Shown here: positions 1-64,000 of the stretch, one piece after another | How positions within the stretch are numbered: position 1 is the first letter of the stretch | Layout of the letters: every line of letters begins with the position of its first letter | DNA from: Rhypophila decipiens | Lineage: Eukaryota; Ascomycota; Sordariomycetes; Sordariales; Naviculisporaceae | Length of the DNA: 64,000 nucleotides | Assembly: GCA_033297075.1 (NCBI GenBank) | Contig: MU858102.1 | Coordinates: forward strand, 1 to 64,000 | Direction of reading: 5' to 3' | Made by a program: the position numbers and the translations under genes | The notes under the pieces: generated by a model | Database searches by the model: none | What the model was told of the DNA's origin: nothing | What the model saw: only the letters and a program-made list of their open reading frames with translations

Positions 1-1413
1 GTAAATAGCTTCAAAAATGGGGGTGGTTACCCTTGGGGGTGGTTGCCAAGCCTATTCCAACTGGGGGTCGTTCCATGTGGGGGTCTTGGCGTATAGGTAC
101 TCAATACTACGCAAACTGATATACTCGGCCATGGTCCAATGAGAAACCTGGTTTGCCTGCCCGAGCAGCATTCTCCCTCAGCTTTATCATCCCATGTGTA
201 GCACCAACCAAGGAAACTGGTTGGACCAGCGTAGCTCCCAGGAGGACCCCCTGTTTCGAGCCAGTGCACATGACCAAGTGAAAATAAAAAAGCCTCGAGG
301 TTAGAATCCACCGTCCGTGTCAGTGTAAGCCGAATGTAGCAATCACTATATCATCATTCTTATCGTGACTCGAGCCCGGGTCTGGTAGTATTGAGTGCAT
401 GGTGGGGTAAGAAGGAGGGTGCTCTTCCATGGTTGTACGCAAATCCAAACGGAGGTAAAGAGCAGTTTCGCACTTCCAGCTTGCTCTCGGCACGGATTTA
501 CCTCATGTTTATCTGTGTAACCAATCCCCAGTCTTACCGACCAGACCGACCTGGAACCAGGGAACCACGGAACCAGGGTTGACGAGGCATGCCAGGCAGA
601 CAGGGGCCGAGTTGATATCCGGAATCCACCGACATGCTGCACTGGTCTCACCGGGAAGCTGAGAAGATGATCAAAAGTCCGAGTCGGTCATCTTTTTGTC
701 CGCCAACCACGCGATAGGAGACCTTGGCAATGGCTCTCCCAGCGACTGTGCCGACTAAACCGCAAAACCTCCATATCAAAGAGACCGAAGAAGACGGGTA
801 CAATACCCGTGTAAGACGGCAGTTGCGAGATGCGACGCGGCCCATGCAGTGACTCGGCTCTATCGACTCAGCGAAGGCCCTCCTAGGCAGCCCGCATCTG
901 TCACATGGGTTGAGATAATGCACTCCCATGCCATAAAGAATGTGCAGTATTCCATAGTTCCAGGTGTGATTATGTGACCTATGATGTGATAGCCAGTAGC
1001 AGCATTTGGCATTTGCCGTCACAGCGAGTTGTGTAACGTGGGCGTGCTGACGACTTTGCGAGCTACCATCTGGAATCCATGGTCCATGGATCCCTCCCGA
1101 GCCGTGTCGACGTGACATGGTGAGCTCGGTACCGAGTCTTCCGTGGTGCCGTAAATCGACGCTTGGTGAGACGAGAAAGAAACGAGCTCACTGGTACTGA
1201 ACTGCAGCTTGTATGCGGGGCGAAGATATAGGCAAGGGGGAAGATAAGAACCATACTTTGCCGCCAATATGTGATGTACTATGGTGATAAAGAAAACAAT
1301 GGATTAAATGGTTTGACTGTATAACATCAAGTCCAAGCAAGGTATATAAGACGAAATGAAGGAGAAGAGGCGGCTGAGATACAGTTTGGATTGTCTAATG
1401 GCATCAACTTCTC
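1..1413. other. intergenic, no gene supported
   Basis: Only short open frames without recognisable motifs are seen on either strand, and none could be chained through convincing splice sites into a conserved protein. The right part is AT-richer and holds the 3' flank of the oxygenase-like gene that ends at 1414. Confidence 0.5.
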
Positions 1414-3368
1414 TCATCCCATGTAAGCATCAGGCACTAGCAATAAGTTAGTATAAATCCGGATCATGAATGTTGTTAAAGTACGGAATATAAAAAAGAT
1501 GTCGCAGCGTACCGGAAGAGACTTGGTGGTCGTGCTCATCGTCCTTGAGACTTGTCTGGTCTTGTCTCCGCAGCCAAACTTGTCCTTCTGGAGGACACCT
1601 TGTGGGTCGATTAAAATTTCCTTAACGTCTGGACAAGTATGTCCCTCGATGGTAGCGGCCCACTCTAGCGAATATCGGACCCGGTTGCCGGTGGAATAGT
1701 TCTTCGATGTAGCCTTGAGGAAAACCAAATATGCTTGAAGGGAACGGCCGTGTTGAGGAGTCACCTGTTTATCATGCGTGACCTTCAGGACCCTCAATAT
1801 AAGCGACCGGTCTTCTGCATTAACCGAGTAGATGTTCATATGCTGCTGTTCATATGCACCGTCCAGAACTTGTATCAGAGGGAAATTTGTCATTTCAGCC
1901 CGATAGATCTGACCAATCCAATTGCACAGGTCTTTGACCAGCGCTGAATCGCTTCTCTTATTGATGGTAACCAGTCTGTCGAGGAAGGTATGCTTGAGAG
2001 GATTATCAGCAAGGTACAGCTCATAAGTGAGACCCAGTCTGTATCCTCTAGTGAGTGGCATAACATCGAGCCAGGTTCCGGCATGGCTGCAGAAGTAAAC
2101 TGTCAGCAATCGTACGAAGAAGAGTCAGGGGCTTTCATCGCCTTACCTGGCGATCAGAAATCGGCCACGCGTCGCATGCTCAAACAGAATATCTTTATTT
2201 CGATATCTGGCGGCGATTTCACCGCCCTCGCACTCTTGGTCAAGGATTAAGAGGACTGTCCCGATCCAGTTATGCTTATGTTCTTCATGTGGCCTATAAA
2301 GGTTGTTAGCGCAAGTCAACATGGAAGGAATTCAGCGTCATGATCATACTTTGTATAACCGCGCCATATATTGCCCTTCTCCCACAGGAACACGCTCCTC
2401 GGTAGAGACTGAATGCTAGTTGCACGAGCCCCGAATCCCAAGTATGTTGCCACATCCGATATTAGCGACGAGACATGTCCAGTCCATTCGGCCGCGTTGG
2501 TGATTTCGAACCCATCGTCGGGGATGATAGAGGTGAGTCTATGTGCACTATTGAATGGCCAGTCCGATCCGAACTTGCCCGCAAAGGGCTGCTGGGCACA
2601 ATTGCGTATAGTGATGAGTTGGTCCTCACTCAGAGGAAGCTTGAGAGAACCGACTCCCTTGACAGTGATTTGGGGCGAGGGCTCTACAGCAAGTTTCCGT
2701 CCGTAGGCAATCTCTCCAGTTGCGAATTGGCCAAGATGTCTCTTGAGGTCGTTGATGATGGTATATTTACTTTCCGCACATGCCCTTTGTATATCTCCAG
2801 GTGATTCACGATTGCTCTGGGTACTCGTGCTTGTGTGACTTGTGTGGCTTGCGCTCCTGTTGGTCCGCTCACTCGCCAAACTAGATGGAGGGCTGCTCAG
2901 TGTGCTGCTCGTGTCGCCGTCATGTTCACCCGTGACTGGGGCCTTGTCAGCTAGGTCGGGCAGATCTGGAGTTGAAGCTCTGGTTGGTACATGACCAGGC
3001 TTGGAATCGCTCTCTTCATGATGTGGCGAGATTGGCTCTCGGCAGCTACGTCGTGCATCACCGCGTGGTGCCGAGATGGCCGGGTGTGCTGAACGACGTT
3101 TACTGCGTCGCACACGGGTTGGAGACTCGGGAGTATCTTGGCGGGCACGTTTGGCTCTCCGCGTATTGTAGGCGGGACCATCGATGGCATCGTGATCTGG
3201 AGTCGTAGCCGTGTCGATTCCACCCCCATCAAACAGACTTTTGCTGGAATGGTTGGAGGTAACCGAAGACGAGGTAGAAGTGGAACTGGCCACCGATTCG
3301 GATCGGACTCGGGTGGCCTGAGGCTGTGGCGAGCTCATTGCCGCACCCATATTTCGGGTACGAGGCAT
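1414..3368 (-). CDS. 2OG-Fe(II) oxygenase-like protein with degraded metal site
   Basis: Three exons on the minus strand: 3368-2350, 2293-2147 and 2086-1414, giving 612 residues. The start is the MPRTRN methionine; an in-frame ATG at 3473 is also possible. Roughly the first 190 residues are Ser/Arg-rich and look disordered. The rest matches the fungal prolyl-4-hydroxylase-like 2OG oxygenase family: a segment WRGYTKPHEEHKHNWIGT, an ECEGGEI turn, then DVMPLTRGYRLGLTYELY, where the family usually has HEV-PVTSGYRVTLTYNL. The first metal His is present, but the HxD Asp is Glu (HEE), and the distal His position reads Leu (TWLDV). It may therefore be a pseudo-enzyme or a diverged paralogue. Introns are 56 and 60 nt with normal GT-AG ends. 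Substrate is unknown for this fungal family. Confidence 0.75.
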
Positions 3369-6300
3369 GACGATACCACGGCAATGGGAGCCGGAGGTGA
3401 AAAATAGGCCACCCGGAGGTTGCCTACAACCGTGAAGATGCTGATGGAGCAATAAATGACGAGCTGATGACAAAGAACAGCAATGCCCCTTTCTTTCGTT
3501 GCAAAAAGATTAAAATAGCCAAGAAAAATACAGATAGTGGATGAGGTGACGTGTCGTTTGTAAACTGGGTGAAGTTGGAGTACACAAATTATAGAATGAG
3601 TTTAAAACGGCGAAGGGAGACTTTGAGCTCTATTTGTGCGGAACTATGGATTTTGCGGTGTGGTGTTGGGGATTGCCTTGCTGTGACGGGTGGGTGCTGC
3701 AGTTTTGATGAGGATGTGAGGACTCGAAAAACACGAGGAGGAAGGTGATGGAACCGGCTCAGGTCACGGGGTTGTGTTATGAAAAGTGGGTGAGTTTTTT
3801 TCCCCGAATGGGATTGGTCGGACCGTCGGGCTTGGAAGTGGGAACTAGGAAGGAGGAGGTTCGGCGAGGCTGGTGTCACCAACCTGGCAGGGAGGAGCTG
3901 TCGGGTTAGTGGGCTAGAGGCAGCCACAGTTGACCTAGCACCACCTTATTGGTCCACTGCCCCATCAACTCTGTATTTAACTTTGGAAAAGAAACAGCTA
4001 TCGACGCACAGCCTGCTTTCCATGATAGTGTTACTGTGTTCCTGCCAGTCCGACATATCATGATGCGCCGGTAAATCGCCTGGTACGGTTATCGGACTCG
4101 TTATGACACTTGCAACTGCAACAGCAATTTGTCAGACCACCAGTGCTTCTAGCACTTAGAGCGTCTTCATGTCTATTTTTCCATATTGAAGATGACGTGA
4201 AACAGAGTGGACTTGGACGTACGTACCTAAACTGAAGTGCAGTTTATATCAAGAAGCTGAAGAGGGTGGTCGGTCCCAACGCGAGCTGCACGGGCAATGG
4301 GTTCAGGCAAGCCGAACAGTTGCAGATCATTGACAAATTGAAGGATTGCATAGCCAAGAAGAAATAAGTAAAATGATCAAATCCAGCCAAAGATCAGATT
4401 GAAAGACATACATTACAATCAGGATCTTTTGTCCGATGCTGCTTGGTCGACTTGCAGACAGGTCTACAGGGCAAACCAGACCCAAGCACAAGACAATACA
4501 ATGCGGTTCTTGCATTTGCAGCCAAAGAAAGAGGCCATTTTACACTACATTATGAGTCTGCAAATATTGAATGAAGTCAGTTTACAGTTGCAGCATCACG
4601 CTTGTGCAACGGCACCTTGTGTTGGCTTCCTGCATCTGCCCCGCAATGATCTGAGTCTACTGTGAACAGTGATCCCCTCCCTGGCACCCCGACTTCAGAA
4701 GGATAGATGCAATTAAGAAGGCCAATGGATTAAGGAAATATATACAAAGTCATCAATAATTGGGAGTGAATTCTATTGTATAATATGATCAAGAAGGAGA
4801 GGCGTATTATGTACAGCACCACATACTGAAGGATACAGGCCCAGCTGCTGACGGATATGAACTTTGCCGCAACTATCATGTACATATACAAGATCCAAGG
4901 AGCCATACCTTCAGTGCAACAAGTCTAGTCTAGCTGTGAAAAGTTGTGAGTGGTTTTCGTCATGCTTGAGAGTCCTACATGACCAGGGGGGCGAACTGCC
5001 AGAATGTTTGATATTGTGCCATGTATCCACAATCCTGAAATACCACAAGCTAAGACCTGATTCTCGAGGACCAAGATATCAGAAAGAAGACGGATGGATA
5101 GTGCAAGCAGCGAGGCTTCTACTGTTGGCAGGCTATGCTTCAGTCTCTAGTTTCGTCATCTTGGGATATGGCTTGGACCTTTGTCATCCATCAAAACCGG
5201 ATGGCTTCCCATATGAACTTCTTATAGGCCGCAGGGTAGCATCGACAGATCATGATTGTGGGGATTTGTTACCCTAGTCTCAACTCAGATGGCGCATATT
5301 TTGACATTAGACTCGCGTCGTGGCATTTGGGTACATATGTTTGGAAGAATGCAATTGTAAGCCGTCTGAAAACGGCTTGAGCATCCCAAGCCCGATTTCC
5401 CCTGTCAAGCCCCTATGTTTGACACTCGTCTCTGAACTTGCTCAACCGCGAGAACCACCGAAAGAATAGCACATAAGCAAGGGGGGAATGAGATGATATT
5501 TCCATGTCTCTGCGGTCGGTCCTGTGCCGTTACAGGAGCAGGGGCATTCATTGTACCTACCTTATCTGCCCATCGCCAGCTCCACCTGACCTGTACCTGC
5601 CCAAGGGTGAGAACGAGAGAGTGACTCCCTCGAAATCAGGCCATTTCCATATTTCTGGCCGGTAGCAGCTCACTGATTAAACCTGAAAATAGCACAATAT
5701 CGAACAGGAACATCACGGTCCTGTCAAACAGCGAGTTTGTGATCAGCATTTCTCTCTCTACCGAGTTCCTCCCCAAGGAGCTACCTTGCCTTGCAACCGA
5801 ATTTGACGGCTTGGTTACAGTTAACCGAAGGTACTACTTACTGAGCCGCCCAAGACCCAAGACTCCGTTAGCAGGTCTCAAAAGCTCATTTCTTGAACCA
5901 CAAAACCATATTCACACCACAGCCTCGTCTCGGCTAAGATACAGCAGTCCGGTCATCCGACTCTTGCTGTAACTTGATGGAGAATCCACTCGGGACATCA
6001 CAGAAATCACAAATACACTCCACTTTACGTACTAATACCTTGTCAAGCCTGGAGCTGGATTCATGTTGCCACACTTATATACCAGGCAGTATGGTGTGAA
6101 GAAAACACCGAGAGATCCATCACATTTGGTGACATCGCGATGTTTAGAGACATAATACCACAACACCAAAGGGAACATTCTCCGAATATCCTGGGAGAAA
6201 CTGAACACATTCGGATAGACACACCGTCTGTTACAGCATTAACCCAGGACGCCAGCGGATTATCAGACAATAGTAAACACAAGAGGAGCCAAGTTTTCTT

Positions 6301-7396
6301 CACTAGTATCTCCCAGACATCCGACGGAACATATTTATATGGAGCGCATTGCCGCATTTTGCCTCCCTTGTTCCCAGAACCAACCCTTGATCGCAGCTAC
6401 CCATGTACTTCCCAAGACACCTGATACCACTGGACCAACGGGTTGACCAAGTATAATCTCTCCAGAATCCGTACCAAAATGACCTCTGTCATGCGTTATG
6501 AAGGTTACTTTGACAGGCGGTTGCTTACGTTCCTTTCCTACCAAGAAACAAGGGGCAGGTTTGCCGCTGTGTCATTGGTGTTCCCTAAAGCAAGCTCGGA
6601 GGACATCATACAATATGCACTAATTTCGGAAAATTTACAAATAAAAGGGCCCCTTTTATGTTCTTTGCTGCTACTGTAGTCATGTCGGAAATCTCAAGGG
6701 ACAGGAAGAAGATCCAGATGGTAGGCAAAGCAACGAGGAATGTACCCACTACGTCAGATCGTGATGTGGTTGCTTATTCTTGAAGTCTGATTCTTAATGT
6801 ATTGAACCGTCAACTTCATTTCTGTCTTGCTCTGGGGAAAACAGACATCGTCCTTGTACTGCAGCTGGTGAAAGGATGTTGGACTGAACATATTTCACAA
6901 GGCCTTCTCATCCAAACATCCAGGTCAAGCAACAATGACCAGAAGTTGAAGGGCACTGATCAAGGTAAAACAGTAATGGAGAATGTTTAGAGTCAAAGGT
7001 GCGTATCTAGGATTGAATACAGTCTGATCACACGAAAGGGTCGTTATGGAGTATCTTACAGCTCAAATTGAACAAAATCCAACCGCTGACTTTTAGCCTC
7101 CCTAATGACAAAGTGGATGCCAGACGCGATCAACAAAGGCAAACTTGTGTAATGTTTGCAAGTTATGCTGCTCCTCCCCAGAGCCAAAGAAAATCAGAAA
7201 AGCCTGTCGGAGGCCATGAAAACGCCGCCCACAACTCCTTGACAAAAACCACAAACATTACCAAACGCAACGCATCTCCATGACTGTCACCACAAACCGA
7301 GGTTTGCAGAAGAGCAAGATAAAACGTCGAAACAAAGAGCCGAAACGCAATATACCACTCGCACCAGAGAACGCCAAACATGGTCAAACCCGCAAC
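3369..7396. other. long gene-poor stretch
   Basis: About 4 kb with no convincing gene. The longest open frame is 4864-5277 (+, 137 codons), with no known motif and atypical composition; others at 3589-3927 (-) and 6140-6424 (+) are similar. I found no exon chain, tRNA or tandem repeat. The left end (3369-3600) should hold the promoter of the oxygenase-like gene. The right end (7000-7396) is the 3' flank of ISU1. Confidence 0.45.
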
Positions 7397-8671
7397 TTAT
7401 GCAGCCATGGGTTCGAGCTTAGCGGCAGTTCCTCCCAGGTTTGTGGGCTTGACATTAGGGTTCTTTTTGTAATAATTGTTGATAGCGGATTTGATGGCAT
7501 CTGTTTGTTATGTGAGTAAGGATTCATTTTTGGCCACGCGAGACTGCCAATGGGTGAGACGAGTAACTGACCTTCGGCAAGCATGCTGCAATGCAACTTG
7601 ACGGGAGGGAGGCACTGTTTAACGTCAGAATAAAATCCGGTCAAAGGATGATTGTTCTCCTACCAATTCCTTGGCAATTTCGGTGTTCTTGACTTTTCCC
7701 GCTTGCTCGAGCGTCATGCCCCGAACAAGCTCGGTCAGGTAGCTAGATGATGCTCTGAGTGGGAGTTAGCATATTTCATTGCTGAACATGATATCCTCTG
7801 TGATTTAGTTGTCCAAAGGCATCCACAAGGTCTCCAGAGCCCCGAGCAATATTCTGCCTCTTCTTCGCAAGTTGCAAACTGACAATGAACCTGACCGCCA
7901 GCTGCTCTGATAGTCGATGACCACAGTGGGGCACTCGGCTGGCACTTCCACGAGACCGGGCTTGGCAATGCTTGGAGATAGAACGAGGATGGCGAAATGA
8001 CACAGATGTGAACGAACGAACACATGAAGTTCGAAACTGGCCCGAGTATTTCCCCATCCATGATGTGGATAGGTGAAGTAGAATGATACCATTCATGTCG
8101 TTGTCGGCTTCTCAAGCGTTGGCGAGAACGCAAAGCATGAATTGCGGTGGATCCGGAAGATTGTGATGTGCCGCAAACTGAAGAAACCTGGGACATAGAA
8201 AAGGGGAGTTAGGATATTCTTACATTGCTGATCCGCAGCCAAAAGTCTTGAACCGCACGTCGCTAATCACTTGGGTCTCGGGATCGACCTTGATATGGAG
8301 CCGCATAACGTCGCCGCACTAGCATTATTTCGATGTCAGAAATCGATACCGCGGGGAAAGAGTTAGCGGTCACCTACGGCAGGCGCGCCCACAAGACCTT
8401 CTCCTACGGATGCATCGGTCTTGTCGAGTGTTCCAACGTTTCGTGGGCGAGAATAGTCTGTGTCGTAAAGGTTAAGTCAGTCGGACGCGGTCCCATCAGT
8501 GTCGGCAGAGATCCGGAATAGAGACTCACGATCAAGAACCTTCTCGTGATAAAGACGTCGGGGAACGGAAGCTGTAGCAGGCGCGAGCTGTCGGGATACC
8601 TGGGCGACGAGGGGTCGGATTGGTGTGGCCAGGAGTCTTCCCGACACTGCGCGCATTGATCTGGAAAGCAT
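7397..8671 (-). CDS. ISU1: mitochondrial iron-sulfur cluster scaffold Isu1
   Basis: IscU-type scaffold on which [2Fe-2S] clusters are built in the mitochondrial matrix before Hsp70-assisted transfer. Six exons on the minus strand: 8671-8530, 8457-8378, 8318-8224, 7754-7664, 7614-7572 and 7500-7397, encoding 184 residues. The first ~38 residues are Arg/Ser/Ala-rich and fit a mitochondrial presequence, followed by [19 protein letters not shown]. All three cluster-ligand cysteines are visible: [21 protein letters not shown] and KLHCSML. The chaperone-binding LPPVK motif is intact. The C-terminus is typical ([15 protein letters not shown]). Intron 3 is 469 nt, far longer than the other four (57-86 nt), and holds open frames of no recognised family. 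The gene is divergent from UBP14. Confidence 0.93.
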
Positions 8672-9990
8672 CTTGGTAGAGATTCGTCGAAGACGGAGTA
8701 TTGATCGTCGAAGATATGTAGGATCGGGAGAAATTGAGATCGTTGGTAGGATAAAACGTGCCTGAATTGGATGGGTATCGGTGATGATCGTGGATGGTGG
8801 ATGCGAAAAAACAATTGAAAGGGAAGTTGGAGTTCGAACTTGAATACTGGGACTTGCGGGACTTCCACTTGCCCATGATGACCGAAGCGGCGAATTTTAG
8901 AAACGGCTGGGGGAGGCTGTGGTCCAAGCTTCACTAACAATTTGTCAGCCACCAGCACGCAAATGACGTTAGTGCTTGGTCTGCTTGGCATTCGGGTTGA
9001 AGAAAGCTCCAAACTAAGGAGCGTCATGCCGACGTCGGCACTATCGGGGATCCAAACTGGACCCCACATCACCGCGGAGATAAGATTGATCTGATTACGG
9101 AACCCGAGGGAATTTCCATCAGATAAGCTGCCACTGAATGAAGACATCCCAATGTTCTCGATCCCCGGATAGGCCAAACCGCCCGAAAAGCAGTCCAAAG
9201 GATCATACAATCATAACATTGGAACCTATCTGGCAAAACACTGCCAATAGGATGCCCAGCTTTCTTTGATTGATGCGTGCAGAGAATCGCCCAATGATCG
9301 CTCTGTTTCACCAAGGAGACTGACTTGCACTTTCTCAAGGTAGGCTTACGCCCAAGCTGATGGCAAAATTGACAGACGCCTCTTGCCGCATTATAAATAT
9401 TACGGATGTTCATATTCCCATTGATACTGGAAGGGACGTTTCCTTAAAGACAAGAAGAATGACGGTCAGGTGACTGGTGTCCCTGCCTGGCCGGACTGGA
9501 AAAAGAAAAGAAAAGGGCTGAAATACGAACAAGGAAAGCCATTTTCCATCAGATACTAGCCCTATCGTGCTTCCCTCATATACTTCGACAGGACTAAATA
9601 TATGTGTAATAAGGAGAAGTCTGGTAGGCCTGACTTGAACGGGCGTTGTGATAAAGCTGAACAGACCCGACACTCCGTCGTTCAAATGCTCCTGCCTGGA
9701 ATTTGCTACCCCGCTTCGGTTGCTGCATCATCATAGCGGGGCTGAGGGGGAGGGAAGGAGCGCGTCGACCTGTGGGCTTGCTGCCACGCATGCAGCTCCA
9801 GCAACCATTCTTCCGTTGACAAGCTTTCAGCTACCTTGAAATTCGTCACCTGGACCTTTCGTTCGTTATTACCGACATTTTTCTTTCCGTGTTCACATCA
9901 GGCTCTCATCCCTCTAATCATCTCCTCCACGCCTCATACCATCCGAGCTCTTGTCCAGCATTGCCACGACCAGAAACAACAACAAACACA
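8672..9990. other. ISU1/UBP14 divergent intergenic region
   Basis: About 1.3 kb between two divergent housekeeping genes. A long minus-strand frame (9210-8404) runs through the ISU1 leader and its first exon in another phase and carries no motif, so I treat it as a shadow. The stretch just before 9991 is pyrimidine-rich, as is usual for fungal core promoters. No clear TATA box or tandem motif is evident. Confidence 0.5.
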
Positions 9991-12621
9991 ATGGGGTCTG
10001 GCCGAGTATGCCCGCACGTCGAGGAGGGCAATCTCAAAACGCCCACACCTGTTGACTTGATCTATCGTGAGGACTGCACTCAGTGCTTCGATTCGATTGA
10101 CGAATCCGCTGGCCTCGACGTCTGCCTCAAATGTTTCAACGGAGGTTGCAATGGCATCTACAAGCATGCGCAAGCCCACTATACCTCCTCGGGACATCCT
10201 CTAGTGCTCAATATCCGACATGTCCGCAAGCAAGTGGTCAGAGACGAACCTCCTCCGAAGATGTTCAAGCTCCAGATCGACGCTGAGACCGACGCTGACC
10301 GCTACGACACCTTTCTAACTCTCAACTGCCGCGCATGTAACGAAACCGACCTAGACAAGTCCAACGCACTCGTCGAGCCTGTTATCAAGGAAATTATGAA
10401 GGCCGCAACCTGGGCCGAGAAAGCAGCAATCCCCCCGTGGAAACCTTCCGAGTGTGAGCATATCACGATGCTGATAAGCGCATATGAGCATGACGAGAAG
10501 AAGAAGAAGGAGGAGGAGGAAGAGAAGAAGAAGAACAAGGAAGCCTTCGAAATGAATCAGGCCGTTCGAACTGACAACGATGCCGAGGCTCCTGGTGACT
10601 CTGGTGTTCCGGACCAGGAGAGAATGGTTATCGATACTCCAAAAGAAAACAGTGCGCCCGAAAGAGCAGCTTTCCTACGCGTCAAGGAAGGGAAATTCTT
10701 GGAGTCAGCCAACCTTACCAACTGCTCCCAATGCGAAATGACAGAGAATCTGTGGCTTTGTCTTACCTGCGGGAATGTAGGATGTGGGCAAAGGAACGGC
10801 AATTCACACGGAAAGGCCCACGCACAAGGGGAGGAACACCATCTCAGTGTGAAGCTTGGCTCACTTGCCCCTGGTGAGACTCCTGATGTGTGGTGCTACG
10901 CCTGTGGAGGAATCGAGACAAGCACGGGTCTGCCATATGGAGAATCAGCAAAACACCCAAAGCTAATCCCATTTCTGGAGCACCATGGCTTAGATATGAC
11001 AGAACGAAAGAAGACTGAGAAGAGTCTTGAGGAGGAACAAATTGAAGCCAACCGAAACTGGAACTTCTCCATGAAAAACGAGGATGGCGAGGAAGCCACG
11101 CCATTGTTTGGACCCGGCCTGACCGGCCTCAACAACATGGGCAATACCTGCTACCTTGCCAGCATTCTGCAGTGCCTCTTCGACATCCCGGCCTTCCAGA
11201 AGAGGTTCAATCTTCCGGCTGCCCAAGTCCAGAAACCAGCAGAGGATCTCGAGACCCAGCTGCGAAAGATGGCAGACGGCCTCCTGTCTGGTCGTTATTC
11301 TAAGCCCGAACCCTCTGGTATCTATCAAAAGGGACTGACCCCAGCCATGTTCAAGCACCTCATTGGTCGCGACCATCCAGAGTTCTCGACAGCCGGGCAA
11401 CAAGACGCCTATGAGTTGATGCAGCACCTGCTCGAAAAGATTGCCACCCTGCAACACCCCTCCGAATTGGGCAATCCAGCGCAGGTCTTCCGCTTTGCGA
11501 TGGAGCAGCGGCTGCAGTGTCGTGGTTGCAACAAGGTTCGCTACACTACTGAGATCCACGAAAGTCTTCTCGTCAATGTGCCTGTTGAGAGAATTCCCTC
11601 CGAGGACCCGAAGAAGCAGAATTACAAACCGGTGTCCTTGAAACAATGCCTTGACATTCTTACAGCACCCGAGGAAGTTCAGTTGACATGCTCGTCCTGT
11701 GGTTCAGACGGCTTTACAAAACGCCAACAATTCAAGACCTTCCCTGAGGTCCTGGTGGTTGTTGCTCGCAAGATCATTCAGGCAGGACCTACCGAATTTG
11801 TCAAGGTAGACGTACCTGTCATCATTGATGGAGATGTGCTTGCTCTCGACGAGTACCTCTCCGCTGGGCAGCAACCGGGCGAGGACCCTTTGCTTGATGC
11901 TCCTGCTCCCAAGGCCCCTGCTCCCAAGGCCCCTGCTTCCAAGGCTCCTACCTTTGAGCCCAATGCTGCTGCTCTCAATGACTTGCTTGGCATGGGCTTT
12001 GTCGAGGGGCGCGCTGTCAAGGGTCTGTTTCATACTGGCAACTCGGACTCCGTTTCGGCCATGAACTGGGTGCTGGACCATGCGGAGGACCCGGACATTG
12101 ATGATCCTCTGGTTCTCTCACCAGCCAGCAATGAAGACGACGTCGTGAAGGAAGAAGACGTCCAGATGTTGCAGGGTACGGGGATGGGGTGGGATGAGAT
12201 GCTTATACGCAAGGCCATCTTTAAGCACGGCGGTGATACCGAAGCGGCCGCCAATGGCCTTTTTGAGGGCAATACGTACGACGATGTCAAATTGCCTGCA
12301 CCCAAGACCATCAAGACGAGTCCCAACGGCGAAAACCTTCCTGGCAGCTCTGAACGCCCTGCCAAATTCGAACTCCAGTCGATTGCGTGCCACAAGGGCA
12401 GCAGTATCCATGTTGGGTAGGTTGATCTTCACTGTTTCTTTCTGTCCTCTCTTGTTCGCGTGCTAACTTGAAGAATGTGTAGTCACTATGTCGCTTTTAT
12501 CCGAAAGGAGATTGACGGCAAGACGCAGTGGGTGCTTTTCAACGATGAAAAGGTTGCCTTGGCTGTTGATGCCGATGAGATGAAGAAGTCCGCCTACGTC
12601 TACTTCTTTAAGCGCGTCTAG
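9991..12621 (+). CDS. UBP14: ubiquitin C-terminal hydrolase Ubp14 (USP5/isopeptidase T type)
   Basis: Cysteine protease that disassembles unanchored polyubiquitin chains. Two exons (9991-12416 and 12483-12621) encode 854 residues, close to yeast Ubp14 and human USP5. Order: N-terminal Cys/His zinc-finger variant (about 1-100, CTQCFDSIDES...CLKCFNGGC), a KKKEEEEEKKK charged stretch, zf-UBP (about 240-310, CSQCEMTENLWLCLTCG), USP domain with nucleophile in NNMGNTCYLASILQCL (Cys387), two UBA domains (LNDLLGMGF near 660 and MGWDEMLIRKAIFKHGGD near 730), and the catalytic His in GHYVAF (His810). That His lies in the small second exon, so an annotation stopping at the in-frame TAG at 12418 would miss the active site. 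An APKAPAPKAPASKAP linker precedes the first UBA. The chosen ATG has the context cacaATGG; an in-frame ATG at 9889 lies 102 bases upstream in likely leader. Confidence 0.95.
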
Positions 12622-14364
12622 AGGTATGTAATAGGGACGGATTATGTTTCGCGGAAGTTATGCTTTTATGGCGAATGGACGACTGTAAATGTTACCTGAA
12701 TACTGTTTGCAGCGAGAGGAAAAAGAACAGGACAGGGATACATGACTCGCTTAAGTTAACAGAATAAGGTCGAGCTTTCAAGGTTCAAAACCGAGATTAA
12801 GAAAAGAAACAACAAAGAGAAACGAAATAATGAGATAGACGTCCCCAATAACTAATAGGCTACACAAACCTTTCACGGTCTTCTATCGCGGGCTTCGGGA
12901 TGGTGTTTATGTCTTGAGAGCTTAGTCTTCCGACTCACGAACAGCCGGATTGGTTGAGATCCCTAGTCTAACTGATGGCTGGAATCCAGTGTTAAGGAAC
13001 GGATATTTGCTATTACTCATGATAAGCTCCATGTCAGCCACCGAGACGGCCGTTCGAAAATTGTGATGGGATTGTCGACGGTGTCGGCCTTGACTGAGCC
13101 TCAGTTCAGGAACGATCCGAAGGTTGCGAACGTGTATGGATATAAAGAACAATAGTTCCATTACGATCATGCCCGTACAGTACATATCAAATGCTTGTCG
13201 GTCGATCCGTGTTTGACGTCGGGTGTCTTAGTCGAGTACTGTATCCGTACGGTACACACTTCCATGCATAACTTCACATCGCAAAGGCAGAACTTGGTCA
13301 TTAGGCGAGCCTAATCACGGCCCCTGCAGGTTGGAGTGGTGGTTGTCACCAAGCCAATGAAATGTTTACGGGGTACCTGCCAAATGAGCAATCTGAATGA
13401 TCTCATCGCCTTCTGTTCGAGAAGAAAGAGGGGACCTTGAATTTATACATAATACAGCGACACTGCGTCATACCACTGGTCTTTGGGTGTGTCCGTACGC
13501 ATGTTCGCGATTTTGGAGTCGATGTGTCACCCGGGCTTGTTCCTGCCAAATTGATCACAGACATGATGCTGGATCACCTGGTTGTCTTGTTGTCAATAAT
13601 TCCTTTTCTCGTGCAAGATATTTCCTTTTTGCACAGCCACGCTCATACGTATGCTTTGTTTCCTTCCGAGGTTTTTACGAGGGACCTGGCGGTAAGCTCG
13701 CTGTAACCCGCCCGCCTGTCCCCACACTTTGGTAAGAAAACACGAGCTCACTGTGTCGCTGACAGTGGGACGCATGGGTCTTGGCGATCACATCAATTCG
13801 TGGTGTGCTGGCATCCCTGCTGGGCCGCCGTGGCCGCCCAGCCCGCTACGAAGGTGCCCCTCGCACTGGAATCTGCTCCTTTTTTGATCCATTTCCATCT
13901 GTTCCTCCAGGTCTCCACGTCAGGTCGGTTCAATATCTCCTGACCCCGTCCCCGTCAAGAACCAACAACCCTCACTCCAGGTACCCTGACTCCAGGTATC
14001 TCGCGGTCAATTTTTGTCCTCGTCGCCGATGGCTTTTGTGTAGTCACGCAATCGATTCCAGTCGACTTACGCTCGCTTTTTTTAGTCGTTTCCTTTCGCT
14101 TTGCTTCATTTGCGCCTCACAGGCATCCAATTCACGATCGAGTTCCCGGTTTGGACAACCTCACACGCGGCTTTGCAACATCGACGGGAATTTGAAGAGC
14201 CGAGCGTCATCGAAGAACTGAAGGGAATATTTGGACTCAAGAAGAATGCGCCGGTTTTGATCGATATTTCTGGATTGAAGCGCCAGAGACGGCAGTCATA
14301 GTTTCATCGCTCATCGGAGCACGATACAATACAGAGCGATTATCGAACAAAAAGGGCCGTCGAA
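12622..14364. other. intergenic between UBP14 and FLC-like gene
   Basis: About 1.7 kb. Open frames at 12922-13185 (-), 13397-13735 (+) and 13781-14221 (+) have no recognisable motifs. The last is Ser/Arg/Pro-rich and pyrimidine-rich on the plus strand, as expected for a promoter or 5' leader of the gene at 14365. No RNA gene or repeat was seen. Confidence 0.5.
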
Positions 14365-16854
14365 ATGTATCTCCGACGATCGTTCGCCCTCTTTTTGTCG
14401 CTCGCGACATTCCTCCTCCCCGCGACCGCTGAAGATGCTCTCAAATCGAGTTCGTTGGCAGCCTGCCAAGAGAATTCTGGCTTCACGGCCAGTCTCTTCG
14501 ACATCACTTACACGCCAAAGGACGGCAAGCTTTATATCAACATGATCGCTACGTCGTCGATTGAGGGAAAGGTGCTTTTTGACGTCGCTATAAGCGCATA
14601 CGGATACCAAATTACGCGCATCACGCTGGATCCCTGCGAAGGCAACATCGCAGGAGCTGCTGGCTTGTGCCCAATGACTTCTGGAAAGATGGGCTATCCC
14701 ATGATTCTGGATCTTCCTCCCGGGGCCGCCGATAATATCCCAGGAATTGCATATACATTCCCAGACCTGGACGCTATGGTTAGAGTCTTTGTGAACATGA
14801 CCGACGGGCCTCAAGCAGGTACAAGAGTCGCCTGCGTGGAGGCAAATATCTCCAACGGAAAGACTGGTATGTTGCACTTGTTTTTATCTTGATGTCATTC
14901 CAGTTCGTGGTCCCTGTACTCACACACATTTTCAGTTGATCTTCTTGGTGTAAAATGGGCAACAGCAGCAGTTGCGGGCTTAGCCCTGATGGCATCTGCC
15001 ATCATCTCGGGACTTGGCTATACCAACGCAGCCTCTCACGTCGCAGCCAATGCTCTCTCGCTGTTCGGATACTTCCAGGCTCAGGCCATGATTGGTCTTT
15101 GTGCGGTACCTCTGCCGCCAGCTGTGGCATCATGGACTCAGAACTTCCAGTGGAGTATGGGCATCATCAAGATCGGCTTTGTTCAGGACATCCTGACATG
15201 GTACCAACGGTCGACGGGCGGCACGCCATCCGTTCTATTCAACAATCTTCACGCTGTGTCTGTCCAGGTCGAAAAGAGGTCTCTGCCCGTGATGGAATAC
15301 GGACTTGGTTTGGTTAGCCGCGCGGCGTCGAAAGTGGTTGACTCTCGTGTCGTCCGACGTGCCGCTTCCGCCTTGACGAAGCGCGCGAACATCCAGACAG
15401 AGTATGGCAGTTACCTCGTAAAGGGCATTCAGAGAGTTGCTTTTAGGGCAACCATCGAGTCTACGAATCTCTTCATGACCGGACTGACCTTCTTTTACGT
15501 ATTCGCTGTTATCGCCTCGATACTGGTTGTTCTGTGCAAGCTGGGAGTTGAGGTTGCCGCCAGGTTGAGATGGATCAACTCAGAGACGTTTTCGGATTTC
15601 CGTAACGGGTGGCTATCGGTTTTGAAGGGTATGCTTCACACCACACATGCATTGCTTTTCTCCAGTCTCCCAATCGCTGACCAAACCTTCATAGGCATCC
15701 TCTTCAGATTGACCCTCATTGGCTTCCCTCAAATCACCATTCTCTGCATGTGGGAATTCACACAGGTCGACTCACCTGCCGAGGTGGTGCTTGCCGCCTT
15801 CTTCTTCTTTGGGATGGCTGGCGTTCTTGGATGGGCCGCCTTCAAAGTGATTCGCATGGCGCGCCGATCAGTCCACATGCACCGCAATCCCGCCTACATT
15901 CTGTTCTCCGACCCTCAGGCGTTGAACAAGTGGGGATTCTTATATGTGCAATTCCGAGCATCGGCATACTACTTCATCGTCCCGATCCTCTGCTATATCG
16001 TCGTCAAGGGCATGTTCATCGCCCTGGTGCAAGGAAACGGAACGGTACAAGCAGTCGCTCTTATCGTGATTGAAGCCGCCGCGCTCATCACAGCTAGCGT
16101 CTGCCGCCCGTGGATGGACAAGAGCACCAACTCGTTCAACATTGCCATCTACGCCATGAACTTTATCAACGCCATCTTTCTTTTTGTTTTCACTGATGTC
16201 TTTAGCATGCCAGGGTTGGTAATTGGCGTGGTCGGTGTCGTCTTCTGGATTGCGAACGCGGCCTTCTCCCTGATTCTCCTGATCATGCTCATTGTTACGA
16301 CCAGCATTATCCTTTTCCACAACAACCCCGACACCCGGTACCAATACATGAACGACGACCGCACTTCATTTATGAAATCTCAGACTCATCTGCAAAACAC
16401 GAGCGACCTGGATGCGTTGGGGGCGACGGCACGAGCCAGTGGCAAGTTTTTCAAGCCGGCGTTGGATTTGGACGAAGATAACGACTCGACCATGTCCAAC
16501 CCTGCTAATCTGCACAACCGGCCATCACCGCCTAATTCCACAAGGCACTCGAGAATGATGCCCTCGGACCATCAAGCGTCTCAGTACCCGGCCGACCCCT
16601 CCAACGAAGACCCGTACTTGCGGGATCGTGCTAGCGGCAGTTTCCGCGCGCCGAGTCCGTTCACTGGATCAAACTCCAACCTTTCAAGGCACTCGCACCA
16701 TAGCATCAACAACATGGTGGGCCATAAATCACCACCGAATAATACAGGGTAGGGAATCCTTGAATTGTGTCTAAACATTCGACGCTGAAATGCTGACAAT
16801 GTGGCAACCAGGACTGGAGGTAGTCCCTGGCAAAGGGGAGCTGGCTATGAATAA
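14365..16854 (+). CDS. FLC/TRP-like membrane protein (ML-like domain plus TRP-like channel)
   Basis: Member of the fungal family that includes yeast Flc1-3 and fission yeast Pkd2, implicated in FAD uptake into the ER, calcium handling and wall integrity. Four exons: 14365-14866, 14936-15628, 15695-16748 and 16812-16854, giving 763 residues. A signal peptide (about 1-22) is followed by the lumenal ML-like domain with spaced Cys (LAACQEN, LDPCEGN, GLCPMT, VACVEAN), then about nine hydrophobic segments from WATAAVAGLALMA onward, including LFRLTLIGFPQ and the late run AFSLILLIMLIVTTSIILF. The last ~120 residues are a Ser/Asn/Pro-rich cytosolic tail. The 66-nt second intron keeps the frame open (15629-15694), so retention would add 22 residues. 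The final exon adds 14 residues after an apparent stop at 16750. Confidence 0.88.
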
Positions 16855-17676
16855 GATCTTTGTTATACTTATATTTTTCCTTTCTGTCTCGCAAGTCAAG
16901 TCTTATCTATCAAGCGTATTTACCTGGCCATTTTTACCTTTGTATCTCTTCTAGGGTCATTTTATTGTAAATATCAGTCTCATAATTACTGTCTCTTTTG
17001 TCCGTTCTTACAACATTCAGGATGAGGGTATTTGGAAAAATGAGGTGGCTCATGGGCTATCCAATATCCCTTGAAACTCACGATAGATAGGTAATCATTT
17101 CATGCCACGGTCCATCGCGCAGTATGCAAATCCATTTGGAATTATCTTCCTTGAGCCGATTTTGGGCGGCTTATTTGACCTCAAATTTTGTCTGGAGTCT
17201 CTGCGCGTCCAAGACGTGTAAACCCGCTTTGAATAATTGCCTCATGAGACAATAAGAGGAACCGATGTATTCTGGTTCACGATATACAGACACTACATAC
17301 GTACCTGGTTCCCTTGTGCAATGTCGAACATGCTCGAAATCTCGTGTGGGATGAAGGTCAAAGTGACCAATGATTTTACCGGTATGACGCAGTTGGGGGT
17401 TGTGTTCGCAGTGATGCTTTGCTTGCCAAGACAGGATGGAACCTGTGATGGCCAACATTGCCAAGTTGTTCTTGCCGGTCCAGGCCCTGGTTATTATCCT
17501 GGCCGTCTCTCCTCGTGGACATCTTGATTATCCACACTACACATCTAATGCAGCAAGCAATCATATCGTCAAACGCTTCCCATCTGCCACTCCAGTCTGT
17601 ACTTGAACTTTGAGCCGGCTAAGAAGAAAGAGAGAGACCACCACGGCACAAAGAAGAAAAAAAGACAACCTCGAAG
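16855..17676. other. intergenic
   Basis: 3' flank of the FLC-like gene and likely promoter of the small Cys-rich gene. Short open frames (17171-17464 on -, 17237-17527 on +) carry no motif. The last 60 bases before 17677 are very purine-rich (AAGAAGAAAAAAAGACAA). Confidence 0.5.
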
Positions 17677-18008
17677 ATGGTCCAAACTACAGTCGACAAA
17701 CCACCAAAATGCCACCTCCCAATGAGCACAGCGGGTGAGAACAACGAGCTTACGCTGGGTGAGAGTAGGACGTCATCTGTTGGAGCGGGAAGACCATCCC
17801 CGATTGTGACGAAACAACCCGTAAGTTCCCCTGTTACTTAGTTCGGCGACATCTTTACATGGCAGCAAATTTCCTGACGACATTTACCTGCTAGAGTCCC
17901 GAACCGGCGCCCAAGATGGAGAACGAAATGACCCTCCGCGGCGGGAGAATGTCGCTGGGATTTAACTGCTGCGGCGGGCACTGTGCGTTTAACAAGGGGT
18001 GCTGTTGA
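17677..18008 (+). CDS. small protein with Cys-rich C-terminus
   Basis: Two exons (17677-17820 and 17895-18008) joined in phase 0 through a GTAAGT donor and a CTAG acceptor give 85 residues. The first half is polar and unstructured (Ser/Thr/Pro). The second half begins ENEMTLRGGRMSLGFNCCGG and ends in clustered cysteines (CCGGHC...GCC at the very end). No signal peptide is visible. The MTLRGG-then-Cys layout resembles short conserved proteins I recall from Sordariomycetes, of unknown function. Metal binding or membrane tethering through the terminal cysteines is possible but is inference. It is too short for routine ORF filters. Confidence 0.55.
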
Positions 18009-18634
18009 AGAGGATATGACAGCTGTATGTGGCAGTGAGCATTCAGACATGAGAAATAACTGGGCTGGAGTTCGTGATATTGATGGCTTGCATTCGTTTC
18101 TTCGCGATTATTTGGCGGCGTTTGGGTTGCAGTTATCGGTATGGTTGTGTCATCAGCGAGTCTGGGAACTGGCGTGCTGGAAAGAAGCGCGAAAGCGCAG
18201 CAGCTCCTCGGCGGTAACAACCAGAACTGGACATGAAATAAATGCTATGGATGTTTGTCGATCGGACAGCGCGGCAGGCCAGGAAGTTTTACCCTGATCT
18301 GAGAGAATAATAATAATACCACATGGTACTCCGTAGCATGAATGAATTACCGTATATAGGCCATTCAGGTTGAACAGCACCCAAGCTCCAGCACGTCGTC
18401 ATCGGTTACAGCGACCTTATCGATAAGCTTCATCTACCCCACTTTCCCTGCATGGTTAAACTTCGGGGCTGGAGTCGCTGGACAGGCACAGGCGGCCCTG
18501 AACCGCCAGGAATCGACCCTGACAACCAGCGGCCCGGGACATCTCAACCATCCAAAGTAAACAAATTTGGTCAAGCACCTCACGGGCCTCACCAAACCAT
18601 CCACGGAACAAATCACACAGTCAATCAATCCAAC
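18009..18634. other. intergenic before MAD2
   Basis: About 0.6 kb; no motif-bearing frame. It probably contains the MAD2 promoter. Confidence 0.5.
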
Positions 18635-19560
18635 ATGTCTTCCGCAGCAACCGACAAAGACAAGTCCAAGATTCACAAGCTTTCACTCAAAGGCAGCGCC
18701 AAGCTTGTCGCAGAATTCGTATGTTTGCAGTGCACCCTCTTGGCCTGATATCCGTCTGCCGCAAAGCATTGGCAGCTTGACTGACTTGAGCGCAATCACA
18801 ACAGTTCCAATACTCTATCCACACCATACTGTACGATCTGCCTTACTCTATCCTTTCGACATCCGAATCGCGAGCGTCCGGATCTTTTGGTGTACTAATG
18901 TCAATTAAACAGTTTCCAACGAGGAGTCTACCCCGCCGAGGACTTCACAGCGGTCAAGAAATATGGCCTCAACATGCTAGTCTCGTCCGACGACCAAGTA
19001 CGCGCGTACATAAAAAAGATCATGTCCCAGCTCGACAAGTGGATGGTGGGCGGCAAGATCTCCAAGCTGGTCATTGTCATCACCAACAAGGACACGGGCG
19101 AGCACGTCGAAAGGTGGCAGTTCGATGTTAGTCACCTTTTCTCCGCCCACAAACAAGACTCCCGACTAACCCAATCGCTGTTTAAAAACAAAAGGTCCAA
19201 ATATTTGCCAAACCTTCAAAATCCAAGTCTTCAAAATCCTCATCACAGCCCCAATCCGAAAACACAAACCCCAGCGGCGCCCAACCAGCCTCAGCAGGCG
19301 AGAAAACCGAAGCCGAAATCCAATCCGAGATAGCCGCAATCTTTAGACAAATTACCGCCTCGGTCACCTTTCTCCCACAACTAAACGGCGACTGCACCTT
19401 CAACGTGCTAGTCTACGCCGACGCCGATAGCGAAGTCCCCGTCGAGTGGGGCGACAGCGACGCGAAAGAGATCGTCAACGGCGAGCGAGTCCAATTACGC
19501 GGGTTCAGCACGGCGAATCATCGGGTCGATACGCTTGTTAGCTACCGGTTGGCCGATTAG
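18635..19560 (+). CDS. MAD2: spindle assembly checkpoint protein Mad2
   Basis: HORMA-domain protein that binds Cdc20 at unattached kinetochores and delays anaphase. Four exons: 18635-18718, 18805-18830 (only 26 nt), 18913-19126 and 19195-19560, encoding 229 residues. Diagnostic blocks: KLSLKGSAKLVAEF, FQYSIHTILFQRGVYPAEDF, KKYGLNMLVSSDDQV, YIKKIMSQLDKWMVGGKISK, TGEHVERWQFDVQIF, and the C-terminal seat-belt region ending TANHRVDTLVSYRLAD. A Ser/Lys/Gln-rich insertion (about residues 112-145) separates the third and fourth blocks, making the protein longer than the ~205 residues common in yeasts and animals. The 26-nt exon is easily missed by predictors. Confidence 0.95.
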
Positions 19561-20444
19561 CTTTCTATCTATGTTGGTCGCACTAGGCGTGTACCTATGG
19601 ACATATGTATTTGTCGACTACCTTGCATGGTACGAGGAGAATAGCAGGGGAATTGGCAATTGATATGAAAACTCACTATGAAGAACAGGGATTGTTAATG
19701 TTTGAGGAGTTCTGCATTCTTTACCAAGCAAACCCGTGACGAAGCCAGGGATAGGGACAGGCTTATGAAAGTTTTGCCACAAAATACTCAGACTGGGTTA
19801 GGATGGGTTGAGGCAGCTATCTTGATGCTGTGAAAGTACACTTGTACATTACGGGAGGACATGAAGACATAGCACAGGCGTATAGGAGTTGGAGGCAGAT
19901 ACTTTGCCAGGTTTCGGGGATTTTCTTCATGTATACTATGATATTCCATAAGCCATTCTGTCAGTTACATAACACTCTGCTGTTATGTTGCAGGTTTCAT
20001 TTTTGCCTCTATTCACTAATTCAGACACCCAGGGTTCCACGTCGGTAGGTAGTGGGACATCACCTTCCCTCGAAGTCCAGGCTACAGTTGCACCGCAAGC
20101 TCTTTCTTGAAATGACTTCGGGACGGGAATCAATCCGCCCTGAGTCATTTCACCTTTTATTGACCAGCAATAACGACAAAGTCCAATTTCTCGTGTTAAG
20201 GCCATCATCCTGTCTATCAATCGTCTGCAACTTTTCCCTACCAACGAAATAATTTTGGCCCCCCAAACTTGACTTTGGTCTATTTTTATCAACACACGTG
20301 GTCCATCATGTCCCAATCATCTGGGACATGGATCGAGACGGTTCCGGCTTGAAGTCTGTAGTCGATCGATCCCACAAGCTGGGATATTCTCGAGATCTTC
20401 CTAAACCGCAGGAGACATCCAACGTTTTGCAGCCTTGCGTCCTT
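19561..20444. other. intergenic
   Basis: Convergent 3' flanks of MAD2 and the NACHT-ankyrin gene. No supported gene; short frames at 19830-20048 (+) and 19936-20316 (-) lack motifs. Confidence 0.5.
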
Positions 20445-23400
20445 TTATCCACCCCGAAACTTGAATTCGAATATCAAACCAGCAGGGCCGTAGAAGCGCC
20501 TGAACGCCCCTTTAGGATCCGGTAGATCTACCAGAGGTGCTGTTGACCCTGTTTCCTTGCACATTTTAGCCAACTCAATAGGGTCCTTCTCGCCCTCAAA
20601 GACTTTCGCGCCACTAGCAAGCAGAATTTCCACCATTTCCTCATCCCCCCTCTGCGCTGCATACCAGAGAGCTCTCCTTCCCAGTCTGTCGGTAACATCA
20701 AGGTCAGCCCCGGCAGAGATCAATAACCGAGCCTCTTCTTTCAATCCCATGCCTGCAAGATCAATGAGGGGAGTTCTACCTGCAATGTCCCTCTCGTTGA
20801 CATCAGCACCATGCGCTAGGAGAAGATCAACCCCGGCCTGAACTCGACTGAATTCCCTCTGAAAGCCTCTTGTATTCAATAGAGGATGGCAGTAGAGTGC
20901 GTAGTTCAGAGGCCGCCAGCCACAGATGTCCCGTGCGTTGATATCGGCGCCCGCGTCCAGCAGCAGCTTGAGTACTTCTGGAGACGGGCCAAATTCGGCA
21001 GCGCGATGTAAAACCGTTCTTCCCTGTTCATCGCTCCGGGAACACGAAGCCCCGCGCGACAAAAACAACTTGAGAAGATCTATGCTCTCCAAGGCACGCA
21101 GTATTGGAGGCGTGCCGCTAGTCCAGCCGTCGACAACTCCCCTATCCGGGTGTGCGCCAGCATCCATCAGCATCTCGACCACTGCAAACCTTTTCCGTTT
21201 GTCACGATTTTTCCGGTCCCACATGGCCAAGGATAATGCCGTCCGGCCCTCGGCGCTCCTCTTGTTAACATAATCATTTTTCGACAAAGGCAATCTTGTG
21301 ATTGCCTTTAAGATTTGACGCACTGCCTCCTCATGAAGGTACCCGCACGCATACATGAGGGCTGTGTCTCCCGAGCGCGGGTTTACGCTTGCCAGTGCGA
21401 GATATGCCGCGCCCGTGAGTAAAGCGCAGATAACTTCTTCATGGTTATACCTCACAGCGATGGAGAGGGGATCCAGTCCATCCGAGTCTTTGAGATGGCA
21501 TTTGGCTCCGTGTTCGATCAAGAGCCTGACAATCTCGCCATATCCACAACAGCTCGCCCACCAGACGGGGGAGCGCCCTTCTCTATCTCTAGCTTGGATA
21601 TCCGCGCCTTTTGATATTAGACTCCGGGCGATATCCTCACGGCCAAACTTCGCCGCCCAGATCAGCAGGGTCTGATCGTCACTGGTCCTTCTGGCGTCCG
21701 GTTTCCCCTCCCAGCAGCCATCCACGAAGTACTCAACGGCTCCACACAGGCCGAAATATGTCATCAAGTGAAGACCTGTCACTGCTGTGAGTATATTAGT
21801 CCGAGGAGACTCCAATTCGCCGAATAAGGTCTGTCTGCCAACCCCCTCTTCCACTCCCCCAGGCATGTCATTCCAAGTTTTGCGCCTCTGTGGCGCTTTC
21901 AGAACAACCTGCGCAGCAGCTAATATAACCTTCGGATCGGACAGTTGAAACCTGTTTAAAACTTCCTTACATGCTGGCCAGTTTTCACGAGCATGGTGGC
22001 CCCAGTACCCAGCGGCGTACGAATAGAGCGGGTAGCGCACCATGCGCAGATCAAATTCTGGCCAGGACGCGCATATGCCTTGTTCGAATACAGGCATCGA
22101 AATATACCGGAGGCAAACGGCTGCCATGTCGTCGTCAGCACTTGGGAACCACATCTTCCTTTCCCGGTCGAAATATTCCTGTGTTGTGTAGTGGACCAAA
22201 CGGACGATACCACTTCGCTTGTTGACTGTTACCAGGCCGGCACAGTAGCTTACTAGGTCATCGATGTCTGTGATTTTGTCCTCGTCGACTGAGTCTTCCC
22301 CCTCTTCGACCGCAAGTGCATGCTGGAGCTCAACAGTCCTCAGCGGTCTGGTTGCGCAGGTGATCCACGCAAGCGCCTTGAATGCCAATTCAGCTGGGCC
22401 AGCTCTCTGGCGTTTTATACGTCCCATGGCCTCCTCATACGCAATTTCATACGCGTTTGAGCCGCTCTGGAGCCTTGACAGAGCTTGAAGCACGGATTTC
22501 TTGTCCGTGTGGTTGCATATTGACTGAAAATGAAGTTGTGCGAGAAGAAACCTATGGCACCAATCAATTAGCCCCAACTGCCCTGACATGAGGACAGGAG
22601 AAGAAACCTACATTCCCTGAACCGCAGCCACAATCTTGGTCACTATCTGCCCTTGCAGCTCTTTGTCACGTCGGGCGAAAGGCAGAAGATCCTGGCTCTG
22701 GCCTTCCAAGTACTTCCTCACATCTGCCTCGCTGGCGCGGACCTCGACCACTGGCGTTGTTCTTCCCTCCTTCCTGTCGTTGAACTCGGACATGATCTCG
22801 GGTATATACCTGGACGTTGCAAGTAGGTTGACAGTCCGCCTCTTTTTCTGAAGCCCAAACATCTCGGAGAGAATACTCAGCAAAGTAGAGCCCTGTCTAC
22901 ATTCGTCCAAGGCGTCAAAGAAAATGAAAACCTGTGAAAATGACTGGGCCACTTTATCCAAGTTGTCCACTAGCTCGCCCCGGGTCAACCGTCTGTCACT
23001 GTTTTTGGTATATTCTTTATAGAGCTCCTGGATCTCTGCCGGCAAAGGATGTCTGTAAGCGCAGAGTTGTCTCAGCAGGCTGGCGAGAACATCCATCAGC
23101 CCTTGTGATCCTTCTTTCTTGTAACTGAAGAATATATACGCGATTCCCACATTCTCTGTCGTCTTTCTGAACCTGGCCTCGAGGTGGTCGATTGCAATGG
23201 CAGTCAACATCGTCTTGCCCGAGCCTGGGATTCCCGGGCAGAATAGTGTTTCCCCCGGGGAACGCAGCCAAGTCTGATACTCGGCCGAGTTGAGGAACCA
23301 TTCCCCTGTCCCTTCCTGACGCCGGTAGATGATGTCCTGGTGCGTGGAGGTAAAGTCGACGGGCGAAATCCAGACCAAGATTGTTTTGCGTGCCTCGGAA

Positions 23401-24462
23401 TCTTTCCACGCTTTTACGCCCTCGCTGATGGATATCATGTTTTGGCTGTCGGTGTACTGTTGGAGTTGAATCTGGTCCAGGTTTCGGTCGATCTTTGTCT
23501 GGCTGATGTGCAACTTATCGACACCCTGACCGATGGCACTGATGCTCTGGCTGTCGCCTTGCTGTCGAACGCTCATCTGGTCCAGACTCTGGCTGATCTG
23601 CACTTGGCCGACGTTCAACTGCTGAACACCGGTGCTGACGGATGTGATGTTCTGGCTATCGTTTTTCCCTTGTTGGCTGATCTGGCTCAGGCTCTGGCTA
23701 ACCTGACTTTGGTCCACATGCAGCCTGTCGACGCTCTGACTGATCAATTTCATGGTGGACCTGAAAATCAGCGGTAGATGAAGAAGTCAGTCTTTGTCCT
23801 AACCAACGAATGAAAGCCGATCCACACCGTGACACACGCTAAAGAGGACGAAAAGGAACCATGACTAACCTAGCGTTATTCAACTGCAGCGTATTAAACG
23901 AGTGGAGATGCGTCAAAAGTTGATCGCTGACCTTTCTGATCTCGTCGGGGTCGAACCGAAATCGCTGCCAACCCCTTCTCGTCGGCCGCCCAACTATCCT
24001 CGTGAATATGTTGGACCCGCTACTGGCCGACCCTGGAGTTGAGCCACCACCTGATGACCCGAGATCACCATGCTTGTCTAGTTCTCTCTCTAGCCGAACC
24101 AACACGTCATGGCACGATTTGCCGAGCTCTTGGAGGCGCGAGCTGTTTCCTGGTGCAGTGGAAACCGGGGCTGTGGCAGTTGTAGCCTCCTGGATAGCGA
24201 TACCCAAAGTCTTGACCCTACAGTTATTACGGTATGATATCAGTATTCATTTCATCGAGCTTTGTTTGGTTTCTGCAGTCTTTCTTCGCAGCCAGTTTGC
24301 TCTTGCCTGACCACCACAACAAGTCCAACCACGGGATATCGGGACAACATACTCATCAGCAAGACGCCGATACTCCTCTGGCGCGTCCTTGATCTTCTTG
24401 CTGACACTGTGAATGATCTTGGCGGCCGCAAAGAAATCACCAACTGAGTATCCAAAGCTCAT
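20445..24462 (-). CDS. NACHT-ankyrin STAND (NLR-like) protein
   Basis: Four exons on the minus strand: 24462-24353, 24217-23870, 23760-22612 and 22551-20445, 1237 residues. The N-terminus (MSFGYSVGDFFAAAKIIHSV) matches the short N-terminal domain common on fungal STAND proteins. Residues ~156-265 contain a 35-residue repeat (DSQ starts spaced exactly 35 apart, three times) with a LxVxQxQISQSLDQ heptad-like core, probably a coiled coil. The NACHT NTPase follows, with Walker A GIPGSGKTM near 330 and Walker B FIFFDALDEC near 432. Then comes a winged-helix/linker region and about ten ankyrin repeats (for example GRTVLHRAAEFGPSPEVLKL and GADINARDICGWRPLNYAL). Such proteins act in heterokaryon incompatibility or non-self sensing; the ligand here is unknown. 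The exon 3/4 intron (60 nt) splits the conserved VQGMFLLAQLHFQS block. Confidence 0.9.
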
Positions 24463-25437
24463 ATTAAAAGGTTGTCTATCGACAACTAAGAAAGCAAAAA
24501 AAGGGTAACAAGCAGTGCTTGTAACAGTATACAAGAGAGCAGAGTGAACCATGAATAGAACAAAGAGGTGGAAGATTATTATATATGTATTAGAAGAAAC
24601 AACAACACGGGAAACTAGCAACGATGAAGTGACTAATACTCAGAGGACGACGACAATAGCAACTAATATTGCAGCAAGCAACAAACTTGAATAAGATATA
24701 AAACAGCGGCAAAGCAGGTAGATATTAAGTCTGCCGCTGAGCGGCTGAGCCCCATGGCCGCATTGAGGCGGCCCATTTTCAACCGCTCAGGTTCAACGTC
24801 GCTGGAGAAACACCCCTGCACGATGTTATGTTTCACACGCAACTGAGTTGGTGATATGACCAGGCCTCCTATTCGTCGGTCAGTGGTTGTAACAGTGGCA
24901 CCGAGCCGACAGCATCCAGTCCCCTGGCCGACTGCTGTAACCAGCTCCCATCTTAGATTCTTTACCGACGACCTTAATATAGCCGAGCTAAATCAACCTG
25001 CTTGACAGCCTAGCAGAACTTGACCAAACGAGACTGGGCAAAAGCGAAACAGCACCGCTTTGAGTAAGAGCTAAAATATGGAGATACATCAACTGACATA
25101 TATGTGTATCGTGATACCAGGGAATGAGGTAGCCCATCATAGTCACAAGCGACAGGGTAACAACTGGTAACACTACATTCTGTATATGTGTTACCCCTGA
25201 ACGCCACAACAAACCTCTTTGATATAAACAAAATAGACCATAGCTCGATAGAGCAGAAAGGAAGCACCTGCACAGTGCCTATCCGTTCATCTAGTTGCCT
25301 ACCACAACAACAGTTATTTGCAAGTATTCACAAAGTCAGGCGTTGTATGGGACGACAAAAGGGACCTCGTAATAAACAGGCACCACTGTGCTACTTTCCT
25401 TTACTGGCACCAGTCCAATTTGACTTTCTAGCCCAGG
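24463..25437. other. intergenic, accessory boundary
   Basis: About 1 kb without supported genes between the STAND promoter and the minisatellite. Short AT-rich frames only. The sequence before 25438 runs directly into the 22-bp repeat array. Confidence 0.5.
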
Positions 25438-25591
25438 GGTATTTATTCGAGCTAGTCAAGGTATTTATTCGAGCCCATTAAGGCATTTATTCGAGCCCAT
25501 TAAGGTAATTATTCGAGTCCATTAAGGCATTTATTCGAGCGAGTCAAGGTATTTATTCGAGCTCGTTAAGCTATTTATTCGAGCTAGTCAA
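25438..25591 (+). repeat. 22-bp minisatellite, seven copies
   Basis: Seven head-to-tail copies of a 22-bp unit, consensus GGTATTTATTCGAGCCCATTAA, fill exactly 154 bases. TATTCGAG is nearly invariant. The segment after it alternates between CCCATTAA, TCCATTAA and (C)TAGTCAA/GAGTCAA forms. The array ends one base before the helicase-like open frame, so the repeat-encoded side probably marks where the rest of that gene was lost. It is not a CRISPR array: there are no unique spacers and this is a eukaryotic genome. Confidence 0.92.
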
Positions 25592-25592
25592 C

Positions 25593-26217
25593 GTGAAGAA
25601 CTTCCCCGGCCTCAAACCTTCTGCCGCCGGTACCCTCCAGCCTGTATTTATGCATGTTCCTGACAGCCATGTCAAGCTGCAAGGCAAGTCAAAAGGGAAC
25701 ATCGACCAAATCAAGGCCGCCTTTGAGTTGTTGTCCGAGTTTAACAAGCATACCAGTCACAATCCCGCCAACATCGTCATTTTGCCGTATAAGGCAAATG
25801 TTGAATATAGGAACGGAATTCTGCGACGTTACCCGTCCCTGGCAGGAATGCCCCAACTCCAAACTGCGGATAGCTTCCAAGGCCAAGAGGGAACGACGGT
25901 GGTCGTGGTATTTGGAACCAATAAGCACGTAGGCCTCGGGTTCACATCCAACAAAAACCGGTTGAACGTCATGGTTACGCGGCAAAAACGCGCATTTCTT
26001 TTGGTCGGCGACAAGGCCGTTACTGGTGCCCTGGCTGGAAAGGACGCCAAGATCACAGACAAAGCGGCCACTAACTTCTAAGATATATGGTGGCATTGAT
26101 CCAGGGGGTGAGACCATGTTCACCAAATGCGACGTGCTCCGTAACCTGTTGCTCGATTTCCATGGTCGTGGGAGATTCTTCGACTTTGTTCCGTCCGACT
26201 TGCTTCGTGCTTGCTGA
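25593..26217 (+). pseudogene. C-terminal remnant of a UPF1/DNA2-like SF1 helicase
   Basis: The frame 25593-26081 encodes a DNA2/NAM7-type (AAA_12) helicase C-terminal domain. Motif V/VI blocks are clear: TADSFQGQEGTTVVVVFG and NRLNVMVTRQKRAFLLVGD, preceded by VILPYKANVEYRNGI. Nothing corresponding to Walker A, DEAG or the rest of the ATPase core is present upstream. The 22-bp repeat array begins immediately 5'. After the stop at 26081, a second phase (about 26080-26217) continues with helicase-like text (MFTKCDVLRNLLLDFHGRGR), so at least one frameshift is likely. I infer a 5'-truncated, decayed copy of a repeated fungal helicase gene, although transcription from a chance promoter cannot be excluded. 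Confidence 0.7.
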
Positions 26218-26654
26218 CTTGATATGATGATGGAAGTGTGACCGGATTCTACCGGATTCTAACCCCCCCGGCCTTTCCCTCTTGTCCAGGCTTGCCTCGT
26301 GCTTGCTGGCTTAATACGATCGAAGAGTGGACTAGATAGAACCTACCGTCGCCAGCCAACATGTCATCGACTCGCAAGTCTTCCCCTTCCCCTGCCAGCC
26401 AGCCTACTGCCAAAGCCAATCCCAGCAGCAAGTCCCACCCGAAGCTCGACCAACATTTCGCTGGCGGTCCCAAGCTCGGCACTGAATCTTTGGTGGTTTG
26501 TTTTGGTCAATCCCCGTACAAGATGACTGAAGCTCACATATTGCATATCAGGAAGGGATTGAAAATAATTTGATATAATTGGAATTGGAGTCGTTTGCGG
26601 AACCTCCGTATAGAAGGAGAAGAGGTAAAAAAAGAAAAAGAACGAAAAAGAATC
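26218..26654. other. intergenic with short open frame
   Basis: A 70-codon plus-strand frame (26361-26573, Ser/Pro/Lys-rich) has no recognised motif. The sequence tgcttcgtgcttgctgacttgatatgatg (near 26200) is partly echoed near 26290, suggesting a small degenerate duplication. No gene is supported. Confidence 0.4.
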
Positions 26655-26761
26655 GGGGCCACCCGGGGATTGAACCCGGGACCTCTCGCAAAGCTTGTTG
26701 ACAAGCCTTTGGAACTCGGGTGTGACCCTAAGCGAGAATCATACCACTAGACCAGCGGCCC
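26655..26761 (-). tRNA. tRNA-Pro(AGG) with intron
   Basis: On the minus strand the cloverleaf folds fully: acceptor GGGCCGC pairs with GTGGCCC, discriminator C73 as in eukaryotic tRNA-Pro, D arm GTC...GAT, anticodon stem CTCGC/GCGAG, loop TTAGGGT with anticodon AGG, and T arm CCGGG-TTCAATC-CCCGG. A 35-nt intron sits at the canonical position between nucleotides 37 and 38. The box B element (GGTTCAATCC) is intact. It decodes CCU, and CCC via inosine at position 34. Confidence 0.95.
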
Positions 26762-28739
26762 ATTAGGCGCTCCGAAGAACACCTAGGATTGGATGAAATT
26801 CGAGGCACTTTGCCACTGTATATATAGGTACTTTAGACCTGTAACAATACAAACCACCTTTACCTGAGGTTCTGTTTTGTTTTTCTTGTTAAAGAAACAT
26901 GACTTTCCTTACCTTATTACTCCAATTTCTTTCAGACAAATTTTTAAATAGAAGATAAAGTTATAGTATAGTGATATTCAGGTAGAAACAGAACACAGAA
27001 ATGCATAGGATGCAGACAGAAATATTTCTAATATGTAGTATTATCTCATTGTTGAATACATCTGCGCCTAGCAGATGGCATAACTATACTCGATACCAAT
27101 AGAGACCAACACATCATTACAACGATAACTCGACATAAGACAGTAATAGACCAGTATTCTAGCTGTGGTGTGCTTTTGAGTTACCTAGATGACCTTGTAA
27201 TTAGCAGGTAAATGCCGGTCTTCCTCTCTGATAACGACGTCTTTCATTGAAGGACATACTATAGCTACGATACTGGACTCTGACTATCTTATATTAGTGC
27301 AAGGAGATGTCAATCTCCATGAGCGTATAGCAGGTAAATACAGGTTTTGTTAAAGAGTAATTTCACCTAAATCGTCTCCCCTTTTCCCCTGATATTCTGC
27401 GAAAGGCTGAGCTACCATCCCGAGATTCCAGATTCTTGATGTTTGGACAGGCAAGCGGGTGTACGACATGCTACATTTCTATAAGCTGAGTTGGAGCTTG
27501 TCTGGGAGGAACGATGTCAGAAAGAAAGGGATTCAGGCATGCACATGATGAAGAGGTCGGACTGCCTGTCACAAATAAGCAGATAATAGCACATAAATTA
27601 GAGTCTTCTAAATTCTCGATTTCGCCAGCAACAGCCTCCGTCTTCCTCGGGCCAACTTATAACAAATCGGTCAACAAATCAAGGTATTACGAATATCATG
27701 TGGTAGGCATCTCCATGTTCAAGTGCCACCTCTCCGGGACCACACTGGCTATGAATGAGGTATCCACGAGGGCGCCATCCATGTCAGTTAAACAAGAAGG
27801 TAAACTTGAATCACTATTAGTCATATGACATTCGATCTCGCGTTCGGTCCTTAGCTATAAGGCTTCTCATTGTCCCCCATAGAGGATGGGCGGAGGCAAG
27901 AAGACTTCTAGACTTCTAGTTTACATTCATATCAAGTGTCCTAACAACCGAGCAACTTCCAATGAGAGATAACCGGAGAAGTGAGTTTTTGTGTATTCAT
28001 CACCAAACAACCCTCGTTCTAGATGTAAGTCGCTTGCTTACAAAGTTGATCGGTAAACACAAAACAAAGACCAGTGTCAGGGTCATTGGAGCCTTGAAAA
28101 GCCCCACGACCAGTTAAACTTCTCTAACCTGCTTACCTTTGCGGGTTAGTGTAGCACTCGACGTCGACTCTTCCCAAATCTTACATCCAACATGACCACA
28201 GAGAGATAACGTCTTACCCCGTGTCACGATACTCGCTTTGTCAGCGGTCAGGCCCAGGCGTTTATTGACAACTCTGACATGCTCACTACCTCGCGAGGGT
28301 AGTATCCAACCGGCTTCACTAAGGTGAGAATACTATGACAAGTGTCCGTGAGACTTAAGGTTAAGAAGGTGAATAGGCAAGCCAAGGCCTAATACCGTAC
28401 AGTTTAGGCACGTAAGACATTTGATGCTATTGTAGACATGACCAGGGGGGTGCTTTATATAGTCACGATCCGACATGGACTATCTCGATGTAGGTCGGAA
28501 TGGTCTTTGTGACTATTAATATTCAGCCTACATACCACGCAGACCGAAGAGGAGAAGGAGACAAGAAAAGCATTTAAATAGTGCATCGAGACGCCCACTT
28601 CACGTCCCATCAGGACCCATGCTCAACAGACTGTTCCAAACCATCTCAACCAACAAGCAAAATTAACCAAGCCTTTCTCTCTTCCTACTCCCCCAAAATC
28701 ACCGCCAGCTACCTGGCTACCGACTTCCTCTAACCGACC
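26762..28739. other. AT-rich intergenic region
   Basis: About 2 kb, visibly AT-rich from 26800 to 27350. A 104-codon plus-strand frame (27514-27828) has no recognised motif, and its ATG lies in ordinary sequence, so I do not call it a gene. The last 100 bases before 28740 are CA/CT-rich (ACCAACAAGCAAAATTAACCAAGC), typical of a fungal leader. Confidence 0.45.
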
Positions 28740-29216
28740 ATGTCAGGTTACAACCCCCTCAACAACTTCTCCCTCTTCCTCCTCCTACTAGCCAGCGCGC
28801 TCTTCGGCCTAGTCAAGGCAGACACCCTCCAAGTAAACGTCCTCTCCCAATCCCAAGGCGGCTGCACAGGCGGACCCATAATCCAGCAGTCATTCACAAT
28901 CGGCAAAATCGGCCCATGCCACGCCACCTCGAAGCCGTTTCTCACAGTGACAACCACCAACGTGGCCCAGTCCTTCTTCGGCCGCAACCTGCGCGTCTTG
29001 TCTTACGAGGGGAGGTCTTGCTCTGGCAACCCCGTCATGCAGAACAAGCTTAGCAATACCGACATTAATTGCTGTGATTCTACGCTTACCGAGTACTGTC
29101 ATTGTCATGCGTTTGGGTTGTGTGATGGGCGGTTGATGCAGAGCTTCAAGGTTGATACCTATGTTGAACCAAGTTTGCGCATGCCGCGTGACTCTGGACA
29201 TGTTGTCTGGAATTAG
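28740..29216 (+). CDS. small secreted cysteine-rich protein
   Basis: Single exon, 158 residues. A strong signal peptide (LFLLLLASALFGLVKA, cleavage near 27) is followed by a compact domain with eight cysteines: GGCTGG, GPCHA, RSCSG, NCCD, EYCHC and GLCDG. There are no internal repeats and no dibasic-processing pattern. I do not recognise the family. Size, secretion and even Cys number fit an apoplastic or cell-wall protein, or an effector candidate. An alternative is a lectin-like or small hydrolase-inhibitor fold. A pyrimidine-rich leader directly precedes the ATG. Confidence 0.7.
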   Translation: MSGYNPLNNFSLFLLLLASALFGLVKADTLQVNVLSQSQGGCTGGPIIQQSFTIGKIGPCHATSKPFLTVTTTNVAQSFFGRNLRVLSYEGRSCSGNPVMQNKLSNTDINCCDSTLTEYCHCHAFGLCDGRLMQSFKVDTYVEPSLRMPRDSGHVVWN

Positions 29217-29852
29217 GGCCAGGGAGGAAGAAGAGGGTAGAGATCTTGGCTGTGTTATGTGGGAAGAGGAGATAAGGTGGAATGATCCAATACTATCTCA
29301 AGCTAACGGACGTACTGCCTAGCAAGCAAGCAAGCCATTCCGCCATCAATCGGCGGACGGACGGCTCCGGAGACAGGGCGGATGTAGACGAGAGATTTCC
29401 TTGGATGACGTAAAAGAATGGAGCTTGAGTTACCCACGTGGTTCCTGCCATCGTTGTCTCAAGTTACGATGGGTTCGGGTTGGCAATGTGTAACTCAATC
29501 AGCATGTGGCGAGAAGAAACTGCCCGGTACCATAATCTAGTAGCATTCACTGTCATTCACACGGAGGCAATGGTAACGGGAATCATATGTGTTTTACGTG
29601 CTACAGAACTCAAGATAGGACAAACAGTGAGGAGTATCCAGCATAGTCACACCAGTCTAGCAAGCCACGTCGCTCGTATTCCACAAAATCTCCCCGATGT
29701 TGGACCAACTGGCAAATAACATGCCGGCCCATACTTGGAAGACAGCATGTTGTATTACCATCTCAGATGGCACAATACCAACAAAATGTCCGACAAGCCG
29801 ATGCCGCCACAATATCCGCCAGTCAACGATCCGTAGAGGTTATTAATTGCGC
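29217..29852. other. intergenic
   Basis: Convergent 3' flanks. A short motifless plus-strand frame (29438-29719). The sequence near 29320-29380 contains AAGCAAGCAAGC and CGGACGGACGG micro-repeats. Confidence 0.45.
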
Positions 29853-31080
29853 TTAGGCCTGGTTGTGTCCCGAAGCAGAGTCCTGGACCGATGAAGCAGT
29901 CCGCTTGAAGCCCGGGTTGTCGGTATGGTCCCGCAGCTCGACGCTGTGGTTCGAACCGTTGTTGGACCGGTACGAGGCGAGGGTGATACGGCTCCACAAC
30001 AAGCGACGGTACTCTCTGCTCTTTTCGGTGTTGGAAATAGCAAAACTGAAGGTCGGCAGGGTGCTGATGATGACGGCGACGAGCAGCTCGAGATAGCTGT
30101 AGAGGTTGGTCAGGTTGAAGTTGAGCTGGGAGAGCTTCACTGTTCGCACGACCTCGAAGGCGATGGTGATGATGGCGAGACTGCAAACTCCGAGGAAGGC
30201 AAGTTTCTGCTTGGTCTGCATGTTGAGGTTCCAGATGATGGGAACCAGGATCAGCACCACTAAGGAACAGACATAGCCATTAGCTTAAAATCTAAAGATG
30301 GCAGATAACAGAGCTGTGTGATAGACACTCACCGATCAGATCCGAGGCAACGTTGAAAGCAAAGACCACCCAGATCATCTTGGCCGAATAATCCGCAACC
30401 CGAGGGGTGCTGCAAGCCTCTGTGGAGAAGGTCAGTAAAGCGTCCAGTAATTACTGCTACAGCACAGGGTCAACGAGTCTACTTACGCAGGTCAAACAGG
30501 TTCCCGGCTTCGATGCACTGTCCATAGACTCCAATCAGGCAGACGCCGAGAGAGATGGTGATGAACAGCATAGCGATGTACCAGACCTTCCTGTACTGCT
30601 GGACCGACTGAACAACCAGCCGGTACAGGAACATGAAGGAGAACTTGACAGCAAAGATCGAGGCCCAGAAGAGCGACTGACCGGCCACATTGTACCGCCT
30701 CAGCTCAAGGTTCATGTCCATCCATTCCTCCATCGGAGGCATGGGAGCGTCGCCCACCAGGACCGAGGTAAGCCGATAGGAAAGCGGGTTGACGGCTGTG
30801 GCCAGCGCGATGGTCGCGATCATGAGCGCCCAGGCAAGGATGGCGAAGGCATCATCGGCGTGGTAGCTTCCGTGGAGGACATGCCTGACGAGAATGCGGC
30901 CGCCGAGGAGAACGGTAGCCAACGCTGCGAGGGTCCATATGACAGCCTGAGAGCCGAGCAAAACTGCGTTAGTGAAACCGAAAGGGAGCGCTGTTGGACA
31001 AGATTATGATCCGTCGTTCTTGGTCTTACCAGAAAGCCTTCAGGCGTGATGCCTTGTCCTGCTGTGCCGTCTCCAGCCAT
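29853..31080 (-). CDS. Rhodopsin-domain (PTH11-like) integral membrane protein
   Basis: Four exons on the minus strand: 31080-31030, 30946-30487, 30419-30333 and 30259-29853, encoding 334 residues. Seven hydrophobic segments can be followed, from AVIWTLAALATVLLGGRI through the YSYLELLVAVIISTLPTFSF region, matching the fungal Rhodopsin domain found in PTH11-class receptor-like proteins. The typical HADDAF motif after helix 1 is present (YHADDAFAILAWAL). The C-terminal ~60 residues are polar and cytosolic. No extracellular CFEM domain is present, so this is the short, orphan type. Ligand and coupling are unknown. An alternative acceptor 17 nt upstream in intron 1 breaks the frame; the chosen one restores it. 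Confidence 0.85.
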
Positions 31081-32174
31081 TGTTGGATCGGAGCTGACGG
31101 GTGAGGTGAGACGGAGTGGAGTGCAAAAAGAGCAAGTTCGAGAAGAATGTCAACTATCTCGGGTTCATATTCTACGCCTGAGTCTTGCGGCCACCGAAGC
31201 CATGTGGCAAAAGGTGGGTGGGAGGCTGAGGGTCAATTAATTGTTTTTCGTCCCCCTTCGAAAAGGAGGGGGCAACACAAGGGCAGCAGAGATAGAGTAA
31301 CGCTTCTCATTTCGCCCGTCCAAATCAATACAATGTGCAGCCAACATGGGAGGTATCGATGCATTCGATGCAGGCCGACAACCAACAGACCCCGGAAACC
31401 TCCAGACCGGAAGCCCTTCCCCGGCCAGTCCTGGCACGCCATTCCGCGGAACCTGGCAAACCCCGGTCTGCAAGTCTTCTCTTCCGTCGGGGAATAGTGA
31501 CTTGATATGTACCCGGCAGTTGCACATACATTATATCGACGCAGTGGTTGGCTCAATCTGCAGCATGGCACTCTCGCTGACATGGGATTGGTCAGTTCGG
31601 CAGCACAAGACTTGGGACTTTGGTTCGTACTGTGCTGTGGCTTTTCCAAATTGGAAGGATACATCAAGCAATAAATTAATGCTTGGTCCCCAACCCCAGC
31701 TCATCCATGCCGTTGGCAGATAAAAGACGGGCCCCGGGACACCCCTGTCCTCGTAGGAGCTGAATTCAACAGAGCCGGGGACTGCTTTACCAGCACCGAC
31801 CATGCTGCAGCCAGCAGTATCCGTAAATGCTTATAAACACACTAACACAGTTCTGATACAGTGTACAGATTCAGAACCACGCCGTAGGGCTGCATGTCGT
31901 GCTTTGTTCCACCGGCCAGCGGGGTATCCTGGGCCCCGAGCAGCTGGCTTTTCTTCTTCTTGCCTATATATCGATCGCAACAAACCCATCGAGTTGCAGT
32001 GGCGTTTCAGTGCTGAGATTATAACTGAAAGCAGAAGATTCGTCCCTCTTATTCGTCCTTGGCAGCACAGTGCTAACCGCCAGCCTACCAGCCAGCAATT
32101 ACACTGTACCAGCCATTCTGATTCAACCCTATTCCCCTCGCCGCACTCGGGACAGCCACAACCACACCGGAACC
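31081..32174. other. divergent intergenic region
   Basis: Shared 5' region of the Rhodopsin-type gene (-) and the 2OG oxygenase gene (+). Several overlapping short frames on both strands (31233-31803, 31802-32208) lack motifs. TATATATCGATCG-type sequence occurs near 31965, about 200 bases before the oxygenase start, and may be its TATA region. Confidence 0.45.
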
Positions 32175-33649
32175 ATGATCCGGACCATTGATCTGTCAGC
32201 GTTCGCATTCAAGGATCGCAACGACCCTGCCACCACCCAGGGCCAGTCTGACCGTCTCGCTGCGGCCCGATCCCTGGTGGATGCGTGCCACAGTCTTGGT
32301 TTTGTGAAAATCACCGGCCATGGCCTGAGCGACGGCGAGGTCGACGAGGCCTTTGGCTGGCTCAAACGGCTTTTCGACCTCCCCACCGAGGAGAAGATGA
32401 AGGCCCCCCACCCTCCTGGGCCCATGCCTCACCGCGGCTACTCGGGCATTGGCCGCGAAAAGGTCTACCATCTCGACGACGTCAAGAAGCTGGAGACCGA
32501 AACGGGTGGCAATGGCAACGTCTCGGACGAGCTGCGCAAGATATCCGACTTTAAAGAGAGCTACGAGATTGGCAGCGAGCACGATGACCAGCAGCAAAAC
32601 ATCTGGCTGCCCGACGACGTGCTCGATGGCTTCAGGACTTACTTCTCTGCGTTGTACGAGAGGCTCGACGAGGTGGCCGACATGATCCTCGACGCGATCG
32701 GTGTAGGCCTCGGTCTGGACGAGGAAGCCCACGCCGCACTGATGGCATTGCATTCGAACCGGCATTGCCAGCTACGCCTTTTGCACTATCCCGCCATCGA
32801 GAAGGACATGTCCGACTCTGTCTTTGCGAGGCTACCAGCTCACAACGACTGGGGGTAAGTACAGTGGGATTCCTTCATTTTATATCCCCTACACAAACTG
32901 CTACACTATCGGTCTCCTTTATTCCAGCCTTGATCCCTGTCTGTCAATAAGGGCCAGCCATTAACAATCCCATCCTTGTTCGAAACATTTTGCAGCACTT
33001 TCACGCTCCTGTTCCAAGATAGCAACGGCGGTCTCGAGCTCATGGACCCCAAAACCAAGGAATTCATCCATGCAACGCCCGAGAAAGGAGCTCTTGTCCT
33101 CAACATTGGCGACATGTTGCAACGTTTCACCAACGGTATGTTTGTCTTTTGCTTTTGCCTTCCTTCCCGTCCCCCTTTTCATTGCCTCAACCGCAACCAC
33201 GGCTCGATATGACTGCTCGCTGCATGTGCCCCTGCATGAAAAACGGGTTCCATTCTTCATTCACACCCACACCCAAACAACCCCCCACCCAAAGGAAACA
33301 TGAACCAGTCGGTCCTTTCGAACTTTCTAGTAGTCGTCAAATGAGGCAACAGCCCGCCCGTCCGGCAAACTTTTCCAGATTCTAATCTGATAACAAAACA
33401 GATTATTTCATCTCTGCCTTGCACCGCGTCTCTGTCCCAGGGCCCGATGTCATCCGCGACAAGGGTGTTCCCGCCCGGTACTCGATCCCATATTTTATTG
33501 GGCCCAAGCCGTCTCACACCATCGCCTCCCTCCCGCAGTTCGTCACGGCCGATTCACCCGCCAAGTATGAGCCCGTCAGGTTCGACGAGTATGGTGCGCT
33601 TATCAGCAAGTACCAGTATGCAGACGGGGAAAAGGAAAAGGAAAACTAA
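32175..33649 (+). CDS. 2OG-Fe(II) oxygenase (isopenicillin N synthase-like)
   Basis: Three exons (32175-32854, 32996-33135 and 33402-33649), 355 residues, the usual size of this superfamily. An N-terminal DIOX_N block (IDLSAFAF...ACHSLGFVKITGHGL) precedes the catalytic jelly roll. The complete triad is visible: His223 and Asp225 in LPAHNDWGTFTLLFQD, and His281 in DYFISALHRV. The 2OG-binding arginine is in PARYSIPYF (Arg299). The introns fall inside the catalytic region, one right after the HxD motif. Likely a small-molecule hydroxylase or desaturase. It lies 0.7 kb from the repeat-peptide precursor, tail to tail, so a tailoring role is possible but unproven. Confidence 0.88.
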
Positions 33650-34336
33650 AGGACCCTATCCGTACCGGGGAATGAAACACCCATGGAAGAACCTTCTGGA
33701 TATGAACAAGTCGGTGGGACAAAAGTTGGATACTCACGTTGTCATAGTTTGCTTGAAAATATGAATGTTTAAACATGTGCAGGTGCATGTGCATAACCTG
33801 CACAGCAGTGACAAATGGGGTGAGAATCAAGGTGAAATGAACAACACAGGCCATTGTGCGGATACATCACATCATAGCTGGATAGTCCTTCTCTCATATA
33901 CCCAAGAAGACCAAAAATAGGTACAAGGCAGGAGCTGATAAAGCATAACATGGGGTTTATGACCCAAGGCCCCGACGCTGGGACTTTGATGGGCAGTTGC
34001 CATGAAGATCACATCCCATCGTTCGACCCAGTCAGGTGGTTCACAAGTTGGGCACTTGCATTTCACAGTCAGCTTGAAGTCTGGGTCAAGGATGTGCTTG
34101 GGCATCTAAAGCTCTATATTTATCCCATCGACCAACACACATTGACTTGTGTGCATGTGACCTGAGAAAGTCATGTCTCGTGTCTAAAACTCAACGAAAG
34201 AGACCAACTACCTGGCAGTAGTGCAGTAAGAAAAAGAAAAATGGCAGAACATTGCGTGTACTCTCAGAACTGAAGCGATTCCATTCCCACCAAAAATGCG
34301 ATTCCATGCCAGTTCAGAATCCCGCCCCCAATCGAT
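33650..34336. other. intergenic
   Basis: Convergent 3' flanks of the 2OG oxygenase and the repeat precursor. No supported gene; short frames at 33603-33854 (-) and 33950-34165 (+) lack motifs. Confidence 0.5.
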
Positions 34337-35219
34337 CTACTTTCTCTCAGCCACAGACTCATACTCGGCCAGGATCTCCTTGTCTTCATCATTCAGGACC
34401 GGAGCCCAGAACCCGTTGGTAGCGACAGGAAAATGACCGTCAGAGGCGACCTCGTCGCTACACCCAGAAGTTAGTCGGCTGAGCTCAAGGGGATCCGACG
34501 ACGGAGCTGCTGCTTACTCGACACTAGCGGCACGCTTCTCCTTCTCAGCCACACTCTCATACTCTGCCAGGATCTCCTTGTCTTCATCATTCAGAACGGG
34601 TGCCCAGAACCCATTGGTAGCGACAGGAAAGTGGCCGTCAGAGGCAACATCGTCGCTACAGCCAGAAGTCAGTCGACTTGGCTCGAGGGACAACAATGGC
34701 AGCGCGTCTACTTACTCAACACCGGCAACACGCTTCTCCTTCTCCGCCAAGGCCTCATACTCGGCCAGGATTTCCTTGTCTTCGTCGTCGACAGGCGGTG
34801 TCCAGAATGAGTTGGTGGCCACAGCGAAGTGTCCGTCAGAAGCAACATCGTCGCTAGACGCAGGACTCAGTCAGCTTGGTTAAGCACAAGAGACGAGAAC
34901 GACGATGTCAATTCGACTTACTCAACACTGGCAGCGCGCCTCTTCTTCTCGGCAACGGACTCGTACTCGGCCAGGATCTCCTTGTCTTCGTCGTTTATAG
35001 GCGCTGACCAGAAGTTGTTGGTGGCGACAGCAAAGTGTCCGTCGGAAGCAACATCGTCACTACGCGCAGGAGTCAGTCGGCATCAGACTGGCAGGAGGAG
35101 AAAGTCCGGGGTGATCATGATGACGCTTCTACTTACTCGACATTGGCAACACGCTTGCTGACTGGAGCGGCGATGACGCCGAAAGCAAAAGCGAGCCCGA
35201 GGAGTGCGGAGGTCTTCAT
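34337..35219 (-). CDS. Kex2-processed repeat precursor (candidate RiPP precursor)
   Basis: Five exons on the minus strand: 35219-35137, 35059-34922, 34853-34716, 34655-34518 and 34457-34337; 205 residues. Exon 1 encodes a signal peptide (LLGLAFAFGVIA) and a first SKR site. Exons 2, 3 and 4 are each exactly 138 nt and exon 5 is 121 nt. Each encodes one repeat of DDDVASDGHFxVATN, then a variable block, then DEDKEILAEYE and AEK(E)KR or KKRR. The variable blocks are NFWSAPIN, SFWTPPVD, GFWAPVLN and GFWAPVLN. This is the layout of KEP proteins: signal peptide, near-identical repeats, and Kex2 dibasic sites that cut the units apart in the Golgi. A UstYa-type oxidase is divergent from it, as in dikaritin RiPP clusters. 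A repetitive pheromone precursor is the main alternative, but there is no Cys-bearing alpha-factor-like unit. The mature product is unknown. Confidence 0.85.
34458..35059 (-). repeat. tandem exon-plus-intron duplication inside the precursor gene
   Basis: The array is built of units that each contain a 138-nt exon and its following intron. Introns of 77, 68, 60 and 60 nt share GTAAG donors, a middle CCTTGAGC or CCTCGAGC block, CGACT(G/A)ACTTCTGG branch regions and GTAG or CTAG acceptors. The last two copies are the most alike in both exon and intron, so the array appears to have grown by whole-unit duplication rather than by exon shuffling alone. All introns are phase 2, so copies can be gained or lost without a frameshift. 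Confidence 0.8.
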
Positions 35220-36026
35220 CTTGAATGGCTGATGGAAAGGCGTGGGTAGAATGAGTTGTAAAAGATGTAGTTGGGGGCTTTGAGCTTTGAGTTCTTGGCT
35301 GGAGATGGTGTGTTGCTGGTGTTGAGAGATGGTCTATTTCTGGGAAACGAAGTGGAAGAAGAGGTGGATTAAATACTTGTAGAAGCTTGTGGCTGTAGAA
35401 GCTTCTGGCCAGAGGAGGCAGCGCCAGTTCGGGCCTCACACCGGTACCGGTGAGTGTGATGAGAGTCGTGACTTCCGAATCCGTGCCGTGGTCCCAATCC
35501 CATAAAGTTTAAAGCGCACATGACCAAAATCAGGATTCCACGGTCGGTTTGCAACGGGCGGAAGTCGCGCCTCCTCCCGCCGGGATCGAAGTGCCTGATG
35601 ACTGCCGCCTGAACCAATCGTCTTATGGGGTGTGGTCACTGTGCCGACCATAAACTACAGGATTTCATATAGATTATGCCTCGTTATGCCGATAGGGCCG
35701 CAGGGCGCTACCAGTAATCGACATTGTCTGGACCCGGTGAGGCGAAACCAGTCATCACTTCCTTCCAACTCAGCTTCGTGAATTCCTATAGTCCGACTCA
35801 ACGCCGGTCCGGTACTTTGGAAGTTTGCACCGCCCAACAACCAGCCGCGACTTGAAAGTTTTCCCGATCTCTTCAGACATTTCTTCCTTTCTTATCGCAA
35901 GTCCAGACCGGTCTTTGCCCCTCCCCCTCCACTCTCTTTCCTGACTCTCACTCCTGACCCTCCTCAGACCCCAACTACAACTACAACTTCTTCTTTCTCT
36001 TTATCTTCTCCCACCAGTAGTGGATT
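35220..36026. promoter_or_regulatory. divergent promoter of precursor and UstYa gene
   Basis: The only 5' region available to both the repeat precursor (-) and the UstYa gene (+), 807 bp long. It has CGG-rich elements suited to Zn2Cys6 regulators: a perfect palindrome at 35439-35452 and a related CCGGTCCGGTAC near 35803-35815. A pyrimidine-rich tract (35880-36010) leads into the UstYa start. Coordinate expression is inferred from the arrangement. Confidence 0.5.
35439..35452. promoter_or_regulatory. 14-bp perfect palindrome CACCGGTACCGGTG
   Basis: Perfect inverted repeat with two CGG half-sites facing across TA, flanked by TCACA/TGTGA. It lies about 220 bp upstream of the precursor start and 575 bp from the UstYa start. 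CGG-type palindromes are usual operators for fungal Zn2Cys6 activators. No regulator gene is seen in the window. Confidence 0.45.
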
Positions 36027-37121
36027 ATGGCACCTCACAGAGAGCAAGTCACAATGGACGCCAAAGAAATGACTGTTGAGGCAGAACCTCTCATGAATGA
36101 CTTTGAGTCCGGGACACACCATATTCTGTCGACACGGTCCACCGCGCAGCTCACCAAACTCAAAGTCCATTACCTCCTCAATGTTGTCCTCACGCTCATG
36201 GTCCTCTTTCTGACGGCCATCATCTTTGTCCGGGAGCATGGAGCAGCTCCTTTTTCTCAATGCAGTCCTGAGTGCAACAACTATTACTGTGAGTCCTCCA
36301 CTCCTCCATTCACTTCCGCTTGTCACACATCACAGACGGTTAACAGAAGCTAGCTCCCGCTCTCGAGGCAACATGGACCGGGTCACACGTCGTACGTCCG
36401 GTCGTCACAAAAAACACGCCAGTCTCGCCGTTTAACCACGGAACCATGGAGGACATGGACAGCAACTGGACGTCTCTCCTGCGCGGTAAGTGGGCCTGGA
36501 GATCTGGAAGCCATATCATTCAATGCTGACTCAGTTCTGTTTGCCAATCTCAACAGTCGGGTTCATGGGCCTCACGGATGAGGAGCTCAAGAAGGTCGGC
36601 GCTCCTACCAACTCTGTACGGCTACCTGCTGAAAGCGGGGGCGGCTACATGGCGTATCTGGCAAGCCATCACCATTTGCACTGTCTGGTAGGTTCAATAT
36701 GCCTTACCCGCCGACATTAGGGCAAACCAGTCTCTGACGCCACCCGTTTGATAGTATCTCCTCCACCAGAGCCTCTACCCGGATTGGTACGAGACCCGCA
36801 GCGAGGTTTGGAACATGTCGGCTCGGCTGAGACAGTCGCACTGGGGTACGGTTACACCACCGCCATATCTTGTGTCAAGACGACATTGCTAACCACACAT
36901 GCCGGTCAGATCACTGCGTCGACGAGCTGAGAGACTACGTCATGTGCCATGCGGACTCTACTGTGGTGACGTACGAGTGGATGGAGGGCGTAAAGAGCTC
37001 GTTACCGCAGCAGGGCAATGCCCGTGTTTGTGCGAATTGGGATGGCCATTTCCAGTGGCAGCTTGACCGTCAGGTTCCAGCTCCGAAAACGAAGATCATG
37101 AGGCCTGCTGAGATGGACTAA
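36027..37121 (+). CDS. UstYa/DUF3328 family oxidase
   Basis: Five exons: 36027-36288, 36354-36485, 36557-36687, 36755-36845 and 36910-37121; 275 residues. A cytosolic N-terminus is followed by one membrane helix (YLLNVVLTLMVLFLTAIIF, about 51-69), then a lumenal domain with the family start YYSPALEA. Both HxxHC motifs that define the copper-dependent UstYa family are intact: His170-Cys174 (HHHLHC) and His204-Cys208 (HWDHCVDELR). Family members oxidise and crosslink ribosomal peptides in the secretory pathway. The head-to-head position with a Kex2 repeat precursor makes that precursor the obvious substrate. Introns are 58-71 nt with normal borders; the acceptor of intron 1 (CTAG|CT) was chosen because it restores the SPA motif. 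Confidence 0.9.
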
Positions 37122-37437
37122 GGGAGCCTTGGGGACGGTACTTTGTTTTGATGAAGCTAAAGGCTTGATGAAATGGGTTGCAAAGGGACAATCGTTAGCA
37201 ATGTTCTGGCCACGTAAAGGGTTCGTATTTTAGAGAGTGAAGTTTATCGGCTGCAAAGCTGAGTGCAGGAGGCAACTTGAATGACTAGCATTCATAAGAC
37301 TGATTAGAATAGCCGACTACGGGAAATCAGGCGCACTGGAAATTTGAGATTACAATCACATGGCAGAATCAACACTCATATTTGAGCCTCCTTTGTTTTC
37401 CCAAAAGAGTGAGATGTGAGATACAATACCCCTGGTA
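37122..37437. other. intergenic
   Basis: Convergent 3' flanks, 316 bases; nothing seen. Confidence 0.5.
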
Positions 37438-38394
37438 TTACAAATTCCCATTTCCGCCCTGATCTTGGTCCTTTCCTCCCCACGCAGGAACCAACTCTTC
37501 TTCATTAATCATCTGCCGCTCGTCCATGTCGGGCCCGTCTTCCTCCAGCTCCTGCCCGGCATCATCCTGGTCGTCCTCAAACACGGCATAATTCTCCACG
37601 TCGTAATCGTCGCCCTCTTTGGGCTCGATATCATCGTCTTCTTTTACTTCCTCTGACTTTTCTGTCCCTTCGTCGTCGTCGTCGGGGATTACCATCGATT
37701 CCTTTTTCATACCACCAGGGCCATCGCCAAGTTGATCCATCAACGGGACGGGTTCCACACCAACTACATCCGTGGCATCGGATTCCGAGGGGCGAGTTGT
37801 CTCGTCTGCTGGTACATTTGATGCTGCGTCCTCGGGCTTTGTGTTTTCAGCTGATAGACCCTGATCATGTCCCTCGGAGGCAGGATCAGCATCATTCCGT
37901 GATTCAACTTCTTCTTCGACGGTACTTCCAAACCGCTGTAAATTGGCGCGCATCTTGCGATCTTCCTCCTCCACATCGTCACCAGGCTGGACAAGAAGGT
38001 CCCTGGAAGACTCTGAATATTTCCTTCGACGTTTTTTAGCCGGACGACCGTCTTCATCGCCATCACCAGGCTCATGGTCCTCGTGACTAGAACCCTCGGA
38101 GTGCGTCAAATCAGGAGGTGTGCTGGCTAGGCCTGGGGAGGCACGTTCTCGCTTATCCCCGGTCACATGATCGCTTGTATTGCTTGTGTTTTGGGGTGGT
38201 GTATATCTCCCAGCCAGCGCTGCCAAAGCCGCATCGTCTGGGTCGGGAATTGGCTGCGAGAAATCTTGTTTGAAGGGATTATGGGCGTCATCATCGAGCT
38301 GGTCTTCCCCTGCTGCTGAGATGTAGAGATTTGTGTCGTTGTCGTCTTTCGAGTACTGCGGCCCTCGGGTCGTTCGTCCGGATTCGAACTCCAT
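37438..38394 (-). CDS. acidic, probably nuclear protein of unknown function
   Basis: Single exon, 318 residues, very rich in Asp/Glu/Ser. A basic cluster PAKKRRRKYSESSRD (about 120-134) looks like a nuclear localisation signal, and KRERASP near 80 is a second basic patch. The C-terminal half consists of acidic runs (DDDDEGTEKSEEVKEDDDIEPKEG). No folded domain is recognisable, and the whole chain is probably disordered. Chromatin-associated acidic chaperones share this composition, but composition alone does not assign a function. The next gene upstream on the same strand starts about 0.4 kb away at its 3' end. Confidence 0.65.
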   Translation of the reverse strand: MEFESGRTTRGPQYSKDDNDTNLYISAAGEDQLDDDAHNPFKQDFSQPIPDPDDAALAALAGRYTPPQNTSNTSDHVTGDKRERASPGLASTPPDLTHSEGSSHEDHEPGDGDEDGRPAKKRRRKYSESSRDLLVQPGDDVEEEDRKMRANLQRFGSTVEEEVESRNDADPASEGHDQGLSAENTKPEDAASNVPADETTRPSESDATDVVGVEPVPLMDQLGDGPGGMKKESMVIPDDDDEGTEKSEEVKEDDDIEPKEGDDYDVENYAVFEDDQDDAGQELEEDGPDMDERQMINEEELVPAWGGKDQDQGGNGNL

Positions 38395-38750
38395 TTTGGG
38401 TTAATGTTGGATTACGAGATACGGGTGTACGTTTAGGCTCTGCTGAGTGCTGAGAGGAAAATGTCACTTGGCTCTCGGAGAGGAATGTGGTGATCTTAAG
38501 ATGTATGCCATGTCCTTGTGCCGTCTCCATTCCGGTGGACAATCCATGATGACGACATCTGATGTCGGATCCGGCGGTGACTGCCGGTGACATCACCGTC
38601 GCGGTTTACGATAATCCCGGAACGACCCATTTTTCAGGAACAGAATCTTAGCGAGATTGCGTCTGGAAACGTCTTTGTAGTCTCTGGCTCCACATCAATT
38701 GATGAAAATGAAAGCAATGGAATATATGGGTTCCGGGTGACAAATTGACC
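38395..38750. other. intergenic
   Basis: 356 bases between two co-oriented genes, holding the promoter of the acidic protein; nothing else seen. Confidence 0.5.
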
Positions 38751-40028
38751 TCAGAGACACCCAAAAGTCTTGGCAACCGCAAACTCGTACACACTCTCAG
38801 GGCACAAATCCCGGACCATCTGCCCCAACAACGCCGACGTGCCCACTGTATAATACGGCATCAAGAACCGATCACTCATAGCATCGTGGACTGTCTTCGC
38901 AACCGCCTCGGCGTCTTGCGCTCCCCCGTCGGCCGCAACCATCACACTCTTGAACCACTGATCCAACATGGGCCTGTAAACCTTTTCCTCTGCCTCCCCA
39001 AGTGGCATCTCAGACTTGACCAGCCGTCCAAATGAGTCAACTCCCACTGGAACCTGCCCCGTTCCATTTTTCTCCCCGTCGCGATGTCCGTTCAGCCCAT
39101 CATAGTACCCATCCAAAGCATTCTTGATTTTACCTCCAATCCCACCAGACCTTGTAAATCCCGGCCGAATAGTGGTCATCCCGACACCAAAGGGCATCAG
39201 TTCCAGCCTCCACGACCGTGTCATGCCCTCAATAGCCGCCTTCAAAGCAGAATAAGGCGCCCACATGGGCGGGTTGAAGAAACCACCCACACTCCCAATA
39301 TTCACGAAGCGGCCCTTGTTCTTCTTGATAATCGGCATGAAAGCATGAATAACCGAGATGTAAGCGAAAAAGTCTAGTTCGAAGATTTTGCGCACGTCTG
39401 AGAGCGGCGTGGCTTCCATCGGCGAGATCATGCAGTACCCAGCGTTGTTGACCACCCCAACTAATCGCCTCTGCGGATCGGAGCCAATTCTGGAGCTGAT
39501 TTCTTCGACGCAGTGGGATATGGATTCGGGAGAAAGGACATCCATTACTAGCGTGTGAATCGCATTGGGCGGAAGGTGGGTTGCTGACTCGGAGGCGGAT
39601 ACGGCATCGCACACTTTGTGGACTTCATTGGCGTTTGGGACAGTCGCAAAGACGGTATAGCCTTTTGTAGCGAGGTATAAGGACGTCGCTAGACCGATGC
39701 CCTCGCTTGCACCGGTGACGACCACGCTTGGAGCATAGCCCTTGAGAGGAGATGGGGTGGTGTGCCGCTGCGGTTTAAGTCCGTTGAAGATGAAATAAAG
39801 GATGTAATTGCTCATGTAGTGGACGACGAAATCGAGCCATGCTAGGATGCGGTTGAGCATCGCTAGCAGGCTGGAGAACAAGGAGAGGAGTTTATTTCTT
39901 GCCGGCATCGTTGTCGATGTTGTCGGATCAACAGTTCGGAGAAGGAGCGCTTGAGAGCCTGTCTGTTGTCGTTTTGTTCCTGGTTCTCCTACCTTTGGAT
40001 CGCCACTCCTGTCCATGACGTCAACCAT
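38751..40028 (-). CDS. membrane-anchored short-chain dehydrogenase/reductase
   Basis: Single exon, 425 residues from the first ATG, or 385 from the second in-frame ATG at 39908 (MPARNKLLSLF). The latter is plausible because the first 40 residues are low-complexity. A hydrophobic N-terminal segment precedes a classical SDR Rossmann fold: TGASEGIG cofactor motif, NNAGY, a serine in NIGSVGG, and the catalytic YSALK. The segment IRPGFTRSGGIGGKIKNAL and the overall layout resemble NADPH-dependent 1-acyldihydroxyacetone-phosphate reductases and retinol-dehydrogenase-like SDRs, so lipid metabolism at ER or lipid droplets is the best guess. Substrate cannot be read from sequence. Confidence 0.8.
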   Translation of the reverse strand: MVDVMDRSGDPKVGEPGTKRQQTGSQALLLRTVDPTTSTTMPARNKLLSLFSSLLAMLNRILAWLDFVVHYMSNYILYFIFNGLKPQRHTTPSPLKGYAPSVVVTGASEGIGLATSLYLATKGYTVFATVPNANEVHKVCDAVSASESATHLPPNAIHTLVMDVLSPESISHCVEEISSRIGSDPQRRLVGVVNNAGYCMISPMEATPLSDVRKIFELDFFAYISVIHAFMPIIKKNKGRFVNIGSVGGFFNPPMWAPYSALKAAIEGMTRSWRLELMPFGVGMTTIRPGFTRSGGIGGKIKNALDGYYDGLNGHRDGEKNGTGQVPVGVDSFGRLVKSEMPLGEAEEKVYRPMLDQWFKSVMVAADGGAQDAEAVAKTVHDAMSDRFLMPYYTVGTSALLGQMVRDLCPESVYEFAVAKTFGCL

Positions 40029-40817
40029 TTCTGGCTGTTCCTCTCCAACGGCCGCATTTCCCCAGCGGACCTCGAGTAGGCACTGACCGAGTGAAAGGGA
40101 AATTCTTTACTTATTTCCGTATGAAAGATTATTCGAAAAGAATTGTTTGTCCCCATCTGAGGCCAGCAACACTTTTTTCTTGATACAACAAAAGAAGTAT
40201 GCCTATAACCGTAACTATCCACTGACGGTTCCGTCTGGCAACCCATCTCGGTCAATTCCTGCCATGCTATTCGTGCGATAAGTGCGCCAACAGTTGTTTA
40301 ATTCACAGGCAGGCTGTGTTCTACCGCCGGACATCCAATTGGCTTGGGGTGCAGCAGTATCTGCAGGTTGGTGCTGCCACTGTTTGCCTTATTTTCGACT
40401 TGCTTGACAGAACTCAGAATAGCGAACCGTCCCATGCAGGTGTCTTCACTCCGTCGAGCTCTGAGATTGGTGGCCATACTAACTCATCGTCTGTTATTGG
40501 CTCGACTTGCATCTCTCATGGTGGGATAAGCCCCTCCGGAATCTGCCCGTGAGGGAGCCCCGGGTGTCTGTGTATCTCCAACCCAAATCCAACGACCACC
40601 CAAGATAAGGCACCGAGTTGGAAGATGAATGCTCAAAATGAGACTAAAGACAGATGGTCATAGATCCGGTACTCCATCAAACTCTCATCTTGTTGATATA
40701 CCGCCATTATCTTATGAAACCACACTTCCAATTACCTCGCTATTGCTTCTGCGTATCTTTGATAACATCCTAGCATTTTATCACCACTGATCTAGCCCTT
40801 CTCCGTTCGCTACGATC
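40029..40817. other. divergent intergenic region
   Basis: About 0.8 kb between the SDR (-) and the STAND-like gene (+). Short motifless frames at 40316-40552 (+). No repeat or RNA gene seen. Confidence 0.5.
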
Positions 40818-42729
40818 ATGGAGGTGGTGGGTGTTACCGCGGCAGTTGGCTCCCTTGGAACTTTCATCTTCAAGTTTGGCCGCAAAGTCCGCAAGATTGC
40901 TAAGGAGGCCGGGACTGTCGGGGTGCGTATTGAACGAACATCACTGCTTTTCACAATCTCTGGGACCACCATCTCATCCGCAGAAAGATCACTGGATGAT
41001 CGCTGCAAAATTCTAACCGACACTAGCGTCGTTATGGCTTATATGCGAGAGAAGAACCTGTTCGAGGATATGAAGCGGTTTTCACGCATGATACGACAAG
41101 ATATACGAGCCCGTGAAGAGGAAATTGGCACACTCACGAGCCTTGGCTTCATCCCGAGCTTCAAATGGGACAAACTGGACAAATTCATCATCAGTCTGAA
41201 ATGGGACAAACTGGAGCAACGGCTCATTAGTCTGCTGCCCATGATGGAGTGTCATAAGTCGAATGTGGCCATGACCCTGAAGATTCTCACTTTAGAGGCT
41301 ATCTCTCAAAGGAATAAAGTCAGGCCGAGTAAAGAGTACGAAAAGGAGATGTAAGCAGACACTAAAACCTATAATGACGCCGGTGACTGACAGAATCGAC
41401 CAAAGAGAGTCTCTCAAAATACAAATTGTAGAGCACATCGACACGATCAGGTACCTGAAACGAAACAACCGAGACCTCCTAAAAATGATGTCACACTCGC
41501 ATGCGGAAGGCTCTCGGAGGCGGTCTCGATCGCCGGAACCAGATCAGCTTCGTGTCCTATGTCACCTTGGTCAAAGTTTCGTCGAGAGAGAGGCTATTCC
41601 AACAACCCCGCCAGACACTTTTTCTTTCAAGGAGGCGAGGAGGTTAGGGCGATATCGGCAGAAAGAATTCGATTCGAACAGGAGACAGAGGAATGCCACC
41701 CCCCCACACATCGAAATCCCTTACCAGGAGCATCCTGCTGGGCCACGAGTGCATGATCCTGTGTTATCGGCATCGTCGTCGTATATACACATCCGGACCA
41801 GGCCTCAAAATAGACGTCAATATGTGGAGGACGCGGCCAGGGGTCGAAACTTCGTCCACACAGACACCACCCGGTCAATCCACTATGGAGATAGGGGCCG
41901 AAATATTGACCCACCAGAGTCTCATCACATCAATACCAGCCCTCAGCGTTCGGTCAATGCAAAAACTGAAGGTAACTCGACAGGATCTTCAGAACAAATT
42001 ATAAGTGACGTCAGCCCTACGCTCCATTCCACCAGTGCCATGAACGGTAGCTCATCAAGAATCGACCCTGCGAATCTGACACCGCAACACTCCGGAGAAA
42101 CCGCTCGCAGCGCTGCACAACAACACACAAATCCCGACAGCTTGTCAGAGCAAAATTACATCCCTCGACTTCGCCCGACACCAGCACAAGTGCGGACAGA
42201 GCCAACTCCCCCACAAACGCCCACTTCACCAAGCACATTATCGCCAACATCCTCTCAAAGAAGTAGATATCGCAAATCCAATCCTTTACCATCCCTTCAA
42301 ACTCTTCCTTCATCGGCAGATCCAAATGCCGGTAATAGGTATACAGCATACATAGTCACCAAGGCGGGGAAAAGGATCCCCTTCGAGGCACATATCGACC
42401 GGCAAGTTGCGCCCCGCAACTTAATCACTCTCGAGTACGCAACTGAACTGGGAGTGGACATCCAAGAACACACAAGAAGGACACTGAGGTATCGCGATAT
42501 CGAGATTGAATCGGTAGGAAAGGCGACGTTATCGTGGAGCACGCTGCCAGACGACGACACGCTCGCTGAGCCTAGTACCCTCGAGGTAATAGTGTGCCAG
42601 GAGTTGCCGGGGCATGCGTTGATCTTTGGACAGTGGTTCACGACGGCGTGGAGGGACCTCAGAAGAACGGAAGAGCAGCAGATGGAAGAGTTGAGAGCAG
42701 AGGAGGGCTTCAACTCCCTGCAAGTTTGA
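40818..42729 (+). CDS. fungal STAND N-terminal domain fused to retropepsin-like domain
   Basis: Two exons (40818-41350 and 41394-42729) joined over a 43-nt intron give 622 residues. The N-terminus (MEVVGVTAAVGSLGTFIFKFGRKVRKIAK...) matches the helical N-terminal domain found on many fungal NACHT/NB-ARC proteins. No NTPase follows. Instead there is a long Arg/Ser/Pro/Thr-rich linker (about 230-480) and a C-terminal domain, AYIVTKAGKRIPFEAHIDRQVAPRNL...LIFGQWF, laid out like a retropepsin-type aspartic protease (first strand, acidic site, then an I-L/F-G-x-x-F/W segment). The usual DTG/DSG site reads DRQ, so protease activity is unlikely. I infer a domesticated protein-interaction or signalling adaptor. 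An unspliced reading would split it into two ORFs. Confidence 0.65.
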
Positions 42730-42876
42730 TATTAATTACGTTACAAGTACTATTATATAGATATCTCATTATATATGGACATTCTGTGAAACTCTCTAAA
42801 AGTAATTAGTTGACCTTGCATGATGACGATTCTTTGGCATATATCCTGACGACGGGTACCCTGACTTCCACTCCAT

Positions 42877-43582
42877 TCAAAGCAACAAAGCCACCCAACC
42901 AGCAACAGCACCCACAATGCCGCCAAATGTCACACTCCCCTGCTGGGATGCACCACTCCCGGCGGGATCTGAAGTCTGCGCTGCTCCATCCGCACCAGTC
43001 TGAGTTGGTGCAATGGTCGATCCCGTTGGCGAAATCTGGCCGGAAGTAGGTCTGAACGGAGCCGTAAAAATCGGTGTCGACGAGATAGAGGTAGTCAACT
43101 TGATGCCACAGACTGCCTCGGGATCAAACTCATAAGGCTTGTTCCGGAGCTGACAATCCTGCAGGGAGCTCTCCATTGCGTCTACTCAGGATACCGAGTC
43201 GGCGAGTCAGTTAAAGTTTGACCCTTGCCGAGGGAGTGGAAAAAATTACCCGTGAGAACACTCTGGTCGCACCGGTCGGCGATGCAGCAGAGCCATTTCT
43301 CGCGTTTGTCTTGGTGGTTGCAGTTGCAGCCTGGCTCGTTGACGCAGTAGCCCTCTGGCCAGGCTTGGGTGAGGCAGTCGTTCTGTTGAGCATATGGTCA
43401 GATCTGCGGTGGTTATGGTTCACGGCTTTTGGGTTCTTGTCGACGCGTAGGTAAGTTGTACTTACGTTACACTTCGCACCACGTTGTTGCGCCTCTTGGT
43501 CGTAAGCTTGGGGTGATGCTGCTGCGAGGGTGATGCTCGCGCTAAGGACCATAACGGCCAGGGGGAGGGTGAGTCTTGTCAT
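42877..43582 (-). CDS. secreted CFEM-like GPI-anchored protein
   Basis: Three exons on the minus strand: 43582-43466, 43382-43250 and 43181-42877; 184 residues. Signal peptide (LPLAVMVLSASITLAAA), then a compact domain with ten cysteines (KCNNDC, GYC, GCNC, LCCIADRC, DC, VCGI), including the CxC and CC pairs of CFEM-type folds. A Ser/Thr/Pro-rich stalk follows, and the end is hydrophobic (VTFGGIVGAVAGWVALLL), typical of a GPI-anchor signal. CFEM proteins bind haem or act at the host interface and in the wall. The spacing is not a perfect CFEM match, so I say CFEM-like. The start is the MTRLTLP methionine; an upstream in-frame ATG at 43609 adds nine polar residues. Confidence 0.8.
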
Positions 43583-44752
43583 GATTGTTTGGTTTGGATG
43601 GGCTGACAACGATGGTGGGCAACCTGGAAATAAAAGTGTCGATTAAGGTCGATTACGATGGAAAATGATCGGCAATAGTGTACGAGTGAGTGAACTGGTA
43701 AGTGGCTGAGCGAATGAGGGTAATGACAGAGGCGCTCAAAAGTTATACAGACGGCCCCAGGCGCAGGCAAGTCCCGGGGATCCGATCTTTTAAATACGAA
43801 ACCAAAATACGGATATGGGTCAGCTAATTTCCCGTATTCTGCCACCTGGGTTTCCACCTTCTCGAAACAGCGGAGTACAAGCCGAATCGGCCCCACTTAC
43901 CACCGGGGATGGTTTGCCGCCCCGCTCCGGACTCATTCCCGTCTGTTAACAGCTCAACTTATATCATGTCCAGGCCGCCGGATTTGACCAAGTAAAAAAT
44001 TACTCCGGTCCCTTACATTGATCTGCTTGTTGCTTTTCCTCGCAACCATCAGATCCTGAAGCTTTTCCGAGTTTCGGTCGAGTCTTGACCATGACTCAGT
44101 CGCTATGGTTAGGTTTGTGTGGCGGTCCGCATGGTGAATCGTCATGTTTTGGTTGAAATGCTCATCTATCTCCAATTACGTTGTTGAACAGCTGTGAATT
44201 TTCGAGATCGAGATGAAATGAGATCCCGAGAGTAACTTCCTCGAACCAAATACTCAAGGCTGAAGGAAGACAAGCTACGAGTCACGACAAATGAACACTG
44301 TTAGGCAAAAAGGTCCAGACCAAACGCGGCGATCTTGTACCTGCTCAAAAGACATCAACATTCTTACCTGCTCAGCTGGGCTTTAGTAAAACTCCATGGA
44401 GGGATTCAAAGTCGAATACAGCGGGGACAAATGGCGAGGAAAGTGCCTGATCGTTGCTTCTGCTGTTGGCCTGGTGGAGTCCGCCCTGGGCTCTCCGTCT
44501 CGAACCATAAAAAACAAGATTGATTTTGAAATAAACTCTTTTCCCCTCGGCATCGGACTCTCTGTCTCTTTTCTTTTCTTCCGCACACACTCGATATCCG
44601 CACCTGTTTAACTTACCGACGTCTCGTCCCTGATTGAACGAACTAATCACTGGCCGCCAATATCGACCCCAAGCCTTACGCAGGTACATCAAAACTTCAA
44701 AAGGAGTAACCAACATCGCTGATTAAGATCAGGACTGAAAAGTCACACCACC
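43583..44752. other. intergenic
   Basis: About 1.2 kb. Frames at 43579-43896 and 43954-44175 (-) have no motif. The region 44370-44720 has overlapping frames on both strands but no conserved features. Confidence 0.45.
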
Positions 44753-45363
44753 ATGGAATTACCGACACAGCCACAATCAACACAGCTCCCGTGGCCACAC
44801 CGGTCAAACCCGGTCCCGAGCATCCTCATAGAAGCAAGCATTGTCTTGGCAGCCTACTTCCTCATTCGGCTCTACGCTTTACCCGCTGTATTATTGCACA
44901 AACAGCTATCGCTTCCTTCTGGCACAATGCAGCGGTCTTTCCTCTCATCTGGACCAAAGAGCTCCTCACACTCTTCAAGATTGGCGACCAAGGCCGATAT
45001 AGCAGCAATATGACTCCCGGATGGTCAAATCCTACTCATGCGCAAATCGGGCGGGTAGGATATCGGATCCAATCTCAGATTCTCGGGATTCCGGATGGGC
45101 ATCTCTTGGCTTTCTTTGGTAGAGATCCCATCATGCATGCGAATGATGGGGGCTGTGTTGCCGTTGGCTTTTACGGGACAGCGCTGGCGGCCTGGTTCAT
45201 CTTCGGATTCCTGTTCAGAGAAGCCAAGAGTAGACAGAAGACGCCACCTCCATTAGGTCCGGTCGCGGATGCAGCCTTGAAGCTTCTTTTTTTTCCTTGT
45301 ATTCAATGCTCCCACCTGGCTTATGGTGAGAGTCTTGACAATGAAGACCAGGAAAGATATTGA
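44753..45363 (+). other. possible frameshifted or mis-started membrane protein gene
   Basis: Two overlapping plus-strand frames look like one protein. The first (from ATG 44753) has a hydrophobic stretch ILIEASIVLAAYFLIRLYAL and stops at 45013. The second phase, open to 45363, reads RFTRCIIAQTAIASFWHNAAVFPLIWTKELL..., then AVGFYGTALAAWFIFGFLF, which looks like further membrane segments. No GT-AG intron of normal length joins them, so either a single-base indel broke the gene or the true start is elsewhere in the second frame. Family unknown. Confidence 0.3.
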
Positions 45364-45830
45364 GCTTCTGGCGACGGCCAAGGTGGTGAAGAAGGAATAA
45401 TTTGGGGAACAATGTCTGCACCCGTGGGATGAGACTGGCTCTGGTTGTTCTACGGAATACCCGTCGCCTTTTCACCCCTGAAACCATCCAAAGCAGATGC
45501 GGTCCTTATTCCCCTTGGTCAAATTATGAACAGGAGAGAATCCGATGGGCATTGAATGAATATAATTATGATATCAATTGCCAGAATTGACAAGGACGGC
45601 GCTTCACTTGTAAGGCGCAAAAGCGGAACTGCTGATTGCACGCCAAGTAATGACCCTTATATACTACACACCCCCCAGACGTCAATGACTTTGTTAATGA
45701 AGGCTATACTGCGACTAGCCTTACGCTATGCTTGGTTCGCTCCGGTGTCGCCGTCTAACCGTCCGAACGGCGCGCCTCGAGAACCGCCTCCGTCTTCCGG
45801 GTTCCCTCTCGTCCCTCCTTGGTCCCTCCT
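45364..45830. other. intergenic
   Basis: About 0.5 kb at the 3' end of the FAD monooxygenase; nothing supported. Confidence 0.5.
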
Positions 45831-47280
45831 CTACGCCTTCTTTCTTTTTACCAACTCCTCCTTAAACATCTCAACCGCCTCCTTCTTGTACTCCCCGAAA
45901 TCCAGCCCAAACAGAAAACTCCACTTCCCACCCATCGCCTTTCTCAGTCCATCCGGATCTAGCCCCGCCTCGGCTACACCACAGAGTATCCGTCCCATCT
46001 CCCAGCTCGAATCAATAACCCTTTGACACCGTGGTCGTCTCACACTATCGTATGCCCTGAACACTGCACTAATCTGGTTAGCGCATTTGACCTCGCGGAA
46101 CAAAGTCCCGAGGATCATGGCGTCCTCGAAGGCTTGCCCTGCTCCTGCGCCTTGCCAGGGTGTTGTTGCATGGGCGGCGTCTCCTATGATACATGTGTTG
46201 TCGCGGGCGTAGGTTGGTGTCGAGGAGTGGTGGTATTGGGAGTAGGCGTTTGGGGTTTCCTTGTGTTGGTCGAGGACGAGCTGAGTTACCGCAATGTTAG
46301 TCAAAGAGCCGGTGCTGCGAGTGTAGGGGCCAGACAAGGCCGAGACTTACGTCGACAATACCACCCGCGATCGGCCCATCAAGCCACTTATCCAGCGTCT
46401 TGTTCAGGAACTCCCTCGTCAGGGGCCTTTTCCTGCTACCATCAGGCTGACCCTCCAAGTCCTCTACCGCTGAAACAACACACTGCACCATCGTCCGATG
46501 CTCAAGTATATCATGCATGATGAAGGCCCCCTCCCCAATCCAGGCAAATTGTCGGTCCAACTCAAAGTGCTCTGCCCCGATAACAGCCTTGGCCTTCTCG
46601 TACGGCACCAATACCCTACAGTCCCAGAACCCAGCAGGTTTCGCAGCATGTGACTCAGGACCATTGGCGGGCTCCCGTAAGACGTAATCCCGTACCCTGC
46701 TGAATATCCCGTCTGCACCAATGACAGCGTCGAATGCGTCCGATGTGCCGTCTTCGAATGTGATTCTGACTTGTTCTGTCTCTTTGCCGCCGGACCGAGA
46801 ACTTGTTATCTGTTCCATGGCAGCTAGCTTCTTACTAACATGTAAAACACCCTCGAGGTCACCAAGAGGAGCCAGCAGCTCGCGAAGTAGCGAGCCACGG
46901 TGGACTACAACGCCCGGGTCACTCGCACCGGTCATGTCGGCGAGTAACGTGCCAGCTTGGAGTCCGGATCCCAGCATCACACGGCTCGAGTTCATGGGCA
47001 CGGCACCAGCGCGGGATAACAGGTCTGCTACATAGGCACGGCCACCATCTTCTCCATCGGGGGAGGACGAGGAGGAAAACACATGGCGAAGGGCCTGTTG
47101 CGCGTTGGATGATAGGCCCACGGCGGCGCCGCGCTCGGAGAATGTGGGTGCCGACTCGTAGATATGAATCTGGAGGTGTGGAATCTGGACGAGGGCGTTG
47201 GCGAGAGTGGCGCCTGCTAGGCCGCCGCCGATGATTGCAATGCGGATGGGGCTGGTGTTTGTACCGGTCTCATCGGCCAT
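45831..47280 (-). CDS. FAD-dependent monooxygenase (salicylate hydroxylase-like, group A)
   Basis: Two exons (47280-46351 and 46280-45831) with a 70-nt intron; 459 residues. All three family fingerprints are present: dinucleotide-binding IIGGGLAGATLANAL at the N-terminus, the DG motif FDAVIGADGIFSRVRD, and the GD motif CIIGDAAHATTPWQGAGAGQAFEDA after the intron. This fits single-component flavin hydroxylases that use NAD(P)H and O2 on small aromatic or polyketide substrates. No signal peptide, so probably cytosolic. Without splicing, the 3' third including the GD motif is lost. The MADETG start is preferred over the ATG 22 codons upstream because homologues begin just before the GxGxxG motif. 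FAD monooxygenases occur in secondary-metabolite clusters, but no such cluster can be proved here. Confidence 0.88.
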
Positions 47281-49469
47281 GGTTTCTGGTTTCTGGTAGA
47301 AAGTGTGGGATGCCTTTGTCTTCCTTGCGATGTATAATGGAACCAAGAAAAGCCAGCTGCTGTGTCATACCTAGTATCACGTCTATAGATTTGTGCTTTT
47401 GTCCTTCGCGCTTTGCTCACTGCTGCTGTAAGCTCACTTACTCCAGTAAAAGGGAGGATGTAATGCACCAAAGACCGTTCTCTAACTTTGACAAGATCTC
47501 TGAATTTTGATGAGTAGCAGCTGCAGGATGAAAAGGGAGGTGTGTTTCCTCTCGCATGTCTTCTTTCGCTAGCGCTTGAGTTGTCATGCTTCTTTCTCTT
47601 CATTTGTTCACCAGATTCTGCAGGGGATTTTTGGTCTTCTGCATTGAAACTTTGCTCTTTACAAGGTCAGACTGTATCGGTGCCCTGCCATGCCCCGTTG
47701 ACCAACTGATGTTGGTCCTTTAGTGCTGTGATCATGCTGCAGGCTAAATTGTGCTGCCACTACAAGGGGGCGTTGGAACATGTAGGACCGAGGCGAACCT
47801 GCATATGCTACAGTGCCTTTCATAGAGTTGTACTACTACCTCAAAGGTTCGACAAAGCTTTCTGTGTGGTATTTGAAAGCCTGCCTGTGTTGTTGATATT
47901 CGGTCTCACCCGTTGCCAAGCAATTTCAGGCACGACCTACAACGCTGTCATTGGGAAGAAGTACAACTTCAGTAATATCGTTTCGAGGGAAATTTTCCTC
48001 CGGTTTTGACCGCCTCCAAGGCGTCTTTTTAATAATACTAAAACCCACCCCCACCCGGCTACATACATACCTGTTGAAATATGGCTGGATTAGTGCCTGT
48101 CATTACGATTACAAGCTCCTATGCTTGTTGATCGTTAAGGGGCTTACACCAGCTCTGTCAAGGTTGACAATGTCTTGTGTACTGCACAAGCAGACTCTAC
48201 TGTACAAGCACGTGCAATATGCAACCAGTGTGACGGATAGTCTACCGATTAGCTCATCAGCATGTGGTCCATGCCACCGGCACAGACCCACTGGCATCTG
48301 AGGGACAAAAACCTAATCTTGGTCATGACATTTCTTCTTCTTCTTCTTCCTTTCTTTCTTATCTTAGAATCTTAAGTCCTAGCAATACAATAGTTTGGCC
48401 TCACCAGCCTACTTGCGTGCGGTTCGTGACAACCGGGAAGTTTATCATGGTGCAGTATGCCACCAGAAAGTCTATCGTAGTACAATATGGAGCTGCAAAC
48501 TATGCATGATAAATTTTGCGTGTTATCAAACTTTGCAGGCATTATTGCGGGCTATTATGTGCTGCAAAAAGGTGGATACAAGCCATGGAAGTGCCCAGAG
48601 TCGGATTCACGCTTAAATAGCTTTCTTTTCTCCTTCGTGTGACGGGCTGAGGCCCTGTTCTGGCCTTAGCAACCCTCGGTCAGGGATCCCCTAGCTGAAG
48701 CTATTCCCAGATTTGTCACGCTAGCAGCGCACGCACCACCACAGCATATCTAGAACCTTCTGTATCTTTCTGGTCACAGCATCACAGTCATGTATATTAG
48801 GAAGCACATCTTTCAGTCTTTCGATCTCTTCTTCTTTTTGTCACGGCACCAAACCAGTCACGTGGCCACGTGCCAAACCCCACTATTATCTAGATAGCTC
48901 GGAAGCTCTAGCTTCCACAAGGATTCCTTTCCTCTTCATAGCACAACGCAGTTACCAGCCCCAGACCCAATGTTGCCCTGTGACACTTTTATCCTCACTT
49001 GAGGATGTTATGAAACGGTCCTTGGCTGCCCCAACTGACCCTGTGTGACACCTGCTAACAGCTGGTGGGCCAAGGGGGTCTGGCCCCGAAATGTAGAATA
49101 CCGGGGCCATGGCCCCGAGTGACCCGGATTTCGGGTCATCAGGGCCAGGCACACTACAATCATTACACTGAGATAGTTTCCTATATAGTAGCAAGGTGCG
49201 CAGCACCTTCCGTCCGAGGATTCTTGAACTCCTCACGCAAGCAATAAAGTTCATTGTCTACTATCTTGTTATCCGCAAGCTCTTAGTTAGAGCAGCCTGC
49301 TTATAGTGACAGTGCACGCACTTGTCTGACCGTTCAACAACCTCCTTATATCACTGTCAACCTCCGTTAGGCGTCCAGCCTTACAGTCTGAAACCCTCAC
49401 AGGTGCAGGTTGTAACACGTACCTGCCATCACCTTACACTCCAGCAAACTACCATCTCTAACTTTTCCC
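47281..49469. other. gene-poor region, possible retroelement debris
   Basis: About 2.2 kb with no supported gene. Around 48975-49420 are features reminiscent of a fungal LTR: TGTGACACCTGCTAAC near 49045, an AATAAAGTTCATTG signal near 49245, and a GGTTGTAACA end near 49410. No matching target-site duplication or second LTR was found. A CTTCTTCTTCTTC microsatellite lies near 48330. Confidence 0.35.
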
Positions 49470-49700
49470 ATGATGACCCCCCGAGAAGCTAGTAAGCCTA
49501 CTAGCTTTACCCTGTTTCCTCGTTCGCCAGCCGAGCTTCGCTTACTAATATGGGAGTTTGCAGTTGGATGCAATAATGTTCCCAGAGTTTTCAGACTCCA
49601 GTACTACGATGGTCAGCTTGCTAAAGTTTCTGTCTTACTGGACGCTTTGAAAATAGCCTGCAGTGAGAGTTATAACATATATAAGAATACAAATAACTAA
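49470..49700 (+). pseudogene. 2EXR-domain protein fragment
   Basis: A 76-codon frame starts with the 2EXR signature FTLFPRSPAELRLLIWEFAVG...PRVFRLQYYDGQ, the N-terminal hallmark of a large fungal family of unknown function. Family members are usually 250-400 residues. Here the frame stops at 49700, after a Tyr/Asn-rich end, in AT-rich sequence. A possible continuation (49805-50002) has no clear family match. I call it truncated, though an undetected intron could extend it. Confidence 0.55.
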
Positions 49701-50187
49701 CTTACATAATTTTTATTCTTAGAAAAGAACTTTGTTTCGCCACTGCCCCATTATTTCTAGCTTCATATTGCCACGGCGGTTAATATTCAACTGATAGGAA
49801 ACTGATGTTCAGCTTTCCGAAAGTTGCTACTGTATGGTGTGGATGGTGCTTAAAAATATTGGGTGGGGGACCTGAGGTGTCGGAATATGCGACCATTCGG
49901 GGGCTGAAGAATCTAACCCATGTGAGGGAGACTGTACCATGTACCACCTTACGCAGCGACAGGTGGAACGTATTGATTGGTGGTTCTTCCGAAGCGCCTT
50001 AGGTGGAGACAACCTCCATTTCGGTCTTTATATATATACTTTGTAAGACATTAGCGATAAGCTAACCCACAAAACCGACTATCAATAGTCTGATTGTAGG
50101 GCAACACAACATGAATCCCTTAACTTCGCGCGACTTGGATATAGAGGGGCAGCCCGGCACAGCCAACCAGTTCGGAGACGGAACCAG
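49701..50187. other. intergenic, 5' flank of NB-ARC gene
   Basis: About 0.5 kb; a motifless 65-codon frame (49805-50002) and probable promoter sequence with TATATATATAC near 50025. Confidence 0.4.
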
Positions 50188-50490
50188 ATGTTCGCCAGCT
50201 TCGGGGGGTTGCAGAAGAATATTGAGGGCGGCAACTACGAGTCAGGCGGGGGGGTTATGAACATTGGTATGATCCCGTCCAAAGAGTCGACTAGGTGAAG
50301 GGGTATGGATTACTCCTTGAGAAGTTGAGCGGAACGCTGACCTTGGGAGTAAATAGTCAACAATATCAATCGCGTTTCTGCAGAGGGTTAGTACTCGGTC
50401 AGCCTAAGAAGGCTTCGTATCTGACAGTCCACGGAATCAGCACCCAGCTCCAAAGTCAGTCGTGTAATCCCCCTCCCCCGTAACGAGGAC

Positions 50491-52699
50491 ATGGTCGATC
50501 GCACCCACATCTTCGCCCGGCTCGATGCCCTCTTGCCGCCGAAATCCGACTACCAGAGCGCCGCCCTATGCGGCCTCGGCGGTTCCGGGTAAGCTGTTCC
50601 TACTCTCGCGGTAACGTGCTTGCTTGGACTAATAACTGTGAAGGAAAACCCAGGTAGCGCTTGAATACGCCTACAACCGATGCCGCGACCCCGCATGCTC
50701 TGTCTTTTGGGTGCACGCCGACAACGAGACGACCTTCGCCCAGGACTACAAGTCGATCGCAAGGAGGCTAGGACTCGCTAAGCTCGACGGCGAGAAACTT
50801 CTGACGGCTGTACGCGAGCGGATCGAGAGCGGGCCCCCATGGCTGCTCGTCCTCGACAACGCCGACGACTTGGCACTGTTTGGCGTCGGCCTGCCATCCC
50901 ACAACACATCATCTGGCCGGCCAGAGGAATTGATGAGCTTATACAACTACGTCCCCAGTAGTGGTACTGGGACGGTGCTCTGGACAAGCCGCGACGAGCG
51001 CATCGTTGGCACTCTGGTGGGCTCGCGACGCGGGATCCAGGTTGGCCCGATGAGTCCCGGCGAGGCGAAAATACTACTTGGGACGTCAAGAAACGAAGAG
51101 GTCGCCAGCAAGGAGGCCGTCGACGCTGAGAAACTACTCCAAGAGCTGCAGTGGCTTCCCCTTGCCATCTCGCAGGCTGGGGCCTACTTACGGAGAACGT
51201 CAACGCCGATCACAGAGTACTTGTCAAAGCTCGCAGAGGAACGATGGCAGACGCTCAAGGAGACAGAATTTGATCGGCACCGACGGCCCAATGTTCCCAA
51301 CAGCGTTTTGGAGACGTGGAACATTTCCATCGAACGCATCCGACGGGAAAATAAGATGGCATACAGAATCATGCACATTATTGCGTACATCAACAACCAG
51401 GACATCCCGTTCGAGATCATGACAGCAGCTGGTCTATTTGGCGACGAGGGCGGAGTGGGAGATGCTGGGCAGAATAAGGGTCGGGTGGTAAAAGCCGTTA
51501 CTCGGCTGAAGGAGTTTTCGTTCCTTGGATTTCTCAGGGGAGTGGACGACACGCGGAGCTACGAGATGCATAAGCTTGTGCAGGAGGCGACGCGGTACGG
51601 ACTTGGTGTAAGGAATCCAGAGAACGAAATACATTTCTCGGGTGCGGCACTCCAGATCATGGCGGAGCTGTTTCCCGAGCGCAAGCGAGAAGCATGGGCA
51701 GAGTGCGAGAGGTACATCGCACACGCGGTACAGGTGGGTGAGTGGGCAGAGGTTTGCAATCGGAAGGCTGAAGTGTCTGATCTTTTGACTCGGGTTTCAG
51801 ACTATTTGTACGACCGTGGTAGATGGAGGGAGAAGGAGCCGGTAGATCAGAGGGCGTACGAGCTGAGGCGGGCGGTGCTCGGGGAGAAGCATCTGGATAC
51901 GATTCGGAGTATGGCGGAGCTCGCAACAACATACCATCAGCAGGGTCGGTATGCTGAGGCCGAGTCGATATACATCAAAGTGCTGGAGCTGCGGCGGGAG
52001 GTTCTCGGGGAGAAGCATCCGGATACGATTTGGAGTATGGCGGACCTCGCGGCGACATACCATCAGCAGGGTCGGTATGCTGAGGCCGAGTCGATATACA
52101 TCAAAGTGCTGGAGCTGCGGCGGGAGGTTCGCGGGGAGAAGCATCCGGATACGATTCGGAGTATGGCGGACCTCGCGGCGACATACCATCAGCAGGGTCG
52201 GTATGCTGAGGCCGAGCCGATGAAGATCAAAGTGCTCGAGCTGCTGCAGGAGGTTCTCGGGGAGAAGCATCCGGATACGATTCGGAGTATGGCGGACCTC
52301 GCAGCGACATACTATACACAGGGTCGGTATACTGAGGCCGAGTCGATATTCATCAAAGTGTTGGAACTGCGGCGGGAGGTTCTTGGGGAGAAGCATCCGG
52401 ATACGATTGGGAGTATGGCGGACCTCGCGGCGACATACCATCAGCAGGGTCGTTATGCTGAGGCCGAGCCGATATACATCAAAGTACTGGAGCTGCGGCG
52501 GGAGGTTCTCGGGGAGAAGCATCCTGATTCTCTCCACGCGATGCACGATCTCGCAATTACCTGGAACAGCCGAGGCCGCCGGGATGACGCTATTGGTCTC
52601 ATGAATAAATGCCTGCGGTTGAGACAAACGGCTTTGGGACCGGACCACCCATTCACGAAGCAATCAGTCCAATCTCTCGATAGCTGGGAGAATGGGTAG
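50491..52699 (+). CDS. NB-ARC-TPR STAND (NLR-like) protein; 5' exons unresolved
   Basis: Coding exons 50491-50588 and 50644-52699 give 717 residues from the ATG in NEDMVDRTHIF. The frame also continues upstream to an acceptor at 50427 (IPLPRNEDMV is family-like), so one or more 5' exons exist; candidates lie at 50188-50266 and near 50357-50386 but do not join cleanly. NB-ARC features: P-loop GGSGKTQVALEYAY (split by the 55-nt intron), Walker B LLVLDNADD, and a downstream helical ARC region. The C-terminal third has six 42-residue TPRs (LGEKHPDTIRSMADLAATYHQQGRYAEAE...), the first five nearly identical. Fungal NB-ARC-TPR proteins are non-self recognition candidates in which repeats evolve fast. 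A long antisense frame over the repeats is an artefact. Confidence 0.85.
51878..52633 (+). repeat. 126-bp TPR-coding tandem repeat, six copies
   Basis: Units start at 51878, 52004, 52130, 52256, 52382 and 52508, each exactly 126 bp. Copies 1-5 are nearly identical at DNA level; copy 6 has diverged. Differences between copies cluster at a few codons: the residue after DTI (R/W/R/R/G), HQQ/YTQ, SIY/PMK/SIF/PIY and REV/QEV. Near identity points to recent amplification or concerted evolution. Confidence 0.92.
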
Positions 52700-53268
52700 C
52701 TCGGAGGCGCTTGGCTGTGGCGGGGTCCATCTGTAGCCTGAGGGTATGCGATCTGCGTGCGGACAAGCAAGAGAAACAGCCGAGCACTTCTTATTTCGGT
52801 GCAGACGGTGGACTGCACAATGTGCAGAGATGCTCCATGACAAGTATAGGGACCTTCCCAGTTGCCAGTTGCCGAGACGGAGCTCAAAACATAACTGAAG
52901 CTTATCGTCTCTCCTTGCTCTTACAGCTCTACTCCCAAGTTTCAAAGTGTTTCACTGAAGTAATAAAAGGGTTCGCGCTATCTATCAACAACATGCTCCG
53001 GCTACTCCCAGTGTCCACCATGCGCCATATCCAACCACTCATTTACTTATGCGCAGGCAGCGGACTAGGATATTATTGAGAGCGAGGTGCAGATGGTCTT
53101 GCACAGAACTACCTGCAAAATGCTAAGGGAGATGGAAAACGGGCGATGGCCACCCCATGTACCATATCACCTGAGCTATTCGTATTCCTCGTCCTTGACT
53201 GCCATTTAGTCATGGCATCCGCTCAAGCGCTATGACATATTTGAATTACTCAACTCAGTTTTCCACAA
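52700..53268. other. intergenic
   Basis: About 0.6 kb; frames at 52711-53079 (+) are motifless. Confidence 0.45.
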
Positions 53269-54300
53269 TCATTTACAACGAGCCCTCTCCTTAAATATAT
53301 CATAGAAATGCTCCTTTGCTAGGTGATTCTGAAAATTCCCAACCCCAACATACGTATTACTCCGAATTGCTTCGCGCGTTTTCATAGAATCAGCCTCTTG
53401 GATACAATTTGGCTCTGGACAACATATTAAGCTGACCTCGTCATATCTACGTAAATGCACTTTCATATGGTTCCTTGCTTTATAAACAGTATAGAATGTA
53501 GTGGAATCACCATGCTCCCAATAGCAAAAGAAACATTGGTTTCGGGCACAGCGCTTTTAAACTTGAGGAGCTGTTCTTGGTAGTTTTGGTCACGGTGGCT
53601 CTCTCGTCCGTCCCAGGCAAACGAGTGTGTTGGCCGTACACAATTGGTATCGCAAATTTATGTCTTCGTCTAATTTAGTCTCTCGGTATCTGCACAAATG
53701 AGTTCTGCGAGCATTCTTTCGCTCTTCGAGTCGATGGCTTGGCTCCTGATTCGTTTAGAGCATCGAGATAAGCACTGTACTCATTTCGAATCCGCTGGTT
53801 GATCTCAATGGTGTTGATCTCTTCAAAGAACTTCTACCTCGTATTTTCTTTCGTCACTTTACGAATCAACACGTTCATCGAAGTGATCTTAGCCGCAACG
53901 TTTGCATACATTCCGTAAAGTTCGGTTCAATCCTTCTTAGCCTGTCTTACATTCCCTGATTCGAGACAAACTTCTCTGTACAACATTTCGCTAAGCTCTA
54001 TAAGCCACAAGATACCATAATAGCCCTTGCTTGCTCTAATTCTTGTTGGCCCGCATCAGTAGGCGCTCCAGGGTCGACGTAACGGCTCATATGCGTCGCC
54101 GCGCTTATTAGTACTTTCTTAGACAGTCATCCAATAAACGCGGCGACGGTATGGCATTGAAGTTTTTGGTTGATATACGCTTGGTATATACCAGCATTCT
54201 TGTGGCTCATCACTTGTTGGAGCTGTCCCTTCGTTCCGATGGCTAGTAGAATGAGTAATATGAAGCTGAATTTTACTACAAACCTGGATCTCTTGTTTCA
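53269..54300 (-). pseudogene. decayed DUF3435 (FluG-like/Starship captain-type) tyrosine recombinase
   Basis: Reading the minus strand from 54300 downwards gives broken but recognisable text. QQVMSHKNAGIYQAYINQKL looks like the H...Y catalytic end of a DUF3435 tyrosine recombinase. It is followed, after one in-frame stop, by KKVLISAATHMSRYVDPGAPTD, the usual block after the catalytic domain. Further down, LYREVCLESGNVRQAKKD, KITSMNVLIRKVTKENT and FEEINTIEINQRIRNEYSAY are separated by stops. Near the end, HSFAWDGRESHRDQNYQEQL shifts phase into RNQCFFCYWEHG and then CCPEPNC...HLAKEH, a Cys/His segment like the family's C-terminal zinc-finger-type tail. At least three stops and one frameshift make it non-functional. 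The N-terminal half upstream of 54300 was not recognisable. Starship elements carry such genes at one end, but no element boundary is visible. Confidence 0.6.
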
Positions 54301-54600
54301 TAAAAGTCGATTCTAGAACAACAGTCCAAGCTCCGACAAACCATATCTTGCAGTAGAAGATGCCACATGTCTCTTTATTTGCTTCTTCTATTCTCTTAAT
54401 GGCCTATGTTCTCATCAAAGTGCCTCATTGAAATAGCATCTTACTTGATTTTTAAAGTGGACAATCTCTCGTTTTCCCTTACCCTCCCTCCCATTACCCT
54501 ATCCCACAAAACTTCCACACTGCACCCCTAGCGCCGTGAAAGTACCATTCACCGCTCTCCGACTACGGTAATTGCTCTCCTCTACGAGTAGTAATAGAGC

Positions 54601-56868
54601 CTACCATTCGTGTTCGGGGTGACTCCACTCCCACCCTTCAAGTTCACTCTCCTCCCAGTTGTAGCGATTGACATACTGTGAAATTATTTCGTCCTCTCTC
54701 GCGGCGTCGTAGGCTAGCCATGGAATCTTCCCACTCTTCTTCAAGTTGTATTTGATACCGCCTTTGGCCTTAATGTACTCGCGAGAGCATTCAAATCTAG
54801 GTCCAATCATCGACGGTTTCGCAGTCTGGTTGATAAAAGCTCGCATTGTGTAGCCCACTGGTAAGGCCTCGGCCACATCTCCTGCCTCTTCACCGTCCCA
54901 GCTATCCCAGAACTCCAGGGCGTCACGACCGAGGGCAGTTTCTCCTGTGTGGTGAGTGAACCTCCAAACCTCTGTTCTGTATCTTCTCGAGGTGTATTCG
55001 CCATATGGTGATGTGCTGTCGGGTAGATGGATGTCGGCGTTGTAAGGCTCCTGCCAGAAGTAAACGTCCCTATTTGGATCGCGGGCTACCACCCATCGGA
55101 GCCCGTCCTCGGGGTTTCCATCTATGGATTCTGGGTGTCGATGCCCCGAATTTGAGCTTCCAGCAACCTCCTCGCCATCACTTGAATCAATCAAGTCACC
55201 ATCCAGAATTCTTTCAGAGGGGTTGAAGTCAGTCCCTTCCATGTAGCTGTATCCTTCGAGGTCCCTAACGTCTCCGTTTTCCATATCGAGCGCCTTGGTT
55301 TCTTCCAGGTCATACATGGTGCAAACGATGTCACAGCGGGCTCTTGTATCAGACACCGATCCAGAATGAAAGGCACTCGAATCAAAGATGGCGACGTGAG
55401 TGTAGATTAGACTGTCCCCTCTGACGTTCTTGAGCTCGGCTGCCAGGTTAGAACTACTCTTACTCGGCTCCGGGGCAAATGACCCATTCATGAAATCAAC
55501 CAGTTGCTTTTCGCCAACTTTATGCGGCAGAAGTAGTGGATCGGGGAAGTGATCGGGAGAGTCAGAGTCCTCGGAATCAGGGAAGATGACTTCACTGGGG
55601 AGGTTTTCAAAACCTGGGTCCGTATCACCTGCCTCTGGCGTAAGGATGATGAAACGGTCCAGGTTGAGAGTCGCTGACGAAACATTCCCCGTCAGTAAAG
55701 TAAGCAAGAGTTTGACCGTTATCTGGCATTCGTTGAGACACAGAGCTCTCAGAGAGTGTGCCTGTCTTCTCATAAAGTTCCTCAATGTATGAACAGTATC
55801 AATACGGAAAATGCAGCTCGTAATCTGTAGCTCACAGAGATTCTGCCATATAAACTCGGTATCCTCCGGCGTGGGAGGCAACGTTGTCCCAGTAGCTCCC
55901 CGTACTCGGCCAGCGAGGATTGCATCCACTGCGGAAACATCGAACCTGTGTTTTTCGGCGCAGATATGAAGGGACTGCAAGTTGGCTGCTGTACGTACGC
56001 ACTGCCCCAGCTGGAGCAGTTCATGAGGATCTCCCCAGTGCGATATGCAAACGTCGAGATGCGTCAAGTTGCGGAACGCAGTTTGAAGAAGTGCGGAGTC
56101 GATATGAACTGAAAACGATCCTGTGTTCACATTTTCATCGGAGATATAAAGGCGCGTAATGTAACGATCGGGAGGCCGAGATGCCGCCAGCGGAAGAAGA
56201 AAGTCGAACAAACCGCGGTTAGTCCTACCGCTCGCCGATCGATCGAGACAAAGGTAATCCCCAAGCAAAGCTTGAGCCGTAAGAGGATAGCATTGTGTGG
56301 CCCGGGTAGATGTGAGTGGGTGATCGGTCTCCATTGGCTTTGAAACAAGAGTGTGGACGCCCGGCATGGAATCCGCGGCTTTGAAAATTTGTGCCAGCGG
56401 GAGAATCTCAGGGCGGGAAGGTGCCTCAAAGTCGTCATCTCTTTCATGTGGAGTTGGCACCCAATCGAGCGACAAGACCTGGTGGGCGATGTTACGACAG
56501 ATGTCCTGGTTGAAACTCGGCATCCAGTTATTGGGCTCGGTGGGACCGTCTTTGATGAAAGAATTGATGACTGGTACGCAAATGGGCACGTTCGAGAGCA
56601 GCTCGTGCCACGTGATAACTCTGACCTGAGCGGCAAGGCGAGATTCAGAGGCGATTCCGATAAAAGCATCGACATCACGACGAAGTCTGGATATGCCGAC
56701 GGTGTGGAACAGACAGCTAATTGTAGGGCCGTACGCAAGTTGGCGACAAGTCAGTCGGAGACTTTTCCAGTCATCATGGTCAAGCTCGCGCGCGCGGAGG
56801 ATCTTGAGGAGAATCTCATAGGGCAAACCTAGAAGAGTGTCTCCCGCTTTTGCCTTGTTCAAGGCCAT
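54601..56868 (-). CDS. F-box domain protein
   Basis: Single exon; 755 residues from the MALNKAKAG methionine, or 790 from an in-frame ATG at 56973 whose extra residues look like leader. Residues ~10-60 form an F-box-like helix set (TLLGLPYEILLKILRARELDHDDWKSLRLTCRQLAYGP), the part that binds Skp1 in SCF ubiquitin ligases. The middle (~280-440) has leucine-rich stretches typical of substrate-binding regions of fungal F-box proteins (LHICAEKHRFDVSAVDAI, SLRALCLNECQITVKLLLTLL). The C-terminal third is acidic and Trp-rich, with no known domain. Large lineage-specific F-box proteins of this shape are common in Sordariomycetes; the target is unknown. Confidence 0.78.
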   Translation of the reverse strand: MALNKAKAGDTLLGLPYEILLKILRARELDHDDWKSLRLTCRQLAYGPTISCLFHTVGISRLRRDVDAFIGIASESRLAAQVRVITWHELLSNVPICVPVINSFIKDGPTEPNNWMPSFNQDICRNIAHQVLSLDWVPTPHERDDDFEAPSRPEILPLAQIFKAADSMPGVHTLVSKPMETDHPLTSTRATQCYPLTAQALLGDYLCLDRSASGRTNRGLFDFLLPLAASRPPDRYITRLYISDENVNTGSFSVHIDSALLQTAFRNLTHLDVCISHWGDPHELLQLGQCVRTAANLQSLHICAEKHRFDVSAVDAILAGRVRGATGTTLPPTPEDTEFIWQNLCELQITSCIFRIDTVHTLRNFMRRQAHSLRALCLNECQITVKLLLTLLTGNVSSATLNLDRFIILTPEAGDTDPGFENLPSEVIFPDSEDSDSPDHFPDPLLLPHKVGEKQLVDFMNGSFAPEPSKSSSNLAAELKNVRGDSLIYTHVAIFDSSAFHSGSVSDTRARCDIVCTMYDLEETKALDMENGDVRDLEGYSYMEGTDFNPSERILDGDLIDSSDGEEVAGSSNSGHRHPESIDGNPEDGLRWVVARDPNRDVYFWQEPYNADIHLPDSTSPYGEYTSRRYRTEVWRFTHHTGETALGRDALEFWDSWDGEEAGDVAEALPVGYTMRAFINQTAKPSMIGPRFECSREYIKAKGGIKYNLKKSGKIPWLAYDAAREDEIISQYVNRYNWEESELEGWEWSHPEHEW

Positions 56869-57597
56869 CGGATTATGGTGGAGGGGGCGGCTGTGGTGCG
56901 CAGTCGACGTGGTGAAGATGAGATACAGAGCTTTTAAAGGCAGAAAGTGATGATAGCGAATCTCCGATCCCAAGGACGCGCGACTGGATATGGGTGAACG
57001 ACCTTAGCTAGGCCACGCCACTGGCCTCTGCGGTGGGAGTCCGGATGTTTGTGGGGGGGAATGGTAGCTAAAGCAACAGTGGCGGGACAAAGTATCGTTA
57101 ACAAAACGCTAGGCCAGCCGAGTGGGGTGCCAGCACAGTAAATTCAACCAGACTCGTCCGCAATCACATGATCGGTCACGTGATACCCCTCGTTTCCACC
57201 TCCAGCTAAGTCTTTTGGGATAAGCATCAACATTGGACTGCTTCAAAGGTTCCAGAGTTGCAAATTACCAGAGAATGGAGCCAGGTTCTTCTCAGTCCTT
57301 TCTTTCTTTGTACAATCAACAGATTGTCCATTTGTCCCATTCAGGTTTCCAAACAATTGTAGGTATGTCATCGACTTGCTACTAGCACTCCAGAACTAAT
57401 ACAGTTATAGCAGCTCTACATGACCATAAGGCAGCAGATTTAATTCAAATCAATCCACGGTTTGTTGAATTCTTCTCTGGCTAATGATCATAAATGACAG
57501 TCATCAATACGAGATGTCTAACCCGGATCTCAACTTCCTTGAGACGGTACATCTATCCACTGCATCCACCCCAATAAGCGCCAAAAGAACCCCAAAT
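56869..57597. other. intergenic
   Basis: About 0.7 kb containing the F-box promoter and the 3' side of the tyrosinase relic. A plus-strand frame (57484-57900) is the antisense of that relic. Confidence 0.5.
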
Positions 57598-57883
57598 CTA
57601 CCACGGCTCATAAACATAACACAACGGCGAGCCCCCAACAGTATCCATCGCCGCTCCGATAGTAATATTTCGATTGAGCGGCTCAAACCCCATGTTATCC
57701 GTCAACTTGCTCGTAGCCGACGGAGGCGAGTTATACATGGTCCCCGTCCCAGCGATAGTCTGTCTCTTTTTCCAATCCAGATTCTGCCAGATGAAATGCA
57801 ACCGGTCGATATTCCCATGGTGCAGGTAGAAGCCCGGCTCCAGGCTCGAAAAGTAAAAGTCACTGCCCGGATCACCACTGATA
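57598..57883 (-). pseudogene. 3' fragment of a tyrosinase (copper monooxygenase)
   Basis: An open segment from an acceptor-like TTACAG (at 57884) to a TAG stop encodes about 94 residues of the tyrosinase central domain end: GDPGSDFYFSSLEPGFYLHHGNIDRLHFIWQ, containing the last copper-B histidine pair, then the usual GTGTMYN and TVGGSPLCYVYEPW tail. The copper-A site and the first copper-B ligands should lie upstream, but 57884-58380 on this strand holds nothing tyrosinase-like. The gene is therefore 5'-truncated and inactive. Tyrosinases modify peptides in some UstYa clusters. This relic lies between the two precursor/UstYa pairs, 3 kb from the second, which may or may not be coincidence. Confidence 0.75.
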
Positions 57884-58380
57884 CTGTAATAACGTTATAG
57901 ATAGATTACCCGTGCAGGTAAGACATCTCTAAACGAAGCTTCTGTTAACTAATCTTTTTGACCCAACCGGATAACAATTAACCCGTATTATATAGTCACG
58001 AATAGACTCGTGGCAAAGGAATGTGGCACAGCCTATCTCCCTCTTTAACTTGCTCTGTGGACTCCCGTCAGCCGTGGTGCTGATACGGTGGAAATCATTA
58101 GATCCTGCCTAGCCAACACTTGAATTAGGTAACTCGGCAAAAGGCTTCGGAAATATGGACGTCTTCTACTGCGAGGCAGCAAGCTATGGCTGTTGGCACT
58201 GGTGATTCTAACCGGCAACCCGTGCCTTCCCTGGGATAATAGCATTTTAACGACATTAGAATCTTGACACGTTGTGTATTTTCGATGAAGACTTTATGTC
58301 ATCTTAATCCAACACAAAGAGAGTAATCATAATAGAGTAATCATAATAATTACGGTAAGGTTGTTATACACAGTGGGCGC
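57884..58380. other. intergenic
   Basis: About 0.5 kb; no tyrosinase upstream exons found. A motifless frame (58045-58245, -) and an AT-rich TAATCATAATAGAGTAATCATAATAAT direct repeat near 58325. Confidence 0.5.
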
Positions 58381-59820
58381 CTACGCACTACTCCCCCGCC
58401 ACACAGTCTGCTCTGTTTCCGATGCCTCGTTTTCCCCTCGGTGTTGAGGTACATACTGGTGGTAATGATCCGAAATCGAGCCCGTAGAAGTCTTGGCTGG
58501 GTGTTGACCTTTGCTCGCATCCTCAAGGAGATCTGCTGGGTGGCCAATGGTGCTGCCCGTACCATGCCACCTCGATCCCGACAGCCAAGAGGAGGCGGTA
58601 GTTCTCGTGGTGTGTATGAGTCTCGATGCCCACGGCATGTTGCGAAATAGCGACTGAATGACGGGGAGTGAGCCTGCAAAGATGCCAGTGCCACACTCCA
58701 CCATTCCCCAGTACATGAACTCGGTGATGACGACTACAAGTGAGCAAGGTGGGGGTTGTTAGAGACTTGCAAAATGCAGGTATCGACAGAGCTGACGGAA
58801 ATAAAAGACTAACGGATTTCATCAGCGGATGGATCGAGCCCCTGAACCATCAGTTTTGTCTCCATAATAAGACGCAGCAGAGACGCTACGATGGCGACAG
58901 CTCCGAGCGAAAAGACTGCGGTGGCCGTGATTTTATTGCTCGTGGATAGGTTCAAGCGCCAGACCTAGGTACAACAATATGATTTCCGGTCAGAATGCAG
59001 GGCGTGTCATGAGTGGTAGGTACGGTGGGTACTCACAAGAGGAATGGGGAACACAGCCAGCATAACATCCACAATAAGGTCACTAATGCACTGGACCACA
59101 GCCTTCGTCATTGTGTTGGGACAGTACTTCCCAAAGTTGTTCGCCGTACTCCAAAGAGCCCACATATTTAGCCCGCATTGAAAAATAGTCGAGAAGAAAA
59201 ATGTGATGGTCCAAAGACCAGTGAGCACGCCGAGCAAGACGAGCAGAGTGTGGGTTTTCGAATCCGTGGTCACGCAGAAGATGCGCATGTAGAATAATAC
59301 GATGCTCATCTTGATACATCCAAGTGCGAGAGGAAGGATGATGGCATAGCTGTACTGAATCTGCGGGATGAAGTCGAGTTAGAACACCGTGGACGATGGA
59401 AAGTTCCAAGGGAGATCCAAATAACATAGTTTTACCTTGGTAGTCAAGGCAATCTGATCAGACGAGAAGTCCAATGGACTGCCTGTAAAATTAGCAGGTA
59501 TTCGTAGCGGATACCCGAACGTCCGCTGGGAAACACCGTAAACGAGAAGAATGCCAATGGCAACTGTTAGGATCTTGTAAGGCATTGCAAAAGAGTCGTT
59601 AGCCTCGGAAGATTAAAGACAAATTAGTCCATTAATAATGATGCAGTCGACATACCGTTGCAAGTGCCATGAGATAGTCGTCGAGCCCAAAGCGTTGCTT
59701 CTGCCTCGTCCGCGCCAAGAATCTCAGACCGACGGCAACAAGGTCGACCACGGAGAGAACCACGCCAGCAGCGACAACATGGCTGGGGGTTTGGAAGTAG
59801 GCTTGGTCGGGACTGGTCAT
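58381..59820 (-). CDS. Rhodopsin-domain (PTH11-like) integral membrane protein
   Basis: Five exons on the minus strand: 59820-59656, 59603-59436, 59360-59037, 58964-58814 and 58733-58381; 386 residues. Membrane segments include VVAAGVVLSVVDLVAVGLRF, ILTVAIGILLVYGVS, YAIILPLALGCIKMSIVLFY, the helix with GVLTGLWTITFFFSTIF, and LIVDVMLAVFPIPL. The family motifs FGLDDYLM and QCG...W are present, as is a Ser/His-rich cytosolic tail. It belongs to the same broad Rhodopsin/PTH11-like family as the gene at 29853-31080 but is not a recent duplicate. Probably a plasma-membrane receptor-like protein; the ligand is unknown. The start at MTSPDQ is preferred over an out-of-frame upstream ATG. Confidence 0.85.
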
Positions 59821-60764
59821 TTTCGTCCAAATGCAGAGGGTCTATGTCTTCAGAATAAACTTGTAAAGATGCAGAAATGGAGTTGGGTGTATGTAGACCT
59901 AGTATTAGTACGTTGCACCTATCAAGCTCTTCAACAATCCCGGGGGACCTGTTGATTGACTACGGTAGAACTAATGTATAGCTCTTCACAAACTCTGTCT
60001 GTTGGAGAGAACACTTCAACCAAGAAGTTCATCCGGGCTTACTTTCGACAACCTGACTCGACACTTTCACATGGGATGACCGGAGCCTGACTTTGGCCCA
60101 AGATCAGTGCCCGCTACTTGAACAGTTGCGACATTCAGTGGTCGATAACCCGTGAAGCATATAGTAGGCGGCCATCTACTTGGACTGTCCCAGAAGTCCT
60201 TTCGGTCGACCTTTGCCAAGCATTATATATTGTCGTCGGTTAAAACACAACCAGCTACTGATCATCTATCCCCGAAACACGACAGCTCAGCCGTTGCCAC
60301 CAGTCTTGATCTTCTGTCGACATATTTGCGCGGTATACTTCAGGTTGTACTACATTCCTTGTCTGGACATATTAAGATCTCTATGATCATCGGCAAATGG
60401 CCCCTTGAACCGCGGTAGTATCCCGCGGTAGTATCGATGATGAGTACCTATTTACTGCCGCGTAAGACCGGGCTGAATTCCTCCATTGATGTACATATCT
60501 GCAGAAATGTCCAACGCAGATCGAAAAACAAGAGTGAATTCACAGGAAGCAAACATGTACAGATTCACGGACGCTGGCCCGGGACGTCCACCACATGCAG
60601 CGAGCAGCTTATCGCCCAGGTATACATCATTTGTTCACATAGTGATCTGTTTCACGGGCTACATACATGCCGAGTTTATGGAGGATGCATGCATGGGCAC
60701 GCCGCAATCAACTAATCTAGAATACACCACAGCCATGCCGTTCAGAAATCTAGCCCTTGCTTTC
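59821..60764. other. intergenic
   Basis: About 0.9 kb; several overlapping motifless frames on the plus strand (60152-60418, 60437-60715). It holds the promoter of the Rhodopsin-type gene and the 3' flank of the small precursor. Confidence 0.45.
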
Positions 60765-61072
60765 TCAGAAGAAGCAAGCGGGCGCCTTGACACCAACTGC
60801 AACAGGGGCACCAACTCCTCCTCTCTTTGCTGCCTGGCATTGTTGTTTCTTGGGTGCCCCCGTATCGAACTTTTCAGTAGAGGAAGACTCTGCCTCTGTA
60901 GATGTGTCAACGGCATCTACGGCAGATATTTCAATTAGTTTCCAAGTATTCTTCAGGGATACCTAGGATGACGGATTGTAGAGGTCATACCTCGGATTTG
61001 CAGTGGCGCTCCGAGTGCGGCTCCCAAGAATAGGGAAGACATGGCGACGGCCAGGGAAACTGAGAAGCGCAT
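60765..61072 (-). CDS. small secreted precursor with one Kex2 site (candidate RiPP precursor)
   Basis: Two exons on the minus strand (61072-60991 and 60916-60765) with a 74-nt intron give 77 residues. A signal peptide (MRFSVSLAVAMSSLFLGAALG) is followed by a short acidic, Ser/Thr-rich pro-region, then QAAKR and an 18-residue C-terminal peptide, GGVGAPVAVGVKAPACFF. Signal peptide, acidic leader, one dibasic Kex2 site and a small hydrophobic tail with a single Cys make a plausible secreted peptide precursor. A UstYa oxidase starts 0.7 kb away on the opposite strand, the same head-to-head arrangement as the repeat precursor at 34-37 kb. Alternatives are a small secreted effector or a pheromone-like peptide. 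The coding sequence is too short for standard prediction. Confidence 0.6.
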
Positions 61073-61788
61073 TTTGAAATGTGACAAAAGTAGTAAAGTG
61101 ACGGATCCTATGAGTTATATGTGTTAACGAGCAGTGTCGTAAGAAGCGCAAACGATTTGGGCGATATGAGGACGGGTGGGATCTGAAGCCCTTCCATCGT
61201 TCGTTGGATGACCTTTATACCTTCATCCCCCCATTGACAGCGTCGGTAGGTATTATCTTCGGGTAAACAAGCTGCCCTTGGGTCCTGGTCAGTATCGTAC
61301 ATCCTTTCTCAACTACTGCAACCATCATAATATTACTAGGTAATAAAGACGGCAGAAAGCCTCGAGCAATCCCTTCGATGACACAAATTCCGATCAAAAC
61401 ATATCCGCAAACCTCTGCAACTGAGGCCATCCCGACACTTGGCCACAGTCCTACAGAGGTAACGTTCCAGATTGAGAAGGTAGCAGTTTGAGACACACTG
61501 ACTTGTCATGCGTGTTTGTTATCGGTGAGTCCGACTTTGGCTCGGTGACATTAGCAACCGAGAGATGGTGGTCCTTGTCCCTATGTTCCGGATAGACAAT
61601 ATACTAGTACGTCACTGGAGTGAATGGACCGACCAGAACCTAGTTCTAGGCAGGTCAATCCGCTTCCGATCCACATTGAACAGTCCAAGCGTGTTGAGAT
61701 GAGTTATTCCACCACAATACCCGTTGATGTTTGGTCCTTCTCGCGCTCCCATCCTTCCCTCTCCCGAGACACAGTCCTAACAAGCACA
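61073..61788. promoter_or_regulatory. divergent promoter of second precursor and UstYa gene
   Basis: 716 bp between the two starts. The palindrome of the first pair is not repeated here. A minus-strand frame (61496-61215) has hydrophobic runs but no convincing start or family, so I leave it uncalled. The 100 bases before 61789 are pyrimidine-rich. Confidence 0.4.
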
Positions 61789-62895
61789 ATGAGCAAAATC
61801 ACAAACGAATACCAGCTTCTTCATGAGCAAGACGATGTTTCTACTGCAGATCCATCCTCTTGTCCTCGTACCAGAGAACCAAAGTCAACTTCATCAACGA
61901 TTTACGTGTGCATCCTTCACCTAACAATCGCTGTTCTTTTTGGTTTCATCGTTTTCAATACAAACATCTCTCCCTCTAGCAGTCCATCATGGTGTATGTG
62001 ATAGATTTATCTCGACATCAGGTCTGTAAGTGGTCTCTGACAGCTCTGCATCTTAGCCCCTATTCAGGGTCACCTCAAGTACAACATCAGTTCGGAAAAT
62101 GCCCTCGGCCATCACCACAGCATCTATTCCGGACCTCCAACGGTCTCTTTAGAGCAGGCTTGGGACCATCTCATGAAACGTACGATTAACTAACACCGTT
62201 CCACATTCCCTTGGTTGCTCTGCCGCTGACTACATGTCCCCAAATATTATTTATGCAGGTGCATATTTCCGAGCGACAAAAGAGGAGCTCGAGCGGGCCG
62301 GGGAGACCATTCACGACGCGGTGGAGTTGTCTGATAATCGTTACCTCGCCTCCATCTCGGCCTACCACGAACTTCACTGTCTAGTATGTCCTCTTTACCC
62401 CGTTCCATTTAATTACAACATTTTATTCCCGCCGCTTACCTTTCAAGTGCAGAGACAACTCCGATTTCACCTCTACCGCACGCATTATTATCCCAATCTC
62501 AGCAAGCCACAGGAAACATATCTCCAAGGACATCTTGGTGCGTACCTACCGACCTATCCATCCTACATCGCAACGCTAGTAGCAGGAAACGCAGTACAAG
62601 AAGCTGACGGAACTCTTGCGAGCCTTCCTGCATAGACCACTGCATCGAAATGCTCCGAATCACCATCATGTGCCACGGCAACCCGGCGCTCATGACATTC
62701 ACGTGGAAGAGGGCCAGCTCGCCCGTGAAACCGGCGACCAAGTCCAGTGCCAGGGCGATCTGCGTGGACTGGGAGAGCATGGAGAGCTGGGGCCAACTAA
62801 GGCAGAGCACCAATAACATTCATGTTCGTCGTCAACCGGGGGAAGCACACGATGATGAGGTGGTCGATAATGATACCTCGGGGGTGTATCATTGA
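61789..62895 (+). CDS. UstYa/DUF3328 family oxidase (second copy)
   Basis: Five exons: 61789-61993, 62057-62179, 62259-62383, 62453-62537 and 62636-62895; 265 residues. One membrane helix (IYVCILHLTIAVLFGFIVF, about 42-60) precedes a lumenal domain beginning WSPIQGHLKYN. Both HxxHC motifs are intact: His146-Cys150 (HELHC) and His178-Cys182 (HLDHCIEMLR). The region SGPPTVSLEQAWDHLM matches the family's conserved acidic/Trp block. It clearly differs from the UstYa at 36 kb, so this is not a recent duplication. Predicted to act on a peptide in the secretory pathway, with the divergent small precursor as nearest candidate substrate. Introns are 63-98 nt. Confidence 0.88.
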
Positions 62896-63731
62896 CATGT
62901 TGTTGACCTACCTGATACGTTGTTCGTCCGTGCTGGTGGTAGGGTTTTGTTGACAAATCATTCGTGGGCTCATGGTCTTAAATCCGTAACATGACCGTTT
63001 CGTTCTTGTAATTACCACTTCTCAGGATGCGTTCCCTTTGTCTCGCCACAGACAATTAGAAAATATTTCCCATCACAGGATCAAGGCGCAAAACTGCAAG
63101 GCAAATACATCCCGAAGTGTATTCCCCGGAGTCAGATAAAGTACGATTCATAAAAAACTGACACTGCACAAACTTACTTGCCATCCTTCCTTTCACTCTA
63201 CCCACCATGCATAGGTCCTTGAAGCGGACATTAAGTTGCTGGAAGTGAAGTTGGCAACCAGGCCCCCAGCATACAAGTCATTTTGAAAGATAGGGACCTA
63301 GTCTCCGTGGTGGATGCCCCCTCGTCGGGCAATTTCACTAGCAATACCATTCAGAACTCGCCAGCGGTCACGGGGTTCCGAAAACTCACGATTATCGAGC
63401 TACAGAGTAGTATCCGACTCATCCGAATCCCGGCCTATTGTGAATAGTCTAGAAAAACCAGACTTCTGAGCTCCACCAAGGTGGAGGACAAGCCCCTGGC
63501 GGATGCATGTGAAGTCCAGACGATGCTCTTCTCGAAGACTCGAACGTCCACTTGGCCCCAGGAAGGATTCCATGGAGCCAGGGGCCAAATCCACACTGCG
63601 CAATTTCCTTCTGATATAAAGACGCCGATGGCAGTGTAAACTTTTCTCTGTCGCGCCCCTTCTCCTCGCCCCCTTTCCCTCTGGACATATCAAGCAGCCC
63701 GTTCTTCTCACGATTATTTTTGCTTGGCAAC
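62896..63731. other. intergenic
   Basis: About 0.8 kb; the minus-strand frame 63951-63400 is antisense to the secreted-protein start and promoter. A pyrimidine-rich leader (CTTCTCCTCGCCCCCTTTCCC near 63660) precedes 63732. Confidence 0.5.
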
Positions 63732-64000
63732 ATGGTTCGGTTACTCTCCGGCTGGAAGGCCGCGGTACTCCTTTCCCTTCATTCAGGCGCCATCGCCGCC
63801 CCGGCTGCCGCAGGTGACAATGCCGTGGTTTCCGACCCTCCCGCCACCGGCCCAGCTCCCTTGCCTGCATCGGAGTCGGTCCCCAAGTTCGACCCATCCA
63901 AGATTGCCCAGGGCACGGCGATCGACTCTGACCCCGCCAAGCTCGTCTCAAGCCCCATCATCAACGAGACCTCGGACTTTGTTCCCGCTTCTATCCCCGT
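63732..64000 (+). CDS. secreted protein, N-terminal part (cut by window end)
   Basis: An open frame from the ATG to the window end with no stop, 89 residues visible. A signal peptide (VLLSLHSGAIAAPA, cleavage near 23-27) is followed by a Pro/Ala/Ser-rich mature N-terminus with one potential N-glycosylation site (NETS). Codon use is GC-rich at third positions, as in well-expressed genes. No domain is recognisable in the visible part, so the function is unassigned. Confidence 0.7.
   Translation, partial: MVRLLSGWKAAVLLSLHSGAIAAPAAAGDNAVVSDPPATGPAPLPASESVPKFDPSKIAQGTAIDSDPAKLVSSPIINETSDFVPASIP

Follow-up and report, generated by a model that had tools for sequence, protein, structure and literature searches.

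Architecture of the gene pair

Two genes are arranged head to head in the window, by which we mean the whole 64,000-nucleotide stretch of Rhypophila decipiens contig MU858102.1 that was analyzed. On the minus strand (34337..35219) lies a candidate precursor gene of 205 aa, modeled as five exons that join in frame (35219-35137, 35059-34922, 34853-34716, 34655-34518, and 34457-34337) and under purifying selection between its repeats. On the plus strand (36027..37121), a 275-aa UstYa/DUF3328 gene is encoded by exons 36027-36288, 36354-36485, 36557-36687, 36755-36845, and 36910-37121. The start codons of the two genes are separated by a shared divergent upstream region of 807 bp (35220..36026); a bacterial promoter scan of this region was uninformative for a fungus. 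The limits given for the pair in an earlier note on this DNA, 34337 and 37121, are exact, as the precursor stop codon ends at the former and the UstYa stop codon at the latter.

Exon 1 of the precursor gene (35137..35219, minus strand) encodes a signal-like leader, MKTSALLGLAFAFGVIAAPVSKRVANV, together with the first Kex2-type site. A hydrophobic stretch (LLGLAFAFGVI; best 11-residue Kyte-Doolittle mean, 2.59) is followed by AAPVSKR, with SKR as the leader end; the signal peptide proposed earlier is recognizable by hydrophobicity alone. The four minus-strand exons that follow each carry one repeat. Exon 2 (34922..35059, 138 nt) encodes repeat 1 with the block NFWSAPIN and the end KKRR, exon 3 (34716..34853, 138 nt) repeat 2 with SFWTPPVD and the end EKEKR, exon 4 (34518..34655, 138 nt) repeat 3 with GFWAPVLN and the end EKEKR, and exon 5 (34337..34457, 121 nt) repeat 4, again with GFWAPVLN, which ends AERK-stop without KR or RR. 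All four blocks first read from the DNA (FWSAPIN, FWTPPVD, and FWAPVLN twice) are present in the spliced precursor. Three of the units fit the earlier description in ending with KR or RR (KKRR, KEKR, and KEKR), but the fourth ends ERK-stop. With [KR]R sites at residues 22, 67, 114, and 160, the protein has the leader and the dibasic-separated repeats by which KEPs are recognized.

The FW block itself is not bounded by dibasic sites, and the predicted peptides are long, two points against a RiPP reading; they are also acidic and hydrophilic (pI 4.05-4.33; GRAVY, -0.43 to -0.69). A single Tyr occurs in each repeat (residues 60, 106, 152, and 198), invariant and placed in the conserved flank (LAEYE) 15 residues past the Trp, while Tyr is found in none of the four FW blocks and Cys nowhere in the protein. 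Precursor matches to seven Pfam families (16.8-27.9 bits) were rejected as chance matches of a repetitive acidic protein; among the rejected candidates, DUF7440 passed its cut-off of 25 only when summed over the whole protein, no single stretch reaching it. After the Kex2-type site, every unit opens with a single VA or AA dipeptide that does not belong to a longer run. XA or XP dipeptides in this position are a Ste13-type signature and are cleaved off in pheromone maturation. The VA/AA starts fit such dipeptides, and this observation was counted against a RiPP reading of the locus.

The precursor introns (35060..35136, 77 bp; 34921-34854; 34715-34656; and 34517-34458, all on the minus strand) separate the repeats from one another, so that each repeat has its own exon. 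All four are GT-AG introns of 60-77 bp in phase 2 and interrupt each unit at the same place; the eight introns of the precursor and UstYa models together are likewise all GT-AG and 60-77 bp long. The precursor introns are mutually 61-73% identical, a score reached in only 0-3 of 500 shuffles per pair. This likeness suggests that exon and intron were probably duplicated as one unit. Among the papers listed for introns together with repeat precursors we recognized no report of a KEP with one repeat per exon, which is weak evidence, and neither PMC7329392 nor PMC6339444 uses the word "intron" in its main text.

The UstYa protein matches PF11807 with 137.6 bits (cut-off, 25) and carries both HxxHC motifs, HHLHC at residue 170 and HWDHC at residue 204, in line with the intact, divergent two-motif gene described in the earlier note. 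For CctR, which belongs to the same family, two such motifs are described as forming the copper site (PMC12435403, available portion). One strongly hydrophobic stretch (residues 50-68) would be a membrane helix, by hydrophobicity alone. A search of 5.8 billion proteins found 24 relatives, of which the top one is an R. decipiens protein with 98% identity; the others share 45-66% identity with the query across 47-97% of its length and include named proteins from Podospora didyma, Hypoxylon, Daldinia, Xylaria, and other fungi, some of them in Xylariales. The 16 of 24 relatives that were aligned all retain the H, H, and C residues of both motifs. Among the loci of its own genome that were compared, the protein has only distant paralogues, 22-35% identical over the aligned parts. 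An AlphaFold prediction for the R. decipiens UstYa protein, built with 15 relatives, was poor (mean pLDDT, 52.3) and too weak to support a fold search; a PDB search by sequence gave no matches at E 1.

Selection on the repeats and relatives of the precursor

Between repeats, the flanks outside the block differ with a dS of 0.33-1.18 and a dN of only 0.03-0.06. Such silent divergence in combination with a near-constant protein indicates that selection acts on the precursor protein. In the 8-codon block, dN reaches 0.44-0.66 between units that differ in sequence and is 0 for units 3 versus 4, with Phe and Trp invariant throughout. Pooled over six non-independent pairs, pN and pS were 0.045 and 0.49 for the flanks versus 0.33 and 0.61 for the block. 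A permutation analysis of residue-change clustering gave a P value of 0.008 for an 8-residue window, whereas windows of 6, 7, and 10 residues gave 0.02-0.05; when variable columns were counted instead of residue types, P values were 0.04-0.15, and those of a Fisher test of block versus flank varied with the choice of pairs from 0.005 to 0.26. The block had been picked by eye in the first reading, for which the window scan corrects only in part. Collectively, these values are suggestive, though not strong, evidence that residue changes concentrate in the FW block, as they would for a core beside a recognition sequence. The earlier proposal that the variable block is the core agrees with the clustering of changes there, and we treat the block as a putative core.

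A homologue search with the full-length precursor scored 7989 candidates among proteins of 63-359 aa and found none at E 0.1; with a two-repeat query, 246 candidates in the same length range gave none at E 10. No precursor homologue was found in this collection although it holds the 98% identical R. decipiens UstYa, which counts against the RiPP reading. In so far as no relative was found in these protein searches, the precursor sequence appears to be new, and to that extent its designation as undescribed holds. A search of the R. decipiens genome for paralogues returned only an orphan piece of a last repeat at C337:9523-9609. No further repeat was matched within 9.9 kb of C337, nor was UstYa at E below 1, and the piece was treated as a relic. 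With a protein query, a separate alpha-pheromone-like gene was found on C19 (246 aa; ten WC[N/H]KPGQPCF units); a stringent nucleotide-level pattern for alpha pheromones gave no matches in the genome.

Neighboring genes and other UstYa loci

At 0.7 kb past the 3' end of the precursor gene lies a 2-oxoglutarate/Fe(II) oxygenase gene on the plus strand (32175..33649; exons 32175-32854, 32996-33135, and 33402-33649; 355 aa), with DIOX_N and 2OG-FeII_Oxy matches above the cut-off. The model was chosen from five and has its third exon preceded by CAG; the gene is a possible accessory gene, tied to the pair by position alone. A short-chain dehydrogenase gene (38754-40106) lies two genes from the pair, the closest other DUF3328 gene is 25 kb away, and a ubiquitin hydrolase gene (9820-12417) and a TRP channel gene (14302-16749) are more than 17 kb away. 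Among the 28 ORFs and two gene models scanned with Pfam, out of 77 listed ORFs with a length of at least 100 aa, no methyltransferase, peptidase, or transporter was recognized beside the pair. Nor was a tyrosinase recognized near it, the only match listed for the contig being a piece at 57781-57885, 20.7 kb away, that covers model positions 180-213. Scanning the window for Rfam families and tRNA genes gave no matches.

The 45.7-Mb assembly contains 67 PF11807 matches, which merge into 49 groups, an approximate gene number. A scan for segments repeated ahead of dibasic sites, with the results judged by eye, covered 20 of the 38 regions around UstYa matches, containing 29 of the 49 groups by hand count, with two more groups in the window; for comparison, the only stretches without UstYa that were scanned were the remainder of the window and the part of C337 described above. 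Scan matches in the window and at L026, L034, L035, L037, and L038 were set aside because they were shadows in another frame, arrays lacking regularity, or repeats of a domain, as in the TPR gene at 52 kb.

Across the 20 regions and the window, seven repeat precursors lie beside UstYa matches, including the present one. Each of the six further candidates has a UstYa match at a distance of roughly 1-4 kb, and three of them carry Trp. Those on C53 (AAGVVTWADVS, four units) and C59 (GPPPPSW and variants, eight units with EA spacers) contain Trp and no Tyr, and that on C167 (EPAYVWASANHK and variants, eleven units, with KR in only some) contains both. The candidates on C71 (PLYSLTALVGPP), C326 (EYNDNNAVEFKKRGELPTS, seven units), and C306 (YNGDDEGADKKKR, five units) contain Tyr. 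The exon-per-repeat layout is shared by the C326 candidate, whose units are likewise separated by introns; its intron phase differs and its sequence is unrelated. Proximity of a given repeat gene to any of the roughly 49 UstYa groups as close as in the present pair is expected by chance in about 0.4% of cases, a crude estimate for a pair that was itself picked for being adjacent.

A proposed dikaritin-like pathway and its alternatives

We are moderately confident that the pair constitutes a small dikaritin-like (ust-RiPS) RiPP pathway in which UstYa oxidizes the FW block. If expressed and spliced as modeled, the precursor would enter the secretory route, where Kex2 would cut after KR or RR to release acidic peptides of 44-46 aa. 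The flanks VDD[D/E]VASDGHF[A/P]VATN and DEDKEILAEYE[S/A][V/L]AE may then provide recognition for the membrane-anchored UstYa, a member of a binuclear-copper family, which would oxidize the FW-containing block by cyclization or hydroxylation; further proteolysis would trim the oxidized FW block. The dikaritin-like pairing noted at the outset is borne out in that a Kex2-type repeat precursor adjoins an intact UstYa gene. In the portion of PMC7329392 available, 1758 of 7878 KEPs have DUF3328 neighbors, with the count peaking at the adjacent gene. By the DUF3328-based definition, a dikaritin is a RiPP whose precursor is acted on by a DUF3328 protein (Montalban-Lopez 2021, as cited in the consulted part of PMC12048977), and the locus would qualify once UstYa action on the precursor is demonstrated. 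By the five-gene definition (tyrosinase, several DUF3328 genes, methyltransferase, peptidase, or transporter; Ding et al., as cited in the same part of PMC12048977), the locus falls short among the proteins scanned.

The closest known systems share some of these features. Ustiloxin and phomopsin likewise combine Kex2-type repeats, conserved flanks, and UstYa-family enzymes; the partial source (PMC6514808) gives them 13-14 aa units in UstA, a Tyr-Ile ether, a tyrosinase, and a methyltransferase, which are not seen here. The epichloecyclins of Epichloe (gigA) likewise derive from an imperfect-repeat precursor with one DUF3328 gene and give several products (PMC7317419 and PMC6514808, in part); their 27-aa repeats, Tyr-based ring, and kexin gene in the cluster have no counterpart seen at the present pair. 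For asperipin-2a (aprA/aprY, Aspergillus flavus), a Kex2-repeat precursor and a single UstYa homologue are likewise described, within a four-gene cluster (excerpts of PMC6514808). The core of asperipin-2a, FYYTGY with Tyr ethers, differs from the present Phe-Trp block, which is free of Tyr and set in repeats of 44-46 aa, and neither an aprT-like transporter nor an aprR-like isoflavone reductase was recognized by the present pair. Victorin, from Cochliobolus victoriae, is chlorinated, and to our knowledge its core contains no Trp. It is described as a multi-core RiPP grouped with the dikaritins and cyclized through Phe, not Tyr (PMC9233826, in part). KEP type P-3 (Umemura 2020) likewise joins Trp and Pro in the repeat, with a DUF3328 neighbor in 4 of 7 cases; our comparison is by description only, and the genera listed in the available text differ from the present fungus (PMC7329392).

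These systems bear on the earlier suggestion that Phe and Trp in place of Tyr imply a crosslink unlike those of the tyrosine-ether dikaritins. In the portions consulted, the cyclizations described are on Tyr, with the Phe of victorin as the exception (PMC7329392, PMC6514808, and PMC9233826), and hydroxylation and halogenation, besides cyclization, are reactions in which DUF3328 enzymes are implicated (PMC12435403). Given that victorin is linked through Phe, that KEPs with W plus P occur beside DUF3328 genes, and that DUF3328 enzymes may hydroxylate or halogenate, a Trp/Phe block alone predicts no new crosslink; the flank Tyr in each repeat also weakens the suggestion. A specific version, in which the single UstYa would form a Trp/Phe-centered crosslink (for example, from the indole to a neighboring beta-carbon) to give three related cyclic products, with exon duplication or skipping varying the cores in frame, is in our judgment rather doubtful.

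The UstYa might instead act on the flank Tyr of LAEYE, leaving the FW block alone and yielding an ordinary tyrosine-linked dikaritin. One invariant Tyr is available in every repeat, and in ustiloxin, phomopsin, and asperipin the known site is a Tyr according to the available parts of PMC6514808 and PMC7329392. However, the sequence around this Tyr, 15 residues past the Trp, is charged and highly conserved, whereas the variation is in the FW block, and we regard action on it as improbable. A broader departure would be that the precursor releases unmodified secreted peptides of 44-46 aa (signal, surface, or effector peptides, on the model of Rep1 of Ustilago maydis or a peptide hormone), with the UstYa serving another pathway, perhaps with the 2-oxoglutarate oxygenase. 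The entire repeat is conserved, beyond any short core, as this would predict. But the precursor peptides are acidic and hydrophilic, unlike Rep1 surface peptides, comparable arrangements recur at six further UstYa loci in the genome, and the chance of the adjacency is about 0.4% under the crude model. In favor of unmodified release are the 6120 of 7878 KEPs that have no DUF3328 neighbor in the consulted text of PMC7329392, and the VA/AA starts as a possible Ste13 signature, which the available portion of PMC6339444 links to hormone candidates and does not find in the epichloecyclin precursors or in those of the cyclic toxic peptides. On balance, we consider unmodified release unlikely, though worth keeping in view.

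That the precursor is itself a mating pheromone precursor seems to us very improbable. Alpha-pheromone precursors are likewise built as a signal-like leader followed by Kex2-type repeats, and each unit here starts with VA or AA. Against this, alpha-pheromone precursors contain a Cys-bearing peptide of the WCxxxGQxC type, which the Cys-free precursor cannot provide, and the genome has its separate alpha-pheromone-like gene on C19. Furthermore, KEPs with a pheromone or mating-factor annotation are without DUF3328 neighbors, except for three, in the portion of PMC7329392 consulted.

The locus is thus a plausible RiPP pathway, and what makes it notable is the occurrence of Trp-bearing, UstYa-linked precursors in one genome together with the exon-per-repeat architecture. 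This layout might explain why such precursors have been missed in annotation. If the UstYa modifies the FW block, the pair would offer a compact two-gene test of the copper-oxidase family on Trp/Phe cores. With the Trp-bearing precursors on C53, C59, and C167, two of which lack Tyr in the repeat, the same question could be asked in parallel.

Other genes of the window

A second UstYa gene, recognized by a PF11807 match, lies at 62267-62790 of the window. Its first copper-site motif is intact (HELHC), while the second reads CIDHC and lacks the first His. ORFs of Ankyrin/NACHT type and with TPR repeats were found by domain matches at 20448-23786 and 50642-52696; judged from their domain make-up, these are predicted to be of the fungal NLR kind. 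At 57781-57885 of the minus strand, a tyrosinase-like piece (HHGNIDRLHFIWQ) adjoins a stretch that by eye resembles a multi-span membrane protein, and is possibly a partial or broken tyrosinase.

Repeat precursors elsewhere in the genome

A scan of 20 regions around UstYa matches in the same assembly (G000) revealed six further candidate repeat precursors close to UstYa genes, on contigs C53 (L019), C59 (L026), C167 (L034), C71 (L023), C326 (L024) and C306 (L038). Trp occurs within the repeat in three of the six, two of which lack Tyr. The C326 precursor (L024, about 2500-3320) is a second case of one repeat per exon, with seven units (EYNDNNAVEFKKRGELPTS) separated by introns and the seventh shortened by a stop. 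An alpha-pheromone-like precursor with ten WC[N/H]KPGQPCF units is encoded at G000:C19:94884-95555 (L039, 1444-2184). At G000:C3:505583-567809, eight UstYa match groups were counted by hand within about 62 kb; scanning the parts of this stretch in L027-L031 revealed no repeat array.

An orphan piece of the last repeat

A piece of the last repeat of the pair's precursor, STNGFWAPVLSDEDKEILAEYEAVAEKN followed by a stop, is present at G000:C337:9523-9609 (L013, L014). Searches near it matched no further repeats, and likewise no UstYa gene close by. The likeness extends past the stop into the 3' flank, and the piece appears to be a relic of that repeat.
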